Of a stretch of 64,000 nucleotides of DNA, positions 1 to 64,000 are shown piece after piece. Positions within the stretch are counted from its first letter, which is position 1; every line of letters begins with the position of its first letter. The position numbers were made by a program, and so were the translations under genes. The stretch is from Jiella pacifica (GTDB lineage Bacteria > Pseudomonadota > Alphaproteobacteria > Rhizobiales > Rhizobiaceae): the NCBI RefSeq assembly GCF_010500815.1, contig NZ_JAAAMG010000020.1, forward strand, positions 1 to 64,000, written 5' to 3'. Below the pieces are notes generated by a model that worked only from the letters and a program-made list of their open reading frames with translations, ran no database searches and was not told the DNA's origin.

Positions 1-1
1 T

Positions 2-469
2 CTCTTTGCCGCAGGTATCGTGCTCGCGGCCGCCATCCTGCTCTACGAAGTCTTCATGCGCTATTTCTTCAACAGCCCGACGATTTGGGTGCATGAGACG
101 AGCGTCTTCCTGTGCGGCCTCGCCTTCGTCTTCGGCGGTCTCTACTGCACCTCCAGGAACAGCCATATCCGGGTTGTCCTGCTCTACGATATTTTCCCGC
201 CCTGGCTGCGGCGCATCGCCGATATCGGCGTTTCGATCGTCTCGGCGATCGCCTCCGGCTTCTTTGCCTATGCCGCCTGGCACATGGTCATGCGCGCCGT
301 TGTGACGCCCGCCGGCACAATCCGGCTGGAGACCACCGGTAGTGCCTGGAGCCCGCCGACCCCGGCCCTGATCAAGATCTTCGTCTTCATCGTCATGGTG
401 CTCCTGGTGATTCAGTTTCTCATTCTCGCGGTCAATTACGCCCGCGGCTCCCACCGGTCCGCCAAATGA
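2..469 (+). CDS. TRAP transporter small permease (DctQ-like), 5' end outside the window
   Basis: The reading frame is open from the first bases of the window, so the true start lies upstream; the GTG at 20 is only an internal codon. The product is the four-helix small membrane subunit of a tripartite ATP-independent periplasmic (TRAP) transporter, which links a periplasmic solute-binding protein to the large permease for Na+-driven uptake of organic acids. Hydrophobic segments and the motif FMRYFF followed by WVHETSVFLCGLAF are typical of DctQ. The stop overlaps the start of the large permease by four bases (ATGA), the usual translational coupling. The substrate cannot be deduced because the binding protein is outside the window. 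Confidence 0.85.
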   Translation, partial: LFAAGIVLAAAILLYEVFMRYFFNSPTIWVHETSVFLCGLAFVFGGLYCTSRNSHIRVVLLYDIFPPWLRRIADIGVSIVSAIASGFFAYAAWHMVMRAVVTPAGTIRLETTGSAWSPPTPALIKIFVFIVMVLLVIQFLILAVNYARGSHRSAK

Positions 470-1794
470 GCCATATCCTCGATCTGTCGTTCAATCTTCA
501 GTCGCTTGGCATCGGCTGGGGAACACTGGTGATGTTCCTCATGCTGGTGACGCTGCTGCTCACCGGCATGCCGCTCGCCTTCGTGACGCTGCTCGTGGCG
601 CTGATCTTCGCGCTCGGCTGGTTCGGACCCATGTCGATCCCGCTGATCACCAGCCGCGTCTATTCCTTCGTGATGAACTTCGTGTTCGTCTCGGTGCCGA
701 TGTTCGTCCTGATGGCGGCAATTCTCGACAGGTCCGGCATCGCCCGTGACCTGTTCGATGCCATGAAGCTCTTCGCCGGGCGCATCCGCGGCGGTGTCGC
801 CATTCAAACCGTCTTCGTTTCGGTGATCCTGGCGGCGATGAGCGGTATCATCGGCGGCGAGATCGTTCTTCTCGGCATGATCGCTCTGCCCCAGATGCTG
901 CGGCTCGGCTACGACCGCAATCTTTCGATCGGCATCGTCTGCGCGGGCGGCTCGCTCGGCACGATGATCCCGCCATCGATCGTTCTCATCATCTACGGCC
1001 TGACGGCGAACGTCTCGATCGGCGAACTCTTCACCGCCGCCTTCCTGCCCGGCTTCATGCTGGCGATGTTCTACGTCGCCTATATTCTCTTTCGTGCCTA
1101 CGTCTCGACCGGCTATGTGCCGGCGCCCGAGACCGAGCCGATCCCGACCGCCGAAAAGATTCGGCTCCTCAAGGGACTCGCCCTGCCGATCCTCGTGGTC
1201 GTGATCGTCCTCGGCTCGATCTATGGCGGCATCGCCTCGGTCACCGAAGCCTCGGCCATCGGCGTCGGCGGCGTCGTCCTGTCGACCATCCTGCGCGGCG
1301 AATTCTCCTACACCCTGATGCGCGACGCGGCGATGCAGACGCTCGCCACCGTCGGCATGATCGTCTGGATCGGCATCGGCGCGACAGCCATCGTCGGGGT
1401 CTACAACCTGATGGGCGGCGTGAACTTCGTCTCGAGCCTGATCACCGGCGTCTCGGACAATCCGACCGTGATCATCCTGTTGATGATGGTCATTCTGTTC
1501 GTTCTCGGGGCATTTCTCGATTGGGTCGGGATCGCGCTTCTCACCATGCCGATCTTCGTGCCGATCGTGCGCGACCTCGGCATGGACCCGGTCTGGTTCG
1601 GCGTCCTGTTCTGCATGAACATGCAGATCTCGTTCCTGTCGCCTCCCTTCGGCCCCGCTGCCTTCTATCTGAAATCCGTCACGCCGCCGGAAATCTCGCT
1701 TGGCGACATCTTCAAGTCGCTGTTGCCGTTCATCTGTTTGCAGATCATCGCGGTCGGATTGCTCGTGGCATTTCCAGGTATCACCGGCCGATGA
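466..1794 (+). CDS. TRAP transporter large permease (DctM-like)
   Basis: A 442-residue, almost wholly hydrophobic protein of the usual DctM length. It is the transport channel of a TRAP uptake system in the inner membrane and works with the small permease just upstream (4-bp overlap). Family features include GGEIVLLGMIALPQML, the CAGGSLGTMIPPS segment near residue 165 and LDWVGIALLTMPIFVPI in the second repeat half. The likely substrates are C4-dicarboxylates or related organic acids, inferred from the family only. After its stop the sequence degenerates into a cupin remnant, and the conjugation module starts beyond that. Confidence 0.92.
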   Translation: MSHILDLSFNLQSLGIGWGTLVMFLMLVTLLLTGMPLAFVTLLVALIFALGWFGPMSIPLITSRVYSFVMNFVFVSVPMFVLMAAILDRSGIARDLFDAMKLFAGRIRGGVAIQTVFVSVILAAMSGIIGGEIVLLGMIALPQMLRLGYDRNLSIGIVCAGGSLGTMIPPSIVLIIYGLTANVSIGELFTAAFLPGFMLAMFYVAYILFRAYVSTGYVPAPETEPIPTAEKIRLLKGLALPILVVVIVLGSIYGGIASVTEASAIGVGGVVLSTILRGEFSYTLMRDAAMQTLATVGMIVWIGIGATAIVGVYNLMGGVNFVSSLITGVSDNPTVIILLMMVILFVLGAFLDWVGIALLTMPIFVPIVRDLGMDPVWFGVLFCMNMQISFLSPPFGPAAFYLKSVTPPEISLGDIFKSLLPFICLQIIAVGLLVAFPGITGR

Positions 1795-1887
1795 TACCGA
1801 TTTGGGCCGAGCCCCCGCCGAAATGCCCGTGCGGGTCTTGAGGGAAAGCCTGATCTTGAGGCATTCGCCAAATCTCCTGTGAAAGCT

Positions 1888-2100
1888 TTACTCGCCATAC
1901 TCGGCGTCCGTGACCTTCTCCATCCAGGTGACGTTCTCGCCGTTGGCAAAATTGGTGATGGCGATGTGCGACATTCCCGTATCGGCCCATGCGCCATGCC
2001 AGTTGCTTTACGCGGGGAGGGGCCAGACGATGTCGCCGGGCTTGAGGTCATGTTTTGCGCCACCTTCCTCCTGCACCCACCCGGTGCCCGCGCAAAGCGC
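1888..2100 (-). pseudogene. Cupin-domain protein remnant (C-terminal part)
   Basis: Read on the minus strand, the sequence encodes [15 protein letters not shown], then KPGDIVW, an in-frame TAA at 2008-2010, then NWHGAWADTGMSHIAI, ending in EKVTDAEYGE and a TAA at 1888. This is the C-terminal beta-barrel half of the small cupin proteins found beside carboxymuconolactone decarboxylases, where one expects WxPPGVKHWHGA at the point of the stop. Spacing is preserved, so the stop is a substitution rather than a deletion. The N-terminal half is not recognisable upstream. I read this as a dead host gene at the edge of the mobile element. Confidence 0.6.
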
Positions 2101-2251
2101 GCCAGGGGCGGATCAGCCGGCACCATGGTTGCGGTTTTCCAGTCCGCGTTGAAGCGACCTTGGGAGCGCAGAGGGGGACCGAAGCGGCCGCCGAGCGAGA
2201 CGTCAAGGATCGAGCGAGGCGTGCTGTGGGAAACCGTATCGCCTTGGCGCT

Positions 2252-2860
2252 TCACTTGCCGCGCGCGCCCATCTTGTAGCTGAGCGCCTGACGGAAGATC
2301 TCACTGGCGAGGCTGCCCGGCGACATGAGGCCCATGGGATCGAGGATCGCCTTGATCTGTTCGACCATCGACACCTCGAGGGTTCGCGCGACTTTCAAGC
2401 CACCCTTGGCACGCGGATAGTCCGCAAGTGTCGTTCCGATCGTGCCCGACTGAACCGCCGCAACATAGGCTTTTACCGCCGGCGGTAGCAGGAGCTGAAG
2501 CGCCCGCCTTTCGCCGTAGGCCGCTACGGCTTGATCGTAATGTGCGTCGTGGCCCGTTGCCGGATAGGCGGCCGTTCCCTTGAGCTGGATGGTGTTGCCC
2601 GGTGAAACCTGTGAGCCGGACGCCTTGGAGGCGGGCTCTTGCTGGCCAGGCTTTTTCGCCGGCGCCGGCTTTGCCGCCGCAGGAGGGGCGATGGGGGCAG
2701 CTGGCGGCGAATTGTCCGCTGGCGTTTGTGCACGCTGGGGTTTTTTCGGTGGGGCGCTTTCAGTCTCGACAGGATTGTTCGCGAATTTGCCCAGGGGCGA
2801 AATCCGGCTGCGAACTTCGGCGTAATCCGGCATGTCGGGAGATGGTCGTTTGAAACCCAT
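2252..2860 (-). CDS. virC2: VirC2-like conjugal transfer protein
   Basis: A 202-residue protein directly downstream of the virC1-like gene (5-bp gap). Its N-terminal half (about residues 25-90) is a low-complexity linker rich in Pro, Ala and Lys. The C-terminal half resembles the ribbon-helix-helix core of VirC2, with a short strand (LKVARTLEVSM) followed by helices (EQIKAILDPMG, SLASEIFRQAL). In Agrobacterium VirC2 binds DNA next to the T-DNA border and helps VirC1 and the VirD2 relaxase process the transferred strand. The partner relaxase here is encoded across the intergenic region at 4428. The family call rests on gene order and fold pattern, since sequence similarity in this family is weak. 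Confidence 0.7.
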   Translation of the reverse strand: MGFKRPSPDMPDYAEVRSRISPLGKFANNPVETESAPPKKPQRAQTPADNSPPAAPIAPPAAAKPAPAKKPGQQEPASKASGSQVSPGNTIQLKGTAAYPATGHDAHYDQAVAAYGERRALQLLLPPAVKAYVAAVQSGTIGTTLADYPRAKGGLKVARTLEVSMVEQIKAILDPMGLMSPGSLASEIFRQALSYKMGARGK

Positions 2861-2865
2861 GGCCG

Positions 2866-3564
2866 TTACTCCGCCTGAAATCCGGCGAGGATTTCGTCCG
2901 TCAACGATCGCGACTCGGCCAACGCCACCTCGGAATGACTGGCCGCGATCCGCTTCGATGGCGTGTTCTGCAGGCGAGCGTGGTAGAGGTGAAGAAGGCC
3001 GAGGCCCTTGATGTCGGAATAAATCCGACGAGACGGCATCTTCATATCGAGGACGGGCACGACTTGCAGGGCCTCGAGATTTGCCTCTTCTCCCTTCGAG
3101 AGACGTCCCGTCGGGATGCGGTTGATCGACATGGCGACCGGCACGCTGCGGTTCGCGGTCTTCATGAATTCGACGACATAGCGCAGCGTTTGCAGTGCCT
3201 CGTCAATCTCGATGACGCTAAGACCGGTGGGGATGATGACCAGTGAGGCGTTCATCAAAACCGCCTGGTTGAGGTTCGAGCCGCCGCCACGCGTGTCCAT
3301 CAAGCCGATGTCGCAGCCATCGGACTCGGCCTCGCCGTAACTGTCCTCAAATTCGTCGAGGTCGCGCGCGCCGTAGACGATGCAGTTGTCGTCCCAGGTT
3401 TGGAGTTCCCGGCCGTAATCTCGCCAGGCAGCGAGGGGCTCATTATCGTCCGCTTCGAAGCAGGCCACCTTGTGGCCCCGTTCCACGAGGACGGAGGCGA
3501 CGGACATAAGTGTCGTGGACTTGCCGCTGCCGCCTTTGAAGGACGTGAACGCGATCAGCTTCAT
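2866..3564 (-). CDS. virC1: VirC1/ParA-family ATPase
   Basis: A ParA/MinD-type ATPase with the deviant Walker A motif FKGGSGKSTTL at residues 9-19, an ATP-binding aspartate segment (DIGLMDTRGGG) and the ACFEADDNEPLAAW segment. I place the start at the ATG at 3564, preceded by AGGCGAG, because the frame upstream gives no ParA-like sequence. In VirC1/VirC2 systems this ATPase binds the overdrive or oriT DNA, raises the yield of transferred strand and recruits the relaxosome to the cell pole. It may also act in partitioning. It forms a two-gene operon with virC2 and is divergent from mobC. Confidence 0.88.
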   Translation of the reverse strand: MKLIAFTSFKGGSGKSTTLMSVASVLVERGHKVACFEADDNEPLAAWRDYGRELQTWDDNCIVYGARDLDEFEDSYGEAESDGCDIGLMDTRGGGSNLNQAVLMNASLVIIPTGLSVIEIDEALQTLRYVVEFMKTANRSVPVAMSINRIPTGRLSKGEEANLEALQVVPVLDMKMPSRRIYSDIKGLGLLHLYHARLQNTPSKRIAASHSEVALAESRSLTDEILAGFQAE

Positions 3565-3760
3565 GTCTCGCCTTTCGATTCTCAGTGCCCAGCAAGGCGG
3601 CATCCAACGCCTGTCAGCCGACATATCGGCGCAATGGTAAGGAAACAAGACGATTCAGTGATGCACCGAGATGGCGAAAGGCCGGTCTGCCGACCCGACG
3701 ACAAGCCGACGAGATAACACGCCGATATCCCGGTGCAGTGATGCAGCGATCTGGAGAGAT

Positions 3761-3792
3761 GCCGACACGCCGACACGCCGACACGCCGACGC
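3761..3792. repeat. Octamer tandem repeat (gccgacac x4)
   Basis: Three perfect copies of gccgacac are followed by a fourth with one change (gccgacgc). Related gccgac words are scattered upstream near 3690-3725. Short iterons beside a ParA-type gene and a mobilisation operon suggest a binding site for VirC1/VirC2 or MobC, which is inference. Confidence 0.75.
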
Positions 3793-3895
3793 ACCGATGT
3801 TTTTCTAGGTGACCATGGCCCTTGCCTGGCCGTGTTGACCGACTGCGGCAGTGGAGGCTCGAAGCGAAGGGGTTGAGGTAGGGCGAGGCAGGATA

Positions 3896-3920
3896 TATGG
3901 AAAAGTGTAACTTTGCCATA
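3896..3920. repeat. A+T-rich inverted repeat upstream of mobC, oriT candidate
   Basis: The arms tatggaaaag and ctttgccata are reverse complements at 9 of 10 positions around a 5-base loop (tgtaa). The repeat lies 35 bp upstream of the mobC start. Inverted repeats next to nic are a standard part of oriT sequences processed by VirD2/MobA-type relaxases. Confidence 0.55.
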
Positions 3921-3954
3921 TTATAAGCCAACCCAGATCTCTTCGAGCCAGCCG

Positions 3955-4431
3955 ATGTCCGAGGACGCCAAGCCCCAGCCGGCATGGACAAAGCGCCGAA
4001 TGTCAGGCGGCGATTGGACCGACGAGGCTTCGAGCAGAACTCCCGAACCCGCCGACCGGACGATTCCGGTGAAGATGACGGCAAGCGAGTTGGCGGAATT
4101 TGATGCCACCATCGCCCCGCTCGGGCTCAAACGGAACCGCGCCTTGCGGATCGCGGCGCGCCGGATCGGTGGGTTTCTGGAAGCCGACCCAGAGACGCTT
4201 GCGGCCATCCGAGACATTCAGGCCCAGATCACCGGCATCGCGAGGAACGTGAACCAGATCGCGAAAGCGGCGAACCGGACCCACGACCCGGACTATCGCG
4301 CCTTCATGGAGGAGCGCCGCGAACTCGGTAAGGCGCTCGCGCGCCTTGAGCGGCATCTTCTCAAGATCACGATTACCGCCGCACGGCGGGACGATGGAAA
4401 GGCGCGCTTGTGCCGGGCGGCGTCCGAATGA
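3955..4431 (+). CDS. mobC: MobC-like relaxosome accessory protein
   Basis: A 158-residue protein with a strand-helix-helix segment (RTIPVKMTASELAEFD, then APLGLKRNRALRIAARR) typical of ribbon-helix-helix auxiliary proteins. The C-terminal helix pair contains QITGIARNVNQIAKAAN, a hallmark of the MobC family. It would bind oriT and help open it for the relaxase. I chose the ATG at 3955; the TTG at 3913 falls inside the inverted repeat and is less likely. Its TGA overlaps the ATG of the relaxase gene, so the two are translationally coupled. Confidence 0.82.
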   Translation: MSEDAKPQPAWTKRRMSGGDWTDEASSRTPEPADRTIPVKMTASELAEFDATIAPLGLKRNRALRIAARRIGGFLEADPETLAAIRDIQAQITGIARNVNQIAKAANRTHDPDYRAFMEERRELGKALARLERHLLKITITAARRDDGKARLCRAASE

Positions 4432-6170
4432 GTGCTCGCGTCGTCGATCTGCTGGCGAACGGACGCGCGGCGCCGGCCTACGTGTCGGCGGTCGATGCCG
4501 TCATGGGCGAGGATTGGGGCGAGGTCGACTTCAAGGGCAAGGCGCGCGCGCAGATGCGCCAGTCCATCGCGGCGGCGCACGAGGTGGACATTGCGCCCGG
4601 CGGCGCGCCGATGTTGCCGACCGTTCCCGGCAGCAACGCCCAGGCCGTGGTGAAGATGGTTCGATCCGGCGGCGCCCGGAACGCGGCCGGATTGAAGGCG
4701 CAGATGGCCTATCTCGCGCGTCAGGGCGACGTCGAACTGCAACGCTCCGAGCGGTACATGGGGATCGAGCTCGATGCCGAGGAGGCAGAGACCATGGTCG
4801 ATGCCTGGAACATGCCGGCGAACGGAGAGGGAAAGGCCGACCGCACGTCGCACTTCATCGTCAGCTTTCCGCAGGACACCAACCATGGCGCGGCCGACCG
4901 CGCGGGGCGCGCATGGGCCGAGGAGATGTTCGGCTCCGGCCAGTATGGCGGCGACAGCTTCGACTACTACACGGCGTTTCACACCGACCGCGACCATCCG
5001 CATACGCATGTCGTCGTGCATCGGCGCGGTCTGGAGAACGGAACGTGGCTCAAGGTCTCCAAGCGCAGCGAGTTCAATTATCACGCGATGCGCGATCTTG
5101 CCGTGAAGGTCGGGCAGGCCGAGGGGATCGATCTCGAGGCGACGCCACGCTTGGCGCGCGGCGTCCATGACCGCACCGTTCCCGATGCCGAGTACCGTCG
5201 TGCCGCCAAGGAGCGGCGTGCAGCGGTCGCGCCCAATCATACGGAGGTTTCCGCCATTCGCGCAGCGGCGGGGATCATTCACTACGCCCGACGCTTCGCG
5301 GCCGAGGCGCAGATGCTGGAACGAGAGGCGCCGGAGATGGCGCAGGCGCTGCGACATGCCGCAGCCATCATCGAGCATGGCAACGCCCTGTCCGAACGGC
5401 AGGGCGAACGGACGAAAATCGCGCGAAAGGAGATCGCCACCATGAGCCAGCAACTGGACCGGGCCCGTGCGGAGACACGATCGCGTTTCGATGAGATCGA
5501 CAAGGGGATCGCCGATCTCCCTGATGCGGCCGAGCGCGTGCGTCTGATGCGGCAAGCGGCGGCCCTGAAAGCAGAGGCCGCGCCTTATATGCGTGACGCC
5601 AATTTGCGTGACTTCCAGCGTTCGGCAGAGCCCAACCGCTATCAGAGCTTCGAGGGCACCGACGCAAAGAGTTCGGCGATCAAGGCGGCGGCCGACAAGG
5701 AGGTGCGCAAGATTGCCGAGGCATACGGCCTCAACGGCGAGGCGGCTGTCGAACGGTATTCCGGCAGCCCGCCGTCGAAGGCGTTGGCCGACCAGTACGG
5801 CGCGGCCGAGGCGAAGGAGCGCGAGCTTCATCGCAGTCAGCGGGGCGATCGCGAAGAAACCGTCGAGCAGCGGGATCAGGCGTTGCACCGGATGCACACT
5901 GAGATCGCCGCAGTCTATCGTGACGCCCGCGATGAGGCCCGGGCTGGTGAAACACTCGAGGCCGAGGATCAGCCCGCCCCCGGCGAGCGCCAGGCCGTGG
6001 CCCGGCGCGTGGCGCGGAACGTCGTGGCCGAAGGCGACAAAGAGCCGATCGCTGCGGCGGCCGAGAAAGGTGGACAGAACACCGATCGTCAGGATGAGGA
6101 GCACGCCGACCAGCTGCGCAAGAACGCCGATCGCAAGGCGCGTGAGCGAGACGGTGGACGCGGGCTATAA
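4428..6170 (+). CDS. VirD2/MobA-type relaxase (mobilisation nuclease)
   Basis: A 580-residue relaxase that nicks oriT, stays covalently bound to the 5' end and pilots the strand through the type IV channel. The N-terminal domain (about residues 95-235) has the HFIVSFPQDTNHG segment and the metal-binding triad HTDRDHPHTHVVVH (about 185-198), the three-histidine motif of PF03432 relaxases. The remaining C-terminal half is charged and helical with coiled-coil character and carries no recognisable helicase or primase. Start choice: ATG at 4428 overlapping the mobC stop, rather than GTG at 4410. virD4 follows 11 bp after its TAA. Candidate nicking tyrosines lie in the domain but cannot be assigned by eye. 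Confidence 0.9.
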   Translation: MSARVVDLLANGRAAPAYVSAVDAVMGEDWGEVDFKGKARAQMRQSIAAAHEVDIAPGGAPMLPTVPGSNAQAVVKMVRSGGARNAAGLKAQMAYLARQGDVELQRSERYMGIELDAEEAETMVDAWNMPANGEGKADRTSHFIVSFPQDTNHGAADRAGRAWAEEMFGSGQYGGDSFDYYTAFHTDRDHPHTHVVVHRRGLENGTWLKVSKRSEFNYHAMRDLAVKVGQAEGIDLEATPRLARGVHDRTVPDAEYRRAAKERRAAVAPNHTEVSAIRAAAGIIHYARRFAAEAQMLEREAPEMAQALRHAAAIIEHGNALSERQGERTKIARKEIATMSQQLDRARAETRSRFDEIDKGIADLPDAAERVRLMRQAAALKAEAAPYMRDANLRDFQRSAEPNRYQSFEGTDAKSSAIKAAADKEVRKIAEAYGLNGEAAVERYSGSPPSKALADQYGAAEAKERELHRSQRGDREETVEQRDQALHRMHTEIAAVYRDARDEARAGETLEAEDQPAPGERQAVARRVARNVVAEGDKEPIAAAAEKGGQNTDRQDEEHADQLRKNADRKARERDGGRGL

Positions 6171-6181
6171 GAGGGGCGAGC

Positions 6182-8368
<2,187 letters not shown>

Positions 8369-8373
8369 ACCGC

Positions 8374-8420
8374 TTGACATCAGCAAAATAGTAGATACAT
8401 TTTTCACTTGTACCTATTTT
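8374..8420 (+). promoter_or_regulatory. Promoter and operator-like palindrome of the Phd/VapC module
   Basis: A TTGACA box at 8374-8379 is followed 17 bp later by acattt. Overlapping it are inverted arms AAAATAG (8385-8391) and CTATTTT (8414-8420). Antitoxins of the Phd/YefM family repress their own operon by binding such palindromes. The site lies 10 bp before the antitoxin start. Confidence 0.5.
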
Positions 8421-8429
8421 GGAATCTCT

Positions 8430-8711
8430 ATGTCCATCATCAATCCGACGATCTCCTCTCGTGACTTCAATCGAGACGTCGGCCCGGCGAAGCGGGCTGC
8501 GATAAACGCGCCGGTGATCATCACCGAACACAAGCGTCCGGCATTCGTGTTGATGTCTTATGAGATTTACACGGAGATGGTGGGGCAACGCGCCGCTGCT
8601 CCTCGACTGAGTGCGGTCGATGCCCTGTCCTTTCCGCCGGCTGCGGCCATCGAGTTCGAGCCCGATAGCGACCGTCGCGCCATCAAGCCGCGTGCGCTCG
8701 ATCTCGACTGA
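8430..8711 (+). CDS. Phd/YefM-family antitoxin
   Basis: A 93-residue antitoxin starting MSIINPTISSRDFNRD. The N-terminal part, with FNRDVGPAKRAAINAPVIIT, is the Phd/YefM DNA-binding fold, and the C-terminal tail would wrap the toxin. The ATG at 8430 is used because it follows the promoter-like element directly; an upstream in-frame start would overlap virD4. Its TGA overlaps the toxin ATG by one base. The location between the relaxase-virD4 operon and the virB operon suggests an addiction module that stabilises the mobile element. Confidence 0.85.
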   Translation: MSIINPTISSRDFNRDVGPAKRAAINAPVIITEHKRPAFVLMSYEIYTEMVGQRAAAPRLSAVDALSFPPAAAIEFEPDSDRRAIKPRALDLD

Positions 8712-9142
8712 TGGCTTACCTGCTCGATACCAACGTCGTTTCCGAGATCCGAAAAGGTCTCGGCTCTGACGCCACCGTTCTCGCCTACATGAGAGGCATC
8801 GATCACGATGAGACCCGCATCTCGGTGATCACCATCATGGAGATTGCACGCGGGATCGAGCTGATCGAAAGGCGCGGCGACATCCAACAGGCGGCGGTTC
8901 TCAGCGAGTGGTTCCAGCAACGCGTGCTTGGAAATTATGACAATGGCCAGATCCTACAGGTCACCACGCCGATCGCGGTGATTGCAGGCAAGTTTCAGGC
9001 GGCGAACGGTGTGAAAGACTACGACAGCTTGATCGCCGCCACTGCGAAGCACTACGGACTCATTCTGCTCACCCGGAATGTGAAGGACTTTGTGGAGTTC
9101 GACATCGAGCTGGAATGCCCGTGGCAGCCCATAAACCCCTGA
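8711..9142 (+). CDS. vapC: PIN-domain toxin (VapC/FitB-like)
   Basis: A 143-residue PIN-domain ribonuclease. The first catalytic aspartate is in YLLDTNVVSEIRKG at residues 3-16, the conserved glutamate in IMEIARGIELIE near residue 47-58, and the second acidic cluster in VKDYDSLIAATAKHYGL near 103-119, followed by TRNVKDF. This is the full family length and all key residues are present. VapC toxins cleave tRNA or rRNA when the labile antitoxin is lost. It is translationally coupled to the Phd-like antitoxin upstream and convergent with virB11. Confidence 0.9.
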   Translation: MAYLLDTNVVSEIRKGLGSDATVLAYMRGIDHDETRISVITIMEIARGIELIERRGDIQQAAVLSEWFQQRVLGNYDNGQILQVTTPIAVIAGKFQAANGVKDYDSLIAATAKHYGLILLTRNVKDFVEFDIELECPWQPINP

Positions 9143-9147
9143 TGCTC

Positions 9148-9182
9148 CGAAGGGTCCGGTCGATAACGGACCTTGCCCTTCG
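9148..9182. terminator. Hairpin between convergent vapC and virB11
   Basis: CGAAGGG at 9148 pairs with CCCTTCG at 9176-9182, with an inner GTCCG/CGGAC stem around the loop gtcgataa. It sits between two convergent gene ends and may terminate both. There is no long T-tract. Confidence 0.45.
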
Positions 9183-9218
9183 TAAATGTCATGACCAGCT
9201 TTGAAAGCACGACGCGAA

Positions 9219-10271
9219 CTATCGCGCGCTCAGCAAGCTCGTCGCTGCTTGGGTATGACTCGGTTTTGTAATCTTGATTGGATCGAGTGCCTGCGCTGCG
9301 GGCCGGTATACTTCAAGCACGCCGCGCTTGCCGCCTCGGCGGCCGACCTGAATGATGAGATCGACGGTGTGACGCGCATAGTCCAAGATATCCTGGCGCG
9401 TTTGATTCATTCCCGCCCGCATCACCATCATCGCCAGCCGTTCGAGCGCCAGGGCGGGACTGTCGGCGTGAATGGTGCTGATCGATCCCGGATGGCCAGT
9501 GTTGATCGCTTCAAGGAAGTTGAACGCCTCCTCGCCGCGGATTTCGCCCAGGATCAAACGATCCGGACGCATCCGCAGAGAGCTTTCGAGAAGGCGGGCG
9601 GGCGAGCGTTCCGAGCCGGGACGCCGATCGGCGATCAGCGGCACCGCGTTCGGGTGCGGCAAGTGCAGCTCCGGCGCGTCCTCGATCGTCACCATCCGTT
9701 CGGCCTGGTCGCTTAAGGCGAGCATGGCGCGGGCAAGCGTCGTCTTTCCCGACGACGTGCCGCCCGATACGAGAATGTTGAGACGGTCGTCTATCGCCTT
9801 TTGCAGCAGCTCTTGCAGCCTGCCCCTCTCGGCAAGCTGCGCCAGTGCGGTCAGCTTGGCCTGCCGCTCACCTTCCACATCGACCTGATGGCCGACGAGG
9901 AAGTCGACTTCCGTCACGGCCAGAACCCGGGAGATGTATTTGCGGATGGAGACCGACACGCCGTCTTCGATGGCTGGCGGCACGATCACCTGCACACGCA
10001 TCGACTGGCCGAACACCTGCACGCGGCCCGACACGATCGGGTGGTTCGGGCCGAGCTGGTTTCTCGACTCGCCGGCGAGATGCGAGCCGAGCGTCTTGAG
10101 CCGTGCGGCGGGAATTTCCCCGTCCCAAAGCCGCATGTGCGGCTCAGAGGCGTACTCCACCCAAATGCGCCTGTCAGGGTTCACCACCACCTCGTTGACC
10201 TCTTCTGAGATCAACAGGGAGCGAAGGGGGAGGAGCCCTTGTTCGGCGTGGCTGCTCGGAGCACCGCCCAT
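9219..10271 (-). CDS. virB11: VirB11 traffic ATPase
   Basis: A 350-residue hexameric AAA-type ATPase of the type IV secretion motor. The N-terminal domain (1-150) is followed by Walker A (GGTSSGKTT, residues 170-178), an Asp box (TIEDAPEL), Walker B (LILGEIRG, about 239-246) and the His box (GHPGSISTIHAD, 259-270). It is the last gene of the virB operon and its start overlaps the virB10 stop by one base. It terminates with TAG. All motifs are intact. Confidence 0.94.
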   Translation of the reverse strand: MGGAPSSHAEQGLLPLRSLLISEEVNEVVVNPDRRIWVEYASEPHMRLWDGEIPAARLKTLGSHLAGESRNQLGPNHPIVSGRVQVFGQSMRVQVIVPPAIEDGVSVSIRKYISRVLAVTEVDFLVGHQVDVEGERQAKLTALAQLAERGRLQELLQKAIDDRLNILVSGGTSSGKTTLARAMLALSDQAERMVTIEDAPELHLPHPNAVPLIADRRPGSERSPARLLESSLRMRPDRLILGEIRGEEAFNFLEAINTGHPGSISTIHADSPALALERLAMMVMRAGMNQTRQDILDYARHTVDLIIQVGRRGGKRGVLEVYRPAAQALDPIKITKPSHTQAATSLLSAR

Positions 10272-11593
10272 CAGAAGACGAGATCGCGGTTGACCATGAC
10301 CGAAATCGCCGTGCCCTGGTCGATGTAGATCACCGGACCGAGCGACAGATAGTCCGCCATGACGCTCTGCGTGGCTTTTTCCAGATCGCCGGTGAGATCG
10401 TCGGCCGCATCGCTCACCGTCCCGCTGGATCCTTCGCTGGACCCGTCTTTGACGATGAATTGCGGGCCGAGGGTGATGAGGGAGATCAACGCGGCCGCGC
10501 CGAAGCGTTCACGAAAGCGCGTATCGACGTGGCCGGACTGACCCGACATGCCCAGCCGGTCGGCGCCATAGCCGCCAAGCTCGACACTGACACCCTTCGG
10601 CGTCACTGCCCGATTCCATGCGATTTGCGCCCGGTTCTGCGCAATCGACACGTCGGAATTGTAGGTGCCGATCAGACGGGAGCCGCGTGGCAAAAGGACG
10701 TTGTCGCCGTCATAGGAATAGACGTCGTGCGAGACGACGGCGCGGATGATGCCGGGCAACTCCGTCGAAACCGCCGTTTCTAGGACGGCAGCAAGCGACG
10801 TGCCCTGCACGATCGTCCGCGCCGGATTGGCGATTGTCGTGGCGCGCACCGTGTCGTAGCTCTGCGTCGAGGCGGATCGCATGAACTCTTCATTGCTCGA
10901 AAGCTCGCGATCGCCTCCTTTCACCGAGGAAGAGCCAGCGGTCTTCGCGCCGCCGTCCAGCACGAGCGCATCCGACTGGACCTGCTCATGCGCGATCGCT
11001 TCGCGCCGCGCGCGTTCTTCCTCGAGCCGCGCCCGAGCGGCCGCCTGCTCCTCGCTCAGCTTGTCGGCGGCCGCCGCTTCGCGCGCGGCCCGCAAGCGGC
11101 GCTCATACTCGGCTTCTTGCGCTTTTCGCTCCCGTTCGAACTGGTCACGGAGAGCTCGTGCCTGTTCATCCAGCAGGGAGCGGATCTTGTCGACCTGATT
11201 GCCGCTTTGCGAGCGCATCTCTTCGAGCTGCCGTTCCAGGGCGGCAATCTTCGACCGATACTCGCTGTCATCGGCTGCCGGACGCGCCGGCTCCGGGCGC
11301 ATCGGTGGATCGACATCAACCGGCGTATCCACGTCATCGGGCACCGTGATCTCCGTCGAGATACCGCTGTCCGTGCGCGACGTTTCCTGCATCGTCTCGC
11401 TGGTCGAGGTGCGTCCGCCCAAGAGCGAGCGCACCTGATCCGGAGCCAGGACGAGGGCGGCGATGGCGAGGAAGGCGACGCCCATGATCGCGCCGATGAC
11501 GATCCGCGAGCCTTTCCCCTTCGGCTTGGTTTCAAACGCCCGGCGGCGCTCAGCGGCGAGGCGTTCGCGATCGACGGTGTTGTCATCGGCCAT
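10271..11593 (-). CDS. virB10: VirB10 core-complex protein
   Basis: A 440-residue protein spanning both membranes. It has a cytoplasmic N-terminus, one inner-membrane helix at about residues 31-50, a proline-rich then coiled-coil periplasmic region (about 95-210, with runs of Glu, Arg and Ala), and a C-terminal TrbI/VirB10 barrel with the signature VLLPRGSRLIGTYNSDV. The start is set at the ATG at 11593, which overlaps the virB9 stop (ATGA); the longer frame upstream has no similarity. It forms the outer-membrane core with VirB9 and a VirB7-type lipoprotein. Confidence 0.94.
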   Translation of the reverse strand: MADDNTVDRERLAAERRRAFETKPKGKGSRIVIGAIMGVAFLAIAALVLAPDQVRSLLGGRTSTSETMQETSRTDSGISTEITVPDDVDTPVDVDPPMRPEPARPAADDSEYRSKIAALERQLEEMRSQSGNQVDKIRSLLDEQARALRDQFERERKAQEAEYERRLRAAREAAAADKLSEEQAAARARLEEERARREAIAHEQVQSDALVLDGGAKTAGSSSVKGGDRELSSNEEFMRSASTQSYDTVRATTIANPARTIVQGTSLAAVLETAVSTELPGIIRAVVSHDVYSYDGDNVLLPRGSRLIGTYNSDVSIAQNRAQIAWNRAVTPKGVSVELGGYGADRLGMSGQSGHVDTRFRERFGAAALISLITLGPQFIVKDGSSEGSSGTVSDAADDLTGDLEKATQSVMADYLSLGPVIYIDQGTAISVMVNRDLVF

Positions 11594-12360
11594 CAGCGGT
11601 CTTTCCCGCGCAAGAAGCCGGACCGCGACGCGCCGCCACTGTGGCGGGCAACAGAGCCGTGGGCGATGGGAATAATCTTGTCGCCGAGGCGCAGCGTCCA
11701 ACGCTTCGAGGTGCGCGAGACGACGAACCCGTCACGGGTTTGAGTGACGTTGACGATGGCTTCCTGGCCGCCGGCATTGGCCGCAAACACCGCCGGACGC
11801 GGGCTGTCCGGCGCGAAGCGGAAATAGGTGCTGCGGCCGTCGTCGTAGACCTGCACCGGCACGATGCTGCGGGCCGTGCCCGAGTAATAGTAGTCGAAGT
11901 CCTTTGGCCGCGCCGCGCGCTCTTGTTGCGACCGCCGCCGCGCGGCCTCCTCGTCGGGATAGGTGAAGTCGATCCGATAGCTGAGGTTCGGATCTCCGAC
12001 CCGGCCGCGCTTGGCGCGCAGCTCGAACGTGTAGACACGCCGATCCGTGTAGACCGTCATGTTGGTATAGGCGTTCTCAATGAGCGGCTTCACCGACAAG
12101 ACGTCGCCGCGCGAGAGCCGCACGATCTGCCAGGACGCGCTATCGCCGACCTGCACCGATTCCACGTTCTCGCCGGCGCCAAATTGCAGCGAGGTGATGA
12201 ATTTCATGTACACGTCGAGCCGGTACACCTGATGTTCGTTGTAGGTGTAATGGCGAATGCGCGGATCGGCCGCGTAGGGCCGGGGTTTGACTTCCGCTTG
12301 CGCCGCCGCCACCGAAGCGCCGAGCGCCAGCGCACCGAGAGTCATCTGACGAAGTTTCAT
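11593..12360 (-). CDS. virB9: VirB9 core-complex protein
   Basis: A 255-residue periplasmic and outer-membrane protein with a clear signal peptide (residues 1-22, cleavage after AQA). The VirB9/CagX pattern is seen in the N-terminal domain (DPRIRHYTYNEHQVYRLD) and in the C-terminal domain (YYYSG, VQVYDDGRSTYFRF). It joins VirB7 and VirB10 in the outer-membrane ring. It lies 2 bp after virB8 and overlaps virB10 by one base. Confidence 0.93.
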   Translation of the reverse strand: MKLRQMTLGALALGASVAAAQAEVKPRPYAADPRIRHYTYNEHQVYRLDVYMKFITSLQFGAGENVESVQVGDSASWQIVRLSRGDVLSVKPLIENAYTNMTVYTDRRVYTFELRAKRGRVGDPNLSYRIDFTYPDEEAARRRSQQERAARPKDFDYYYSGTARSIVPVQVYDDGRSTYFRFAPDSPRPAVFAANAGGQEAIVNVTQTRDGFVVSRTSKRWTLRLGDKIIPIAHGSVARHSGGASRSGFLRGKDR

Positions 12361-12362
12361 GG

Positions 12363-13043
12363 TCAGTTCTCCCGAGCGCGAAGGGTTTCGGCATCGACCC
12401 GGTAGTTCGTCACCGTGAAGCCGAGCGGATTGCGCCAGACCTGTTCGAGATTGCGTTCGACGCGCGGGCGAAATTCAAAGCCCACCGTGGCGACGAAATT
12501 GCGCTCAATCGGGTTGTCGCCGGGGCGTTCCAGACGGCGCGTGAAGCGCACCTGTGCGGTCTTGTCGCCCAGCATCGAGATCGAGCTGACCTTGACGGTA
12601 ATCAGCGTGTCCGTGCCGTAGATATCGGGCGGGTAGTTGTCGGCCGAGGAGTTCCAGAGCGCGCGGATCGACGCGCTGGCTTGCCCGACCGACGTGTTGG
12701 CGACCATGGGAATGCGCTCGGCGTTGTCCGCCACATCGTAGGTCTCGCGATCGGTCACATAGCGGACGATTTCGGCTTCTTGGACGGCCTCTTGATCCGA
12801 CAGCGAGCCCGGCCGCGTCGAGACGATCTGTTCGCTTTCGCCGGTGGACCTGTCCACCATCACCACATAGGGCCGGATTTCCTTCATCGGCAGGGCGAGG
12901 CAGAGGGCCACCACCGAGGTCATTGCTACAGTGATGCTACCCGCTGCGACGAAGCCGAGGACGTTCCGCTGACGGCGAAGGCCGAAAAACACTTCGTCCG
13001 CAAACCCAGCCGCGATTTCGTTGCTGGTTCTATTTTTTGCCAT
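12363..13043 (-). CDS. virB8: VirB8 inner-membrane assembly protein
   Basis: A 226-residue bitopic protein: a short cytoplasmic N-terminus, a membrane helix at about 29-51, then a periplasmic NTF2-like domain (VVMVDRSTGESEQI, then RFTRRLERPGDNPIERNF). VirB8 bridges the inner-membrane complex and the core and nucleates assembly. The ATG at 13043 has a good ribosome-binding site (gagaagga). The 96 bp upstream, where virB7 normally sits, contain no lipoprotein. Confidence 0.92.
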   Translation of the reverse strand: MAKNRTSNEIAAGFADEVFFGLRRQRNVLGFVAAGSITVAMTSVVALCLALPMKEIRPYVVMVDRSTGESEQIVSTRPGSLSDQEAVQEAEIVRYVTDRETYDVADNAERIPMVANTSVGQASASIRALWNSSADNYPPDIYGTDTLITVKVSSISMLGDKTAQVRFTRRLERPGDNPIERNFVATVGFEFRPRVERNLEQVWRNPLGFTVTNYRVDAETLRAREN

Positions 13044-13139
13044 CAGACAAATTCCTTCTCCTGCGCCGAGCGGGGCGCAATCAAACTCCTGCTGTTCAGG
13101 GGATTGGTTCTCTACCCGGACGGCAGGAGACGGCGGCGA

Positions 13140-14330
13140 TTAGCCGGTGCCTCCCGTCTTGTGCTCCTGCGCCGAGCGCATGGCATTGTGGATCGCCGCT
13201 CTTTGATTGCCGTTGGCGCCAGCGCGAGTTGTCCGGTTCTCGCGGGCCTGCTGGAGCATCGCTGCACGCCCCGCTTCGGCGCGCTCCCCCATCGAGGTGC
13301 GCTGGCCTCGTTCCATATTCCGCACGCCGATGCGTTCGCGGTTCTCGCGCATCGACGCGGAGGTTTGCTTTGCGTCCTGCAGCGCGGCGCTGACGCGCGA
13401 TCCTGCCCCGCCTCCGCTGCTGCGGGCCGCACCGATGGCCGAGGCCGCCTGCATGACGCGCGGTGTTGCCATCTGCGTGGCGCTTTTCACGCCGCCGCCG
13501 GCGACCCCCGTCCCTTGGCGGGCAATCCCCACGCCGTTCGCCGTCGCCACGAACGTGCCGGCGAGGCCGTTCACCAGCGTCGGCACCTGGATCATCAGGA
13601 AAATTGCTGCGGCGCCGACGATCAGGAATCCAGCTGCCTCTGACAGTTCCACCGCGTCGGCGGCCTCGGCGATCATCCCTTGCCCGATCCCGACGATGGC
13701 ACCCATGACCCCTGCCATGACGAGCGGGATCAACGCGAAGCCGAGAGTGAAGCGAACCCAGCTCTCGAAGAGATTGCCGCTTGCCTTGAACATCAGAGTC
13801 GGGATGAAGATTGGCGCCAACGAGACGGCCATCGCAAGGCCGACCTTGGCGATGCTGCTCACGATGATCGCAACGCATGCCATCAGCGCGCCGACGACCC
13901 ATACCAAAACAGCGGTCAGGCTGATCGAGAAGTAGCCGCTTTCGTCGTTTGCCCTTTCTGAAAAATCGAACAAGCCAGTAATCATCTCATCGAGAGCCGT
14001 ATTCAGATCCGATGGCCCGGACGCGTCCAATAGCGCCGCTCCAAGATCGCCTGGCGTGTTGGTGATGATGTCGTAGATCGGCTGAAACTGCGCCCAGCTA
14101 GTCGCTATCATTGTTATGACGATGTACCGAACCATCCATCGGCTGTAATCCGTCACACGGACCGGCACCCATTGGACGAGCGTATTCAGCGCAATGAATG
14201 CAAGGCCGACGACACCCATCATCTGAAGAAGGGTCGAAACTGAACTGCTGAAATTTCCAAAGACAGTTTCGGCATAACCGGCAATAGCAGCGTCAACCTC
14301 ATTCAAGGTATCAGAGATGAATGTTGCCAT
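13140..14330 (-). CDS. virB6: VirB6 polytopic channel protein
   Basis: A 396-residue polytopic inner-membrane protein with several hydrophobic segments (about residues 28-52, 66-84, 125-150, 150-180, 190-215, 225-245). The middle section GFALIPLVMAGVMGAIVG is typical of VirB6/TrbL. The C-terminal 130 residues are cytoplasmic, polar and rich in Gly, Arg and Ala. VirB6 helps pass the substrate through the inner membrane. It follows the 148-residue periplasmic protein in the same operon. Confidence 0.9.
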   Translation of the reverse strand: MATFISDTLNEVDAAIAGYAETVFGNFSSSVSTLLQMMGVVGLAFIALNTLVQWVPVRVTDYSRWMVRYIVITMIATSWAQFQPIYDIITNTPGDLGAALLDASGPSDLNTALDEMITGLFDFSERANDESGYFSISLTAVLVWVVGALMACVAIIVSSIAKVGLAMAVSLAPIFIPTLMFKASGNLFESWVRFTLGFALIPLVMAGVMGAIVGIGQGMIAEAADAVELSEAAGFLIVGAAAIFLMIQVPTLVNGLAGTFVATANGVGIARQGTGVAGGGVKSATQMATPRVMQAASAIGAARSSGGGAGSRVSAALQDAKQTSASMRENRERIGVRNMERGQRTSMGERAEAGRAAMLQQARENRTTRAGANGNQRAAIHNAMRSAQEHKTGGTG

Positions 14331-14361
14331 CGGCCCTATACTCTATTGCGTAGTGGCCGTG

Positions 14362-14808
14362 TTAACGTGACCAGCTTTTCTCGACCGCGCCAACGTCCCG
14401 ACAATAATCGATCGCCGCCTTGTACCCGTCATCCTCCTCTTTGAGTTTATTAAGGAATGGCTTTGCTTCTGCCCTCGACATGTCCCACATCTTGTCCGGG
14501 ACCATCGCAGCAATGGCGTCCCAATCACGACGACCGCGACGGCAACCGATCTCGTAGGCCTTGCCTTCGGCGAACGCCTTGCATTGGGCGCGTGCGTCCG
14601 CCGCATCCCACCGAAGCCTGTATTCTTCGAGGATTCCTCGCAGGGTGTAGTTGGGCGCGCGGGCATTCAATTCGCTTTTATCGACGCTGGACTCATAGCG
14701 GCATCCAAAGCCGCGCTTTTCATCCGCCGAGGCGGAACCGGCGAGGACAGTCGTCGATGCAGCCACGGTGAGAATGAGGGCTAGGATCTTCAATGGCTTA
14801 CTCCTCAC
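14362..14808 (-). CDS. Periplasmic protein of unknown function in the virB operon
   Basis: A 148-residue protein with an N-terminal signal peptide (about 1-28, ending AGSASA). The mature part is charged, contains four Cys (RGFGCRYES, RAQCKAF, EIGCRRG, IDYCRDV) that could form two disulfides, and has no family I recognise. It starts with GTG at 14808 and overlaps the virB5 stop by 11 bases. In several VirB-type conjugation operons an entry-exclusion gene sits exactly here between virB5 and virB6, so an exclusion or pilus-accessory role is possible. That rests on position only. Confidence 0.75.
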   Translation of the reverse strand: MRSKPLKILALILTVAASTTVLAGSASADEKRGFGCRYESSVDKSELNARAPNYTLRGILEEYRLRWDAADARAQCKAFAEGKAYEIGCRRGRRDWDAIAAMVPDKMWDMSRAEAKPFLNKLKEEDDGYKAAIDYCRDVGAVEKSWSR

Positions 14809-15520
14809 TGCTTCCAGCTCCTGTCATGAATTTGCGCTGCGCGGCGCGGTCACGAGCTGACGAAATCGCGTCGGTGCCGACCGTGTTTGCTATCGCGGCC
14901 TGAACGCGCAGGTTTTCGTTGAGGAGAACCGCGACTTCGGCCAGCATCCGCGTGTTGTAGTCGACCGAGGCTTTGAGATCGGCGTTGCTGTCGATGTCCT
15001 CGATCATGCCGTTCACCCGATCCATCGACGCATTGGCGCGCTGGTAGGTATCTTCGGCCGTTGCCACGGCCGCCATGCCGGACCCGGCCTGCGTCGCCAA
15101 CGCCCGGTCCTGCGTGCGTTCGGAGCCGAGAAATTGCGTCAGATCGGCGAGGCCGAACGTGTCTTTCAGTTCCGAGATCCGGTCGCTGATGACAGAGGTG
15201 TTGCCGGAGAGGCCGCCGCCCGAAATGGCACTGTCGATGATCGAGCTCAGGCTATCGGCCGCCTCTCGTGCGCTCTGATCGGTCGCCGAGTTGAGGATGC
15301 CGCCGATCCCCTTGTCGCCAGTCATGCTTTCGAGCTGATCCTGCAGGTTCGTCAGTTGCTCGAGCTGGTTCTCGTAATCCTTCTGCATCTGTTCGAGCTG
15401 CTTGATGAACTGCGCGATGGCCGCACCGTCGATAACGGGCACGCCCTCGGCATGGGCCGGGATGCTTCCCAGCGAGACGACGACGATCGAGGCCGCCAGG
15501 GTTCGGATCATCCGTTTCAT
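14798..15520 (-). CDS. virB5: VirB5 minor pilin / P-type conjugal transfer protein
   Basis: A 240-residue protein with a signal peptide (about 1-26, ending PAHA) and an alpha-helical coiled region (IKQLEQMQKDYENQLEQL, then LQDQLESMTGDKG) typical of VirB5/TrbJ. It would sit at the tip or base of the conjugative pilus. The ATG at 15520 overlaps the stop of the small lipoprotein gene. In the raw sequence the virB4 frame runs straight through into this gene without a stop; I treat that as the result of a frameshift in virB4 and keep virB5 as a separate gene because of its own signal peptide and start. Confidence 0.87.
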   Translation of the reverse strand: MKRMIRTLAASIVVVSLGSIPAHAEGVPVIDGAAIAQFIKQLEQMQKDYENQLEQLTNLQDQLESMTGDKGIGGILNSATDQSAREAADSLSSIIDSAISGGGLSGNTSVISDRISELKDTFGLADLTQFLGSERTQDRALATQAGSGMAAVATAEDTYQRANASMDRVNGMIEDIDSNADLKASVDYNTRMLAEVAVLLNENLRVQAAIANTVGTDAISSARDRAAQRKFMTGAGSSEE

Positions 15521-15657
15521 TGGACTACGACACTCCCTTGGTTGATCGGAGCCCATTCGCAGGTCTTCGCCTGGCAGGGCCACTTTTCGGCGGTGTAGCT
15601 TGCGCACCCGGCCGTCGAGGCGGCCAGCAAAAGGACGGGGAGGATCTTGATGTTCAT
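15517..15657 (-). CDS. Small lipoprotein, VirB7-like candidate
   Basis: A 46-residue reading frame with start ATG at 15657 and TGA overlapping the virB5 ATG. The sequence MNIKILPVLLLAASTAGC is a lipoprotein signal with the acceptor Cys at residue 18. The 28-residue mature peptide contains two more Cys (WPCQ, KTCEW). It is placed 2 bp after the restored virB4 stop. Size and lipobox match VirB7, which tethers VirB9 to the outer membrane, and no other virB7 is present in the operon. Canonical virB7 lies between virB6 and virB8, so the position is unusual. An exclusion lipoprotein is the alternative. Confidence 0.7.
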   Translation of the reverse strand: MNIKILPVLLLAASTAGCASYTAEKWPCQAKTCEWAPINQGSVVVQ

Positions 15658-15659
15658 GG

Positions 15660-18022
15660 TCAAAGCTCCTTCCAGAAGCCGGGATTTTCTCGCCAGTCGG
15701 GGGCGAGTTTTCGCCGCCGGGACCGGACACTAGAGCTGTCAGAAGCGGGCCGAGCGCTCCAAGGTCCATGTCGACGAAGACACTTCTGTCACCGGAGCGG
15801 ATCGAGGCGTATCGGTTGCCTGACCCTGACGACATGAGAAACTCCGTCTCGCCATCGCTCAGGCCGAGCGGCGCAAGCTCGGTCTGCGTGTTGCGCGAGT
15901 TCGGAAACAGGATCGTCGTGGCGATGCTTTCGAGGATCGAGTTGCCGGCACGACTGTCCGCGATGTGCGAGACGCGCTGCGTCAGCATGACGACCGCGAC
16001 GTTCTTCTTTCGCATCGTCAGCATCCAGTCTTTCAACCGGCTCTGGAAATACGGGTCATCGAGGAGCTTCCACGCCTCGTCGAGCACCACCAGCGTCGGC
16101 CGTCCGTCCTCGATCGTACGTTCGATCCGGCGGAACACGTAGCTCAGCCAGGCCGTGCGCACGGCCGGGACGTCGAGCAATTCCGTCAGATCGAAGCCGG
16201 TCACGTCATTGGCGAAGTGCAACGGATCTTCGGCGGTCCCGCCGAACAGCCAATCGTATCGACCGCCCTCATCCCATTGCGCCAGGCGCGTATAGAGGTC
16301 GCCGTCATCATCGACGCCGCGAAGCTGCGATCGGAAGTGGCTGATCGTCTGCAACACAGGATCGGCATCGGCGTTGCTCGCCGTCATTTGCGCCAAGGCT
16401 TCCCCCTGCATCGGGGAAAGCTTGTCGCCGTCCTGCGAAAGCAGCGCGCCAAGCCAGTCCGTCAGCCATGCCGTTCCGCGGGCGTCACCTTCCGCCCGGA
16501 ACGGGTTGAAGCCGGTTTGCTCGCCCATGCGCACCGCCGAGTAGCTGCCGCCGAGCGCGCGAAGCGCCATTTCAAGGCCGCGATCCTTGTCGAAGGCGAT
16601 GATGCGGGGGCGCGGTTCGATGCGTTGCGCTTGCGCCATCAGGAATGCGATCGCCGCGGTCTTGCCCGAGCCCGTGCGGCCGACGATCAGCGAATGGCCG
16701 ACGGTGCGCTCACCTGGCTTGCCCGCCAGATGGAAGCTGAACCGATAAGGCTCATGGCCGAGCGTGCGGAACGTCGTGATCGGCGCGCCCCAGGGCACAA
16801 GGCCCGGCTCGAGCCCTTCGCCGTTCGCGTGGAGCGCAGCGAAGTCCGCGAAGTTGGCCGAGGAGATCATTGCCGCGCGGGCGCGGTAGCTGTGATTGCC
16901 CGGATGCTGCGCGAAGTACGCGCTACGCGCGCCGATGTCCTCACGCACCATGACGCCGCCGGTGCGTTGTCCGGCGCTGCGAACGCGCGACGCGACCTCA
17001 TCAAGCTCAGCCTCCGAACGGGCGAAGACAGTGATGGAGGCTTGGTGCAGGCCGAAGCTGATCCGGCCAGAGGCCAGATCATCGGCCGCATCGACAAGCT
17101 GGATTTCCAGCGAGCGTGCCGCGTCGTCGGCGGCCCGCATCTGCCGTGCCGTCCGCTGGACGCGCGCCAGCGCCTCGAATTGCTCGATCGGAGTGAAGGA
17201 GTGCGTGACGACCGTATCGTGCGGCAGGTCGAGACCGTCGAAGACGCCCGCCTGCGTTTCGGTCGGATATTTCTTGTAGGTGAAGATCGCGCCGAAGCGC
17301 GTCTCCTCCGCGTCGTTGCCGAAGACGATGAATGTGTCGTCTCTAAAATCAACTCGCGATGAGGCCATCAGATCGGCCAGCGGCCGAAATTCCGCCCCCG
17401 GCGAAAGCGGCCGATAAATACCCGACACGCATGCCTGCAGCATCCCGAGCCATTCACCGTTCGAGACAGAAAGGCGGTAAGGCGAGGCCGCAGAGAGCGC
17501 GCCCATCATATGCCCGACCACCTCGTTGAGCCGGGCGATGCGCCGCTCGCGCATTGCCATGAGATCGCGCTTGCCGCCGCCGGTGATCCGGGCCCACAGA
17601 CTGGTCAGCGTCATGGGGCGCACGATCACCGTGACCATGATCCGGCGCGTGCGCAGACCCATCACGCGAATGTCGGCTTGCCACGCCCGATCCACCGCCG
17701 CGGCGAAGCCTTGGCCTTCGACCGGCGGCATGGCGACGCTTGCCGGGTTGGAGACCCGATGTACGTAGAAGGCGACATCGGATCCGGACTGGGCGACGCC
17801 GCCGCCCATCGCGTCGGCCAGGTCGCCGACCGCCGCCTGTTCGGCGGTGAGCGCCTCGATGCCTTCGACCATGAAAGAGGCCATCACGTCACCGTCGCGC
17901 AGCATCAGCACGTCGTCGCCGACCGGGACGAGGTAGGGGAGATGCTTCGCGAGCATGTGTTCGCCCGCAAAGCCCCGCGGCTCGACGGCCTTGCGCCCAT
18001 GACCTCTTTCGACGTCAAGCAC
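15660..18022 (-). CDS. virB4: VirB4 ATPase, with an apparent 1-base deletion near its 3' end
   Basis: The large ATPase of the T4SS, about 787 residues once restored. Walker A is VGRTGSGKTAAIA (about 444-456) and Walker B is TLVVLDEAWKLL (about 640-651), followed by MLTQRVSHIADS. The GTG start at 18022 overlaps the virB3 end. As given, the frame does not stop but runs on into virB5, a 1074-residue fusion. One extra base in the A-run (T-run on the plus strand at 15708-15711) restores an end reading KLAPDWRENPGFWKEL and a TGA at 15660-15662, two bases before the lipoprotein ATG. I therefore annotate an individual virB4 with a probable frameshift. Confidence 0.88.
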
Positions 18023-18290
18023 GGTAGATGATCCCCTTTCCCCTGAACCAGCTCTGGGGAAGCGGTGTGCGGATCATCGTGATGAACACCACGTCCGCGA
18101 TCCGCGGATCGTAGTTCGCCAGGAGGCGGAGGCCGACGTAGCTCATGACGCCGGCCACTGCGAAGTAGATGAACGAGAGCGTGGCGATGAAGCCGCCGAA
18201 CGTGATGCCGAAGAGGATGACGACGTAGCTCATTGGCAGGCCCGCGATGCTCACGGGCCTGGTCAATGCCTGGAAGCAGGGCCGGCTCAC
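18015..18290 (-). CDS. virB3: VirB3 membrane protein
   Basis: A 91-residue protein with two adjacent hydrophobic segments (about 20-65) and the start LTRPVSIAGLPMSYVV, typical of VirB3. It is an inner-membrane partner of VirB4 needed for pilus assembly and is encoded immediately upstream of virB4, with an 8-bp overlap. The start overlaps the virB2 stop by 4 bases. Confidence 0.9.
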   Translation of the reverse strand: MSRPCFQALTRPVSIAGLPMSYVVILFGITFGGFIATLSFIYFAVAGVMSYVGLRLLANYDPRIADVVFITMIRTPLPQSWFRGKGIIYRA

Positions 18291-18577
18291 GAGTACCCGG
18301 AGAGCAGCGTGGCCGCGCCGAAAAGGATCGAGAGGCCGATAAGCACCGATCCGGCGAACATCCAGTTCATCCGGCCGGTCGCGAAGGCGAGGCCGACGCC
18401 AGCCAAGGCGACGAGGCCAATGGCGCGTCCGAGCGTCCCCGTCAGGGCATCACCGATCGTCGTGAAGAAGTTCGTGACCGGCGAGAGGTCCTGCGCCATC
18501 GCAGCCCCGGTGCTCACCACGGTCAGCGTCGCCGCCGTGGCCGCAATGCGGCCAACTGTGTTCAGTTGAAGTCCCAT
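18287..18577 (-). CDS. virB2: VirB2 major pilin precursor
   Basis: A 96-residue prepilin with a long signal peptide (cleavage predicted after GAAMA near residue 28) and two hydrophobic helices (about 50-67 and 74-92) separated by a short loop (GRMNW). This is the VirB2/TrbC pattern of a pilin that is inserted in the inner membrane and extracted to form the conjugative pilus. Start and stop overlap virB1 and virB3. Confidence 0.9.
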
Positions 18578-19248
18578 ACGCCGTTCCTTTGCATTTCGGG
18601 ATTGGTGGAGACCCCACGCGCCGCGCTCGCCGCTTCGGGGGCAGGGCGTGTGAGTGCTGCACCCGCCGGCGCTCGGTCGACGGCGGCAGTGATGGTGGCG
18701 ACGTAGGCGAGCGTTTCGCGGAACGGTGGCACGCCACCATATTCTTCCACGCGATGCGGGCCGGCGTTGTAGGCAGCCAGAGCCAGCCGCACGTCGCCGA
18801 AGCGGGCGAGCTGCGCGGTGAAGTACCGCGCGGCCCCATCCAGATTCTCAGAAGGGTTGAAGGGGTCGGAAACCCCGAGCAGGCGAGCTGTGTCCGGCAT
18901 CAGTTGCCCGAGCCCTTGAGCGCCCTTCGACGAAACGGCGCGGGGGTCGAACCGGCTTTCCTGATCGATCAGCGCTACGAAAAGATCGGCGAACTCAGTC
19001 GCAGCGAGACCGGCGGCGCGTGGCCCAGGTCCGCCTGCATGTCGCAGACCGACCGCGTACGCCGTGTCGCGGTACTGCTTGGAAGCCGTGCTGGCTGACA
19101 GGCGGTGAGCGGGGGCAGACCGTGCTGCCTCCCGCGTGGAGTCCTCGGAGACTGAAACGGAGCCGTCGTGTTCGAATTCTACAACCAAAGCAACACTAGG
19201 TTGTAGTCTCGCGCAAAGAAGGAGAGGCAAGAGCAGCAGAGGTCGCAT
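18562..19248 (-). CDS. virB1: VirB1 lytic transglycosylase
   Basis: A 228-residue protein with a signal peptide (about 1-20) and an SLT domain in the C-terminal two thirds. The catalytic glutamate is E97 in [10 protein letters not shown], followed by [20 protein letters not shown] and [18 protein letters not shown]. It opens local gaps in peptidoglycan for assembly of the conjugation apparatus and is the first gene of the virB operon. The start codon at 19248 follows a region with no clear gene, where the operon promoter should lie. Confidence 0.92.
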
Positions 19249-19614
19249 GGTCAGCTATGAAATGGATTTTGCAGACACACCGGACGACGAGCACCAGTGT
19301 GACGACGGGGCGTATGGCCACGCAAAAATATCGAATCAGGCGGCGGCAAAGGCTGCAGCGATGACTGTGAAGGCGAAGATTGGACCAGCCGCCGAGCTAT
19401 ACCCATCGCGACTGTACCCAGACAGCCCAATGCGAATGAATGGCAACGGTGCACGCCCCTGCGAAGGCTATCAGGGGCGGCGGCGGCAGGTGAATTTGTG
19501 GAGGTGATGACTCCAGACGCGGCTTTGGCGGTCGTAACGACGGAGCGGCGTCTTATTGGAGCCCTGTAGGCTTTGATCGAAATCACGTTGTTTGAGCCCG
19601 GTTGCTCCCCGGAC
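19249..19614. other. 366-bp stretch upstream of virB1 with no confident gene
   Basis: Frames on both strands are open but of unusual composition and I cannot match them to a family. A 36-codon minus-strand frame with TTG start ends in a hydrophobic segment (FAFTVIAAAFAAA) that could be a tiny membrane peptide, but it lacks a clear start. The region should carry the virB operon promoter. Confidence 0.4.
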
Positions 19615-19941
19615 TCACGAGGTGTCTTCGACGTCCTCCTCATCGTCTTCAGAGCTCTCTTCGTCCCCACGAAGCCAGGGAACGAAGACGCCCTCATCTT
19701 GCGGAAACATGCTCCGGTGATACGAGAGGATGGCATTTGCAGATCGGAAGCGTTTGGGCTCGCCGTTGCGGGCGATGTAGACCTGTGATTCGCTTCCGTC
19801 AGATCGAACGCCGAAAACAAACCAGTTGGTTTTACCATTCCGATCTTTATAGGGGCGGTACTTGAGCTTGCCCCCAGCATCCAAGAACGCTCGAACAACA
19901 TTGCCGAGTAGCACCCTTCCCCCAGGCTCCAGCTTCGCCAC
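19615..19941 (-). CDS. Conserved hypothetical protein, 108 residues
   Basis: A small soluble protein beginning MAKLEPGGRVLLGNV, with a compact beta-rich core (KYRPYKDRNGKTNWFVFGV, SQVYIARNGEPKRF) and an acidic tail of alternating Glu, Asp and Ser. Codon use looks normal and the frame is clearly coding. I do not recognise a family. It sits upstream of the virB operon on the same strand, separated by about 370 bp, so it may be expressed independently. A regulatory or DNA-binding role is possible but unsupported. Confidence 0.6.
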   Translation of the reverse strand: MAKLEPGGRVLLGNVVRAFLDAGGKLKYRPYKDRNGKTNWFVFGVRSDGSESQVYIARNGEPKRFRSANAILSYHRSMFPQDEGVFVPWLRGDEESSEDDEEDVEDTS

Positions 19942-20327
19942 ACAAACCTCCCACTTCGTTCACAGGAGGTCAGCATAAAGATTTGCGCAGCGTCATGCCA
20001 TCCCGGCATGGCGAATTCTGTTCTAATTTGTCTACATTAACAGTATGAAATATTACGTCGTAATGAGTCAATAATGCAATTTGAACGGAATTAGCATTTT
20101 GTCGGAAGCGAGCGCGAAAAACGACGCGATTTCGGTAAGTTGCGCAATTTTAAAAAATGAACGATAGGCCGGATGTCAATCGCGGGGAAATTTTGCACGC
20201 CGAAACATAGCCCTCGGCTCGGCCGAAGCGGATGGCGGCGGAGAGTTCGCGCCAGGTGATCGAGTAGAAATGGGGGTGTTCAGTGTTCAGACCAGATCGA
20301 CATCAGCCTCCTCCACTGTCCGGGCTC
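19942..20327. other. A+T-rich intergenic region with an HNH gene remnant
   Basis: The stretch 20000-20160 is much richer in A and T than its surroundings and contains no gene; it could be a promoter or insertion zone. Bases 20211-20285 repeat the 5' part of the HNH endonuclease gene found at 21.4 kb and are listed separately. Confidence 0.6.
20211..20285 (-). pseudogene. 5' remnant of a second HNH endonuclease gene
   Basis: Read on the minus strand this fragment encodes [16 protein letters not shown] followed by GRAEG, matching [16 protein letters not shown] and NRAKG of the intact HNH protein at 21065-21508. Similarity stops just after that segment, where the sequence becomes A+T-rich. It is a truncated duplicate or an independently acquired relative. 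Confidence 0.7.
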
Positions 20328-20663
20328 TCAGGAGTGGATGGCCTTGCTTAAGGCTTCCTCGGCCCACTGATTGAGGCTCTTGCCTGCCAGTTCCGCCGCG
20401 ATCGCGGCCTTGCGATGGATCTCTGGGCTGACCCGGAACATCATCTTGCCCGAATAAGGCTTCTGCGGCTCCTTACCGATCGTGGCACAGGTCGCGAGAT
20501 AGTCGTCCACGGCCTCGTGGAAGGCTGTCCGCAGTTCCTCAACGCTCTCGGCATGAAAACCGACGCCATCGCGAATGCCGGCGATCTGGCCGAACAGGAT
20601 GCCGTCTTCGTCGTCGTATTCGACGCGGGCCGCATAGCCCTTATAGGTGATTATGTTGGTCAT
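20328..20663 (-). CDS. hicB: HicB-family antitoxin
   Basis: A 111-residue protein starting MTNIITYKGYAARVEYD. The N-terminal partial RNase H-like fold (DGILFGQIAGIRDGVGFHAES) and the C-terminal ribbon-helix-helix (FRVSPEIHRKAAIAAELAG, then KSLNQWAEEAL) are both present, which is the two-domain HicB layout. It neutralises HicA and represses the operon. Its ATG overlaps the hicA stop by 4 bases; the gene order is toxin first, then antitoxin. Confidence 0.92.
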   Translation of the reverse strand: MTNIITYKGYAARVEYDDEDGILFGQIAGIRDGVGFHAESVEELRTAFHEAVDDYLATCATIGKEPQKPYSGKMMFRVSPEIHRKAAIAAELAGKSLNQWAEEALSKAIHS

Positions 20664-20914
20664 GGCTCGATCCCAAGTCGGATCAGGAACGCCCGGGCGG
20701 CGCGAACCTGATAGCGCTCTGCTTCCTTGGCTGGATGCGGACGATGAAAGCTCTCCAGCTCCCCGTCCTTCTCGAACCGGACGCGAGAGCCGCTGCCCTC
20801 GATGATCCGGCATCCGGCGGCAACAAGCAGACCCTCGATGGCCGCCCATTCGAGAGTACCTGGCACAGGCTCCCTGAAGACAGCTGCCAAGGTCTTCTTC
20901 TGCTTGCTGTTCAT
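20660..20914 (-). CDS. hicA: HicA-family mRNA interferase toxin
   Basis: An 84-residue HicA toxin with the double-stranded RNA-binding-like fold. The expected pattern is present: a central glycine-rich turn (LVAAGCRIIEGSGSRVRF) and the active histidine in ESFHRPHP. It would cleave mRNA when free of HicB. It is the first gene of the hicAB operon. Confidence 0.9.
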   Translation of the reverse strand: MNSKQKKTLAAVFREPVPGTLEWAAIEGLLVAAGCRIIEGSGSRVRFEKDGELESFHRPHPAKEAERYQVRAARAFLIRLGIEP

Positions 20915-21064
20915 GCAAGCAAGTTAGGGGGTGATATCATATACTGCAAGCGTGAAATTCGCTGCCACATGCGCTCAGCAATGGAGCACTGTTCCTCGCT
21001 GAGGACGTTGGCGTTCCGAGCCTTTAAGAAGCAGGGCGCCTACGGATCTGATCTCGCCGTTTCC

Positions 21065-21508
21065 CTACCGCCGATATGGCCCTGTGAAGAGGTCGCCCAG
21101 CGCGCGGCGGAGTAGCACGGTCAGACGGCGTTTTTCGATGTTCCAAGGGCGGTCGTGATCGAGGTGGCAGCGCTGGCAGAAGGCGGCGAGATTGTTGTCG
21201 GCGTTGTTGGCCGTGTTCTGGTCGAGATGGGCGCAGGCGAGGCGGACGAATGTCTGCGCAATTCCACCTTCGTCGCCTGACACCCTTGGATCGGGTGGTG
21301 TCTTTGTTCGAACCAGTCGTCCGCGGTTGTCGCGCCAGCGACCGGCAGTGTTGTCGAACCAGCGCCCGTCGCTCAGGTGATAGACAAGCTGGCCATGGGG
21401 TCGGCCGCATCGCTCGCAGCGTCCCTTGGCTCGATTGAACCTGATCGCGGCCGAAAGTTCACGCCAGTCGATCGGATAGAAGTGCCGGTCTTCACGCCGG
21501 ATCGGCAT
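21065..21508 (-). CDS. HNH endonuclease family protein
   Basis: A protein of about 147 residues starting [15 protein letters not shown]. The N-terminal segment carries a [10 protein letters not shown] zinc knuckle. A second region has [20 protein letters not shown] followed by QRCHLDHD, the HNH core with the conserved Asn and the second CxxC. The ATG at 21508 overlaps the 3' end of the serine recombinase gene by 17 bp. Free-standing HNH proteins of this kind are common on mobile DNA, but their role is generally unknown. Part of the gene is repeated at 20211-20285. Confidence 0.8.
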
Positions 21509-22151
21509 CGCTCCCCTCCCCGGCGGTCGCGTCCTCATTCTCTGGCGGTTTCATTATATCGAGCGCGCCCTGCTCTTTGTATTTGTCGCGCGCCCGGCTA
21601 ATGGTCAGCCGGCTGACGCCATAGTCGCGGGCAAGCCGTGCGACTGACGCACCATCTTGAAGCTTAGTGATAACGGCCCGCTTCTGATCCTCGGTCAGAC
21701 GTGGCGGACGGCCGAGCCGCTTGCCCTCGGATTTGGCTCGGATCAAGCCAGCCTGGGTGCGTTCGATCAGGAGGTCGCGCTCAAACTCGGCGACGGCATT
21801 GATGACACCCATGGTCATGCGGCCTGCCGGGCTGGTCAGGTCGACGCCGCCGAGCGCCAGGCAGTGAACCTTGATGCCGAGCTCGTCGAGTTGGTCGACG
21901 GTCTTGCGAACATCCATGGCGTTGCGGCCGAGACGGTCGAGTTTGGTGACGACAAGAATGTCGCCGTCTTCCAGTCGATCAACAAGCCTGCCAAAGCCCG
22001 GTCGTTCCGACGCCGCGGTCGCTCCAGAGATGGTCTCGGTGATGACCCGGCGCGGCTGAACCTGAAATCCTGCCGCGCGGATCTCGCCGAGCTGGTTCTC
22101 GGTGTGCTGCTCGATGGTCGAGACCCGGGCATAGGCGAAAATGCGCGACAT
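21492..22151 (-). CDS. Serine recombinase (resolvase/invertase family)
   Basis: A 219-residue small serine recombinase. The catalytic serine is S11 in YARVSTIEQ, with the conserved arginine region ([12 protein letters not shown]), the long helix E ([14 protein letters not shown]) and a C-terminal helix-turn-helix ([22 protein letters not shown]). It would resolve dimers or cointegrates, or invert a segment. Palindromes upstream at 22201-22212 and 22238-22255 are candidate crossover or binding sites. No transposase is adjacent, so it is more likely a plasmid or element resolvase than part of an intact transposon. Confidence 0.9.
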
Positions 22152-22200
22152 GGATGGCGTCGAACCCGGAAAATAGCATCAAAAACGTGGATGAAGTTAT

Positions 22201-22212
22201 TGCGCATGCGCA
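22201..22212. repeat. Perfect 12-bp palindrome tgcgcatgcgca
   Basis: The palindrome lies 50 bp upstream of the serine recombinase start and is flanked by ttat and taa, so the near-palindrome is longer. It may be an operator or part of a res site. Confidence 0.6.
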
Positions 22213-22237
22213 TAACCCGAGCAAGCTATTTTTCGGT

Positions 22238-22255
22238 CATATCGACAGCGATATG
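22238..22255. repeat. Inverted repeat CATATCG-acag-CGATATG
   Basis: Seven-base perfect arms lie around a four-base centre, 87 bp upstream of the recombinase start. Small serine recombinases bind paired half-sites of this sort, but the spacing of a full res site cannot be confirmed by eye. Confidence 0.55.
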
Positions 22256-22526
22256 CCCACAAACGGTCGATTGTGAGCGGAGCCTGTGACCGTCAATTAT
22301 TCCCGAAAACCGGATCATGACAATCAGATGGTAATGTGACGCATGCGAATAGGTATGCAAGATAACATCCCTGTGTCTATTTCTTCTAAGCTGATCTATG
22401 ATGCGATATACGGTTGGGGCACCGATTCCGCCCTTGCTGGCGCTTCAGGACGTTTTGTTGACGCGAGACAATATTCTCTGGATTTGCTATGTCTTGCAAA
22501 TCAGCGATTAGAAGGGAGGACAGGGG

Positions 22527-22814
22527 ATGAAGCTCTACGAACTACCCATGCAGGAGAATGGTCGCGTCATCCTTCCCGCTGAACTTCGAAAGGCTCTGGG
22601 GCTCGCCAAGGGTGACAAGGTCATGCTCGAAGCAGAGGGCGACCAGGTGACCCTGACCACCGCGCGGCTCCGACGCAAACGGGCCCAGGAAATAGCCAAG
22701 CGCTATGCGCGACCCGGCGTCAGCGTCGTCGACGAGTTCCTGGCCGAAAAGCGCGCGGAGGCTGAACGCGAGATTGACCGCATCGAGCCCGGCAAAGAGG
22801 TCGCCGGGTCGTGA
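22527..22814 (+). CDS. AbrB/MazE-type antitoxin (VapB-like)
   Basis: A 95-residue antitoxin with an N-terminal swapped-hairpin AbrB fold (NGRVILPAELRKALGLAKGD, then KVMLEAEGDQVTL) and a helical C-terminal tail for toxin binding. A ribosome-binding site gggagg precedes the ATG. Its TGA overlaps the toxin GTG. A diverged relative with the same layout lies at 37534. Confidence 0.85.
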   Translation: MKLYELPMQENGRVILPAELRKALGLAKGDKVMLEAEGDQVTLTTARLRRKRAQEIAKRYARPGVSVVDEFLAEKRAEAEREIDRIEPGKEVAGS

Positions 22815-23203
22815 GCACCTGCGTCGTCGACACCTCGGCGATCCTCGCCTACGCCTTTGCGGAAAAAGGAGCGGCCAAGGTCGAGCGCTGCATAGATGCG
22901 GGAGCATCAGCGTCCGCGCTGACCGTTCAGGAGGCTATCTCGAAACTCTGCCAGACGGGAATGACGCAGGACGAGGCCGAAGAGCTCGTTCGCTCCCTCG
23001 GCCTTGATGTTCGCCCGCTGGATATTGCTTTAGCCTTCAAGGCTGGCGGTATGTTCGCGCTGACCAAACCCTTTGGCCTCAGCCATGGCGACCGCGCGTG
23101 TCTTGCCCTGGGTCAAGCGCTCGCCCTGCCGGTCGTCACCGCCGACAAGGCTTGGTCGAAGGTTGCCAAGAATCTCGGTATCCGCATTGAGCAGTTTCGA
23201 TGA
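22811..23203 (+). CDS. vapC: PIN-domain toxin (VapC)
   Basis: A 130-residue PIN ribonuclease starting with GTG. Acidic positions are D7 in CVVDTSAILAYAF, E in TVQEAISKL (about residue 42), D in LSHGDRACLALG (about 95) and D in VVTADKAWSKVA (about 114). It is full length and coupled to the MazE-type antitoxin. The family cleaves structured RNAs. A similar toxin lies at 37836-38231. Confidence 0.9.
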   Translation: MSTCVVDTSAILAYAFAEKGAAKVERCIDAGASASALTVQEAISKLCQTGMTQDEAEELVRSLGLDVRPLDIALAFKAGGMFALTKPFGLSHGDRACLALGQALALPVVTADKAWSKVAKNLGIRIEQFR

Positions 23204-23285
23204 ACGGGTGCTTCTGGCGGTATCTCGTTGCGCGTCATAGATCGATGGATCACATGCAGCGTCAGGACGAACCGAAGGCAATCGG

Positions 23286-23483
23286 ATGATGCAGGGCGAA
23301 CGCGCACGCCAGTTTGATCTCTTCGGCCAGCCGACCGCAAAGGACGGCGAGGAACGATCTCAGAGGGGCATCCGTCGCCACCGGCAGACAACCGCGCCTC
23401 TGCTCGCCTCGGTGGGCAATCCAGAAGCGATGGCACGGCATCTCGAATCCACCGGCGCCTATCGCATTCTGCGGCGGCTCTAG
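23286..23483 (+). pseudogene. 5' part of the exonuclease gene, cut off by an in-frame TAG
   Basis: A 65-codon frame (MMQGERARQFDLFGQPTAK onward, ending HLESTGAYRILRRL) that stops with TAG at 23481-23483. The same frame continues with PRPVLGGWSP into the exonuclease ORF that starts at 23514. A segment like LESTGxYRxLRRL is what I expect just before the DnaQ domain in related rhizobial exonucleases, so the two pieces look like one gene of about 336 codons split by a nonsense codon, possibly CAG to TAG. Confidence 0.65.
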
Positions 23484-23513
23484 CCACGGCCGGTTCTCGG
23501 CGGCTGGTCACCA

Positions 23514-24296
23514 ATGTCGCTGCAGCCGGGCGAGAAGATCGGGATCATTCTCGACACGGAAACGACAGGTCTCGATTATCGCCGTCACGAGATCATCGAG
23601 CTCGGCATGGTGATGTTCACCTATGGTGCCGAGGGCATTCGGGACGTGGTCGGCGTGTTCGACGAATTGCGGGAGCCGGGCGAGCCGATCGCTCCCGACA
23701 TCACTCGCATCACTGGCATCACGGACGACATGGTCGCAGGACAGTCGATCGATCCGGCAGCCGTTGCCGATTTCGTCGCTCCCGCCGATCTCGTTATCGC
23801 CCACAATGCCCGGTTTGACCGTCCGTTCTGCGAGACATTTGCATCTGGCTTCGATCTGAAAGCCTGGGCGTGTTCAAACCAGGAGGTGGACTGGCGCGCC
23901 TTCGGCTTCGAAGGGTCGAAGCTCGGCTACCTCGTCGGTCAGTGCGGACTCTTCCACAACGGCCATCGGGCTATTGACGACTGCCATGCCCTGCTCGAGG
24001 TGTTGGCGTTCCAACACGAAGCAAACGGATGTGCATTCCCTCACCTCGTCGCATCGGCCGCCAAACGACGCTGCCGGATCTGGGCGCAACACAGCCCGTT
24101 CGACCTGAAGGACGCGCTCAAAGCCCGCGGCTACCGCTGGAACGACGGCAGCGACGGGCGGCCGAAGAGCTGGTGGACCGAGATTGACGAAGAGGGCTTC
24201 GACAACGAGTGTCACTTCTTACGCGAAGAGATCTACCGTCAAGATATCGATCCGCACCTAGAATGGCTAACGGGGGTCGAGCGATACAGAGCCTGA
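23514..24296 (+). CDS. DnaQ-like 3'-5' exonuclease
   Basis: A 260-residue DEDDh exonuclease domain. Exo I is ILDTETTGLD (residues 11-20), Exo II is VIAHNARFDRPF (about 95-106), and Exo III has the histidine and aspartate in NGHRAIDDCHALLEVL (about 142-157). The C-terminal 70 residues are a separate extension with WSTEID-like and HLEWLTGVERY segments. It would remove nucleotides from 3' ends and may take part in repair or defence of the element. Reinitiation at this ATG could still give a catalytically complete protein despite the upstream TAG. Confidence 0.85.
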   Translation: MSLQPGEKIGIILDTETTGLDYRRHEIIELGMVMFTYGAEGIRDVVGVFDELREPGEPIAPDITRITGITDDMVAGQSIDPAAVADFVAPADLVIAHNARFDRPFCETFASGFDLKAWACSNQEVDWRAFGFEGSKLGYLVGQCGLFHNGHRAIDDCHALLEVLAFQHEANGCAFPHLVASAAKRRCRIWAQHSPFDLKDALKARGYRWNDGSDGRPKSWWTEIDEEGFDNECHFLREEIYRQDIDPHLEWLTGVERYRA

Positions 24297-24411
24297 AGAC
24301 GGAAAAGGTGGGCCGACAGCGGACATGCAACTTTCCGTCGGCTAAAGTTCAGAAGCAGACATTGATCCACGATCCCGATCGCCGAGGCGACATCGACCGG
24401 CTCACGCCAGT

Positions 24412-24434
24412 GTCTAGGCTTTTTTCGCCCAGAC
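24412..24434 (+). terminator. Hairpin after the exonuclease gene
   Basis: GTCTAGGC pairs with GCCCAGAC at seven of eight positions around a T-rich loop. It lies between the exonuclease and the ubiquitin-like operon and could separate their transcripts. Weak evidence only. Confidence 0.3.
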
Positions 24435-24521
24435 TAAAGATTTGTTCCCAAATCCACGGGGGCAATTTCGCTGGGGTTCTTGAGGGCGGCCGGTTCGCCG
24501 CCTGATCAGGAGCCAAGCCCC

Positions 24522-25974
<1,453 letters not shown>

Positions 25975-25978
<4 letters not shown>

Positions 25979-27354
25979 CCACCGATCCCGACCACCTGCA
26001 CCGCACGGCGAAATACTTCATGGACAGCGGCCGCGCCGCGACCGCCGACGATGCGGTTGACATGCTCTCCCGCTTTGGCCTCGCGATCCGCGTGGACCCG
26101 GCGACCGTCACGACGGTGAACGGACAGGTCGGGCTGCTCACCCTAGTCAATGCGGCACGCCGCACGATGCTCGGCGGCATCGAGGTCGAGGGCGTCGGAG
26201 GTCAGGCGGTGGTCACCAAGCTGGCGACCGAGGCCACCCTGCGCGAGGCGGTCGAGGCGCTCGGAGGTACCTGCGTCGAGAAGGTCCGCGCCGCCTGGCC
26301 GCGCGCGATCATTGGCGACGTGGGCGCGCCGACAGGTTCGACGCCCGCGTGGCGCCTGCAGTGGGCTGGCTGGCGCGGCGGCGTGATCCCGTCGACCTGG
26401 CCCACCGCAATGATGGACGACGCCATATCGCTGGCGCCGGCCCTAGCCGCAGCCGCATGCGTCGGCGAGGTCTTCGCCTGGCACGCCGGCGACCACGACA
26501 TGGCGGGGCGGCGTGCTTCGGGGCTCTCAATCTGGGACCCGGGCAAGTCATGGATGGAGCCGAATTCGACCGAGCCGGCCCTGCGGCACCTTCCCACGCA
26601 TCTTTGGTTCATCGGCTTGGGAAACCTCGGTCAGGCGTTTGCCTGGGCGCTGGCGTCGCTGCCCTATCCTGAGGGTGCGGATGCCCTGCTGATGCTCCAG
26701 GACTTCGACAGCATGGCGGTGTCGAACGACAGCACATCGCTGCTCGCGGTGCCCGAGCAGCCGACCGTCATGAAGACGCGATGGGTCGGCGATTGGCTGC
26801 AGCGCCGGGGCTTCGACGTGCGGCACGAAGAGCGGCGTTTCGGTGCCTGGACCCGGCGCCACCATCTCGAGCCCGGCGCGGCGCTGTGCGGCGTGGACAA
26901 CGCGGCCGCCCGCGCTGCGCTGGAGGAAGCCGGGTTCGACCTGGTGGTCGAGGCCGGTCTGGGCGCGGGAACGCAGGGGTTCCGGAACTTCTCCCTCCAC
27001 AGCTTTCCCGGGCCCAAGCGCGCGAGCGTGATCTGGGGCGGCGCTGCGGCGTCGGCCACGGCTCCCGACGTCTCGAGGATGCCCGCCTACGAAGCGATGA
27101 AGATGGAGGGCGTCGACGGCTGCGGCCTCGCCCAGATCGCGTCACGCACGATCGGCGTGCCCTTCGTCGGGCTGACCGCCTCGGTCCTTGCGGTGGGCGA
27201 GCTGCTGCGGCGCTTGCACGGTGGCGGCGCTATGGAGCTGGTGTCGGGTTCGCTGATGGCGCTGGACGACACAGAGGCGTTCACCGGCGCCCCCGAACCC
27301 TACGCCCATGGACACCTCGACCTTGATCCCGTTGACATCCCCAAGGCGGCCTAA
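25975..27354 (+). CDS. bilD: E1-like ThiF-fold activating enzyme (BilD)
   Basis: A 459-residue protein. The N-terminal 200 residues form an accessory domain with no catalytic motif that I recognise. The C-terminal half is a ThiF/E1 adenylation domain: Rossmann motif FIGLGNLGQ (glycines from 214), LMLQDFDSMAVSN for the nucleotide, ALCGVDNAAAR, and a candidate catalytic cysteine C383 in DGCGLAQIA. It would adenylate the C-terminal glycine of the ubiquitin-like protein and hand it to the E2. It is the last gene of the operon and is followed by a GC-rich hairpin. Confidence 0.9.
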
Positions 27355-27360
27355 GCTGTT

Positions 27361-27387
27361 CCGGCGGCGAGGATTTCCTGCCGCCGG
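27361..27387 (+). terminator. GC-rich hairpin after bilD
   Basis: CCGGCGGC (27361-27368) and GCCGCCGG (27380-27387) are perfect reverse complements around an 11-base loop, 6 bp after the bilD stop. No T-tract follows, so it may act as a weak terminator or as RNA 3'-end protection. Confidence 0.5.
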
Positions 27388-27408
27388 CGCGTCGGCTATT
27401 GTCGACGT

Positions 27409-27625
27409 ATGATTGTGATCGACGACGTCCGCGCCCTGATCGACCGCCTTGCTCCGGCGCAGTTGCGACGACTGCGTCGCCGATCGGCTCGGCCTGTCCG
27501 TGCGGCAGCACGCCAACCATAAGACTCGCGAACTGGCCGGCCCCAATGGCGTCGAGCGCCGCAAGGACATTTGCTGGATGTGCTACGGCGAGAAGCTGGT
27601 GATCCGGCGGCTGAGGTGCCGGTAA
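27409..27625 (+). pseudogene. Small zinc-ribbon protein with a frameshift
   Basis: The ATG at 27409 opens MIVIDDVRALIDRLAPAQ. After one extra base (near 27463) the frame continues as CDDCVADRLGLSVRQHANHK, then TRELAGPNG, KDICWMC and ends RLRCR with TAA at 27623. The joined product would be about 71 residues with CxxC (CDDC) and CxxC (CWMC) pairs around a basic helix, a classic small zinc-binding DNA- or RNA-binding design. The total length is 3n+1, consistent with one insertion (or two deletions). It lies between the Bil operon and the convergent helicase operon. I cannot name the family. Confidence 0.6.
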
Positions 27626-27641
27626 GGCGAGGCAGTGCGGC

Positions 27642-30600
27642 TCACACGCCGCAAATGAAATAGCACGGGCAATTCGGACAGTAGCGCGGATCGCTTGGCT
27701 TGGCGGGAAAATTCCCCGCCTCGATCCCGGCGATCGCATCCCCGAACGCCTTGACCGCCTTGTCCTCCTTACTAGCGGGGAAGTCGCGCGTCACGCCGTC
27801 CCCCGGGTAATAGGCCTCGACCGAGATCGCCCGACCCGGAAACCTGCGCCGCGCCGCCAGCAGCATCGCGCCGTAGATCGGATTGTCGCCTTCGCTCTTG
27901 GTCTGTCGCCCCGTCCTGATCCGTTGCACGCGGACCACGCCGCCGGTGTCGACCAGACGGTCGGGCTCGATCGTCAAGGTGCGACCGCCGACCGGCAGTT
28001 CGAGCGGCCCGTCCGGATAGGCTCCCTGCTCGGCTCCGACGTATGCGGCGTCGTTCAAGACCATGCGGTTTGCGGCCTGGCGGTAGTAGTTCTCGAAGCC
28101 GTGACCAACTGGGCCGCGCTCGGCCCATACCACATCTAGCTGCGCCAAAGCCTGCGGCGCGCTCGTCGCAACGCCCTCGCCACGTCGCTGCTCGATCCAC
28201 GCCAAGGTCCTCCGAACACACCGGTGGAAGTCGAGGAAGGCGGCCCCGTCGGTGCCCGCGCGCAGGCCCATCATTTGCTCGTAGCGGTACCTCGCCGGGC
28301 AGCGGATGTAGGTGTCGAGCTCGGTGGCCGAGTAGTTCGTCCGCTTCTCGACCGCGACCGGCGGCCTCGCCGGGGGCTGTGGCACGCTCGATGGCGCCAA
28401 ACGGGTCCGCGTCAGTATCGCTGAGACCGAGTCTAGGAACTTGGACGCGGAGGCGTTCTGGGACGTGTATTTCTGGGCTCGGGTCAGCGACAGGTGGTCG
28501 CGAGCGCGCGAGAGCCCCACGAAGAACAGGCATTCCTCCTCGGCATCATGGTCCTCCTTGCCCATGTTGAGCTGAGGGTACTTGCCGAGCGTGGGCATCC
28601 TCGAACCCTTGCGGCTGGCGGGCATGTATTTCGTCGCCAGGGCGGGGAGATGCACCGCGGGGAACTCAAGGCCCTTGCTGCCGTGGATCGTCAGCACCCG
28701 GACGGCGTCGATGTCGGTCGCCTCAGCCGAGATCGCGCGGTAGGCGCTGTCCTGGTTGAGCAGCTCGATGCGCCGAATACGCGCCAGCAGGCGGCGGCGG
28801 CTCCTGTCGCCCGCCGCATCATGCTCGCCGCACACTTTGAGTAGCTGATAGATCGCGATCAGCTTCTGCCGGTCGGCGGGGTCCGAGCTCCGTACGAGCG
28901 GGTCGAGGTAGCCGCCGGTCTCGAACAGCCACCCCGTCAGCATCGTCCAGGGCGTCGTCGTGGCGCCAACGAACGCTAGCTCGCCGCCGAGCCGGGCGAG
29001 GCCGAAGCGTCCGCCGTCCGACAGACCTTCAATCTCGGCGACGCTCGACAGCGCGGTTATCACCGGCCGCTTCTGCTCGCGGGCCCAACTTATCACCTTC
29101 AAAGTGTCCTGCTCCGTCGCGCCATACGCCGGCAACTGGCCCACCCGGACCAGACCAAGCCCGCCGAACTCGGCGTCGAGGGCGACCAACGACAGCAGGT
29201 CCCGGATCTCGCCGCGCTCGAACAGGTCGCCCAGATACAGAAGTGGCACGTTCAGCCGCTCGAGCAGGGACGTCAGGCGGCCAAGCGTAAGGTGGCTGCG
29301 AGCGAGTATGGCCTGATCGCGATACGGGACGCCGGCGGCTCTCAGCCCCTCGATCCGGTCGCGTATCGCGCAGGCCTCGTCCTCCAACGTCCCACACACC
29401 TCCAGCGTGACCTCGCCGACGGCGCCGCGGTTGGCCTGCCACTGCGATTGCCGGCCGCCGGTCATTCCGCCGGTGAAGGCAGCGAAGGCTCTGACGACTG
29501 GCGTTCCAGACCGGTAGTTGATCCCGAGGGTGTGGCGCTTTCCGCCGAACTCGGAAGGAAACCGCTCGACGTTGGATGGCTCCGCACCTCGGAACCGATA
29601 GATCGACTGGCGATGGTCGGCCACGACCCAAATGTCGCGGCATTCGCTGGCGAACGCGCGCAGCAGCATCGAGCTCGCGTAATTCACGTCCTGATACTCG
29701 TCGACGAGCAGGTGCCGGTAGGACCCAATGACGTCGGCCCGCACCTCATCGTCCGCCAACAGCGCGACGGCATGGCCGATGAGGTCGCCGAAGTCGACAG
29801 CGTCCGCCTCGGTGAGCAGCCTCTCGTAGATGACATAGACCTTGCCGACCTCGACCGCCTTCTCGGCTGCCTCCCGGCCCGCATCGTCGACCGCCGCAGC
29901 CAGATCCGCGTCGGCCGCGGCCAGATATTCGACCGGACCGATAAGTTCGTCCTTCGCCCGCGAGATCGCGCTCACCACGAAAGCAAGTTCAAGGGCCGGC
30001 TCGAACAGGTTCTGGTAGTGCCGGAGTGGAAGCTGCTCGAGGTTGGCCTCCAGCAGCGCCAGGCTTGCAGTCGGGTCGAGAATCTTGACCTTATCGGTCC
30101 GGCCGATGCGCCCAGCGAAGCGGGTGACCAGCTCCAGGCCGAAGGCGTGGAACGTCCCGACCCACATCTCGATGGCCGCATCGGCGTCGACCGCCGACAA
30201 GCGCTCGCGCATCTCCTCCGCGGCCTTGTTGGAGAAGGTGAGCGCGAGGATCGACGACGCCGCGTCCCCCTTGAGGATGCGCGTGATGCGTTCAACCAAA
30301 GTGCGCGTCTTGCCCGTGCCCGGACCGGCGTGGACTAGCAGTGGCCCGTCGTCCCAATCGACGGCGGCCTGCTGATCATCGTCCAGACCATAGACGACCT
30401 TCTCGCGCTCCTCGACATCGTGACGGATGAGAGGCGGCAGCAGAAGAGCCCTGATCGCCTGCTGGAGCACGAGGTTGCGCGGCAACCCAACTTCGGTCGC
30501 GATCCCGGAAGGCCTGGCACCGGCCAGAAGCCTGTCTCTCAGCCAGTCGGAGGGACAAAGGAACTCGCCCGCGAAGACGTCCGCCTGCACCTCCTTGCGC

Positions 30601-30974
30601 TCGCGCGAGGAGTATCCGTCGACGCGCGCCCCGCCGCTCTCCACCGGTTCGCCGGAGAGCCGCATCGACACGTCGGTCACGTCGCTCTCGGGATCGGTGT
30701 GGAGTCGGAAGTGTCCGAACTCGTGGGCGATGACGACCACCTCGTCCTCCTCGGCCTGGCCGCGCGCGACGTGGACGATGCCGGGACCGCGCTCGAAGAA
30801 CCCGAGTACATCCTCGCCCGCGCGCGTGCCTGGATCGAACTTGACGATCTGCAGGTCGTGCAGCTCGATCATGGCGTCGATCAGGTTGCGCGCGGTCGGC
30901 GCGGCGTTCGTCTTCGCCAACGCGGCGGCGCGGCAGTCTCGCGCGGCGAGCCGGATGTCGCTCCAGGCGTCCAT
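27642..30974 (-). CDS. ImmA/IrrE protease - UvrD helicase - PD-(D/E)XK nuclease fusion
   Basis: A 1110-residue multidomain protein. Residues about 1-190 are an ImmA/IrrE-type zinc metallopeptidase (HEFGH at 84-88, third ligand likely in KEVQADVFAGEFL, 127-139). Residues about 197-800 are a superfamily 1A UvrD/Rep helicase: Q motif LDDDQQAAV, Walker A GPGTGKT (217-223), LLVDEYQDVN, VVADHRQSIYRFRGA and VLTIHGSKGLEFPAV. The C-terminal part (from about 855, SATELDTYIRCPARYRYE) is a RecB/Cas4/AddB-like nuclease, ending CPNCPCYFIC with CxxCx5C spacing (C1099, C1102, C1108) suggesting an iron-sulfur cluster. It is the last gene of the operon and follows an HTH gene with a one-base overlap. Confidence 0.9.
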   Translation of the reverse strand: MDAWSDIRLAARDCRAAALAKTNAAPTARNLIDAMIELHDLQIVKFDPGTRAGEDVLGFFERGPGIVHVARGQAEEDEVVVIAHEFGHFRLHTDPESDVTDVSMRLSGEPVESGGARVDGYSSRERKEVQADVFAGEFLCPSDWLRDRLLAGARPSGIATEVGLPRNLVLQQAIRALLLPPLIRHDVEEREKVVYGLDDDQQAAVDWDDGPLLVHAGPGTGKTRTLVERITRILKGDAASSILALTFSNKAAEEMRERLSAVDADAAIEMWVGTFHAFGLELVTRFAGRIGRTDKVKILDPTASLALLEANLEQLPLRHYQNLFEPALELAFVVSAISRAKDELIGPVEYLAAADADLAAAVDDAGREAAEKAVEVGKVYVIYERLLTEADAVDFGDLIGHAVALLADDEVRADVIGSYRHLLVDEYQDVNYASSMLLRAFASECRDIWVVADHRQSIYRFRGAEPSNVERFPSEFGGKRHTLGINYRSGTPVVRAFAAFTGGMTGGRQSQWQANRGAVGEVTLEVCGTLEDEACAIRDRIEGLRAAGVPYRDQAILARSHLTLGRLTSLLERLNVPLLYLGDLFERGEIRDLLSLVALDAEFGGLGLVRVGQLPAYGATEQDTLKVISWAREQKRPVITALSSVAEIEGLSDGGRFGLARLGGELAFVGATTTPWTMLTGWLFETGGYLDPLVRSSDPADRQKLIAIYQLLKVCGEHDAAGDRSRRRLLARIRRIELLNQDSAYRAISAEATDIDAVRVLTIHGSKGLEFPAVHLPALATKYMPASRKGSRMPTLGKYPQLNMGKEDHDAEEECLFFVGLSRARDHLSLTRAQKYTSQNASASKFLDSVSAILTRTRLAPSSVPQPPARPPVAVEKRTNYSATELDTYIRCPARYRYEQMMGLRAGTDGAAFLDFHRCVRRTLAWIEQRRGEGVATSAPQALAQLDVVWAERGPVGHGFENYYRQAANRMVLNDAAYVGAEQGAYPDGPLELPVGGRTLTIEPDRLVDTGGVVRVQRIRTGRQTKSEGDNPIYGAMLLAARRRFPGRAISVEAYYPGDGVTRDFPASKEDKAVKAFGDAIAGIEAGNFPAKPSDPRYCPNCPCYFICGV

Positions 30975-31588
30975 CAGAGATCAGCCAGCCAGTAGTCGAT
31001 CTCCTCCTGGCTCATGCCGGACGACCTTACGATCTCCTCGAAGGTGCGCTGGTTCGCGACCGGCTGGCCGACGGCCTTAGCGCGCCCCCCGAGCGAGGGA
31101 GCCATTGCGACGCGCGCATGCGCCACGTTGAACGCCTCGAGGGATACGCCGAGCTCGCGCGATATCGCGATGGAGAAGCGAGGCCGCGTATCGGACATTC
31201 GCCCGGCGAACAGATCCGCCACAACCACGCGCTCTATAGGCAACCTCCGCGCCAGCTGCGGCTGGGACAGTCCGGACCGCTTGAGCATCTCGTTGAGCGT
31301 CGGCACCGGAGCGGCAACCGCCTCCGCGGCGCGATCGTCCGCCTCCGCCGCGAACATGGCGGCCTGCACGCGGCTCCCGGCCCGGGCAATCATGTCGTTA
31401 TCCAGCTCGGCGGCCGCCTCAATGGTGTCGGCCAGCATGGCCAGACGGACGGCTGCATGCTCGCGGATGTCATGCGCTAACTTCGGATGAAGATCCGCCC
31501 AGCGCTCCACGTCGGCGCGGGTTGGAATGTCGCATCCCTCGTGGAATGCGATCAGCACTTCATCCCTTTCCTGCTGATTGTCTTCCAT
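30974..31588 (-). CDS. Helix-turn-helix (Cro/C1-like) regulatory protein
   Basis: A 204-residue protein whose central part is an XRE-type HTH (about 97-130: TLNEMLKRSGLSQPQLARRL). The N-terminal 95 residues are helical and acidic, and a second short SQEE motif (MSQEEIDYWLADL) ends the protein. The start at ATG 31588 overlaps the TGA of the sigma-factor gene. The next gene encodes an ImmA/IrrE-type protease, and proteins of that family often inactivate an XRE repressor encoded beside them, so this protein is the natural candidate substrate and repressor of the operon. That is inference. Confidence 0.82.
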   Translation of the reverse strand: MEDNQQERDEVLIAFHEGCDIPTRADVERWADLHPKLAHDIREHAAVRLAMLADTIEAAAELDNDMIARAGSRVQAAMFAAEADDRAAEAVAAPVPTLNEMLKRSGLSQPQLARRLPIERVVVADLFAGRMSDTRPRFSIAISRELGVSLEAFNVAHARVAMAPSLGGRAKAVGQPVANQRTFEEIVRSSGMSQEEIDYWLADL

Positions 31589-32268
31589 CACGAATTTCCG
31601 ATCTTCTTGGCTAGTTGCTTCTGGACGGCCGCGACCCTGGAAGCGGCGGTGTCTGGGCTGATTCCGAGGATGCTGGCGATCGAGGGACCGTTCTTGCTGC
31701 TGCAGGGGAACCCCTGCATGTGGAGCACGAAGGCCGCGCGCTTGTCCTTGTCCCGGATGCTGTCCAGGATGCGCTGCACGTAGACCTCCTGCTCCGCATA
31801 AGAGAACAGCTCGGTCTTCGGATCCACCATGCCGCCGGGGTCGTCGACCATGTCCGGACTGCGCTTCATCGCGATGATAGCTTTGCGCGCGTGGTCGATC
31901 GAACGCTTGCGGAGCGTGGACTTGAACCACTTCCGCAGACCCTCGCCATCGGCGGCGGTCGGCGACAGTAGCGCATCCACCATAGCGGCGTGCACGTCCT
32001 CGACGATGTCGCGGCCCTGGTTGGGGAACGCCGTCGAAGAGATCTCGCCGCGGATCACCTCCAGCATGCGACGGGAGATGAAGCGGATCATCTCGCGCAC
32101 GAAGTGCTGGTCGACGCCCGCGCGGCGGTAATTAGCCCTGATCGCCCCGACGATCACCCCTTCCGGGAAGCCGGACAGCTGGCCATGCTCGACGACCAGG
32201 CGCCAGCTTTGGTGGTCACCCGGCAGCGGAGGCTCATCGTCCGCGTCACCCATCAGTATCTCCTCCAT
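31588..32268 (-). CDS. ECF-like sigma-70 family factor
   Basis: A 226-residue protein. Region 2-like helices (about residues 55-140, including FKSTLRKRSIDHARKAI) are followed by a linker and a region 4 helix-turn-helix at the C-terminus (GPSIASILGISPDTAASRVA, about 190-210). No region 1 or 3 is visible, so it resembles ECF or phage-type sigma factors. Its start is 66 bp from the end of the ATPase gene and its stop overlaps the HTH gene. A dedicated sigma factor inside a defence-like operon suggests autonomous or stress-triggered transcription. Confidence 0.75.
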   Translation of the reverse strand: MEEILMGDADDEPPLPGDHQSWRLVVEHGQLSGFPEGVIVGAIRANYRRAGVDQHFVREMIRFISRRMLEVIRGEISSTAFPNQGRDIVEDVHAAMVDALLSPTAADGEGLRKWFKSTLRKRSIDHARKAIIAMKRSPDMVDDPGGMVDPKTELFSYAEQEVYVQRILDSIRDKDKRAAFVLHMQGFPCSSKNGPSIASILGISPDTAASRVAAVQKQLAKKIGNS

Positions 32269-32334
32269 ATCTGGATCTCGGAGACAAGGGCGAAGGCTGA
32301 CGCGGAAAATTGGGAAAAAAGTTCACCCGTCCGA

Positions 32335-35300
32335 TCACGACAGCGTGCATTCGGAATGGAGCTCGGCGCCGACCACAGATTTTGCGATCACGACGAGGTG
32401 CGGGTGATGGGTGAAGAACAGCACCTGGGTGCTCCGGGCCACCTCGACCAAGACCCGAAAGCCCGCCTCCGCCCGGCGGTCGTCGAAGTTCACAAATAGG
32501 TCGTCGGCGAGGAACGGCAGGGCGACCCCGGCCGCGACCGACTGCTCGAGCGCGGCGAGGCGCAGCGCGAGGAACAACTGGTCGGTGGTGCCCTCGCTCA
32601 TCGCGTCGACGTCGACCATCGTCCGCATGTCGTCGCGCACGCCCCGGAGCCGGGGGCTGGAGCCGTCGGTGTCCACCTTGAGCGTCGCGTAGCGTCCCGT
32701 GGTCAGGGTAGAGAAAAGTTCGCCCGCGCGCAGCAGCAACGGGTCCTGATGCCGCTCGCGATACCTCTCGATAGCCCACTTTAGCGTAACCGCCTGCGTC
32801 CGCTTCAGGATGTAGTCCTCGGCGAGGACCTCCAGCTCCGAACGGGCCTGCTCGGCATCGGCCGCTGCGTCGACGGCGGCGGTGCCGCCTGTGTCGAGCG
32901 CCGCGAAGGTGGCACGGGCGTCGCCGTGCGCAGTTGCCGCCGCGTCCACCGCCGCGTTTAAGTCATCGAGACGGGCTCCCAGCGTCGCCAGCTGCGACGC
33001 GACCTGATCTGGGTCTGTCGCCTGAACCGCGGCGACCAGTGCGTCGAGTCCGAGACCGTCGCCGGCCTCGGTGATCGCACCCTCGGTCGCGGCCACCCCA
33101 TCGAACAACGCGCGCCTGGCTCTTGAGCGTTCGATCGCCGCGGAGAGCGCAGTCCTATCCGCCGCGCCGGTTTCCGCCAGGAATGGCGCGAGGGCCTCGT
33201 CGGTCGCCGTCAGCTTGGCCTGCGCCTCCTGCAGCTCGCCCTGGCGGCGACGGTCCTCCTCGTCCAGCGAACCGTGAAGCGTCTCCGCGATCCGCGCCGC
33301 TGCGAGCCGGTCCCGCATCGAGCGGAGACGCTCGGGCACCCCGCCCGCGGCGATGCCGAGCGTGTCGGCGAGCCGTCCCACCGCCGCCGCGTGATCCCGG
33401 GTGTCGCGCGCGATGCCATCAATGCGGCGACGAAGGAGCGCTTCGGACGAAGACGCCTCGCGAAGCTCGTCGAGAAGATCGAGCACGGCTCCGCAGGCGG
33501 TCACGTCGACGTCCAGACGCGCCTCGGCCAATGCCGCGGCCCACCCTGCGGCAGTCGTCGCCGCCGCGCCTTCCGCCGCGCGGGCCCTTCGGTCGAGCGC
33601 AGTGGTCTCGGCGCCGACTTGATCCAGCTCCGCCTGCGCCAGCAGGCGCTTGCGCGAGACTTCCTCGGACGCGGCGCGGCGCGCCTCCGCCCTGACGAGC
33701 ACGGGCCCGAGCGGACCGGCGGCATCCGTAGTCCCGAGCGCGGCGGCGAGCGCCGATCGCGCCGCATCACGCTTGGCTTCAGACCGCTCGGCCTCCGAGA
33801 CCAAGCCGCGCAGCTCGGTCTGCGCCGCCTCGCACGCGTCGCGGTCCGCCTGCCAGGAGTTGAACCTGCCAGGCTCCAGTTCAGGCAAGCCGACATCGCC
33901 CAGCCGGCGCCGCCAGGTGGCAAGGACCTGGTCGTGACGGTCGCGCGCCGACCGCGCGCGGGCCGTAGCCTGCTCGCCCCCGAGGTCGTGCGACGCCCGC
34001 GTTCGCTCCAGTAGGGACAACCGGCTCGATGCGTCGGCGGCCGCGTAGCGTGCGTCCGCCCGCCCGTCCGCCGCCGCGACGCCAGTCTCGAAAGCCGCGA
34101 CCGCGTCTGCCGGAGACGCGAGGGACGCGCCATCCACGAGGTGGTCGCGGAGCGGCCGCCACAGACGGTCACGCTCGGCTCGCACCTCCAGGATGTTTTC
34201 GGCCGACACGGCAGTCCCGGTCGCCAGCTGCGAGATCTCGAGCGCCGCTGCCGAAGACTGGTCCGACGCGCGCTGGGCGGCCTCCTCCTCGCGGCGGATG
34301 TCCGCGACCAAGGCCGCCAGGGCTTCGCGCGCCTCCTGGATCTCGGTGGCGTCCACCCTGGGCAGGCGGGCGAGCAAATCTGCATCACCCGTCCACGGCG
34401 CGAGCCGGGCAAGCGCGTCGGCGGCCCCGCGCCTGGCGACGTCCAACTTGCCGCGCGCGGCGTCGCAGCGGGAGTCGGCGTCGGCGCCCAGCGCCCGCGC
34501 CTCGTCGACGGCTGACTGCAACGCTTCGTCGGCGTCGCCGATTATGTTGGCGGCAAGGGCCGCCTCTGCACGACCCCGCCGCTCATCGATGCGTTGCCGC
34601 TCTTCCTGGAGCTGGCGCGCCGCCAGGCGCTGCTCGCCGTCGATACGGGAGAGCTCCCGCAAGCGCGCCGCGAGTTCACGCGGCGGCGCCGCATCGGCGT
34701 TCGGGCCAGCCTCGGCGCGGAGTCGGCGGACCGCCGCCGCCGCCTCGGCGTGCTCCGCCTCGAGGCCGACCAGGTCGCGCTTCGCCTTGATCTCGGCGCC
34801 CGCCTCAGCGACAAGGCGATCGACCTCTTCCGCCTCCCCGAGCACTTGCGCGTCGGTCGATACGGCGGCACGCCGGTCGGCGACGTCCGCGCGCAGGCTC
34901 TCGGCCGCTACCATCGCGCGCACCGCCTCATCCGCCTCACGGATCAGCTCCTCGGCGGCGGTCTCGCGCTGACGCCCGAAGTCTACGACCCCGTCGTAGT
35001 CGGCGAGCGCCGCCTTCTGCTCCTCGCGGCGCCGAGCGAGCGGTGCGATACGCCTGACGCGTTCGGCGGACCTGGACTCAGTTTGGACCGCGTCACGGTC
35101 GCGGCGCGCCGCTTCCAGTGCCTCGCGCGTCCGCTCCGTGGCGATCCTGGCGTCCGACCAGGCCTTTGGCTTCAACGCGTCATCGCGCACGATCCTCGCG
35201 GCCTCCGCAAGCTGGCGCTGGGCCTGCGTGAACGTGCGGCTACCACGGGTGGTCGGGCCCCAGATCGCGTCGGCCTCCGCCTCCAGGCGGCGTAGCTCGT

Positions 35301-35775
35301 CGGATACCCCGGTCAGGCCAGACCCCGCAGCGAATAGCGTGCGACCGACATCGTTCTTCGCCTCGACTACGGCTTGTCCGCCCAGACGGAGCGCGGCCTG
35401 ATCCAGACTGAAGGAGAGGCCAAACGTGTCGCGGGTCTGGCCGCGCAACATCGCGGCGAGCGGCCCCTCATCGATAGCGGCGTCGTCGGCACCAAGCAAG
35501 GTGACGCCCGTCCCCTTCTTCCGGCGGCAGGCAAGCGTCATGCCGCCGTCCTCCAGCACCGCGCCGACGCGGAGCAGCGAGTAGTCGAACAGAAAGTTGT
35601 ATGGCGATCGCTGGGGAAAGCCGAAGAGTAGGTCCGAAACCGCGGCCAGCGACGTCGTCTTGCCGGCCTCGTTCTCGCCGTAGATGACGTGGAGGTCGGG
35701 ACTGCCGATACGGAAGTCCAGCTCGCAGTCCTCGAAACGCCCGTAACGTTCGAGCGAGAGGCGGGAAAACCGCAT
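32335..35775 (-). CDS. YhaN/SbcC-like SMC-family ATPase
   Basis: A 1146-residue protein with ABC/SMC ATPase halves at the ends. Walker A is GENEAGKTT (33-41), preceded by LSLERYGRFEDCELDF as in YhaN. About 850 residues of Ala-, Arg- and Glu-rich coiled coil follow. The C-terminal half-site has the signature and Walker B segment in PFLADDLFVNFDDRRAE and VLFFTHHPHLV. Proteins of this type use ATP to open the DNA entrance for a partner nuclease of the SbcD/Mre11 family, here encoded immediately upstream with a 2-bp gap. Codon use is extremely C- and G-rich, like the rest of this island. Confidence 0.9.
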   Translation of the reverse strand: MRFSRLSLERYGRFEDCELDFRIGSPDLHVIYGENEAGKTTSLAAVSDLLFGFPQRSPYNFLFDYSLLRVGAVLEDGGMTLACRRKKGTGVTLLGADDAAIDEGPLAAMLRGQTRDTFGLSFSLDQAALRLGGQAVVEAKNDVGRTLFAAGSGLTGVSDELRRLEAEADAIWGPTTRGSRTFTQAQRQLAEAARIVRDDALKPKAWSDARIATERTREALEAARRDRDAVQTESRSAERVRRIAPLARRREEQKAALADYDGVVDFGRQRETAAEELIREADEAVRAMVAAESLRADVADRRAAVSTDAQVLGEAEEVDRLVAEAGAEIKAKRDLVGLEAEHAEAAAAVRRLRAEAGPNADAAPPRELAARLRELSRIDGEQRLAARQLQEERQRIDERRGRAEAALAANIIGDADEALQSAVDEARALGADADSRCDAARGKLDVARRGAADALARLAPWTGDADLLARLPRVDATEIQEAREALAALVADIRREEEAAQRASDQSSAAALEISQLATGTAVSAENILEVRAERDRLWRPLRDHLVDGASLASPADAVAAFETGVAAADGRADARYAAADASSRLSLLERTRASHDLGGEQATARARSARDRHDQVLATWRRRLGDVGLPELEPGRFNSWQADRDACEAAQTELRGLVSEAERSEAKRDAARSALAAALGTTDAAGPLGPVLVRAEARRAASEEVSRKRLLAQAELDQVGAETTALDRRARAAEGAAATTAAGWAAALAEARLDVDVTACGAVLDLLDELREASSSEALLRRRIDGIARDTRDHAAAVGRLADTLGIAAGGVPERLRSMRDRLAAARIAETLHGSLDEEDRRRQGELQEAQAKLTATDEALAPFLAETGAADRTALSAAIERSRARRALFDGVAATEGAITEAGDGLGLDALVAAVQATDPDQVASQLATLGARLDDLNAAVDAAATAHGDARATFAALDTGGTAAVDAAADAEQARSELEVLAEDYILKRTQAVTLKWAIERYRERHQDPLLLRAGELFSTLTTGRYATLKVDTDGSSPRLRGVRDDMRTMVDVDAMSEGTTDQLFLALRLAALEQSVAAGVALPFLADDLFVNFDDRRAEAGFRVLVEVARSTQVLFFTHHPHLVVIAKSVVGAELHSECTLS

Positions 35776-35777
35776 GC

Positions 35778-37028
35778 TCAGCCCTCCCTCGTGAGGCGCG
35801 ACCGTAGCGCGGTCGACGCGGCGGCAAGGACGCCCGCCCAGTCACCCCGCGTAGCCCCCAGCCGCAGTTCGCCATCATTGCGCTCGCCGAGCGAAGTGCT
35901 CGCCGCCAGCATGAAGCGCTCGAGGTCGCGACCGATCGCGGCCACGAGGTCGGGATTGGTCGCCGCCCCGTCGATCATGGCGCCAAGGTCATCGCCGACC
36001 GCGACCGTCGTCCGCGCCGGTTCGGTCACATCGACCCGGACCTTCTCGACGAACAGGTCCGGGGAGATAGAGGTGGCGATCGCGCGCACGTCGTCGCGCA
36101 GCGTCGCGGCACGGTCGCGAAACGCGCCGGCCTCCGCCGTCTCCCCTACGAGCGTCACGCGCACGATCAGCGGCCGACCCGAGGCGTTCGTGCCGTGGAG
36201 GCCGACGAGCGCGGACCGCAGCACGTCCTCCGCGTCGTCCATGCCCGCCCCGGCGCAGTTCACGTCGAGACGGGCCCAGCGGATCACGTCAAGCTCGACC
36301 CGCTCCACCAACGCGACCTCGCCGTCGGCCACATCGACCAGGACCGCACCCTTGGCACCGGTCTCTCTGATGGTTCGGCCCTGCACGCTGCCGGGGAAGA
36401 CGACGTAGGGCTCGTCGCTGACGACCTCGAACTCGTGAACATGACCGAGCGCCCAGTAGTTGTAGCCGCGCGACCGCAGGTCCTCGACGCTACAGGGCGC
36501 GTAGTCCGCATGGCCCTGCCGCCCGGCCAGGGCCGTGTGGAGCATGCCGATGTTGAAGACGTGCGGCTCGGCCGGCGGATAGGCGAGGACAAGGTTCTCG
36601 GTGACGGCCGGCGTCGAGAAGCTCTGGCCATGGACCGCGACGGAGAGGTGAGCGAGGCGGTGCGTCTCGGGCCGCCTCGAACCAAACAGATAGACGTTGG
36701 GCGGCCAGGGGACGGTGCGCGAGACCACCGAGGCCGCGTCGTGGTTGCCGGCCAGCAGGAATGCCGGGATGCCCGCCTGGTCGAGCCGCCCCATCGCCTT
36801 CGCGAAGTAGAGGCCGGTGCCCATGTCGCGCCAGTCGCCGTCGAAGAGGTCGCCCGCGATCACGACGAAGTCGACCGCCTCGTCGATCGCGAACTGCACG
36901 AGGTTATCGAAGGCTGCGCGCGTCGCCGAGCGGATCTCGTCGACGGGCAAGCCCTCGTATCTCGACAGGCCGTGCAGCGGGCTGTCGAGGTGGATGTCGG
37001 CTGCGTGCAGGAACCTGAAGCTCGTCAA
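35778..37028 (-). CDS. YhaO/SbcD-like calcineurin-fold DNA phosphoesterase
   Basis: A metallophosphoesterase of about 416 residues with the full Mre11/SbcD motif set: HAADIHLDSPL, VIAGDLFDGDWRD, LAGNHDAAS, IGMLHTAL and GHVHEFE, then a C-terminal capping region. I favour the TTG at 37028 (after ggggggatgag) because LTSFRFLHAADIH then starts as in the family; the open frame extends to 37106. With the SMC-type ATPase encoded 2 bp downstream it would form a YhaON/SbcCD-like exo/endonuclease acting on DNA ends or hairpins. It is the first gene of the five-gene operon. Confidence 0.87.
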   Translation of the reverse strand: MTSFRFLHAADIHLDSPLHGLSRYEGLPVDEIRSATRAAFDNLVQFAIDEAVDFVVIAGDLFDGDWRDMGTGLYFAKAMGRLDQAGIPAFLLAGNHDAASVVSRTVPWPPNVYLFGSRRPETHRLAHLSVAVHGQSFSTPAVTENLVLAYPPAEPHVFNIGMLHTALAGRQGHADYAPCSVEDLRSRGYNYWALGHVHEFEVVSDEPYVVFPGSVQGRTIRETGAKGAVLVDVADGEVALVERVELDVIRWARLDVNCAGAGMDDAEDVLRSALVGLHGTNASGRPLIVRVTLVGETAEAGAFRDRAATLRDDVRAIATSISPDLFVEKVRVDVTEPARTTVAVGDDLGAMIDGAATNPDLVAAIGRDLERFMLAASTSLGERNDGELRLGATRGDWAGVLAAASTALRSRLTREG

Positions 37029-37533
37029 CTCATCCCCCCTGCGCCGGACCGGCCTCGCGTTCGGATGCCGCCAAGCTGACGGAATGTGAGAGCAATTCAC
37101 CGCCACTTACAAGGCCTGATACTGGTTCGCACCGGATCAGACTCATCCACGGACCGTCGCACGATGGATCAGACGGCCCTCTTCGCCTGGTGGCTCTAGC
37201 CGACCGCTACGAATTGCGTGCAGTGAAGGTCTGCGTTCATCAACCCTTTGCGCGCCCTCTATTTGACTACGAATTTCTTGAATCCGTCAGCTCATTGAAC
37301 GGTGACTAGCGTCCGCTTTCGGGATCACGCCGGCCCCCGTTGAATGACCGTTGTGGGCGCAGAGTTGCCGCAAGCCGTGCGCTATCGACTTCTGAACATG
37401 CGCAAACCTGGTCGTTCAAGGGCATAAGGAAACGGGACAGAATAGGCTCATTCCCAAACTGCTTCCAAAATCACCCGCGAGTATCTATCTTGGACTGGGG
37501 CGTTAACGCTCACTGCCTCCTCAAAAGGAATGA
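37029..37533. other. 505-bp intergenic region, no gene found
   Basis: The region lies between the divergent phosphoesterase operon and the second MazE/VapC pair. Composition falls back to moderate GC. It should contain promoters for both sides; no strong consensus promoter, repeat or RNA was recognised. Confidence 0.5.
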
Positions 37534-37839
37534 ATGATGCTTGATCGGCATGTTGTACCTGTCGCGAGAAACGGGCGCATGAATCTTCCTTCAGCTCTTC
37601 GTGCGAAACTCGACTTGGAAAGCGGCGGCAAGGTCGTCTTTGTCGAAAAAGACGACGGAGAGGTGGAGGTGACAACCCTGCGTCGCTCCCTAAAGCGCGC
37701 ACAGGATCTGGTGAGGCAATACATACCTGCGGACGTCAATCTTGTGGACGAGGTGATCGCCGATCGTCGCGCGGAAGCCCAACATGAACTGGAAGATGAG
37801 GCCTCTTGCAACGATCAGAGCGACCAGATCCAAAAATGA
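37534..37839 (+). CDS. AbrB/MazE-type antitoxin (VapB-like), second copy of the type
   Basis: A 101-residue protein (start at one of two adjacent ATGs, 37534 or 37537) with an AbrB-type N-terminus (NGRMNLPSALRAKLDLESGG, KVVFVEKDDGEVEVTTL) and a helical tail (VDEVIADRRAEAQHEL). The layout matches the antitoxin at 22527 but the sequence has diverged. A ribosome-binding site aaaagga precedes it. Its stop overlaps the toxin ATG. Confidence 0.83.
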   Translation: MMLDRHVVPVARNGRMNLPSALRAKLDLESGGKVVFVEKDDGEVEVTTLRRSLKRAQDLVRQYIPADVNLVDEVIADRRAEAQHELEDEASCNDQSDQIQK

Positions 37840-38231
37840 GCGGCTCTGTTCTGGACACCTCGGCAATCATGGCATTCTTGCGCAGCGAAATTGTAGGCGA
37901 AGAAGTCGGCCGAATGCTTGAAAATCGGGCGATCGTGTCGACCGTCAACGTGCAGGAGCTTCTGGCGAAACTGATCTCCAAAGGGATGAGCGTGGGCGAT
38001 GCGCGTCTGACGGTTCGATCCTTGAACCTTGAAGGGCATGATCTCTCTTGGACGCTGGCGGAAAGCGCCGCTGAGATGATCGAGCATACCCAGGCTCACG
38101 GGTTGAGTTTGGGCGATCGAAGCTGCCTCGCTCTCGCCCGGGCTTTGAACATGCCAGCGGTCACGGCCGATCGCGCCTGGGCGAACGTAGCGGATGATCT
38201 GGGTGTAGACGTCGTCTTGATACGAGGATGA
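37836..38231 (+). CDS. vapC: PIN-domain toxin (VapC), second copy of the type
   Basis: A 131-residue PIN ribonuclease. Key acidic residues lie in SVLDTSAIMAFL (D7), VNVQELLAKL (E, about 43), LSLGDRSCLALARA (D, about 95) and AVTADRAWANVA (D, about 114). It is colinear with the toxin at 22811-23203 over the whole length. I start it at ATG 37836, which overlaps the antitoxin stop. Confidence 0.9.
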   Translation: MSGSVLDTSAIMAFLRSEIVGEEVGRMLENRAIVSTVNVQELLAKLISKGMSVGDARLTVRSLNLEGHDLSWTLAESAAEMIEHTQAHGLSLGDRSCLALARALNMPAVTADRAWANVADDLGVDVVLIRG

Positions 38232-38324
38232 AGACGTGAGCCGAGAGCTTTCGACTCTTGCCCGAAGTTTCGCGAGGCTTATCCAGCTTTCGATGGATCG
38301 CATTCTGCACTATTCATCGGTAGT

Positions 38325-38378
38325 GATGGGGATGGAGTTCCCCCGATAACCGCCATGTTGGCTGATGACTCCTACCGA
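38325..38378 (+). promoter_or_regulatory. Fluoride riboswitch (crcB motif)
   Basis: The segment gatggggatggagttcccc, followed by gataaccgcc and ggctgatgactcctac, matches the crcB RNA consensus: the GGNGAUGG stem, the conserved AAC, a second small stem and the terminal CUGAUGACUCCUAC that forms the pseudoknot. It ends 62 bp before the crcB start. Fluoride binding would turn on expression of the downstream crcB cassette. Confidence 0.9.
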
Positions 38379-38400
38379 ACGTCGTTTCCGGCGCGGTAGG
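38371..38400 (+). terminator. Expression-platform hairpin of the riboswitch
   Basis: CCTACCG (38371-38377) pairs perfectly with CGGTAGG (38394-38400). The left arm overlaps the last conserved bases of the fluoride aptamer, so aptamer and hairpin are mutually exclusive, as expected for a riboswitch expression platform. The absence of a U-tract leaves the exact mechanism open. Confidence 0.6.
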
Positions 38401-38439
38401 GTCTTGTCCAGATCCCGGTCGCCCGGCCCGGGGATCATC

Positions 38440-38874
38440 ATGCAAAGCAGCCTTACCTATCTCGTCGTCTTCATCGGAGCCGGATTCGGCGGCGCACTGC
38501 GCCACGGCGTCAACGTCGCCTCCTTGCGCGTCTTCGGATCCGGCTTTCCCTTCGGGACGCTCACCGTCAATGTCGTGGGCTCGCTTTCGATGGGCCTGTT
38601 GGCGGGGTATTTCGCACTCAGGTCGGAAGCCGGCCAGACGTGGCGGCTGTTGCTTACTACCGGCGTCCTCGGCGGCTTCACGACCTTCTCCACCTTCTCG
38701 TTCGACACGGCGCTGCTTTATGAGCGCGGGGAGATCAGCATCGCCGTTCTCTACGTCGCGCTTTCAGTCGGGGCGGCGCTCGTCGGCCTGTTCGCCGGCC
38801 TCTTATCATTCGACACTTCGCTTGAAATAGGAGGCCTTCATGCCCTCTCACCTGTCCCGACCTCAATTTCTTGA
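38440..38874 (+). CDS. crcB: CrcB/Fluc fluoride channel
   Basis: A 144-residue protein with four hydrophobic helices and the Fluc signatures GAGFGGALRHGVN, FPFGTLTVNVVGSLSMGLL and LLTTGVLGGFTTFSTFS. Dimers form a fluoride-selective channel that exports F- from the cytoplasm. The start at 38440 follows the riboswitch; the frame upstream runs through the aptamer. The last 20 residues extend beyond the usual CrcB end, and the gene overlaps the PAP2 gene by 35 bases. Confidence 0.93.
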   Translation: MQSSLTYLVVFIGAGFGGALRHGVNVASLRVFGSGFPFGTLTVNVVGSLSMGLLAGYFALRSEAGQTWRLLLTTGVLGGFTTFSTFSFDTALLYERGEISIAVLYVALSVGAALVGLFAGLLSFDTSLEIGGLHALSPVPTSIS

Positions 38875-39595
38875 CCTCGCCCGACGAGAGATCGGACCTC
38901 TTGCGGCGCTGTTGGTGGCAGCTGCGCTCGTCCTTTCGTTCGGCTATCTCGCGACGGAGGTGCTGGAGGGGGACACCGCAGGCTTCGACCAGGCCGTGGT
39001 CCTCGCCATGCGCACCAGCGGCAATCTGGCCGATCCCATCGGCCCCGCCTGGCTCGAAGAAATGGGGCGGGATGTGACGGCGCTCGGCAGCTACGCGTTC
39101 CTCGGCTTCGTGTTCTTTTCGGTACTGGGCTATCTCGTCCTGATCCGCAAGCGCTCCGCCGCCCTCCTCATGACGGCCGCGGTACTTGGCGGCGCTGTCC
39201 TCAGCACGATCCTCAAACTCGGCATCGATCGCGCCCGTCCCGACCTCGTTCCCCATGCCGCCCGCGTCTTCACCGCCAGCTTTCCGAGCGGCCACGCGAC
39301 GCTTTCCGCCGTCACCTTCCTGACGCTTGGAGCGCTCCTGACCCGCATGCATGCCGAGCGCCGGATCAAGGTTTACTTTATGGCGCTGGCCGTGATCCTC
39401 ACCGTCGCCGTCGGCCTCAGCCGGCTTTACCTCGGCGTCCACTATCCGACCGACGTGATCGCCGGATGGGCGGTGGGAGCCGCCTGGGCGATCCTGTGCT
39501 GGGTGGCGGCCGTCTGGCTCCAACAGCGGGGCGAGGTGGAAAGGCCCACCGCATCCCACCCCGATCTACGCGAAGCACCTGAGGAAGCCTCATGA
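38840..39595 (+). CDS. PAP2-superfamily membrane phosphatase
   Basis: A 251-residue, six-helix membrane protein of the type-2 phosphatidic acid phosphatase family. The three catalytic motifs are complete: K126x6RP (KLGIDRARP), PSGH (149-152) and SRx5Hx3D (S194 to D205, SRLYLGVHYPTD). It would hydrolyse lipid phosphates or undecaprenyl pyrophosphate at the periplasmic face. Its place behind a fluoride riboswitch with crcB suggests that it belongs to a fluoride or membrane-stress cassette. Confidence 0.88.
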   Translation: MPSHLSRPQFLDLARREIGPLAALLVAAALVLSFGYLATEVLEGDTAGFDQAVVLAMRTSGNLADPIGPAWLEEMGRDVTALGSYAFLGFVFFSVLGYLVLIRKRSAALLMTAAVLGGAVLSTILKLGIDRARPDLVPHAARVFTASFPSGHATLSAVTFLTLGALLTRMHAERRIKVYFMALAVILTVAVGLSRLYLGVHYPTDVIAGWAVGAAWAILCWVAAVWLQQRGEVERPTASHPDLREAPEEAS

Positions 39596-40029
39596 AGACG
39601 GTTCTCGCATCCTGGCAGTTCTGGGCCCTGCTCTCGGCGGCGTTCGCGGCCTTCACCGCGATTTTCGCCAAGGTCGGGGTCGAGAACGTCAACTCCGACT
39701 TCGCCACCTTCATCCGGACCATCGTCATCCTGGCGGTTCTCAGCGCCATTCTGGCGGCGACAAGGCAGTTCCAGTCCTTCGGCACGATCTCCAGCCGGAG
39801 CTATCTCTTTCTCGTGCTCTCAGGGATGGCGACGGGCGGCTCCTGGATCTGCTACTTCCGGGCGCTGAAGCTCGGCGACGCCGCGCGGGTCGCACCGATC
39901 GACAAATTGAGCGTCGTGCTGGTCACAGTGTTCGGCGTGATCTTTCTCGGGGAGCATCTGTCCTTGCCGAATTGGCTCGGCGTCGCCCTGATCGCGGGGG
40001 GCGCGATCCTCGTCGCCTACAAAGGATAG
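39592..40029 (+). CDS. EamA/DMT-family half-size transporter
   Basis: A 145-residue protein with four or five hydrophobic helices and the EamA end pattern (PIDKLSVVLVTVFGVIFLGE, LPNWLGVALIAGGAIL). Full-length EamA exporters have two such repeats, so this works as a dimer of half-size units or is a single-repeat family member. It overlaps the PAP2 stop (ATGA) and ends with TAG. Confidence 0.83.
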   Translation: MKTVLASWQFWALLSAAFAAFTAIFAKVGVENVNSDFATFIRTIVILAVLSAILAATRQFQSFGTISSRSYLFLVLSGMATGGSWICYFRALKLGDAARVAPIDKLSVVLVTVFGVIFLGEHLSLPNWLGVALIAGGAILVAYKG

Positions 40030-40032
40030 GAC

Positions 40033-40632
40033 ATGGAAGCCCCGCCGCCGGATTCAGAGCTGCGCAGGATCGTTCGCCGCGTGGCGGTCCTCAACCTCTC
40101 CTATTTCGGCATCGAGTTCGCGGTCGCCCTTGCCATCGGCTCGGTGTCGCTCTTCGCCGACAGCGTGGATTTCCTCGAGGACGCTTCCGTCAACTTCCTG
40201 ATCCTCATCGCACTCGGATGGTGCGTGGTGCGGCGCGCTCGTGTTGGCATGGCGCTGGCGGGCCTCCTGCTCGTGCCCGGCCTCGCGACCCTCTGGATGG
40301 CATGGGAGAAGTTCAACATGCCCGCGCCGCCCGAACCAGTACCGCTAACCCTGACGGGGGCCGGGGCCTGCGCGGTTAATCTCGCCTGCGCCTACATGCT
40401 CGCCCGCTATCGCACCCATGGCGGCAGCCTCACTCGCGCGGCCTTTCTCTCCGCTCGAAACGACGTTCTTGCCAACATCGCGATCATCGCGGCGGGACTG
40501 GTGACGGCCTTCCTGTGGGCGTCCGCCTGGCCCGACCTGATCGTCGGCCTGGGAATCGCCGCGATGAACGCGGACGCTGCTCGAGAAGTCTGGGAAGCGG
40601 CCCGCGAGGAGCATCGATCGGCCGAGGCTTAG
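40033..40632 (+). CDS. Cation-transporter-like (CDF-related) membrane protein
   Basis: A 199-residue protein related to the membrane domain of cation diffusion facilitators. It opens with a CDF-like first helix (LNLSYFGIEFAVALAIGSVS, then LFADSVDFLEDASVNFLI), in which the usual DxxxD metal site appears as DSVDFLED, and has a later FLSARNDVLANIAII segment. There is no C-terminal cytoplasmic domain. It is the last gene of the fluoride cassette. Its substrate is unknown. Confidence 0.78.
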   Translation: MEAPPPDSELRRIVRRVAVLNLSYFGIEFAVALAIGSVSLFADSVDFLEDASVNFLILIALGWCVVRRARVGMALAGLLLVPGLATLWMAWEKFNMPAPPEPVPLTLTGAGACAVNLACAYMLARYRTHGGSLTRAAFLSARNDVLANIAIIAAGLVTAFLWASAWPDLIVGLGIAAMNADAAREVWEAAREEHRSAEA

Positions 40633-40738
40633 AACAATTGGCTGTCGCTAAACTCCTGAAAATTTCGAGTAGCGCTTAAGTTGGCTTGATCTGCCGATGG
40701 ATGCAGTATTGCGACCCGTACACGCGCTCCAGGGTGCG

Positions 40739-41227
40739 CTACTCGTCGCGGATCGTGCCGGGCAGCGAGGCCGCGAAAACGGCCCAAAGGCCGAGCGCGG
40801 CGGCGGAGCGGCCCGCGATCGCGGCGCCGAGCAATACCAGACCCCAGCCGACGAGCTGGGGATTGCGGCTCACCCGATAGGCTCCGCCGGTTGCGAGCTC
40901 GCCCATGCGCGTGCCGGACGTCTCGGGAGGGGCCAGGGTCATTTGCGCGGCGGCATAGAGGGAAGCGCCAGCGCTGGCGAGAATGAGGCCGGTAGCACCG
41001 GCTGCCCTCGCGCCGATCGGAAGCGGCCGCGGTTTCCGCCAAGCCGCCACCGCGAGCAGGGCGGCGTGAAGGCCATAGGCCAGGTAGGCCGACGCGGAGG
41101 TGGACGGCCGAAGGCGCCCCAACTCCCCATAGTCGTGGCGCGCCCGGCGGCGCGTCGTCGCCGCCAAAGCGAGGACAACGGCCGCACCGGATATGAGCGC
41201 GACGGCACGGGCCGGGTCAGCTCTCAT
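40739..41227 (-). CDS. ICMT-family methyltransferase, truncated by an in-frame TAG
   Basis: A 162-residue membrane protein of the isoprenylcysteine carboxyl methyltransferase-like family: several helices, then GAYRVSRNPQLVGWGLVLLG, the conserved cofactor-binding segment. The frame ends at TAG (40739-40741) directly after GTIRDE, but the same frame continues for 20 more codons (RTLERVYGSQYCIHRQ and so on) to TAA at 40676. Family members normally end in this way (EERxLExxxGxxY), so the TAG removes part of the conserved C-terminus. It is probably non-functional unless the codon is suppressed. Confidence 0.78.
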   Translation of the reverse strand: MRADPARAVALISGAAVVLALAATTRRRARHDYGELGRLRPSTSASAYLAYGLHAALLAVAAWRKPRPLPIGARAAGATGLILASAGASLYAAAQMTLAPPETSGTRMGELATGGAYRVSRNPQLVGWGLVLLGAAIAGRSAAALGLWAVFAASLPGTIRDE

Positions 41228-41858
41228 CGGCTTGCTCCCGCGCTTCGCCGAGAGCGTCCCAGCCCTGCCAGACGATCACCGGGAGCATGAGCAGCGCCCC
41301 GGCTGAGTCCGCCCACCACCAGCCGAAGGCGGCGTTAAGCCCGACGCCGAGGAGCAGCGAGAATGACATCCAGGAGCACACCCAGGTCTCGGCGGCGTCG
41401 GCCTGGAGCGCCTTACTGTTCATTTCGCGCCCGGTGCGCTGCTTCGTCCAGGCGAGAGCCGGCATGACGAGGAGGGAGAGCACCGACAGCACGAGGCCGA
41501 CCATTGACGTGTCGGGTGCCTCGCGAGCCAGCAGCGCCGGGATGCTCTCGAAGAGGATGTAGGCGGCCAGCGCGAAGAACGTGCCCGCCACCACATAGAG
41601 CGCGCGGCGTTCGGCCTTGCCGCGCTCGCCGATTTCCGCCTCGGGACCGGCGCTGTAGAGCCGCCAGAGCAAGCCGATCGCGGAGGCAACCTCGATGACG
41701 CTGTCCATGCCGAAGGCGATCAGGGCCGTGCTGCCGGAAATAATCCCGGCCCCGATCGCGACCAACGCCTCGACGACGTTCCAGGCGACGGTGAGCCACT
41801 CGAGGCGCAGCGCACGCCGGTGTAGCGCCTTGCCATCCATCGTGTTCACGGCCGCCAT
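41217..41858 (-). CDS. Cation diffusion facilitator-like transporter
   Basis: A 213-residue membrane protein with a CDF-type six-helix core: VVEALVAIGAGIISGSTALI, GMDSVIEVASAIGLL as the metal-binding helix, and a second site in ALQADAAETWVCSWMSF. It lacks the usual C-terminal dimerisation domain. It is translationally coupled to the P-type ATPase upstream (shared ATGA) and so is under the same MerR-type control. Likely substrates are Zn, Cd or Co. Confidence 0.85.
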   Translation of the reverse strand: MAAVNTMDGKALHRRALRLEWLTVAWNVVEALVAIGAGIISGSTALIAFGMDSVIEVASAIGLLWRLYSAGPEAEIGERGKAERRALYVVAGTFFALAAYILFESIPALLAREAPDTSMVGLVLSVLSLLVMPALAWTKQRTGREMNSKALQADAAETWVCSWMSFSLLLGVGLNAAFGWWWADSAGALLMLPVIVWQGWDALGEAREQADES

Positions 41859-44029
41859 CAGCGCGCTTCCGGCGGCTCAGCCGGACGATCGGCATGGAAG
41901 CGCAGGAGGCGCAGCGCGTTGATCGTGACGAGCACGGTGGCGCCGGTGTCGGCCAGGATCGCCATCCAGAGCGTCGTCGTGCCGGTCAGGGTCGTTATCA
42001 GGAAGATGGCCTTCAGCCCGAGCGCGAGTGCGATGTTCTGCCAGATGTTGCCGAGCGTCGCGCGCGACAGCTCGACCAGCTCGGCCACGCCCGTGACGCG
42101 GTTCTTGAGCAAAGCGGCATCCGCCGTTTCCAGCGCAACGTCGGTGCCGCCGCCCATGGCAATGCCGACCGAGGCAGCGGCCAGCGCCGGCGCATCGTTG
42201 ATGCCATCGCCCACCATTGCGATGCCGCCCTGCGCCTTCAGCACGCCGATCTCGGCGAGCTTGGCATCCGGCAGCAGTTCGGCTTTTGCCTCCAGGCCAA
42301 GGCTATCAGCGATCGCGGCGGCGGTGCGCCGATTGTCGCCGGTCAGCATGACGGTGCGGACGCCAAGCGCATTGAGGCGGGCCACGCCTGCGGCCGCGTC
42401 CTCGCGGGGCTCGTCGCGCAGGGCGACGACGCCAAGGATTCGCTTGCCGCCGAGAACCACCACAGCCGTCTTGCCCTCGGCCTCCAAAGAAACAAGCCGG
42501 GCACGGATCGCCTCGGGCACCTCGCCCTGCTCGGCGGCATAGCGCGGCGAGCCGACCGAGACGAAGCCTTCGCGCAGGCGCGCCGTCACGGTCTTACCGG
42601 GGATCGCCATCGCCCCGCCGAACACCTTCGGCAGTTCGAGGCCGCGCGCCTCGGCCGCCTCTACGATGGCGGCGCCAAGCGGGTGGCTGGACCCGCGCTC
42701 GACGGCCGCGGCCTTGGCCAGGATTTCGGCCTCGTCGCCCTCCACGGCGATCACGTCCGTGATCCGCGGACGTCCAATCGTCAGAGTGCCCGTCTTGTCG
42801 AATGCGACGGTGCGCACCTTGCCCAGGGTCTCCAGCGCCGCGCCGCCCTTGATCAGGAGCCCGCGCCGGGCCCCGGCGGCAAGGCCGGAGGCGATCGCCG
42901 CCGGGGTGGAGATTACAAGAGCGCAGGGGCAGGCGATGAGCAGCGTCGCCAGCCCGCGATAGACCCAGGTCGACCACTCCGCTCCGAATAGGAGCGGCGG
43001 CACGACCATGATCAGGGCCGCTACCAGCATGGCCGCAGGCGTGTAAACGGCGCTGAACCGGTCGATGAAGCGGGCCGTTGGCGCCTTCGAGCCTTGCGCC
43101 TCCTCGACGAGGTGAATGATGCGGGCGATCGTGTTGTCGGCGGCCGTGCGGGTGATGCGCACGCGCAGCACGCCATTGGCGTTGATGCTGCCGGCATAAA
43201 CGGTGCTACCCGCCTCCTTCAGCACCGGGACGGACTCACCCGTGACCGGCGCCTCGTCCATCTCGGACATGCCATCGATCACCTCGCCGTCCGAGGGCAC
43301 GCGATCACCGGGCCGCACCACGACGATATCGCCGATGCCGAGCCGTTCGACCGGAACCTCCGAGACGGCGCCACCCTGCTCAAGGCGCGCGACGCGCGGC
43401 ACGAGGTTCATCAGCGCCTCGATTCCGGCGCGTGCCCGGCCAGCGGCGACGTTCTCAAGCAGCTCGCCCACGGCGAAGAGGAAGACAACAACCGCCGCCT
43501 CCGCGCCCTCGCCGATCGCGATGGCGCCGATCGCGGCGACGGTCATCAGGGTTTCGATGCTGAAGGGCGTGCCGTGGCGTGCTCCGGCGACAGCACGCCG
43601 GGCAATCGGGACCAGGCCGAGCAGCGCCGCGGCCACATAGGCCCATTCCGCTAGATCGGGCGCGACCGCCGCGACGATGAAGGCCAGGATGAGGACAGCG
43701 CCGGTGCCAAGAACAAGCTGCCCTTTGCGCGTCCGCCACCAAGCTCCATCGGCGACCGTCGATGGAGCTTCAAAAGCGGGACGGTCGGCCGACGTCTGAG
43801 CGTCGAGTGAATGCGGAGCGTAGCCGAGGGAACGGATGCGCTCCTCGATTGCCTTGCGCGAGGTGCGGTCCTCATCGAAGACGAGGGAAAGCCGTTCCAG
43901 CCCGACATTGACATTGATGTCGCTGACGCCGGGCAGGCGCTTCAGTCCGTTTTCGACCTTCAGAGCGCAGGCTCCGCAATCCATGCCTTCGACACGGAAC
44001 TTGAGTTGGGTGGCGGCCTCGGCTGCCAT
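41858..44029 (-). CDS. Zn/Cd/Pb-translocating P1B-type ATPase (ZntA/CadA-like)
   Basis: A 723-residue heavy-metal exporter. The N-terminal HMA domain has GMDCGAC (15-21). The transport motif ACPCALVIS is near residue 366, the phosphorylation site DKTGTLT near 410, the HP motif SSHPLG near 450 and GDGINDAPA near 606. The CPC with downstream K and D residues of the P1B-2 class fits Zn2+, Cd2+ or Pb2+ export. It is divergent from a MerR regulator with a perfect operator between them. Confidence 0.95.
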   Translation of the reverse strand: MAAEAATQLKFRVEGMDCGACALKVENGLKRLPGVSDINVNVGLERLSLVFDEDRTSRKAIEERIRSLGYAPHSLDAQTSADRPAFEAPSTVADGAWWRTRKGQLVLGTGAVLILAFIVAAVAPDLAEWAYVAAALLGLVPIARRAVAGARHGTPFSIETLMTVAAIGAIAIGEGAEAAVVVFLFAVGELLENVAAGRARAGIEALMNLVPRVARLEQGGAVSEVPVERLGIGDIVVVRPGDRVPSDGEVIDGMSEMDEAPVTGESVPVLKEAGSTVYAGSINANGVLRVRITRTAADNTIARIIHLVEEAQGSKAPTARFIDRFSAVYTPAAMLVAALIMVVPPLLFGAEWSTWVYRGLATLLIACPCALVISTPAAIASGLAAGARRGLLIKGGAALETLGKVRTVAFDKTGTLTIGRPRITDVIAVEGDEAEILAKAAAVERGSSHPLGAAIVEAAEARGLELPKVFGGAMAIPGKTVTARLREGFVSVGSPRYAAEQGEVPEAIRARLVSLEAEGKTAVVVLGGKRILGVVALRDEPREDAAAGVARLNALGVRTVMLTGDNRRTAAAIADSLGLEAKAELLPDAKLAEIGVLKAQGGIAMVGDGINDAPALAAASVGIAMGGGTDVALETADAALLKNRVTGVAELVELSRATLGNIWQNIALALGLKAIFLITTLTGTTTLWMAILADTGATVLVTINALRLLRFHADRPAEPPEAR

Positions 44030-44068
44030 GGTGTCACCTCGACTTCTTCGATGTCAGATCGTATATGC

Positions 44069-44089
44069 ACCCTGTAGCAACTACAGGGT
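44069..44089. promoter_or_regulatory. MerR-family operator in the divergent ATPase/regulator promoter
   Basis: A perfect dyad, ACCCTGTAG-caa-CTACAGGGT. On the minus strand it lies between a TTGACC -35 box (plus positions 44087-44092) and an ATATAC -10 box (44061-44066), giving a spacer of about 20 bp. Such an overlong spacer is the hallmark of MerR-activated promoters, where metal binding untwists the DNA. Confidence 0.88.
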
Positions 44090-44096
44090 CAAGGTC

Positions 44097-44534
44097 ATGG
44101 CGCGCAAAAACCTCGCTATCGGGGATCTCGCAAAGGCGACGTCCACGAAGGTGGAGACGATCCGCTATTACGAGCGGATCTCGCTCCTGCCGGCGCCGGA
44201 GCGCACGGCTGGCAACTACCGCAGCTACTCGGCCGTCCATTTGGGCCGCCTCAGTTTCATCCGCCGGGCGCGCGATCTCGGCTTCTCCATCGATCAGGTT
44301 CGTGACCTTCTCGGGCTGTCGGACCAGCGCGACCGTCCCTGCGAGGCGGTCGATGCGATCGCGCGCGAGCACCTGACCGAGGTGAAGCGCAAGATCCGGG
44401 ATCTTCAGGCTCTACGCCGGGAGCTGGACAGCTTTCTCAGCCAATGCAGCCGCGGCACGGTCGCCGAGTGCCAGATCATCGAGGCGCTGTCGCCGAGCGC
44501 AACACTGAGGGGGCATCCGCACTCCAGAGACTGA
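44097..44534 (+). CDS. MerR-family metal-responsive regulator (CadR/PbrR/ZntR-like)
   Basis: A 145-residue activator. The N-terminal winged helix (IGDLAKATSTKVETIRYYER) is followed by the dimerisation helix and metal-binding cysteines C82, C117 and C125 (PCEAV, SQCSRG, AECQI), the arrangement of Zn/Cd/Pb sensors. It has a short His-containing tail. The ATG at 44097 lies just downstream of the operator. It would activate the divergent P-type ATPase and CDF genes. Confidence 0.92.
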   Translation: MARKNLAIGDLAKATSTKVETIRYYERISLLPAPERTAGNYRSYSAVHLGRLSFIRRARDLGFSIDQVRDLLGLSDQRDRPCEAVDAIAREHLTEVKRKIRDLQALRRELDSFLSQCSRGTVAECQIIEALSPSATLRGHPHSRD

Positions 44535-44563
44535 GTAAAACGAGTGTGGCTCGCTCTCGCCCA

Positions 44564-45844
44564 TCAGCTTAGCGACGCAGCAGGTCCTCCTGTCAGATCC
44601 GGCCTCACGTTGCTGATGATAAAGCGGCTCCGCGGCAGAGCAGGGAGCCTCGAATAATCGATCCGCAGGTTCTGCTCCGGCACGTCGTATCGGATGCGCC
44701 TGGACAATGTCTTAGAGGCGAGTTTCATCAGCTCGATCGTGATCCACTCGCCCGGGCATCGGTGGTGAACGTGGAATTCGCCGCCACCTTGAGGAATGAA
44801 GCTGAAGGGGCTCCGGTCCCAATCGCGAAACCGCTCGGGCTGAAACGCCTCGGGCGATTCCCATGACCGGGCATCACGGTCCGTCCCGTACAGGTCCAGG
44901 AGAACACGGCGTCCTTTCGGGAATGGATATCCGTTCCATTCGAACTCGCGGCGCACCCGTGCCGCGACAGCGGGGAAGAAAGGATAAAATCGCCGGACCT
45001 CCTGCACGAAGGATTCGGTGTAACTGGCATTATCATCGGCTTGGAGCTTGCGCCGGCATTCGGGATGGCGATGCAGAGCGTGGGCGGCGAAGGTGATATA
45101 GACGCCGACGGCTACGATCGGTCTGATCACATTGAGGAGTTCCACGGCAGCGACGTGAGGCGTCAGCAGCTCGCCCTCAAGATCCCGGTGCCATGCGATG
45201 ACATGGGCGGCAGACTGCTCTGGGGGATGAATTCGTGCGTCGCGAATGTCGCCGATGATGCTCTCGATCCAGCGGTTGCTCCGCTTGCGCGCTAGGCGAG
45301 CCCACCAGTGTTTCGGTCCGGCAGATCCGGCATAGTCGAATAGCGCGGTGATCTCCCGCGTTCGCTGCTCGACCTCCGGCTCCGCGAGCGGCACTCCGGC
45401 CCAGGCGCAGGCCGCGCGTGTCAGAAGGACGTGCAGCTCGTCATAGAGAACCACCTCGCCCTTCAACGACCAGGTGCGAGCGCAGGCATCCCACTCCTCG
45501 GCTGTTCTCGCTATCAGCGATGCGATCCGCTCTGGGCTCATCAGCGACATGAACATCTGCTTGCGGTGTCTGTGGGCCTCATCGTCGAGGCCTTGCACGC
45601 CGCCTTTGCCGAGCAACGTCTTCTGAATGCGCCCGACCATGGCGCCACGCCGGATGAATCGGCTTTCATCGTAGAAGAGTCGAGCCGCTTCCGGGCCAGT
45701 CATACAGGTTGCCCTTTGCAGCATCAGCCGCGTTTCGAACAGGTCTGACCCATACTCTCGGCACCGCTTCGAGATGAACCGATAGGGATCATTGATGAGG
45801 GCCAGAGTGGCATCCGGCATTCTGGTGCGAGGGACTTCAGGCAT
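44564..45844 (-). CDS. Cytochrome P450, CYP152 fatty-acid peroxygenase type
   Basis: A protein of about 426 residues (start taken at ATG 45844, MPEVPRTRMPDATLAL; the longer frame overlaps lspA). CYP152 features: NDPYRFISKRCREYGSDLF at the N-terminus, an I-helix in which the usual acid-alcohol pair is replaced (RPIVAVGVYITFAAHAL, with the Arg-Pro that binds the fatty acid carboxylate), ESFVQEVRRFYPFFP as the K-helix ExxR, and the haem loop IPQGGGEFHVHHRCPGE with the proximal Cys. These enzymes hydroxylate or decarboxylate fatty acids using H2O2. It overlaps the lspA end by 8 bases. Confidence 0.9.
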   Translation of the reverse strand: MPEVPRTRMPDATLALINDPYRFISKRCREYGSDLFETRLMLQRATCMTGPEAARLFYDESRFIRRGAMVGRIQKTLLGKGGVQGLDDEAHRHRKQMFMSLMSPERIASLIARTAEEWDACARTWSLKGEVVLYDELHVLLTRAACAWAGVPLAEPEVEQRTREITALFDYAGSAGPKHWWARLARKRSNRWIESIIGDIRDARIHPPEQSAAHVIAWHRDLEGELLTPHVAAVELLNVIRPIVAVGVYITFAAHALHRHPECRRKLQADDNASYTESFVQEVRRFYPFFPAVAARVRREFEWNGYPFPKGRRVLLDLYGTDRDARSWESPEAFQPERFRDWDRSPFSFIPQGGGEFHVHHRCPGEWITIELMKLASKTLSRRIRYDVPEQNLRIDYSRLPALPRSRFIISNVRPDLTGGPAASLS

Positions 45845-46310
45845 CCGTTGCGGCTTTCGTTTCTTCACGTGCCAAGACACTCTCGATGAGCAGTAACCCG
45901 ACGCCGCTGACGATCGCCACGTCGGCAAAATTGAATGCGGGCCAGTGATAGGCGCCCACGTAGAAGTCCAAAAAGTCCGTCACCGCGCCATGCCTCAGCC
46001 GGTCGAGCAGGTTACCAAGCGCACCGCCCACGACGAGGCCGAGGGCGATTGCCGTCAGGCGGCTGTCGGTGCGCGTCATCCAAACCAAGAGCCCCGCTAC
46101 CATCGGCAGTATGAACGCCATCAGGAGCCAAGCCGGTGCTTCGCCGAACAAACCGAAGCTCACGCCGGTGTTAAAGCCTAGCACGAGATTGAAGAAGCCG
46201 GTGACGGGGATGACCCGCGGCGGTTCCATGACGTGGTTCAGGATCCACCACTTCGTCGCCTGATCGAAGAGGAAGCTGAGAAGGGTGAGAGGAAGGCCGA
46301 GCTTGAGCAT
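45837..46310 (-). CDS. lspA: Lipoprotein signal peptidase (LspA)
   Basis: A 157-residue, four-helix aspartyl protease that cleaves prolipoprotein signal peptides. The catalytic aspartates are D112 (GAVTDFLDF) and D130 (PAFNFADV), with the conserved GGALGNLLDRL before them. Accessory lspA copies are common in lead/zinc/cadmium resistance islands, beside metal ATPases and CDF transporters. It lies between ccdA and the P450 on the same strand. Confidence 0.94.
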   Translation of the reverse strand: MLKLGLPLTLLSFLFDQATKWWILNHVMEPPRVIPVTGFFNLVLGFNTGVSFGLFGEAPAWLLMAFILPMVAGLLVWMTRTDSRLTAIALGLVVGGALGNLLDRLRHGAVTDFLDFYVGAYHWPAFNFADVAIVSGVGLLLIESVLAREETKAATDA

Positions 46311-46339
46311 GCCGCGGAAGTGCTCCTTAGATAATCAAC

Positions 46340-47083
46340 TCAGCCGATCTGGCCGAGGGCGGGGAAGATCGCGAGAAGCCAAAACGCAAAGAGCGTGAGG
46401 TGACCCGTGATCATGGCGATACCCATCAACACCATCACCCCGCCTGCCATGATTTTCAGGACACGACCGGTTCGACGCATGGCCTTCATCTTCGCCATGA
46501 ACCCGCGCATGAAGAGCGCGGCCAGGATGAAGGGCAGGCCCAAGCCGAGCGAATAAACGGCCAGCAAGGCCGTTCCGCTTCCGGCCGTCGCATTAGCGGC
46601 CGACAGCGCCAGGATCGCGCCCAACACCGGTCCAATGCACGGGGTCCAGCCGAAGGCGAAGGCCAGACCGAGGAGATAGGCGGCCCAAGGGCCGCCGCTG
46701 CTCGGGCTCGCATGGACCCTCAGGTCACGGTCGAGCCAGGGCATCGGCACGAGACCCGTCGTGAACAGGCCGAAGACGATGACGATCGCGCCCCCGATCA
46801 GGTTCGCCTCGTAGAGATGCGTGCGAAGGAGCCCGCTCATGGCCGTCGCACTGGCGCCCAGTAGGACGAATACGGTCGAGAACCCCAGCACGAAGCAGAG
46901 GCTCAGGCCGAAGGTCCGAACTGCGGCCGTGAAGGTGGTCTCGGTTGTGAGCCCGTCCGGGCTGATTGTGCGCCCGGCGACATAGGAGACGTAGCCGGGC
47001 ACCAGCGGCAGCACGCAAGGGGACAGAAAGGACACAACGCCGGCGGCGAAGGCCGTCGCAATCCCAATACTGGAGATCTCCAT
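46340..47083 (-). CDS. ccdA: CcdA/DsbD-like thiol-disulfide transporter
   Basis: A 247-residue, six-helix membrane protein. The active cysteines lie in SFLSPCVLPLVPGYVSY (helix 1) and FGWTPCIGPVLGAIL (helix 4), the CcdA signature. It carries reducing equivalents from cytoplasmic thioredoxin to the periplasm for cytochrome c maturation or thiol repair. The start at ATG 47083 overlaps the exchanger stop, so the two genes are coupled. Confidence 0.9.
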   Translation of the reverse strand: MEISSIGIATAFAAGVVSFLSPCVLPLVPGYVSYVAGRTISPDGLTTETTFTAAVRTFGLSLCFVLGFSTVFVLLGASATAMSGLLRTHLYEANLIGGAIVIVFGLFTTGLVPMPWLDRDLRVHASPSSGGPWAAYLLGLAFAFGWTPCIGPVLGAILALSAANATAGSGTALLAVYSLGLGLPFILAALFMRGFMAKMKAMRRTGRVLKIMAGGVMVLMGIAMITGHLTLFAFWLLAIFPALGQIG

Positions 47084-48084
47084 CAAACCAGCTCCAGCAC
47101 CCAGACCACCACCACGCCGACATAGACGAAGTAGGCGCCCAGCAGGGTCAGCACTTGCCAGCGGCGAAAGCCTGGCTCTGGCCCTCCCCAGCGGATGAAC
47201 GCGGCATAAAGCAGGGGCATCAGAGCAACGAAGACGAAGCTCACCCAGACCAGCCGGAAATTGTCGATCGGCGTCACGACCAGCGCCAGAGGCAGAAAGC
47301 CGACCGTCATGGTCACGGCGTGATCGCCGATGATGTTGGTGAGCGCCGGCGTGATCTGGCCGCTGCGGGAAAGCTTCCACGAGGCGAAGATTTCCGGGAG
47401 GGCCGCCAAAGGCGCAGTGATGAACAGGCCGCCGATGATTGGTGAGATGCCGAACGCCTTGACCAGGTTCTGCGTCGAGATGACGGTGAAGTAGGCGCCG
47501 AGCGCGAGAACCCCGACACCGGCCACCGCCAGCCAAATCCCCTTCCGCGACCATTCGACCTGTTCGGCTTCACCGCGGCCGCGAAGGAACGCTTGGCCGG
47601 CATAGGCGATATAGGCGGCGAGCAGGATCCAGCCGTCGATCGGCTGCAAGCCCTGCCATGGTGAGGGAAGGATCAGAACGGCGGCGAGTGCTAGGATGCC
47701 GAGATACGGGAGCGCCTGCACGGTCACGGCGCTCGGATCAACGCGCAGCAGATGCTCCCGGAGATGCCTTTGATGACCCGGATCGTCGGGAATGTCGCGC
47801 TTGCGCGTTGCGAGATAGCCGACCGAGACGAGCGCCGGAATGCCGATGACGGTCGAGCCAAGCATCGCCCCCAAACCGATGTCGGACACACCCCGCACGG
47901 CGCTGGTGATGTTCACGCCGACCTCAGGGCTTGCGGTGGCGATCCCGATCACCGAGCCGCCCGCCGCGGCTGACAGTCCCCACTGCTTGCGCAGTTTTCG
48001 AAGAGGCTCGGCGAGATGATCCGAGCCCCACTCCGCAGCGAAAACAGCAGCCAGCAGCACCGCCGCCCAGATCCAGGTGCTCAT
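47083..48084 (-). CDS. Sodium/calcium exchanger family (CaCA) antiporter
   Basis: A 333-residue membrane protein with the two alpha repeats of the CaCA superfamily: GIATASPEVGVNITSAVRG (about 47-65) and FITAPLAALPEIFASW (about 236-251), each with the acidic residue that binds the cation. It exports Ca2+ or another divalent cation against Na+ or H+. It starts the ccdA-lspA-P450 transcription unit on the minus strand. Confidence 0.88.
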   Translation of the reverse strand: MSTWIWAAVLLAAVFAAEWGSDHLAEPLRKLRKQWGLSAAAGGSVIGIATASPEVGVNITSAVRGVSDIGLGAMLGSTVIGIPALVSVGYLATRKRDIPDDPGHQRHLREHLLRVDPSAVTVQALPYLGILALAAVLILPSPWQGLQPIDGWILLAAYIAYAGQAFLRGRGEAEQVEWSRKGIWLAVAGVGVLALGAYFTVISTQNLVKAFGISPIIGGLFITAPLAALPEIFASWKLSRSGQITPALTNIIGDHAVTMTVGFLPLALVVTPIDNFRLVWVSFVFVALMPLLYAAFIRWGGPEPGFRRWQVLTLLGAYFVYVGVVVVWVLELV

Positions 48085-48163
48085 GCTTCCCCCAGGCAGA
48101 CGGCTCGGGCCCTACGGATGGGGGATGTTCGATCCGCGAGGTTTCCGCTGCTTGGGCTTCCTC

Positions 48164-49063
48164 TCATGCAGGCGCACGAGCCGAAGCCGACGCGGCTTCG
48201 TTCAGGTCGCTCCGGGCGTCACGGATGATCGACCAAGAGGATTGCAGAAACAGCCCGGCGATCACGACGGCCACGACGAGATCGGGCCACGGAGAGGCCG
48301 TCCATGCCACCAACCCCGCCGCGACGACCACGGCGGCGTTGCCGATGGCGTCGTTGCGCGAGAACAGCCAAACCGCCCGCACATTGGCGTCACCGGTCCG
48401 GTAGGGCAGCAGCGGGAGAACCGCGACCACATTGACGACAAGCGCGATCACCGCGAACAGACCCATCAGTTCAGCCTCGGGCTGCTGCTGCACCAGCACG
48501 CGGTAGGCCGTGTTGGCGAGGACCCCAAGGCCGAGTGCACCGAGGAACAGGCCCTGGATCAAGGCGGAACGGGCCCGCCAGACAAGACTCCACCCGATGG
48601 CGAGGATACCGAGGAAGGTGATCAGTCCGTCACCCAGGAAGTCGAGCGCGTCGGCCTTGAGCGCCTGCGAACCGGAGAGGAAGCCGCCGAACATTTCGAC
48701 GATGCCGTAGCCGACATTCAGCGCGACGACGATCCACAGCGCCCGCTTATAAGCGGGCGTGATATGGCTCAGATCCTTGGGCAGGTCGTCGATGTCGCCT
48801 TCGGCATCGACGCTCGGGGCGTCCAGGCGATCGAGCCGATAGCCGATCCCCGTCACGGCACGTTCGACCTCGGGCAAACGGGTTTCGGGGTCGTCCACGC
48901 GCAGGGTCATGACTTGCGTGGCGGTCGAGACCTTCACGTCATCGACACCGACGGAGCGCGCGGCCTTCTCGATCTTAGCCGCGCAGGAGGGGCAGTCCAT
49001 CCCGGGGACGCGATAGCGCGCCGTCTCGGCATTGTTCGTTGACGCTGCTATGGTCATGGCCAT
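48164..49063 (-). CDS. CDF-like cation transporter with N-terminal HMA domain
   Basis: A protein of about 299 residues (start at ATG 49063 or 49057). An HMA domain with GMDCPSCAAKIE (about 20-31) precedes a CDF-type membrane domain (ALNVGYGIVEMFGGFLSGSQ, ADALDFLGDGLITFLGI, WLFSRNDAIGNAAVV) that contains the DxxxD-type metal sites. An HMA-CDF fusion would both sense or deliver and export Zn, Cd or Co. It is divergent from an ArsR regulator. Confidence 0.87.
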   Translation of the reverse strand: MAMTIAASTNNAETARYRVPGMDCPSCAAKIEKAARSVGVDDVKVSTATQVMTLRVDDPETRLPEVERAVTGIGYRLDRLDAPSVDAEGDIDDLPKDLSHITPAYKRALWIVVALNVGYGIVEMFGGFLSGSQALKADALDFLGDGLITFLGILAIGWSLVWRARSALIQGLFLGALGLGVLANTAYRVLVQQQPEAELMGLFAVIALVVNVVAVLPLLPYRTGDANVRAVWLFSRNDAIGNAAVVVAAGLVAWTASPWPDLVVAVVIAGLFLQSSWSIIRDARSDLNEAASASARAPA

Positions 49064-49086
49064 CTTCCCTGATCGAGAAGGGTCAT

Positions 49087-49106
49087 ATATCATTCGTGGC
49101 TGATAT
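49087..49106. promoter_or_regulatory. ArsR-type operator candidate
   Basis: ATATCA and TGATAT form perfect 6-bp arms around 8 bases. The dyad overlaps the start region of the ArsR gene and lies about 25 bp from the divergent HMA-CDF start. ArsR/SmtB repressors bind A+T-rich dyads of this type at their own promoters. Confidence 0.5.
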
Positions 49107-49458
49107 GTCGAGCGTCGCCGAACTCATCGAGCGCACTGATGGTCCGACCGTTGCCTTACGGGCGAAGCTCTTCCGGGGGCTGGCCGACGCCTCGCGCCTG
49201 TCGATCCTGGACGCCTTGCGCACGGAACCGTTGTCCGTCGGCGAGATCGTCGCGATTACCGGCCTGTCGCAGTCGAACGCGTCGAACCATCTGCGGTGCC
49301 TCAGCGAATGCGGCCTCGTCGCCGGCGAGCAACGCGGCCGTTTTGTTCATTATCGGCTGAGCGATCAGCGTCTGAATGATCTGCTTTTGCTCACTGACGA
49401 GCTGCTAGCGGAGACCGTCTGCGGCGTCGACACCTGCGGGAACTACGGCGCACGGTGA
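49105..49458 (+). CDS. ArsR/SmtB-family metal-responsive repressor
   Basis: A winged-helix repressor of about 117 residues (ATG at 49105; a GTG at 49096 is possible). The HTH is LSVGEIVAITGLSQSNASNH followed by LRCLSECGLV, with RFVHYRLSD in the wing. Cysteines in NHLRCLSEC and the C-terminal TVCGVDTCGNYG could form the metal site, resembling CmtR/CadC-type sensors. It would repress the divergent HMA-CDF gene until Cd, Pb or Zn binds. Confidence 0.88.
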   Translation: MSSVAELIERTDGPTVALRAKLFRGLADASRLSILDALRTEPLSVGEIVAITGLSQSNASNHLRCLSECGLVAGEQRGRFVHYRLSDQRLNDLLLLTDELLAETVCGVDTCGNYGAR

Positions 49459-49606
49459 TCCTGGGCTGGGGCTCGGCGCCGTGAGCAGGATCGAAAGAGT
49501 GCGGGAGCTGCGCCTTGTCACCGCCGGTGGTTTGCGAGCGCGGCAAATAGCCAATGCGGCTGCGGCACGATCGCCATTGGCGGCATGATCGAGGCGCTGT
49601 CACCCA

Positions 49607-50335
49607 CTAGTCCCCGAAATACGACGCGACCAGCGTGAACAGGGCAAAGCCGCCGATGAAGAAGGCGGCCGCATAGCGCGTGTCCTCGGCCGCCTTGTGT
49701 GCCTCCTCCAGCATCTCCTCGACGGCGGCCAGGAGCAGGATGCAGGCGGTGAAGGCAAGGGCGGCGAGCTTCAGCGTTCGCCCTGCCCGCGCAGTAGCCA
49801 GAAACCGATGCTGGCGCCCAGGAGACAGGGTACGACGAAGGAGGCGGACAGGACGATACGGCGGCGGCGGGACGCGCCCTTCTCCTTGAAGTTGGCGATG
49901 GTTGCGAAGCCCTCAGGCACATCAGCCATGATTTGACCGAGGGCGAGGATGAACGCCAGGCCGAAGGAAACGACAGAGCCGACGCCGATCATCAGCCCGT
50001 CGCTGAACAGGTCGATCGCAACGGCGACGTAGATCATCCAGGCTCCCGCGGCGTCCTCGTTGCCGCCCTGCATCAGATCGACAAACCATTCCACGAGGAC
50101 GTAGAAGGCGCCGCCTAGGCAAAGGCCCACTACAATGGCCCAGGGCGGTGCTGAACCGCCAGCGCCTCGGCATCAGCTCGACGGCGACGACGGCGGTGAC
50201 GATCCCGGCGGCAGCGTGCAGCGCACAGTTCAGCATCCGCCGAGAAGTCGGGATCAGTTCGGCCACCACGCATCCGGCGAAGTTGCCGAATGCGGGCATC
50301 AGCGCGAGCGCAAGAACGTAGAGGTAATCAGTCAT
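49607..50335 (-). pseudogene. ZIP-family metal transporter pseudogene with several frameshifts
   Basis: The N-terminus (MTDYLYVLALALMPAFGNFA, ending VVAVELMP) is in one frame. The central part (WAIVVGLCLGGAFYVLVEWF through LLGASIGFWLLRGQGER) is in a second frame, and the C-terminus (LKLAALAFTACILLLAAVEE through TLVASYFGD) is in a third, with TAG at 49607. At least three one-base deletions (two near 50130-50165, one near 49780) would restore a typical eight-helix ZIP transporter of about 243 residues. It is inactive as given. Confidence 0.8.
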
Positions 50336-50390
50336 AGGCTGCGGACTGGCCGTGTGGGTGAAGTTCCGCAGCTTCGGATGCGGCCGCGCT

Positions 50391-50996
50391 TCAGCGAATG
50401 GCGTCTCCCTGATAGAAGAATGCGAACAGGCGCGGCCCCGAGGCATAGGCGTTACTGTCGGATACGGCGCGGAAGCTGCTTTCGGCCACAATATTCGAGA
50501 TGGGGCGGTTGATGTTGCATCCACCAGTAAAGCGGTGCCATGCCGGATTCAACCGGTCTTGCCACCGCGAAACGTTTTCCTCAGGCGACAGGCCATGCTC
50601 GACATAGAGGAAATGGCCGCCGGGTTTCAGAACACGGCCGATCTCCTTCAAGACAAGGCGGGGATCTGAAACAGAGCACAACGTCCAGGTCGAGACGACG
50701 CAATCAAAGCTGCCGGAATCGAGCGGAAGAGCCTCTCCCACCGATTGCAGCAGCATCACGGGAATGTTCGTGTCCACGCCCGCCGCGCGGCGAAGCATTC
50801 CCGCGCTCGGGTCGATACCGATGACGCATTCCACCGAATTCCCGTAGAAGCCAAGATTTGCTCCTGAGCCGACTCCGATCTCCAGAACGCGCCCGCTCGC
50901 CTGGCGAGTGACAGCCTGGCGGTAGGGCCGCAGGCTGCTAGCGCTCATCGCAAGGTGGGTAAGGCACGGGCATACGCTCTCGCGATAGAAGCTCAT
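50391..50996 (-). CDS. SAM-dependent class I methyltransferase
   Basis: A 201-residue methyltransferase (ATG at 50996, MSFYRESVCPCLTH). The SAM-binding motifs are VLEIGVGSGANLGFYG (motif I), VIGIDPSAGMLRRA (motif II), FDCVVSTWTLCSV and ILKPGG-like VLKPGGHFLYVEHGL. It resembles UbiE/COQ5-type and phosphatidylethanolamine N-methyltransferase-like proteins. Family members encoded beside metal resistance genes may methylate small molecules or metalloids, but the substrate is unknown. Confidence 0.8.
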   Translation of the reverse strand: MSFYRESVCPCLTHLAMSASSLRPYRQAVTRQASGRVLEIGVGSGANLGFYGNSVECVIGIDPSAGMLRRAAGVDTNIPVMLLQSVGEALPLDSGSFDCVVSTWTLCSVSDPRLVLKEIGRVLKPGGHFLYVEHGLSPEENVSRWQDRLNPAWHRFTGGCNINRPISNIVAESSFRAVSDSNAYASGPRLFAFFYQGDAIR

Positions 50997-51065
50997 CCGC
51001 AGCATCTCCTCAACTCACCGGATTCCCGGCCCGAGGTGGCAGCTAGGACGATTGGATGGCCCGGA

Positions 51066-51818
51066 TCAGCGCGCATGGTTTGATAACACTGAGATCTCAT
51101 TCTCCTCTTGCCCCACTGTCTTTGTTTGCGGCCCGCGGGATGCCCGGTACTGGCCCCACAGGACCAGAAGTATCCCGACGAGCACCATCGGCACGGACAG
51201 GAGCTGGCCCATCGTCAGCCCGCCATAAAGAAATCCGAGCTGTGGATCGGGCATGCGGAACAGCTCTGCCGTGATGCGGCTTAGTCCGTAGCCAAGCAGG
51301 AAGACGCCCGTGATCACCCCATGCCGGATGCGGACTGACGGCTTGTGCGCGAGCACGGCTAGGATCGCGAACAGCACCAGTCCTTCGAGAAATGCCTCGT
51401 AGAGCTGGCTGGGGTGGCGGGGCAGATCGCCCGCTCCCGGGAACACCATGGCCCAAGGCACATCGCTGACGCGCCCCCACAGTTCTCCGTTGATGAAGTT
51501 GGCCAAACGTCCAAAGAACAGGCCGATCGGCACAACGGGGGCAACGACATCGGCAAGCTTGAGCAGCGGAATGTTGCGGCGCCAGGCGCAAATCACGATG
51601 CCGGCGGTGACGCCCAGAAGCCCTCCGTGGAAGGACATGCCGCCATGCCAGACAGCCAAAATGCGCAAGGGCTCCTGCAGGTAGGAGTCCAGCTCGTAGA
51701 ACAGCACATAGCCGAGTCGTCCACCGAGGATGATGCCGAAGGTCGCCCAGAGCACGACGCTTTCCACATCTTCGGAGTTGGGCCGACCGCCGTAGAGCCG
51801 AGCGAGGTAGACTGTCAA
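51066..51818 (-). CDS. lgt: Prolipoprotein diacylglyceryl transferase, 5'-truncated
   Basis: The C-terminal 250 residues of Lgt, the enzyme that adds diacylglycerol to prolipoproteins. Conserved parts: GGRLGYVLFYEL, WHGGMSFHGGLLG with the catalytic His, FGRLANFINGELWGRVSD and HPSQLYEAFLEG. The first 40 or so residues (first membrane helix and HPF-type start) are missing; upstream of the TTG at 51818 the sequence switches to an IS-like scar. A non-canonical start could give a protein, but loss of the first helix probably inactivates it. Confidence 0.85.
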   Translation of the reverse strand: MTVYLARLYGGRPNSEDVESVVLWATFGIILGGRLGYVLFYELDSYLQEPLRILAVWHGGMSFHGGLLGVTAGIVICAWRRNIPLLKLADVVAPVVPIGLFFGRLANFINGELWGRVSDVPWAMVFPGAGDLPRHPSQLYEAFLEGLVLFAILAVLAHKPSVRIRHGVITGVFLLGYGLSRITAELFRMPDPQLGFLYGGLTMGQLLSVPMVLVGILLVLWGQYRASRGPQTKTVGQEENEISVLSNHAR

Positions 51819-51831
51819 TCGGCGTGGAATG

Positions 51832-51849
51832 TTGACCCCAGGGGGTCAA
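51832..51849. mobile_element. Insertion-sequence scar between lgt and CDF fragments
   Basis: TTGACCCC-ag-GGGGTCAA is a perfect 8-bp inverted repeat preceded by ggaatg. TGTTGACC-type termini facing each other are what a collapsed IS21-like element would leave. Genes on both sides (lgt leftward, CDF rightward) lose their 5' ends here, so a deletion or recombination event is certain even if the IS family is a guess. Confidence 0.5.
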
Positions 51850-51872
51850 ATTTGCACGCCGGATCACACCTC

Positions 51873-52157
51873 ATGGACGAGGCGGCCCCGCCGGACATGC
51901 TCGATCGCATTCGCGCGCTGATCTCAAACCACGCCGATGGTGCGCTCGAGGCCCACGACCTGCGCACGCGCCACGCGGGCCGACGGACCTTCATCGAGTT
52001 CCATCTGGTGGTTCCAGGCACCATGAACGTGGCCGAGGCTCACGACATTTGCGATCGGATCGAAGAGGCGCTGAAGAACGAGATTGAGGACAGCACGATC
52101 ACCATCCACGTTGAGCCGGAGATGAAGGCGAAGCAGACAGGCGTGCTCGTGCTCTGA
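51873..52157 (+). pseudogene. C-terminal fragment of a CDF cation efflux protein
   Basis: Ninety-four codons, MDEAAPPDMLDRIRALI to the stop, correspond to the cytoplasmic dimerisation domain of a CDF transporter (HDLRTRHAGRRTFIEFHL, VAEAHDICDRIEEAL, TIHVEPE). All transmembrane helices are missing and the fragment begins at the IS-like scar. The isolated domain could still fold, but transport is impossible. Confidence 0.85.
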
Positions 52158-52167
52158 CGGTCTACGC

Positions 52168-52629
52168 TCAGCCTTCGCCTTCGATCGGCTCGCCCGATGG
52201 CGCGAGGAGATACCAGCCGCCCCAATCATCATGAACGTCCTGACCCCCGGTGCCGCCGGACGTCTGATCGTCGTGGCAGTAATAGAGGGGCCAGCCGCTA
52301 TAGGTGACCTGCATCGTGCCGTCGTCACGCGCGATCGTTCCCAGCATGGAGGCGTCAACCCCATCGCCAGCTTCTGGTTCGCCCGTTGTGGTCAGGAGCG
52401 GCCACTCCTCGACGCACTCGCCGGAGCAGACGCTGACTGCTTCGGTGCTGCCGGTAGCCTGCGTGTCGGTCTCGAGCATGTAAAGGCTCTTGCCTTCGTC
52501 ATCGACGAGATATTGGCCGAACGGCTCCTTTTCGGACACCCAAACCGACTTTGCGACATTCGAAACGTGGGATTCTTTGCGACAGCGAGAGGTCGCAGGA
52601 GGGCGGAAATCCGCACCCACGGCAGTCAT
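52168..52629 (-). CDS. Secreted-repeat (COG4315-type) protein
   Basis: A 153-residue protein containing two copies of the short repeat with a conserved pattern: FGQYLVDDEGKSLYMLETD, with CSGECVEEWPLL, and MQVTYSGWPLYYCHDDQ, with GWYLLAPSGEPI. This is the predicted lipoprotein/secreted repeat family with four conserved Cys. The N-terminus lacks a convincing signal peptide, so the true start may be lost or altered. It overlaps the downstream methyltransferase start by one base. Function is unknown. Confidence 0.75.
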   Translation of the reverse strand: MTAVGADFRPPATSRCRKESHVSNVAKSVWVSEKEPFGQYLVDDEGKSLYMLETDTQATGSTEAVSVCSGECVEEWPLLTTTGEPEAGDGVDASMLGTIARDDGTMQVTYSGWPLYYCHDDQTSGGTGGQDVHDDWGGWYLLAPSGEPIEGEG

Positions 52630-53306
52630 TAGGCGCGATCGCGCGCGACCTCACAAGCGGACGCCCTCTTCTCCGCTACGCAGAGGTAACCAGCGCCGAG
52701 CAGCCGTCGTTCGAGACGGATAACCGCCATGTGTTGTCGCGCCGCCTCCCACGGCCGGAATCGCTCATAATCGCGACTAACGCCGAAGCGTCGGGTTAGC
52801 CGTACACCAACATTGATCATCCAGTCTGGCCAGCCTTGCGGGTGCTTGAGGCCGATCAAGCCGAGCCGTCCGCCGACAGGCAGTCGATGCGCCGTCCGGG
52901 CGATTACCCGCTCATATTCCGGCACCATCTCCAGGCCAAAGGTCGAGAGCGCCGAGCGCGTTCTGGGCGGCAGATCGAACGTGGCCACGTCCGCTTCTAT
53001 CAGCTCGACGTGGCAAAAATCCGCTTGCGCGACCTTCTCCCGCGCTCGCTCCAGCATCGCTGCGGACAGATCCACACCGACAACACGGCCACCGCTCCCC
53101 ACCGCCCGAGCGAGCTGGAGCAGGTTCTCCCCCGTCCCGCAGCATAGATCAACGACGGTGTCGCCCGGCGACAGCTCAAGCGCATTGATGAGCGATGCGC
53201 GCCAGCGGCGTAGCCCCGATAGCCGGAACAGGGCGAGACTGGCGTCGTATGCACCGGCCTGCTCATCGTAGAGACGCCGCACCTCATTGCTGTTCAGGAT
53301 GGCCAC
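52629..53306 (-). CDS. SAM-dependent methyltransferase (UbiE/COQ5-like)
   Basis: A 225-residue class I methyltransferase. Motif I is VVDLCCGTGENLLQLA (about 50-65), motif II is VVGVDLSAAMLERAREK, and later segments read VELIEADVATFDLP and GGRLGLIGLKHPQGWP. It starts at 53306 and is the first gene of a pair with the secreted-repeat protein. The pairing on the edge of a metal island may point to a small-molecule methylation role, but the substrate is not evident. Confidence 0.82.
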   Translation of the reverse strand: MAILNSNEVRRLYDEQAGAYDASLALFRLSGLRRWRASLINALELSPGDTVVDLCCGTGENLLQLARAVGSGGRVVGVDLSAAMLERAREKVAQADFCHVELIEADVATFDLPPRTRSALSTFGLEMVPEYERVIARTAHRLPVGGRLGLIGLKHPQGWPDWMINVGVRLTRRFGVSRDYERFRPWEAARQHMAVIRLERRLLGAGYLCVAEKRASACEVARDRA

Positions 53307-53722
53307 ACGCTCAACTCCCTCAGTACTGGGAACGCTCCCATGGCGCCGCGGTTCGCTAGGAGGGAAACCGCGACTTCAGCCCCTAGAACGCGACAGCAGA
53401 TCGTTCTACACGATCGGCTCACCGGAACCTGTGCTCGTTGCCGACTTCCTCAACGGGGCAATAGTTTCGGCCTTGATTTTGGACATATCGAGCGAGGGAC
53501 GATGCTTCCTGCTGACCGTCTATCCATGTCGGCATGATCGAAGAATTGGAGCGGCAAAAGGCCTTCTCGGGAGATTGAAGCCGACCTTCATATTGTAAGT
53601 GCGCTCTCCAGCCGGGAATTTCTGAAAACATTCGTTCGAAATTGAGCTAAATTGGAGTGCCGAGTTTGGATCGAGAGTAAAGCCGGCGTGTCATTCTTCT
53701 CCTCATAGACGAGGAGACGAAG
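53307..53722. other. 416-bp intergenic region, no confident gene
   Basis: Two overlapping plus-strand frames contain segments faintly like a PilZ domain (RRETATSAPRTRQQ and ILDISSEG in different frames), which might be a decayed gene, but I cannot support it. Just before the BTLCP gene lies a short hairpin around its ribosome-binding site (53699-53716). Confidence 0.4.
53699..53716 (+). promoter_or_regulatory. Hairpin over the ribosome-binding site of the BTLCP gene
   Basis: CTCCTC-atagac-GAGGAG; the right arm is the Shine-Dalgarno sequence, 6 bp before the ATG at 53723. Pairing would hide the ribosome-binding site and could reduce translation. It is short, so the effect may be modest. Confidence 0.4.
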
Positions 53723-54328
53723 ATGCTGACGCGTTCTAAGCTGGTTACCAATCTCACACTCGGGCTTTTTGCCGTTATTCTTTCCTGCACCAATGCGGCG
53801 GCGAATCCTTCGTGGATGCCCACAACCGGCACGACATCTCAACCCGTCGGCCACTATGAATTCTGCCAGCAGTATCCGACGGAGTGCCAGCCGAATGCAC
53901 CGGCAGCCACCCCGGAGCTGACTGCGGAAGTTTGGGAGCAGATGGTCGAGGTGAACAGCTCCGTCAACGCGGCTATCCTCCCGCGAACCGACGAGGAGAT
54001 GTTTGGCGTCCCTGAGCTTTGGTCCTACCCCACGACCGAAGGCGATTGCGAAGACTATGCGCTCCTGAAGCAGTATATGCTCCAGCGCGCCGGGGTTCCG
54101 CGCTCGGCGCTCCTGATCACCGTCCTGCGTCAGCGCAACGGCGCCGGACACGCCGTGCTGACCGTACGGACCGATCAAGGCGACTTCGTGCTCGACAATC
54201 TGGATGAGCGTATTCTTGCCTGGAACGAGACGGATTACCTTTATCTCAAGCGGCAGTCGGAGCGGGACGCGGGAAAATGGGTCGCCATTGCCGATGACCG
54301 CGACATCCTCGTAGGCAGCATTCGCTGA
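53723..54328 (+). CDS. Bacterial transglutaminase-like cysteine peptidase (BTLCP)
   Basis: A 201-residue exported protein with a signal peptide (about 1-28, ending NAAA). The catalytic triad of the BTLCP family is visible: Cys in TTEGDCEDYALLK (about 110), His in GAGHAVLTVR (about 141) and Asp in FVLDNLDERI (about 155). These periplasmic proteins are frequent in Rhizobiales and are thought to process envelope proteins. It opens a series of cell-envelope genes. Confidence 0.88.
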   Translation: MLTRSKLVTNLTLGLFAVILSCTNAAANPSWMPTTGTTSQPVGHYEFCQQYPTECQPNAPAATPELTAEVWEQMVEVNSSVNAAILPRTDEEMFGVPELWSYPTTEGDCEDYALLKQYMLQRAGVPRSALLITVLRQRNGAGHAVLTVRTDQGDFVLDNLDERILAWNETDYLYLKRQSERDAGKWVAIADDRDILVGSIR

Positions 54329-54729
54329 CCGATCTCATCGCGCAGGGGCTGGTCCAAATCCTAGCGCTTGACGCGGGGCGGGGAACCAAAGTTGTAAACC
54401 CGACAGTCCCTATTCCGCGGAGCGCGCAATTCAACCCTGAGCGGCTGTGTTCAAATCGAAGCTGACGCGCTGTCGAAATCCCGCCCGAGGAACACCCAAA
54501 GGCTGGCAGAAGCGCAGGATTATGAGAGGGCAGCTCCACCCTCAGGTTAGTGGCGCAAGGCCAACGCTGGTGAGGGCATTCGACCGATGTTTTCAGTCAC
54601 ATCGTTCAATCCTGGCAGATGAAAGCCCCTATCCCTGAACCTCGCCGCATCGATGGCAACGGAAGATTTACCGCCGCTATGGTGATCTGCTTCATTCGTC
54701 ATGGATGTTGACTTGAGGGAGAGCAGCAG
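54329..54729. other. 401-bp intergenic region, nothing recognised
   Basis: No coding frame with plausible composition, no tRNA-like structure and no repeat was seen. It must hold the promoter for the downstream L,D-transpeptidase gene. Confidence 0.5.
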
Positions 54730-55284
54730 ATGATCGATCGGCGGCAGCTTCTGGCCGGCGTGGCCGCATGGATGGTCCTCGCCACCGAGGCCGGCGCGCA
54801 CGGCGAGTTCCAGCTCGATCCGCAATTCCTGCCCCAGCGCGTACCCTTTTCCGGCTATCGACCCGCCACCATCGTGGTGGACCCCGGTGCAAGGTTCCTT
54901 TACCTGGTGAAAGAAGGCGGCTTTGCCCGGCGCTACGGGATCGGCGTCGGCCGGGCGGGATTGCGCTTTTCCGGCGATGCCATTGTCGGACGCAAGGCTG
55001 AATGGCCGCGATGGACGCCGACCCCGAACATGATCAAGCGCGAGCCGGGAAAGTACGCGAGATACGCTGGCGGCTTGAAGGGCGGCCCGGGAAATCCGCT
55101 CGGCGCCCGGGCCCTTTACCTCTACCGTAACGGCCAGGATACCTTCTACCGGATTCACGGGACCAACGAGCCGTCATCGATCGGCAAGGCGGTCTCGAAC
55201 GGCTGCATCCGCATGATCAACGACCACGTCATCGACCTTTATGACCGCGTCAGCGTCGGAGCCGAGGTGGTGGTAGTGCGGTGA
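54730..55284 (+). CDS. L,D-transpeptidase (ErfK/YbiS/YcfS/YnhG type)
   Basis: A 184-residue YkuD-fold enzyme with an N-terminal signal (twin Arg-like RRQLLAGVAAW, about 1-23). The active site is HGTNEP...SNGCIRM, with the catalytic Cys in SNGCIR and His at the start of the motif (about 147-165). It makes 3-3 peptidoglycan cross-links or attaches proteins to peptidoglycan. It is full length. A ribosome-binding site gggagagc precedes the ATG. Confidence 0.92.
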   Translation: MIDRRQLLAGVAAWMVLATEAGAHGEFQLDPQFLPQRVPFSGYRPATIVVDPGARFLYLVKEGGFARRYGIGVGRAGLRFSGDAIVGRKAEWPRWTPTPNMIKREPGKYARYAGGLKGGPGNPLGARALYLYRNGQDTFYRIHGTNEPSSIGKAVSNGCIRMINDHVIDLYDRVSVGAEVVVVR

Positions 55285-55430
55285 ACGCGTGGATCCCGCA
55301 TCAGCCCACGACAGACGACGCCATTTTCGATGAGCATAGCCTTCGCCTCAATTTCCAGTGTCTCCTGGGGTAACTGATCGGTCCTACGACGTGGCTGCAC
55401 CCCGGCGCGAGGTTGCGCCTTCTCTGCCTA

Positions 55431-56378
55431 TCATTGCTGCGATTCCGGTTTATCGACCACGGTGCCGAAAATCAGGTCTGCCGGTGCTGCCTCGCGAGAA
55501 CTCGGCATCTCGCCTTTCACATCCATCATCTGAATGTCCGCCCCTTGCTTCACCTCGGCCATAATCTGCGGCACAAGGGTTTGAACAAGTTGTTCATGAA
55601 GCTGCGACTTTATCTCCTGCAAAGTCGGCTGCGGAGGGATTCGCCTCTCCTCAACCAAGATTACATGCCATCCGAACGGCGTCTTGACCGGCTCTATCGT
55701 AAATTCCCCGGCGTCTAATTCGAACGCAGCCTCATCAAAGGCGGGCACCATCTGCCCTTGTGCAAACCATCCGAGATCACCGCCCACCTGCTTTCCAGAC
55801 GGATCTGTCGTATTTGCGTTGGCCAGATCCTCGAACTCAGCTCCATTCGTGAGCTGCTCGATAAGCTCTCTGGCCTTGTCCTCGCTCTCCACCAGTATGT
55901 GGCGTGCCTTCACCTGCTCCTGTGGTGGATTGTTTGCGAGATAGTCCTCGAAGGCCTCCTGGAATGCCTGGTCGCTCATGCGACGATCCAGTTCGCGCTG
56001 TAACCAGACGTCCCCGACAACACGGCGCTCCTACTCTTTTATGCGCGCCTGCACCTCTGGGTCGCTCTGAAGTCCGGCCTCATAAGCCTTCTCTGCAACG
56101 AGCCGGACGGCAGCGATCTGTTGGGCCATCTCGGGTATCAGCACCTCGATCGGCACCTGCTGGTACTGTGGCGGCAAGCCGCTGATCACTTCCAAGACCT
56201 CGGATCTCATGATCGGCTGACCATTGACCGTCGCCACCACGGCATCGTCGCTCTCCGGCGCATGCTGTTCGGAGGGCGATGAGGACGGGGCGGGTGCCGG
56301 CACTTGCGCCATCACCGGCGCAATCATTCCTGCCATCACCGCCGCGGCTGCGAAACCACGAAGGCCAAGAGATGTCAT
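55431..56378 (-). pseudogene. PpiC-type peptidyl-prolyl isomerase gene split by an in-frame TAG
   Basis: The 5' part (56378-56031) encodes a signal peptide, a Pro/Ser-rich linker and the SurA-like N-terminal helices up to VQARIKE, then TAG. The same frame continues with ERRVVGDVWLQREL and the complete parvulin domain (QVKARHILVESEDKARELI, GKQVGGDLGWFAQGQMVPAF, FGWHVILVEERR). Together they make one 315-codon periplasmic foldase gene. Reinitiation at ATG 55979 would give the catalytic domain without a signal peptide. All else is normal, so one substitution is the only lesion. Confidence 0.8.
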
Positions 56379-56487
56379 ATGATGCTACCCTTCTGAGAGT
56401 TGAGCCAGCCTAGATTTGCCTCGCTATCCTGAAAGGTGAGTCTCGCGAGCGGCCGTGGAATAACAAAACTGAACGAAGCGCCGCCAT

Positions 56488-57741
56488 TCAATCCCAGCCA
56501 CCGCCGAACGTCCGATAAAAAATATGGCGTCCGATCTTGTCGACGCGCTTCATAGCCTGGGCCCACCGCGGGCTGACATAGGTTGCATGGTAATTGGTGG
56601 CGGAACCGACGCTCGGAAGCCAGATCTCTCCGTTGGTGACCTTATGGCCGATAAGCTCGGCTGTCTCATAGGCGCGGCGATCAGTGATGCGATCCGCGAT
56701 GTCATCACACGCGAAAGAGAACTGGCAACGGTTCTTCCAACTCTGATTCTGATAGACGACACCGCAGATGGTATCGGGGTAGGCTGGATTGCGGACACGG
56801 TTGAGGATGACCTGCGCGACCGCGGCCTGACCCCTTTCTTCTTCGCCGCGCGCCTCGAAGTAGAGGCCATTGGCAAGGCACGTCTGCTCATCTTTTGCGA
56901 AGGCGGAGGCCGGCAGTGGCGTTGCGGCCCAGGAGTGGTCTTCCGGCCCGAGCGGCGGCACGAAGCTCCTCTTCGGCTCACCGAGAACATGATTGAAAGG
57001 CGAAAGCTCCGGTCTGACTGCGGGCGCATAGGCAAGCGTCAGGAGCTCGTCCTTCTTACCGGCGGCATCTGCTGCACGTTCACTAGAGCTGGAAGGCAAC
57101 TGCGCATTGATTTCTCCGTCTCCAGCCTCGGGTGATCGGAGATTGGAGTACCTTGAACGAAAAACCGTGGCGGTCCGGACGCGACCCTCGATCGACTCTG
57201 GCCCGGCGAGCGTCGTGCGTACTTGCTCGTCCCCGGTCCCGAGTGCCGGCCGCAGAATGCCTTGACGCCGTATTAAGTTGAGAGAACTTGAGCGGCTATG
57301 ATCCGCGGCGACGAGAACACGGCCTCCCTTCCCGGAGGAGGTTCTACTGGCTTCAACCATCGAAACTCGAGGCAGGCGCTGCGGTCTTTCTGCAACGCTT
57401 GCCGTTATGGTTAGAGATGCGGCTTCCGGGCTAATCTTATGTCGGTCAATAGCCTCTAAACGTTCTTTACCTGCCGATCCTAAACCGTCGAGCGACTGGC
57501 TAACCCCTGCAGCTTCTTTGGAAGCGGCGACCCTCTCTAAATGCTGCTCTAGAGCGGCCGCGCCGCGTCCGGACGCTGCTCTTTCCTGGAACGTCGCTTG
57601 CTCGCTCGGAATGAGAACTGAAGCGCACGAAATCAAGCCGAACAAGACAGCGCGTTTAACAATTGAGCGGACTGGCAACTTCAAGCCGCGAACTGTCTGT
57701 TGTTCCGGTGGTTTCCCATGACGTCCCCCGATCCCCCTCAC
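56488..57741 (-). CDS. SleB-type cell wall hydrolase
   Basis: A protein of about 417 residues (I use GTG 57741, VRGIGGRHGKPPEQ; the open frame extends to 57987). A membrane anchor or signal (about 22-40, AVLFGLISCASVLI) is followed by a long disordered region and, at the C-terminus, a Hydrolase_2/SleB domain: CLANGLYFEARGEEERGQ with the catalytic Glu, VAQVILNRVRNPAYPDTICG, CQFSFACDD and GSATNYHATYVSPRW. It cleaves peptidoglycan during growth or division. Confidence 0.86.
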   Translation of the reverse strand: MRGIGGRHGKPPEQQTVRGLKLPVRSIVKRAVLFGLISCASVLIPSEQATFQERAASGRGAAALEQHLERVAASKEAAGVSQSLDGLGSAGKERLEAIDRHKISPEAASLTITASVAERPQRLPRVSMVEASRTSSGKGGRVLVAADHSRSSSLNLIRRQGILRPALGTGDEQVRTTLAGPESIEGRVRTATVFRSRYSNLRSPEAGDGEINAQLPSSSSERAADAAGKKDELLTLAYAPAVRPELSPFNHVLGEPKRSFVPPLGPEDHSWAATPLPASAFAKDEQTCLANGLYFEARGEEERGQAAVAQVILNRVRNPAYPDTICGVVYQNQSWKNRCQFSFACDDIADRITDRRAYETAELIGHKVTNGEIWLPSVGSATNYHATYVSPRWAQAMKRVDKIGRHIFYRTFGGGWD

Positions 57742-57998
57742 CGAATGCGGGTCATCATTATCTGTTAACCCTAATCGGCGGTTAACGGGCGCTCGGAGGC
57801 GATTGTATGGCACGGCACACGACCGCCGATTGCTCAGGAGCGCACCGACGAGCGGTTGAGACCGAGCGCTGATCCAGATTTGCAAGCTGTTCGACACAGT
57901 TTGGCGACAACGTCTCCTTAACCACACTATGTCGAAGCTGGGCGGAACAGCCTTATCGCGCAATAATGGGATGCGCGAACCAGACACGGGTTTAGAGA

Positions 57999-59009
57999 AT
58001 GCTGCAAGCGATCAGGATGGCGGGGATCGGGGCGCTGGCCCTCGTGCTGAGCGCATGCGTCTCCAGCGTTCTTGAGGTAGACAGCAAGGCGACACAGCCT
58101 ATTCCCACAGCGCTCATGGCCGAGATGTCGCGGAAATCCATGTCTCCCTCGGCGCCTATCCTGATCAGGATCTTCAAGCAGGAAAGCGAGTTGGAGATCT
58201 GGAAACGCGACCGCAGTGGCCAGTTTGCGCTTTTGAAGGTCTATCCGATGTGCCGATGGTCCGGGAAGTTGGGTCCGAAGAAACAGGACGGCGATCGCCA
58301 AGCGCCGGAGGGCTTCTATCATGTTAACGCCGGCATGCTGAACCCAAATTCCCAATACTACCTGTCGTTCAACTTCGGTTACCCAAACCGGCTTGAGGCG
58401 GCTCTCGGCTACACGGGCGATGCGCTCATGGTCCACGGAGCCTGCTCGTCATCGGGATGCTACGCGCTGACCGACGAGGGCGTTGCAGAGATCTACGCGA
58501 TTGCCCGCGAAGCGCTCCAGGGCGGCCAGATCGCCTTCCAGGTTCAGGCGTTTCCGTTCCGAATGACGCCGCAGAACCTGGCGAAGAACCGTAACGATCC
58601 GAATTTCGCCTTCTGGACCGATCTGAAGCGTGGAAACGACGTCTTCGAGGTGAGCCGACAGCAACCCAAAGTCTCGTACTGCAGCGGCCGCTATGTCTTT
58701 GACACCGAGTTTCAGGGAGGAGAGCCGCGCGACCCTCTGGCGGCATGCCCTCCTTCTGCCAATTCGGCAGAGCCAGTTGTCGCAGGCAGAACCGAGACTG
58801 ATCTCGCAGCCGCGGAGCAACTGTTGGCGAATGGCGCTGCATTCTCGGCCCATGCCTACGCCGACGGCGGCATGCATCCCACCTTCAGGAAGCTGCTCGA
58901 GCGGGTTGGGAAGAAAGCGCTTGCCAGGAGGACATCGCTGACGTCGGTCCCGATCAGCCGTCCGGATGCGGCGCTCGCTGATCCGCATTCGCCCCAGGAA
59001 CAGGAATGA
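57999..59009 (+). CDS. YafK-like L,D-transpeptidase lipoprotein
   Basis: A 336-residue lipoprotein (signal with lipobox LVLSAC, Cys about 20) with a YkuD-type domain resembling YafK/DpaA. The N-terminal strand region is ILIRIFKQESELEIWKR, substrate loops include KQDGDRQAPEGFYHV, and the active-site segment is MVHGACSSSGCYAL with His and Cys (about 145-158). A C-terminal helical region follows. It may detach lipoprotein from peptidoglycan or form 3-3 cross-links. Confidence 0.87.
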   Translation: MLQAIRMAGIGALALVLSACVSSVLEVDSKATQPIPTALMAEMSRKSMSPSAPILIRIFKQESELEIWKRDRSGQFALLKVYPMCRWSGKLGPKKQDGDRQAPEGFYHVNAGMLNPNSQYYLSFNFGYPNRLEAALGYTGDALMVHGACSSSGCYALTDEGVAEIYAIAREALQGGQIAFQVQAFPFRMTPQNLAKNRNDPNFAFWTDLKRGNDVFEVSRQQPKVSYCSGRYVFDTEFQGGEPRDPLAACPPSANSAEPVVAGRTETDLAAAEQLLANGAAFSAHAYADGGMHPTFRKLLERVGKKALARRTSLTSVPISRPDAALADPHSPQEQE

Positions 59010-59142
59010 GACCGATGATCGGGATGACCTTGCTCGCTTTCCTTATGTTGCGCCGGTTTGGCTCATCGGCCTAGCGGGATTCATCGCGGTCGTGATCGCG
59101 ACCTTGAACGTGAAGCTGCTGCTGAACTTTGTATTTGTTTGA
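58966..59142 (+). CDS. Possible 58-residue single-helix membrane protein
   Basis: A short frame overlaps the end of the L,D-transpeptidase gene by 44 bases and encodes a basic N-terminus, a polar stretch (NETDDRDDLARF) and one membrane helix (WLIGLAGFIAVVIATLNV). The helix looks real, but the start is uncertain and there is no clear ribosome-binding site. Confidence 0.3.
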   Translation: MRRSLIRIRPRNRNETDDRDDLARFPYVAPVWLIGLAGFIAVVIATLNVKLLLNFVFV

Positions 59143-59171
59143 GGGTCGTCCCAACCGCCACCGATCGTCGC

Positions 59172-59984
59172 CTATTGACGCGGGCAGTCCGGTGCCGCAA
59201 GCAAATCGAGCTGGGTCAGCGTCCCTGCGAAGCCGTAGTCACCCGTGTCGAAGGCGATTTCTCCGGAGATGCCGTTCTCGAAGAGGGTGTAGGTGGTTTG
59301 GAAGAGCGGCAGCCCCTCGGGATCGCTGTCGCTGTTGTAATAGGCCTCATTGACTCTCCAGCCTTGTAGTCCTCTCAGCTCTTCAGGCAACTCGCGAGCG
59401 ACGCGCTCCGCTGAAGGCGAATCTTCTTCGATCGGAGTGATGAGGGCGGTGGTGGACAGGAGCTTATCGGCCTCGTTGTCGCCGTCAAACAGCCTGGTCT
59501 CAACGATGCTCTCACCCGCCTTCGCCTTCTCGACCAGCTCCCGCGTGTGGGCAGACGGAAAGACCGACAGCGGAAGCTGGATGCTGCGGACCTCGGGCTC
59601 CTGCAGATCAACCCTTGTCGAGGACCCTGAATTGGTCGCCTGACCCCGGATCACCCACGCCGGAGCGCCATCCACAAAGGTCTTGGTGGTGAAGGTGAAG
59701 GTGTTCGCGACGGTATTCTCGGTGGACACCGTCTGCTGGTCGGTCACAACGGTGGCGTCTTCGCGCTCAAACCGGGCAACGAAGCGATAGTCGAGATCGA
59801 ACGTTCCGCAGGTCCCCTGACGAAGCTCGATCGCGATCCTGCCCGATCCGTCCAGCAGATCCATCGATTTCGACGTCAGGACAAGATCATAAACCGCTCG
59901 ATGCGGCGCAAGGCTCGCGGCGATCGATCCAGTTGCCGCCAATACGGCAGGGATTGTCAGTAAGAGGCCCATCACATGCGACAT
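59172..59984 (-). CDS. eipB: EipB-family (DUF1849) periplasmic envelope-integrity protein
   Basis: A 270-residue exported protein (signal peptide about 1-23). The mature start SLAPHRAVYDLVL and the cysteines C59 (RQGTCGTF) and C267 (APDCP) match EipB, a spiral beta-barrel protein of Alphaproteobacteria with a conserved disulfide between these positions. It supports outer-envelope integrity. Length and both Cys are as expected. It is divergent from the P-type ATPase downstream. Confidence 0.9.
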   Translation of the reverse strand: MSHVMGLLLTIPAVLAATGSIAASLAPHRAVYDLVLTSKSMDLLDGSGRIAIELRQGTCGTFDLDYRFVARFEREDATVVTDQQTVSTENTVANTFTFTTKTFVDGAPAWVIRGQATNSGSSTRVDLQEPEVRSIQLPLSVFPSAHTRELVEKAKAGESIVETRLFDGDNEADKLLSTTALITPIEEDSPSAERVARELPEELRGLQGWRVNEAYYNSDSDPEGLPLFQTTYTLFENGISGEIAFDTGDYGFAGTLTQLDLLAAPDCPRQ

Positions 59985-60145
59985 TTCTGCTGCCCTCTCT
60001 TCAACATCACTCCAGATGTTCCTGCCAGCCAGCTTCTATCGCCGAGCTAGCACTGAAGAGCAACTCTCTCCGCTGCAGTTCTTGAGCGCCAGTCGCGCTC
60101 GCTTTCGACGCTTCAACTGTCAGACATTTTTGCGCGAATTTTCTC

Positions 60146-60176
60146 TTGCTCCTCCAGTCGCTGGAGAAAGTAGCAT
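60146..60176 (+). promoter_or_regulatory. MerR-type promoter of the second metal ATPase
   Basis: A -35 box TTGCTC (60146-60151) and a -10 box TAGCAT (60171-60176) are separated by 19 bp and flank the dyad CTCCAG-tcg-CTGGAG (60152-60166). The 19-bp spacer with a central dyad is the MerR-family hallmark. Transcription would start near 60183, so the translation start at 60204 is preferred over the ATG at 60183. Confidence 0.65.
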
Positions 60177-60203
60177 GCCGGCATGAATGTGGGATCCCCT
60201 TCG

Positions 60204-62422
<2,219 letters not shown>

Positions 62423-62426
<4 letters not shown>

Positions 62427-63013
62427 CCGACGCCGCCCTTCTTCGCTCCGGACCTCTCGTTCTCCTGGCGGTCACCTGCCTCTGGCTGATGCTCGCCACC
62501 GGGCGAACCTCCTCGGCGGTCGGGCACAAGGCTTATGGGTTCGGCGGCTCCACCCGCCAGCGAGCCGCCCAGCGACTGTTCCGCTTGAGCATCGTCGGAG
62601 CGATCTTCGGCGCCGGCGGCTATGCGATCGGTCTCGGATGGGCCGTGCTGCGCCCGATGATCGATATCCCCGCTTCGCTTCGCCTCACCGGGCTGGCGAT
62701 AGCGCTCCTGGGATCGCTCCTGACGGCGATCGCGCAGTCGAACATGGAGCGGCGGTGGCGAGTGGGTGTTCCGGAGAGGGCTCCGGATGCGCTGGTCACG
62801 ACCGGCCTGTTCGGCATGTCCCAGAACCCCGTGTTTCTCGGCATGCTGATGCTGGCGCTGGGATTGGCCTTGGCTCTGCCGTCCGCTGTAATAGTCGCTT
62901 GCACGGTGGCGTTCTGGCTCGCTTGCGAGATCCAGGTGTGGGACGAGGAGATGTTTCTCGAAAACGCCTTCGGGGCCGATTACGCGGCCTACTGGCGATC
63001 GGTTCGACGCTGA
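62423..63013 (+). CDS. ICMT-family membrane methyltransferase-like protein
   Basis: A 196-residue polytopic protein. The C-terminal half carries the family pattern VTTGLFGMSQNPVFLGMLML, a hydrophobic hairpin and ending DEEMFLENAFGADYAAYW. Unlike the relative at 40739-41227 it is intact. Such genes accompany P-type metal ATPases, where they may modify lipid-linked thiols or simply stabilise the exporter; the substrate is unknown. The TTG start overlaps the ATPase stop. Confidence 0.85.
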
Positions 63014-63045
63014 ATCTAAAGGAAATCAACAGGAAGGAAGATACC

Positions 63046-63516
63046 ATGGATGTGTACCGAAAATTACTTGTGGCAGGCGCGCTAAGCCTGCTGTCGACCT
63101 CTGCACTCGCGGCTGCGGGCGAGAAGGTCGAGGTGTTCTCGACCTCCGGCTGCGGCTGCTGCCTGGGCTGGGTGCGGCATCTGGAAGAAGCCGGGTTCGA
63201 AGTCACGAACGAGAACCTTGCCATGGCGGATCTCTGGGCGAAGAAGACCGGGGCCGGTCTGACGCCAGAGCTGACCTCCTGCCATACCGGGTTCGCTGAG
63301 GGTTACGTCCTTGAAGGCCACGTTCCAGCCAGGGACGTCACACGCCTCCTCACCGAGCGGCCCGACGCGATCGGCTTGACGGTACCGGGTATGCCGGCGG
63401 GGTCGCCCGGCATGGGCGAGAGTGACGAGCCCTATGATGTTCTGCTTGTCCTGAAGGATGGCTCAACCGAAATCTTTGCCAGCTACCCCCAACCGAAAGG
63501 ATCGACTGCAGAATGA
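63046..63516 (+). CDS. DUF411 periplasmic metal-binding protein
   Basis: A 156-residue exported protein (signal peptide about 1-23, ending LAAA). DUF411 features: VEVFSTSGCGCCLGWVRHLE with C36, C38 and C39, then ELTSCHTGF and YVLEGHVPA. The family is found in copper and silver resistance clusters and probably binds Cu(I). The start at ATG 63046 has a good ribosome-binding site (aggaagg). It is coupled to the PCu(A)C gene by 4 bases. Confidence 0.9.
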   Translation: MDVYRKLLVAGALSLLSTSALAAAGEKVEVFSTSGCGCCLGWVRHLEEAGFEVTNENLAMADLWAKKTGAGLTPELTSCHTGFAEGYVLEGHVPARDVTRLLTERPDAIGLTVPGMPAGSPGMGESDEPYDVLLVLKDGSTEIFASYPQPKGSTAE

Positions 63517-63998
63517 GATTGCCGATCGCCTTCGCCATATCCGTCGCCCTCACCGGCGTCACCGCTGCGCATGAATTCAAGACGGGAGATCTCGTCATTG
63601 ATCATCCCTGGTCCCGGACGACGCCATCCGGCGCGCGTACCGGCGCCGGTTACGTGACGGTGACCAACAATGGAACCGAGACGGACAGGCTAGTTGGCGG
63701 TTCGGCCGAGATATCGGAAGGCTTCGAACTCCATACCTCGGTAATCGTCGACAGCGTCGCGAAGATGCGTCCACTCACGAACGGCCTTACCATCCCAGCC
63801 GGCGCGACGGTAACCCTGGAGCCGGGCGGCACACACGCGATGCTGACAGGCATTAAGGAGCCGATCCAGAAGGGCAAGCCCTTTGCCGGCACGTTGGTTT
63901 TCGAACGGGCAGGAGAGGTTCCGATCGAGTTTATGGTCGAGGGCTTCGGCGTGCGCCCCGAAGCGGCAGCGGATGCTCATGGAGGGCACCAACCATGA
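63513..63998 (+). CDS. PCu(A)C copper chaperone
   Basis: A 161-residue periplasmic copper chaperone (signal peptide about 1-19). The copper ligands are H74 (FELHTS), M85 (VAKMRPL), H108 and M110 (GGTHAML), with the expected spacing of about 10 and 22 residues. It delivers Cu(I) to cytochrome oxidase or buffers periplasmic copper. A His-containing C-terminal tail follows. The ATG of a next gene overlaps its stop at 63995 and is cut by the window end. Confidence 0.92.
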   Translation: MRLPIAFAISVALTGVTAAHEFKTGDLVIDHPWSRTTPSGARTGAGYVTVTNNGTETDRLVGGSAEISEGFELHTSVIVDSVAKMRPLTNGLTIPAGATVTLEPGGTHAMLTGIKEPIQKGKPFAGTLVFERAGEVPIEFMVEGFGVRPEAAADAHGGHQP

Positions 63999-64000
63999 GC

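What the first reader, a model, noticed from the sequence alone, without database searches (positions are those of the whole stretch)
27642..37028. Five-gene operon joining a YhaON-like nuclease complex, a sigma factor, an HTH protein and an ImmA-helicase-nuclease fusion
Seen: five minus-strand genes with gaps or overlaps of +2, +66, -1 and -1 bp encode an Mre11/SbcD-like phosphoesterase, its SMC-type ATPase, an ECF-like sigma factor, an XRE-type HTH protein and a 1110-residue protease-helicase-nuclease. Known: SbcCD-type complexes cut DNA ends, UvrD-RecB-type proteins unwind and degrade DNA, and ImmA/IrrE proteases inactivate XRE repressors after damage or infection. Inference: this is a self-regulated anti-phage or anti-plasmid machine in which the protease domain reports DNA engagement by cleaving the HTH protein and so frees transcription by the dedicated sigma factor. 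I do not recognise the combination as a named system. It lies tail to tail with a Bil operon, so the setting is a defence island.
Basis: partly seen in the sequence, partly recalled or inferred. Interest (0 to 1): 0.88.

Follow-up and report, generated by a model that had tools for sequence, protein, structure and literature searches.

The report
Predicted protease-helicase-sigma switch beside Bil operon
A bacterium's probably mobile DNA carries a three-gene switch (a sigma factor, a DNA-binding protein and a protease fused to a DNA motor) that, in most relatives examined, sits next to bacterial ubiquitin-like defence genes and may turn them on when DNA is damaged or foreign DNA is met.

Summary
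The five genes are real, but probably not one five-gene machine. The conserved unit is three genes: a sigma factor, an XRE-type HTH protein and an ImmA/M78-UvrD-PD(D/E)XK fusion. Of the 80 best loci kept from a genome scan, 66 bear the sigma gene and can be read downstream; 65 of these lie beside an immune operon: BilABCD 52, other multiubiquitin-type operons 12, CBASS 1. Mre11-YhaN is optional (13 of 80). In 78 distinct fusions the zinc ligands and helicase ATPase residues are invariant, while the nuclease's catalytic acid is D/E in none of the 77 that have a letter there: it looks like a DNA-dependent protease, not a DNA degrader. A bipartite promoter-like motif lies before both the sigma gene and Bil. 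Same-locus copies match better than controls over 70 loci, but not at the window itself. A matrix from other loci ranks the window's sigma-gene site 1st and its bilA site 10th of 383,832 placements. I read it as a sigma-using relative of CapH+CapP that controls ubiquitin-like immunity. The mechanism is inferred; nothing was tested at the bench.

The parts
35778..37028 (-). Mre11/SbcD-like phosphoesterase (optional accessory)
   Evidence: Metallophos E 2.8e-12; motifs DxH, GD, GNHD, H and HxH present here and in 12 of the other 13 family members aligned (L038 is truncated)
32335..35775 (-). YhaN-like SMC-type ATPase (optional accessory)
   Evidence: AAA_27 E 2.1e-71; P-loop in all 15 aligned, DD box in the 13 that reach it
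32289..32316 (-). putative promoter of the sigma gene, TTCCCA-N16-TTCGCC, 20 nt before the ATG
   Evidence: rank 1 of 383,832 placements in the window for a matrix from 27 sites of 18 other loci; geometry
31588..32268 (-). ECF-like sigma factor
   Evidence: family profile matches ECF sigma structures, E 5.9e-8; Foldseek ranks 1-27 are by title sigma factors or sigma complexes, none at E<=0.001; Sigma70_r4_2 in 36 of 66 members
30974..31588 (-). XRE-type HTH protein with a four-helix N-terminal region; presumed protease substrate
   Evidence: HTH_3 below cut-off; AlphaFold2 mean pLDDT 90.0, pTM 0.57; Foldseek gives Cro/C1-type HTH folds, none at E<=0.001
27642..30974 (-). ImmA/M78 protease - UvrD helicase - PD(D/E)XK-like fusion
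   Evidence: Pfam; alignment of 78: HExxH+E, Walker A K/T, DE box and four Cys invariant, D/E-x-K acid absent
24445..24472 (+). putative promoter of the Bil operon, TTCCCA-N16-TTCGCT, 49 nt before the bilA ATG
   Evidence: same two blocks and spacing as the sigma-gene site; rank 10 of 383,832 placements
24522..25007 (+). bilA (ubiquitin-like protein)
   Evidence: PADLOC BilA E 5.1e-50
25009..25494 (+). bilB (start placed by homology)
   Evidence: PADLOC BilB E 1.1e-64; DUF7665
25448..25978 (+). bilC (JAB peptidase)
   Evidence: PADLOC BilC E 2.6e-66; Prok-JAB
25975..27354 (+). bilD (E1-like enzyme)
   Evidence: PADLOC BilD E 1e-154

Best explanation
The core is a three-gene controller of the neighbouring ubiquitin-like immune operon, here BilABCD. 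At rest the HTH protein keeps the operon off, either by holding the dedicated sigma factor as an anti-sigma would or by blocking its promoters. The fusion loads on free ends or single-stranded DNA made by phage infection, plasmid entry or damage. Its helicase, with a nuclease-like cysteine-cluster domain kept as a DNA-binding part, switches on the ImmA/M78 protease, which cuts the HTH protein. The freed sigma factor then transcribes its own genes (positive feedback) and the Bil operon from matching promoters. Where present, Mre11-YhaN processes DNA ends or adds a second effector. Shown by computation: gene content, linkage, active-site states and the shared promoter-like motif. Inferred: DNA as trigger, HTH cleavage, sigma release, promoter use and the role of Mre11-YhaN.
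For: Linkage: 65 of 66 sigma-bearing loci readable downstream lie beside Bil (52), another multiubiquitin-type operon (12) or CBASS (1). On plasmids at least 49 of the 60 listed records (79 matched) have BilD or a multiubiquitin E1 next door by the rows; 28 of the 49 are related Acinetobacter plasmids. Layout varies: convergent in the window, one strand in L010, Mre11-YhaN divergent in L012. Active sites. Protease: best solved relative CapP 7t5t, E 1.3e-4. Promoters: best same-locus 28-nt match between sigma-gene and bilA/MUB upstream regions averages 19.3, against 16.4 (reverse complement) and 16.8 (other loci), n = 70, p 1.9e-10 and 2.5e-11; regex motif before bilA in 22 of 57 (3 of 57 on the reverse strand) and before sigma in 25 of 79 (9 of 79); matrix test. 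Precedents, passages read: CapP is activated by ssDNA and cuts CapH (PMC13373217); PprI is activated by ssDNA (PMC10904395); CalpL cuts the anti-sigma CalpT and frees CalpS (PMC12751052).
Against: No experiment. The 28-nt test does not separate the window's own pair from its control (16 vs 16). Multiubiquitin-type loci mostly show no shared motif: L023, L090, L098, L102, L168 score 15-16; L025 21 against 20 for its control; L013, L053, L055, L057, L058, L061, L062, L169 15-18 against 15-17; only L059 (20 vs 16) stands out. The window's bilA site ranks only 10th, and the 27 training sites were picked by me from the regex hits, leaving out those that looked off. The regex also hits before other genes: HTH 10 of 83 (3 reverse), fusion 13 of 88 (13), bilB 8 of 56 (2), bilD 6 of 56 (0). 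The short window pattern was written after seeing both sites; at up to 1 mismatch 2 were found, 0.51 expected, and 10 of 100 shuffles gave at least 2. The Wilcoxon tests ignore kinship between loci. No anti-sigma appears among the matches shown for the HTH family, and only a minority of its members match an HTH model in Pfam (HTH_3 6 of 64). Inverted repeats are about twice as common as in mononucleotide shuffles upstream of both genes, and one overlaps the bilA -35 block, which also fits repressor operators.
Confidence: 0.6

Rival explanations
1. Plain CapH+CapP logic: the HTH protein is a DNA-binding repressor of the operon, the fusion is a CapP whose DNA sensor has been replaced by a helicase, and the sigma factor is only a co-transcribed activator that the HTH protein does not touch.
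For: M78 domain closest to CapP; Cro/C1-type HTH fold, DdrO among the weak Foldseek hits (ranks 12 and 16, E 0.23 and 0.26); inverted repeats upstream of both genes above a mononucleotide shuffle, one overlapping the bilA -35 block. CapH+CapP or CapW is reported beside 219 of 544 ubiquitin-like Bub operons (PMC13373217).
Against: The shared motif is non-palindromic with nearly fixed spacing, as for a sigma factor. Sigma and HTH genes overlap in the window and in most annotated plasmids seen (a small gap), the usual sigma/anti-sigma layout (general knowledge).
Confidence: 0.25
2. One reading: a self-contained anti-phage or anti-plasmid machine in which all five proteins act on DNA, with Bil a mere island neighbour.
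For: SbcD-like and YhaN-like active sites are intact; helicase motifs intact; conjugative setting.
Against: Mre11-YhaN found in 13 of 80 loci, nuclease-like domain without catalytic acid, ubiquitin-like operon adjacent in 64 of 66 readable sigma-bearing loci.
Confidence: 0.08
3. A controller of the mobile element or of a general stress response rather than of immunity: the sigma regulon reaches beyond the ubiquitin-like operon.
For: The window carries a relaxase and type IV secretion genes; 24 of the 79 plasmids with the fusion are typed conjugative and 40 mobilizable. The authors of PMC13373217 say Bub operons have not been shown to protect against phage.
Against: Only five strict motif hits in the whole genome, two of them here; the control pattern gives 2. 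Linkage is to ubiquitin-like or CBASS operons across several phyla.
Confidence: 0.07

Closest known systems
CapH + CapP (HTH repressor + ssDNA-activated M78 protease)
   Same: M78 protease next to an XRE-type HTH gene beside an immune operon; CapP is the best solved match of the protease domain
   Different: protease fused to a UvrD helicase and an inactive nuclease-like domain; a sigma factor is added
CapK + CapS and CapW/BrxR controllers
   Same: immune-operon controllers answering to ssDNA or damage; capKS reported beside Bub, CBASS and five Bil operons (PMC13373217, passages)
   Different: kinase-STAS or WYL proteins; no protease, helicase or sigma factor
CalpL-CalpT-CalpS of type III CRISPR
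   Same: protease, substrate and sigma factor in immunity (PMC12751052, passages)
   Different: Lon-SAVED protease triggered by cA4, not M78 with a helicase
PprI (IrrE) - DdrO
   Same: metallopeptidase switched on by ssDNA cuts an HTH repressor (PMC10904395, passages)
   Different: no helicase fusion, no sigma factor; regulates DNA-damage genes
Gabija GajB / PcrA-type SF1 helicases
   Same: UvrD-like helicase core (PADLOC GajB E 8.8e-66; PcrA 1pjr E 3.5e-115)
   Different: no GajA partner among the neighbouring genes searched; nuclease-like domain inactive; protease added

Membership tests
CapH + CapP | M78 protease with intact zinc site | tested here: met
   Peptidase_M78 E 1.7e-9; HExxH+E in 78 of 78; 7t5t CapP E 1.3e-4
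CapH + CapP | adjacent XRE-type HTH partner | tested here: met
   HTH-family gene in 74 of 80 loci; HTH nature weak by sequence, supported by fold
CapH + CapP | beside an immune operon | tested here: met
   65 of 66 readable sigma-bearing loci
CapH + CapP | two-gene system with a stand-alone protease | tested here: not met
   protease is the N-terminal part of a ~1100-aa helicase fusion and a sigma factor is present
CapH + CapP | ssDNA-triggered cleavage of the HTH partner | not testable with these tools
   needs purified proteins
Calp protease / anti-sigma / sigma | dedicated sigma factor | tested here: met
   ECF sigma profile matches E 5.9e-8; sigma gene in 72 of 80 loci
Calp protease / anti-sigma / sigma | Lon-SAVED protease | tested here: not met
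   protease domain is M78
Calp protease / anti-sigma / sigma | HTH protein acts as anti-sigma | not testable with these tools
   no anti-sigma among the matches shown
Bil (neighbour operon) | BilA, BilB, BilC and BilD together | tested here: met
   all four at E 5.1e-50 or better
helicase-nuclease of AddAB/RecB type | SF1 helicase motifs | tested here: met
   Walker A K/T and DE box 78 of 78; PcrA 1pjr E 3.5e-115
helicase-nuclease of AddAB/RecB type | active PD-(D/E)XK site | tested here: not met
   acid position D/E in 0 of 77 (R in 58; one gap), Lys position R in 66 of 78; register read from a weak alignment (E 0.2) to LDLKTG of 9iac; one residue earlier, D/E occurs in 4 of 78
YhaON / SbcCD | phosphoesterase plus AAA_27 ATPase pair | tested here: met
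   motifs; activity not testable
Gabija | GajA partner | tested here: not met
   among the ten window proteins scanned, GajA models touch only the P-loop region of the YhaN-like ATPase at E 0.012 or worse; that protein is AAA_27

The most novel reading that the evidence does not exclude
A separate class of immune controller: a helicase-coupled protease reads DNA itself, possibly translocation or ends, and releases a dedicated sigma factor. It is interchangeable between unrelated ubiquitin-like conjugation operons and CBASS, with an optional Mre11-YhaN unit that makes the DNA signal. To my knowledge it would be the first sigma-factor-driven switch for bacterial ubiquitin-like immunity.
Probability: 0.5. 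Interest if true: 0.82.

Novelty: new variant of a known kind. Interest (0 to 1): 0.74.

Why it matters
Bil and related operons use ubiquitin-like chemistry, and how they are switched on is only beginning to be worked out. A near-constant partner with a readable logic (DNA sensor, protease, HTH, sigma) and a predicted promoter makes that question testable, and gives a sequence handle for finding further ubiquitin-like or immune operons under the same control.

Tried and rejected
Rejected: an active DNA-degrading fusion; an obligate five-gene system (Mre11-YhaN in 13 of 80); Gabija; a wide sigma regulon seen by motif (5 genome hits of the short motif against 2 for the control). A motif shared with the region before the Mre11 gene was tested in 14 loci: clear in L040 and L077 (20-21 against 16-18, and 19-21 against 15-17), by eye only in L085 (18 vs 17); in the window the best match (19 vs 16) is not the motif. 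BilD is not always with this unit: of 7 class-sample genomes with a BilD match of at least 100 bits, 3 have it (own included), ordinary ImmA genes lie near Bil in 2 (G445, G504), and in G681 and G754 no ImmA or sigma relative was recognised in the stretch fetched. A plasmid search with the sigma factor found nothing at E 1e-5. The five fusions without sigma and without ubiquitin-like operon (L091, L092, L100, L103, L104) form one branch. L031 is the one readable sigma-bearing locus without an immune operon. Of the 11 listed plasmid records not settled, four were opened: two have a multiubiquitin operon, Leptolyngbya has three unnamed genes of fitting size, Pseudomonas koreensis shows an IS66 element and no such operon annotated within 5 kb, in a gene table known to be incomplete. 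Six were not opened; the last (H16) is a near-copy of the Leptolyngbya plasmid.

Literature limits: only the open library was searched. Nine searches ran: seven for this unit or its parts and two for relatives (35, 75). Among the titles and abstract starts listed, none describes a sigma-HTH-ImmA-helicase controller of ubiquitin-like operons. The founding Bil, Bub and CapH/CapP papers were not seen and are cited only as quoted in PMC13373217. Passages only were read of PMC13373217, PMC10904395, PMC12751052, PMC1779556 and PMC5512222. In PMC1779556 (Iyer 2006) helicase, nuclease, helix-turn-helix and sigma do not occur as word starts.
Full report
Observation. The five minus-strand ORFs exist with the stated coordinates and spacings. 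Pfam, NCBIfam and PADLOC give a metallophosphoesterase, an AAA_27 (YhaN-type) ATPase, a weak ECF sigma, a weak XRE HTH and an M78-UvrD-PDDEXK fusion. Across the tail-to-tail boundary all four Bil genes are confirmed.

What recurs. An order-level search with the sigma factor matched 5 of 397 genomes, the window's own included. In the four others the sigma, HTH and fusion genes lie in that order; three also carry a Bil operon directly after the fusion (L010, L011, L012) and the fourth (L013) a multiubiquitin operon. Mre11-YhaN takes different places: ahead of the sigma gene in the window, downstream of Bil in L010, divergent in L012; L011 ends at a contig edge after bilD.

Survey. The ImmA-domain alignment A4 (12 rows) was scanned against genome contigs (one genome for each of 84,980 species): 446 pattern matches, 338 confirmed relatives, the best 80 kept and annotated by profiles built from the window and relatives. 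Tally of 80: sigma + Bil 52; sigma + multiubiquitin with Prok-E2_E and JAB-E1 7 (L072 by weak matches only); sigma + multiubiquitin-like, JAB and Prok-E2_C/E1 2; sigma + multiubiquitin-E1-DUF6527 3; sigma + CBASS (SMODS cyclase and patatin) 1; Bil with the sigma side off the contig 1 (L064); sigma with no operon seen 7, of which six end at a contig edge within 141 bp downstream of the fusion frame and one (L031) does not; neither sigma nor operon 7 (L050 broken, L069 short contig, and L091, L092, L100, L103, L104). So 65 of 66 sigma-bearing loci readable downstream lie beside an immune operon. Some Bil calls rest on part of the operon (L030, L065, L088, cut by contig edges). L028 and L029 are two copies in one genome, and several others are close kin; L032, L036 and L060 are the same as L010, L011 and L013. 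Bias: all 12 seeds of A4 carry an ubiquitin-like operon, two of them (L026, L027) were picked through BilD hits, the peptide patterns come from these seeds, and the 80 kept are those nearest to the window. Other partners may be under-sampled.

Other checks. The reverse does not hold: of 7 genomes with BilD at 100 bits or more, 3 carry the unit and 2 have an ordinary ImmA gene nearby. On plasmids 79 records match the fusion at E<=1e-100; of the 60 listed, at least 49 have BilD or a multiubiquitin E1 next door by the rows, 28 of these being Acinetobacter plasmids; two more were confirmed by opening them.

Modularity. On a quick tree of 78 fusions the partner type needs at least 8 changes (shuffled mean 21.6), and starred branches force at least 4 for Bil; Mre11-YhaN presence changes at least 6 times among Bil-linked rows. 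Long-branch warnings apply to L026, L072, L092 and L169. The unit seems to have been exchanged between operon types, and the nuclease pair gained or lost repeatedly.

Active sites. In 78 distinct fusions the zinc ligands (H84, E85, H88, E128), Walker A K222/T223, D425/E426, R823 and four cysteines (892, 1099, 1102, 1108) are invariant. At the PD-(D/E)XK site the acid position (1018) has D or E in 0 of 77 (R 58, F 9, I 3, T 3, four single others; one gap) and the lysine position (1020) is R in 66, K in 9. One residue earlier (1017) D or E occurs in 4 of 78. The register is read from the aligned LDLKTG of 9iac, a weak match (E 0.2), and is least sure in the five sigma-less fusions. I take this domain as a structural or DNA-binding remnant with a cysteine cluster of the iron-sulfur type (type inferred), not a nuclease.

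Regulators. The sigma family profile matches ECF sigma structures (E 5.9e-8); its AlphaFold2 model (mean pLDDT 88.8, pTM 0.60) gives sigma factors or sigma complexes, by title, at Foldseek ranks 1-27, none at E<=0.001. The HTH model (pLDDT 90.0, pTM 0.57) shows a Cro/C1-type HTH behind a helical N-terminal region, again with no hit at E<=0.001. The best solved match of the protease domain is CapP (E 1.3e-4).

Promoters. Reading upstream regions I saw a bipartite motif, TTCC(G/C) followed by a T-rich stretch and TCGC about 18 nt on (19 in the window). A regex finds it before bilA in 22 of 57 loci (reverse strand 3 of 57) and before sigma in 25 of 79 (reverse 9 of 79); before the HTH gene, the fusion, bilB and bilD it is found in 10 of 83 (3), 13 of 88 (13), 8 of 56 (2) and 6 of 56 (0), and before multiubiquitin genes in 0 of 6 and 4 of 9. 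Without the regex, the best 28-nt ungapped match between the two upstream regions of one locus averages 19.3 over 70 loci, against 16.4 with the reverse complement and 16.8 with other loci (p 1.9e-10 and 2.5e-11; kinship not corrected). Groups use different second blocks that agree within a locus (GCGACTT in L027, L088, L101, L105). The window's own pair is not above its control in that test (16 vs 16), and multiubiquitin-type loci mostly show none (L059 is the exception). A matrix from 27 sites that I chose among the hits of 18 other loci, leaving out the window and its nearest kin, ranks the site before the window's sigma gene first (17.9; next best 12.05) and the site before bilA tenth (8.89) of 383,832 placements (positions, strands and spacings).

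Mechanism. Taken with the CapH/CapP, PprI/DdrO and Calp precedents (PMC13373217, PMC10904395, PMC12751052; passages), the simplest reading is a DNA-triggered protease that removes the HTH protein and lets the dedicated sigma factor express the ubiquitin-like operon and its own genes. Whether the HTH protein is an anti-sigma or a repressor cannot be decided here; inverted repeats before both genes (72 found, 36.8 expected over 79 loci; 35 found, 19.2 expected over 57, against mononucleotide shuffles) leave the repressor view open.

Novelty. PMC13373217 reports CapW or CapH+CapP at 219 of 544 Bub operons and capKS at five Bil operons; its main text has no occurrence of helicase, and among the passages shown UvrD occurs only in a strain list. 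I found no description of a sigma-HTH-ImmA-helicase controller in the searches named under Tried and rejected, but the primary Bub and Bil papers were not seen, so a prior mention cannot be excluded. I rate it a new variant of a known kind.

Noticed in passing
window 4410-18022: Relaxase, TraG/VirD4-type coupling protein and VirB/Trb secretion genes: the locus is probably cargo of a conjugative element; two heavy-metal P-type ATPases lie at 41858-44029 and 60183-62426.
   Followed up: partly
   Followed up: no
L083:8609-16322: The controller sits directly before a CBASS cyclase and patatin effector, so it is not confined to ubiquitin-like operons.
   Followed up: partly
L116/L175 (G445), L123, L128: Ordinary ImmA genes divergent from Bil (L116/L175) or multiubiquitin (L123, L128) operons.
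   Followed up: no
L091, L092, L100, L103, L104: A divergent branch of fusions without sigma factor or ubiquitin-like operon; in the three read (L091, L092, L104) the upstream gene is longer and only weakly HTH-like. L104 has Tn7-like genes nearby by eye only.
   Followed up: no
window 24439-24454: Inverted repeat GATTTG-TTCC-CAAATC overlapping the putative -35 block before bilA.
   Followed up: no
L010/L032, L030, L050, L056: The fusion frame is broken in these loci (assembly error or decay, not resolved).
   Followed up: no
window 37534-38231: Two small plus-strand ORFs that look like an antitoxin and a PIN-domain toxin by eye; not searched.
   Followed up: no
window 23514-24296: DEDDh exonuclease gene just upstream of bilA (PADLOC DEDDh E 2.4e-28).
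   Followed up: no
L022:7143-8310: In Roseovarius a WYL gene and a WGR gene lie between an SbcCD pair and the sigma-HTH-fusion-Bil genes.
   Followed up: no
window 35740-36983: Sphingobium sp. V4 plasmid NZ_CP081002 shares 1.2 kb of the Mre11-YhaN region at 82% identity.
   Followed up: no
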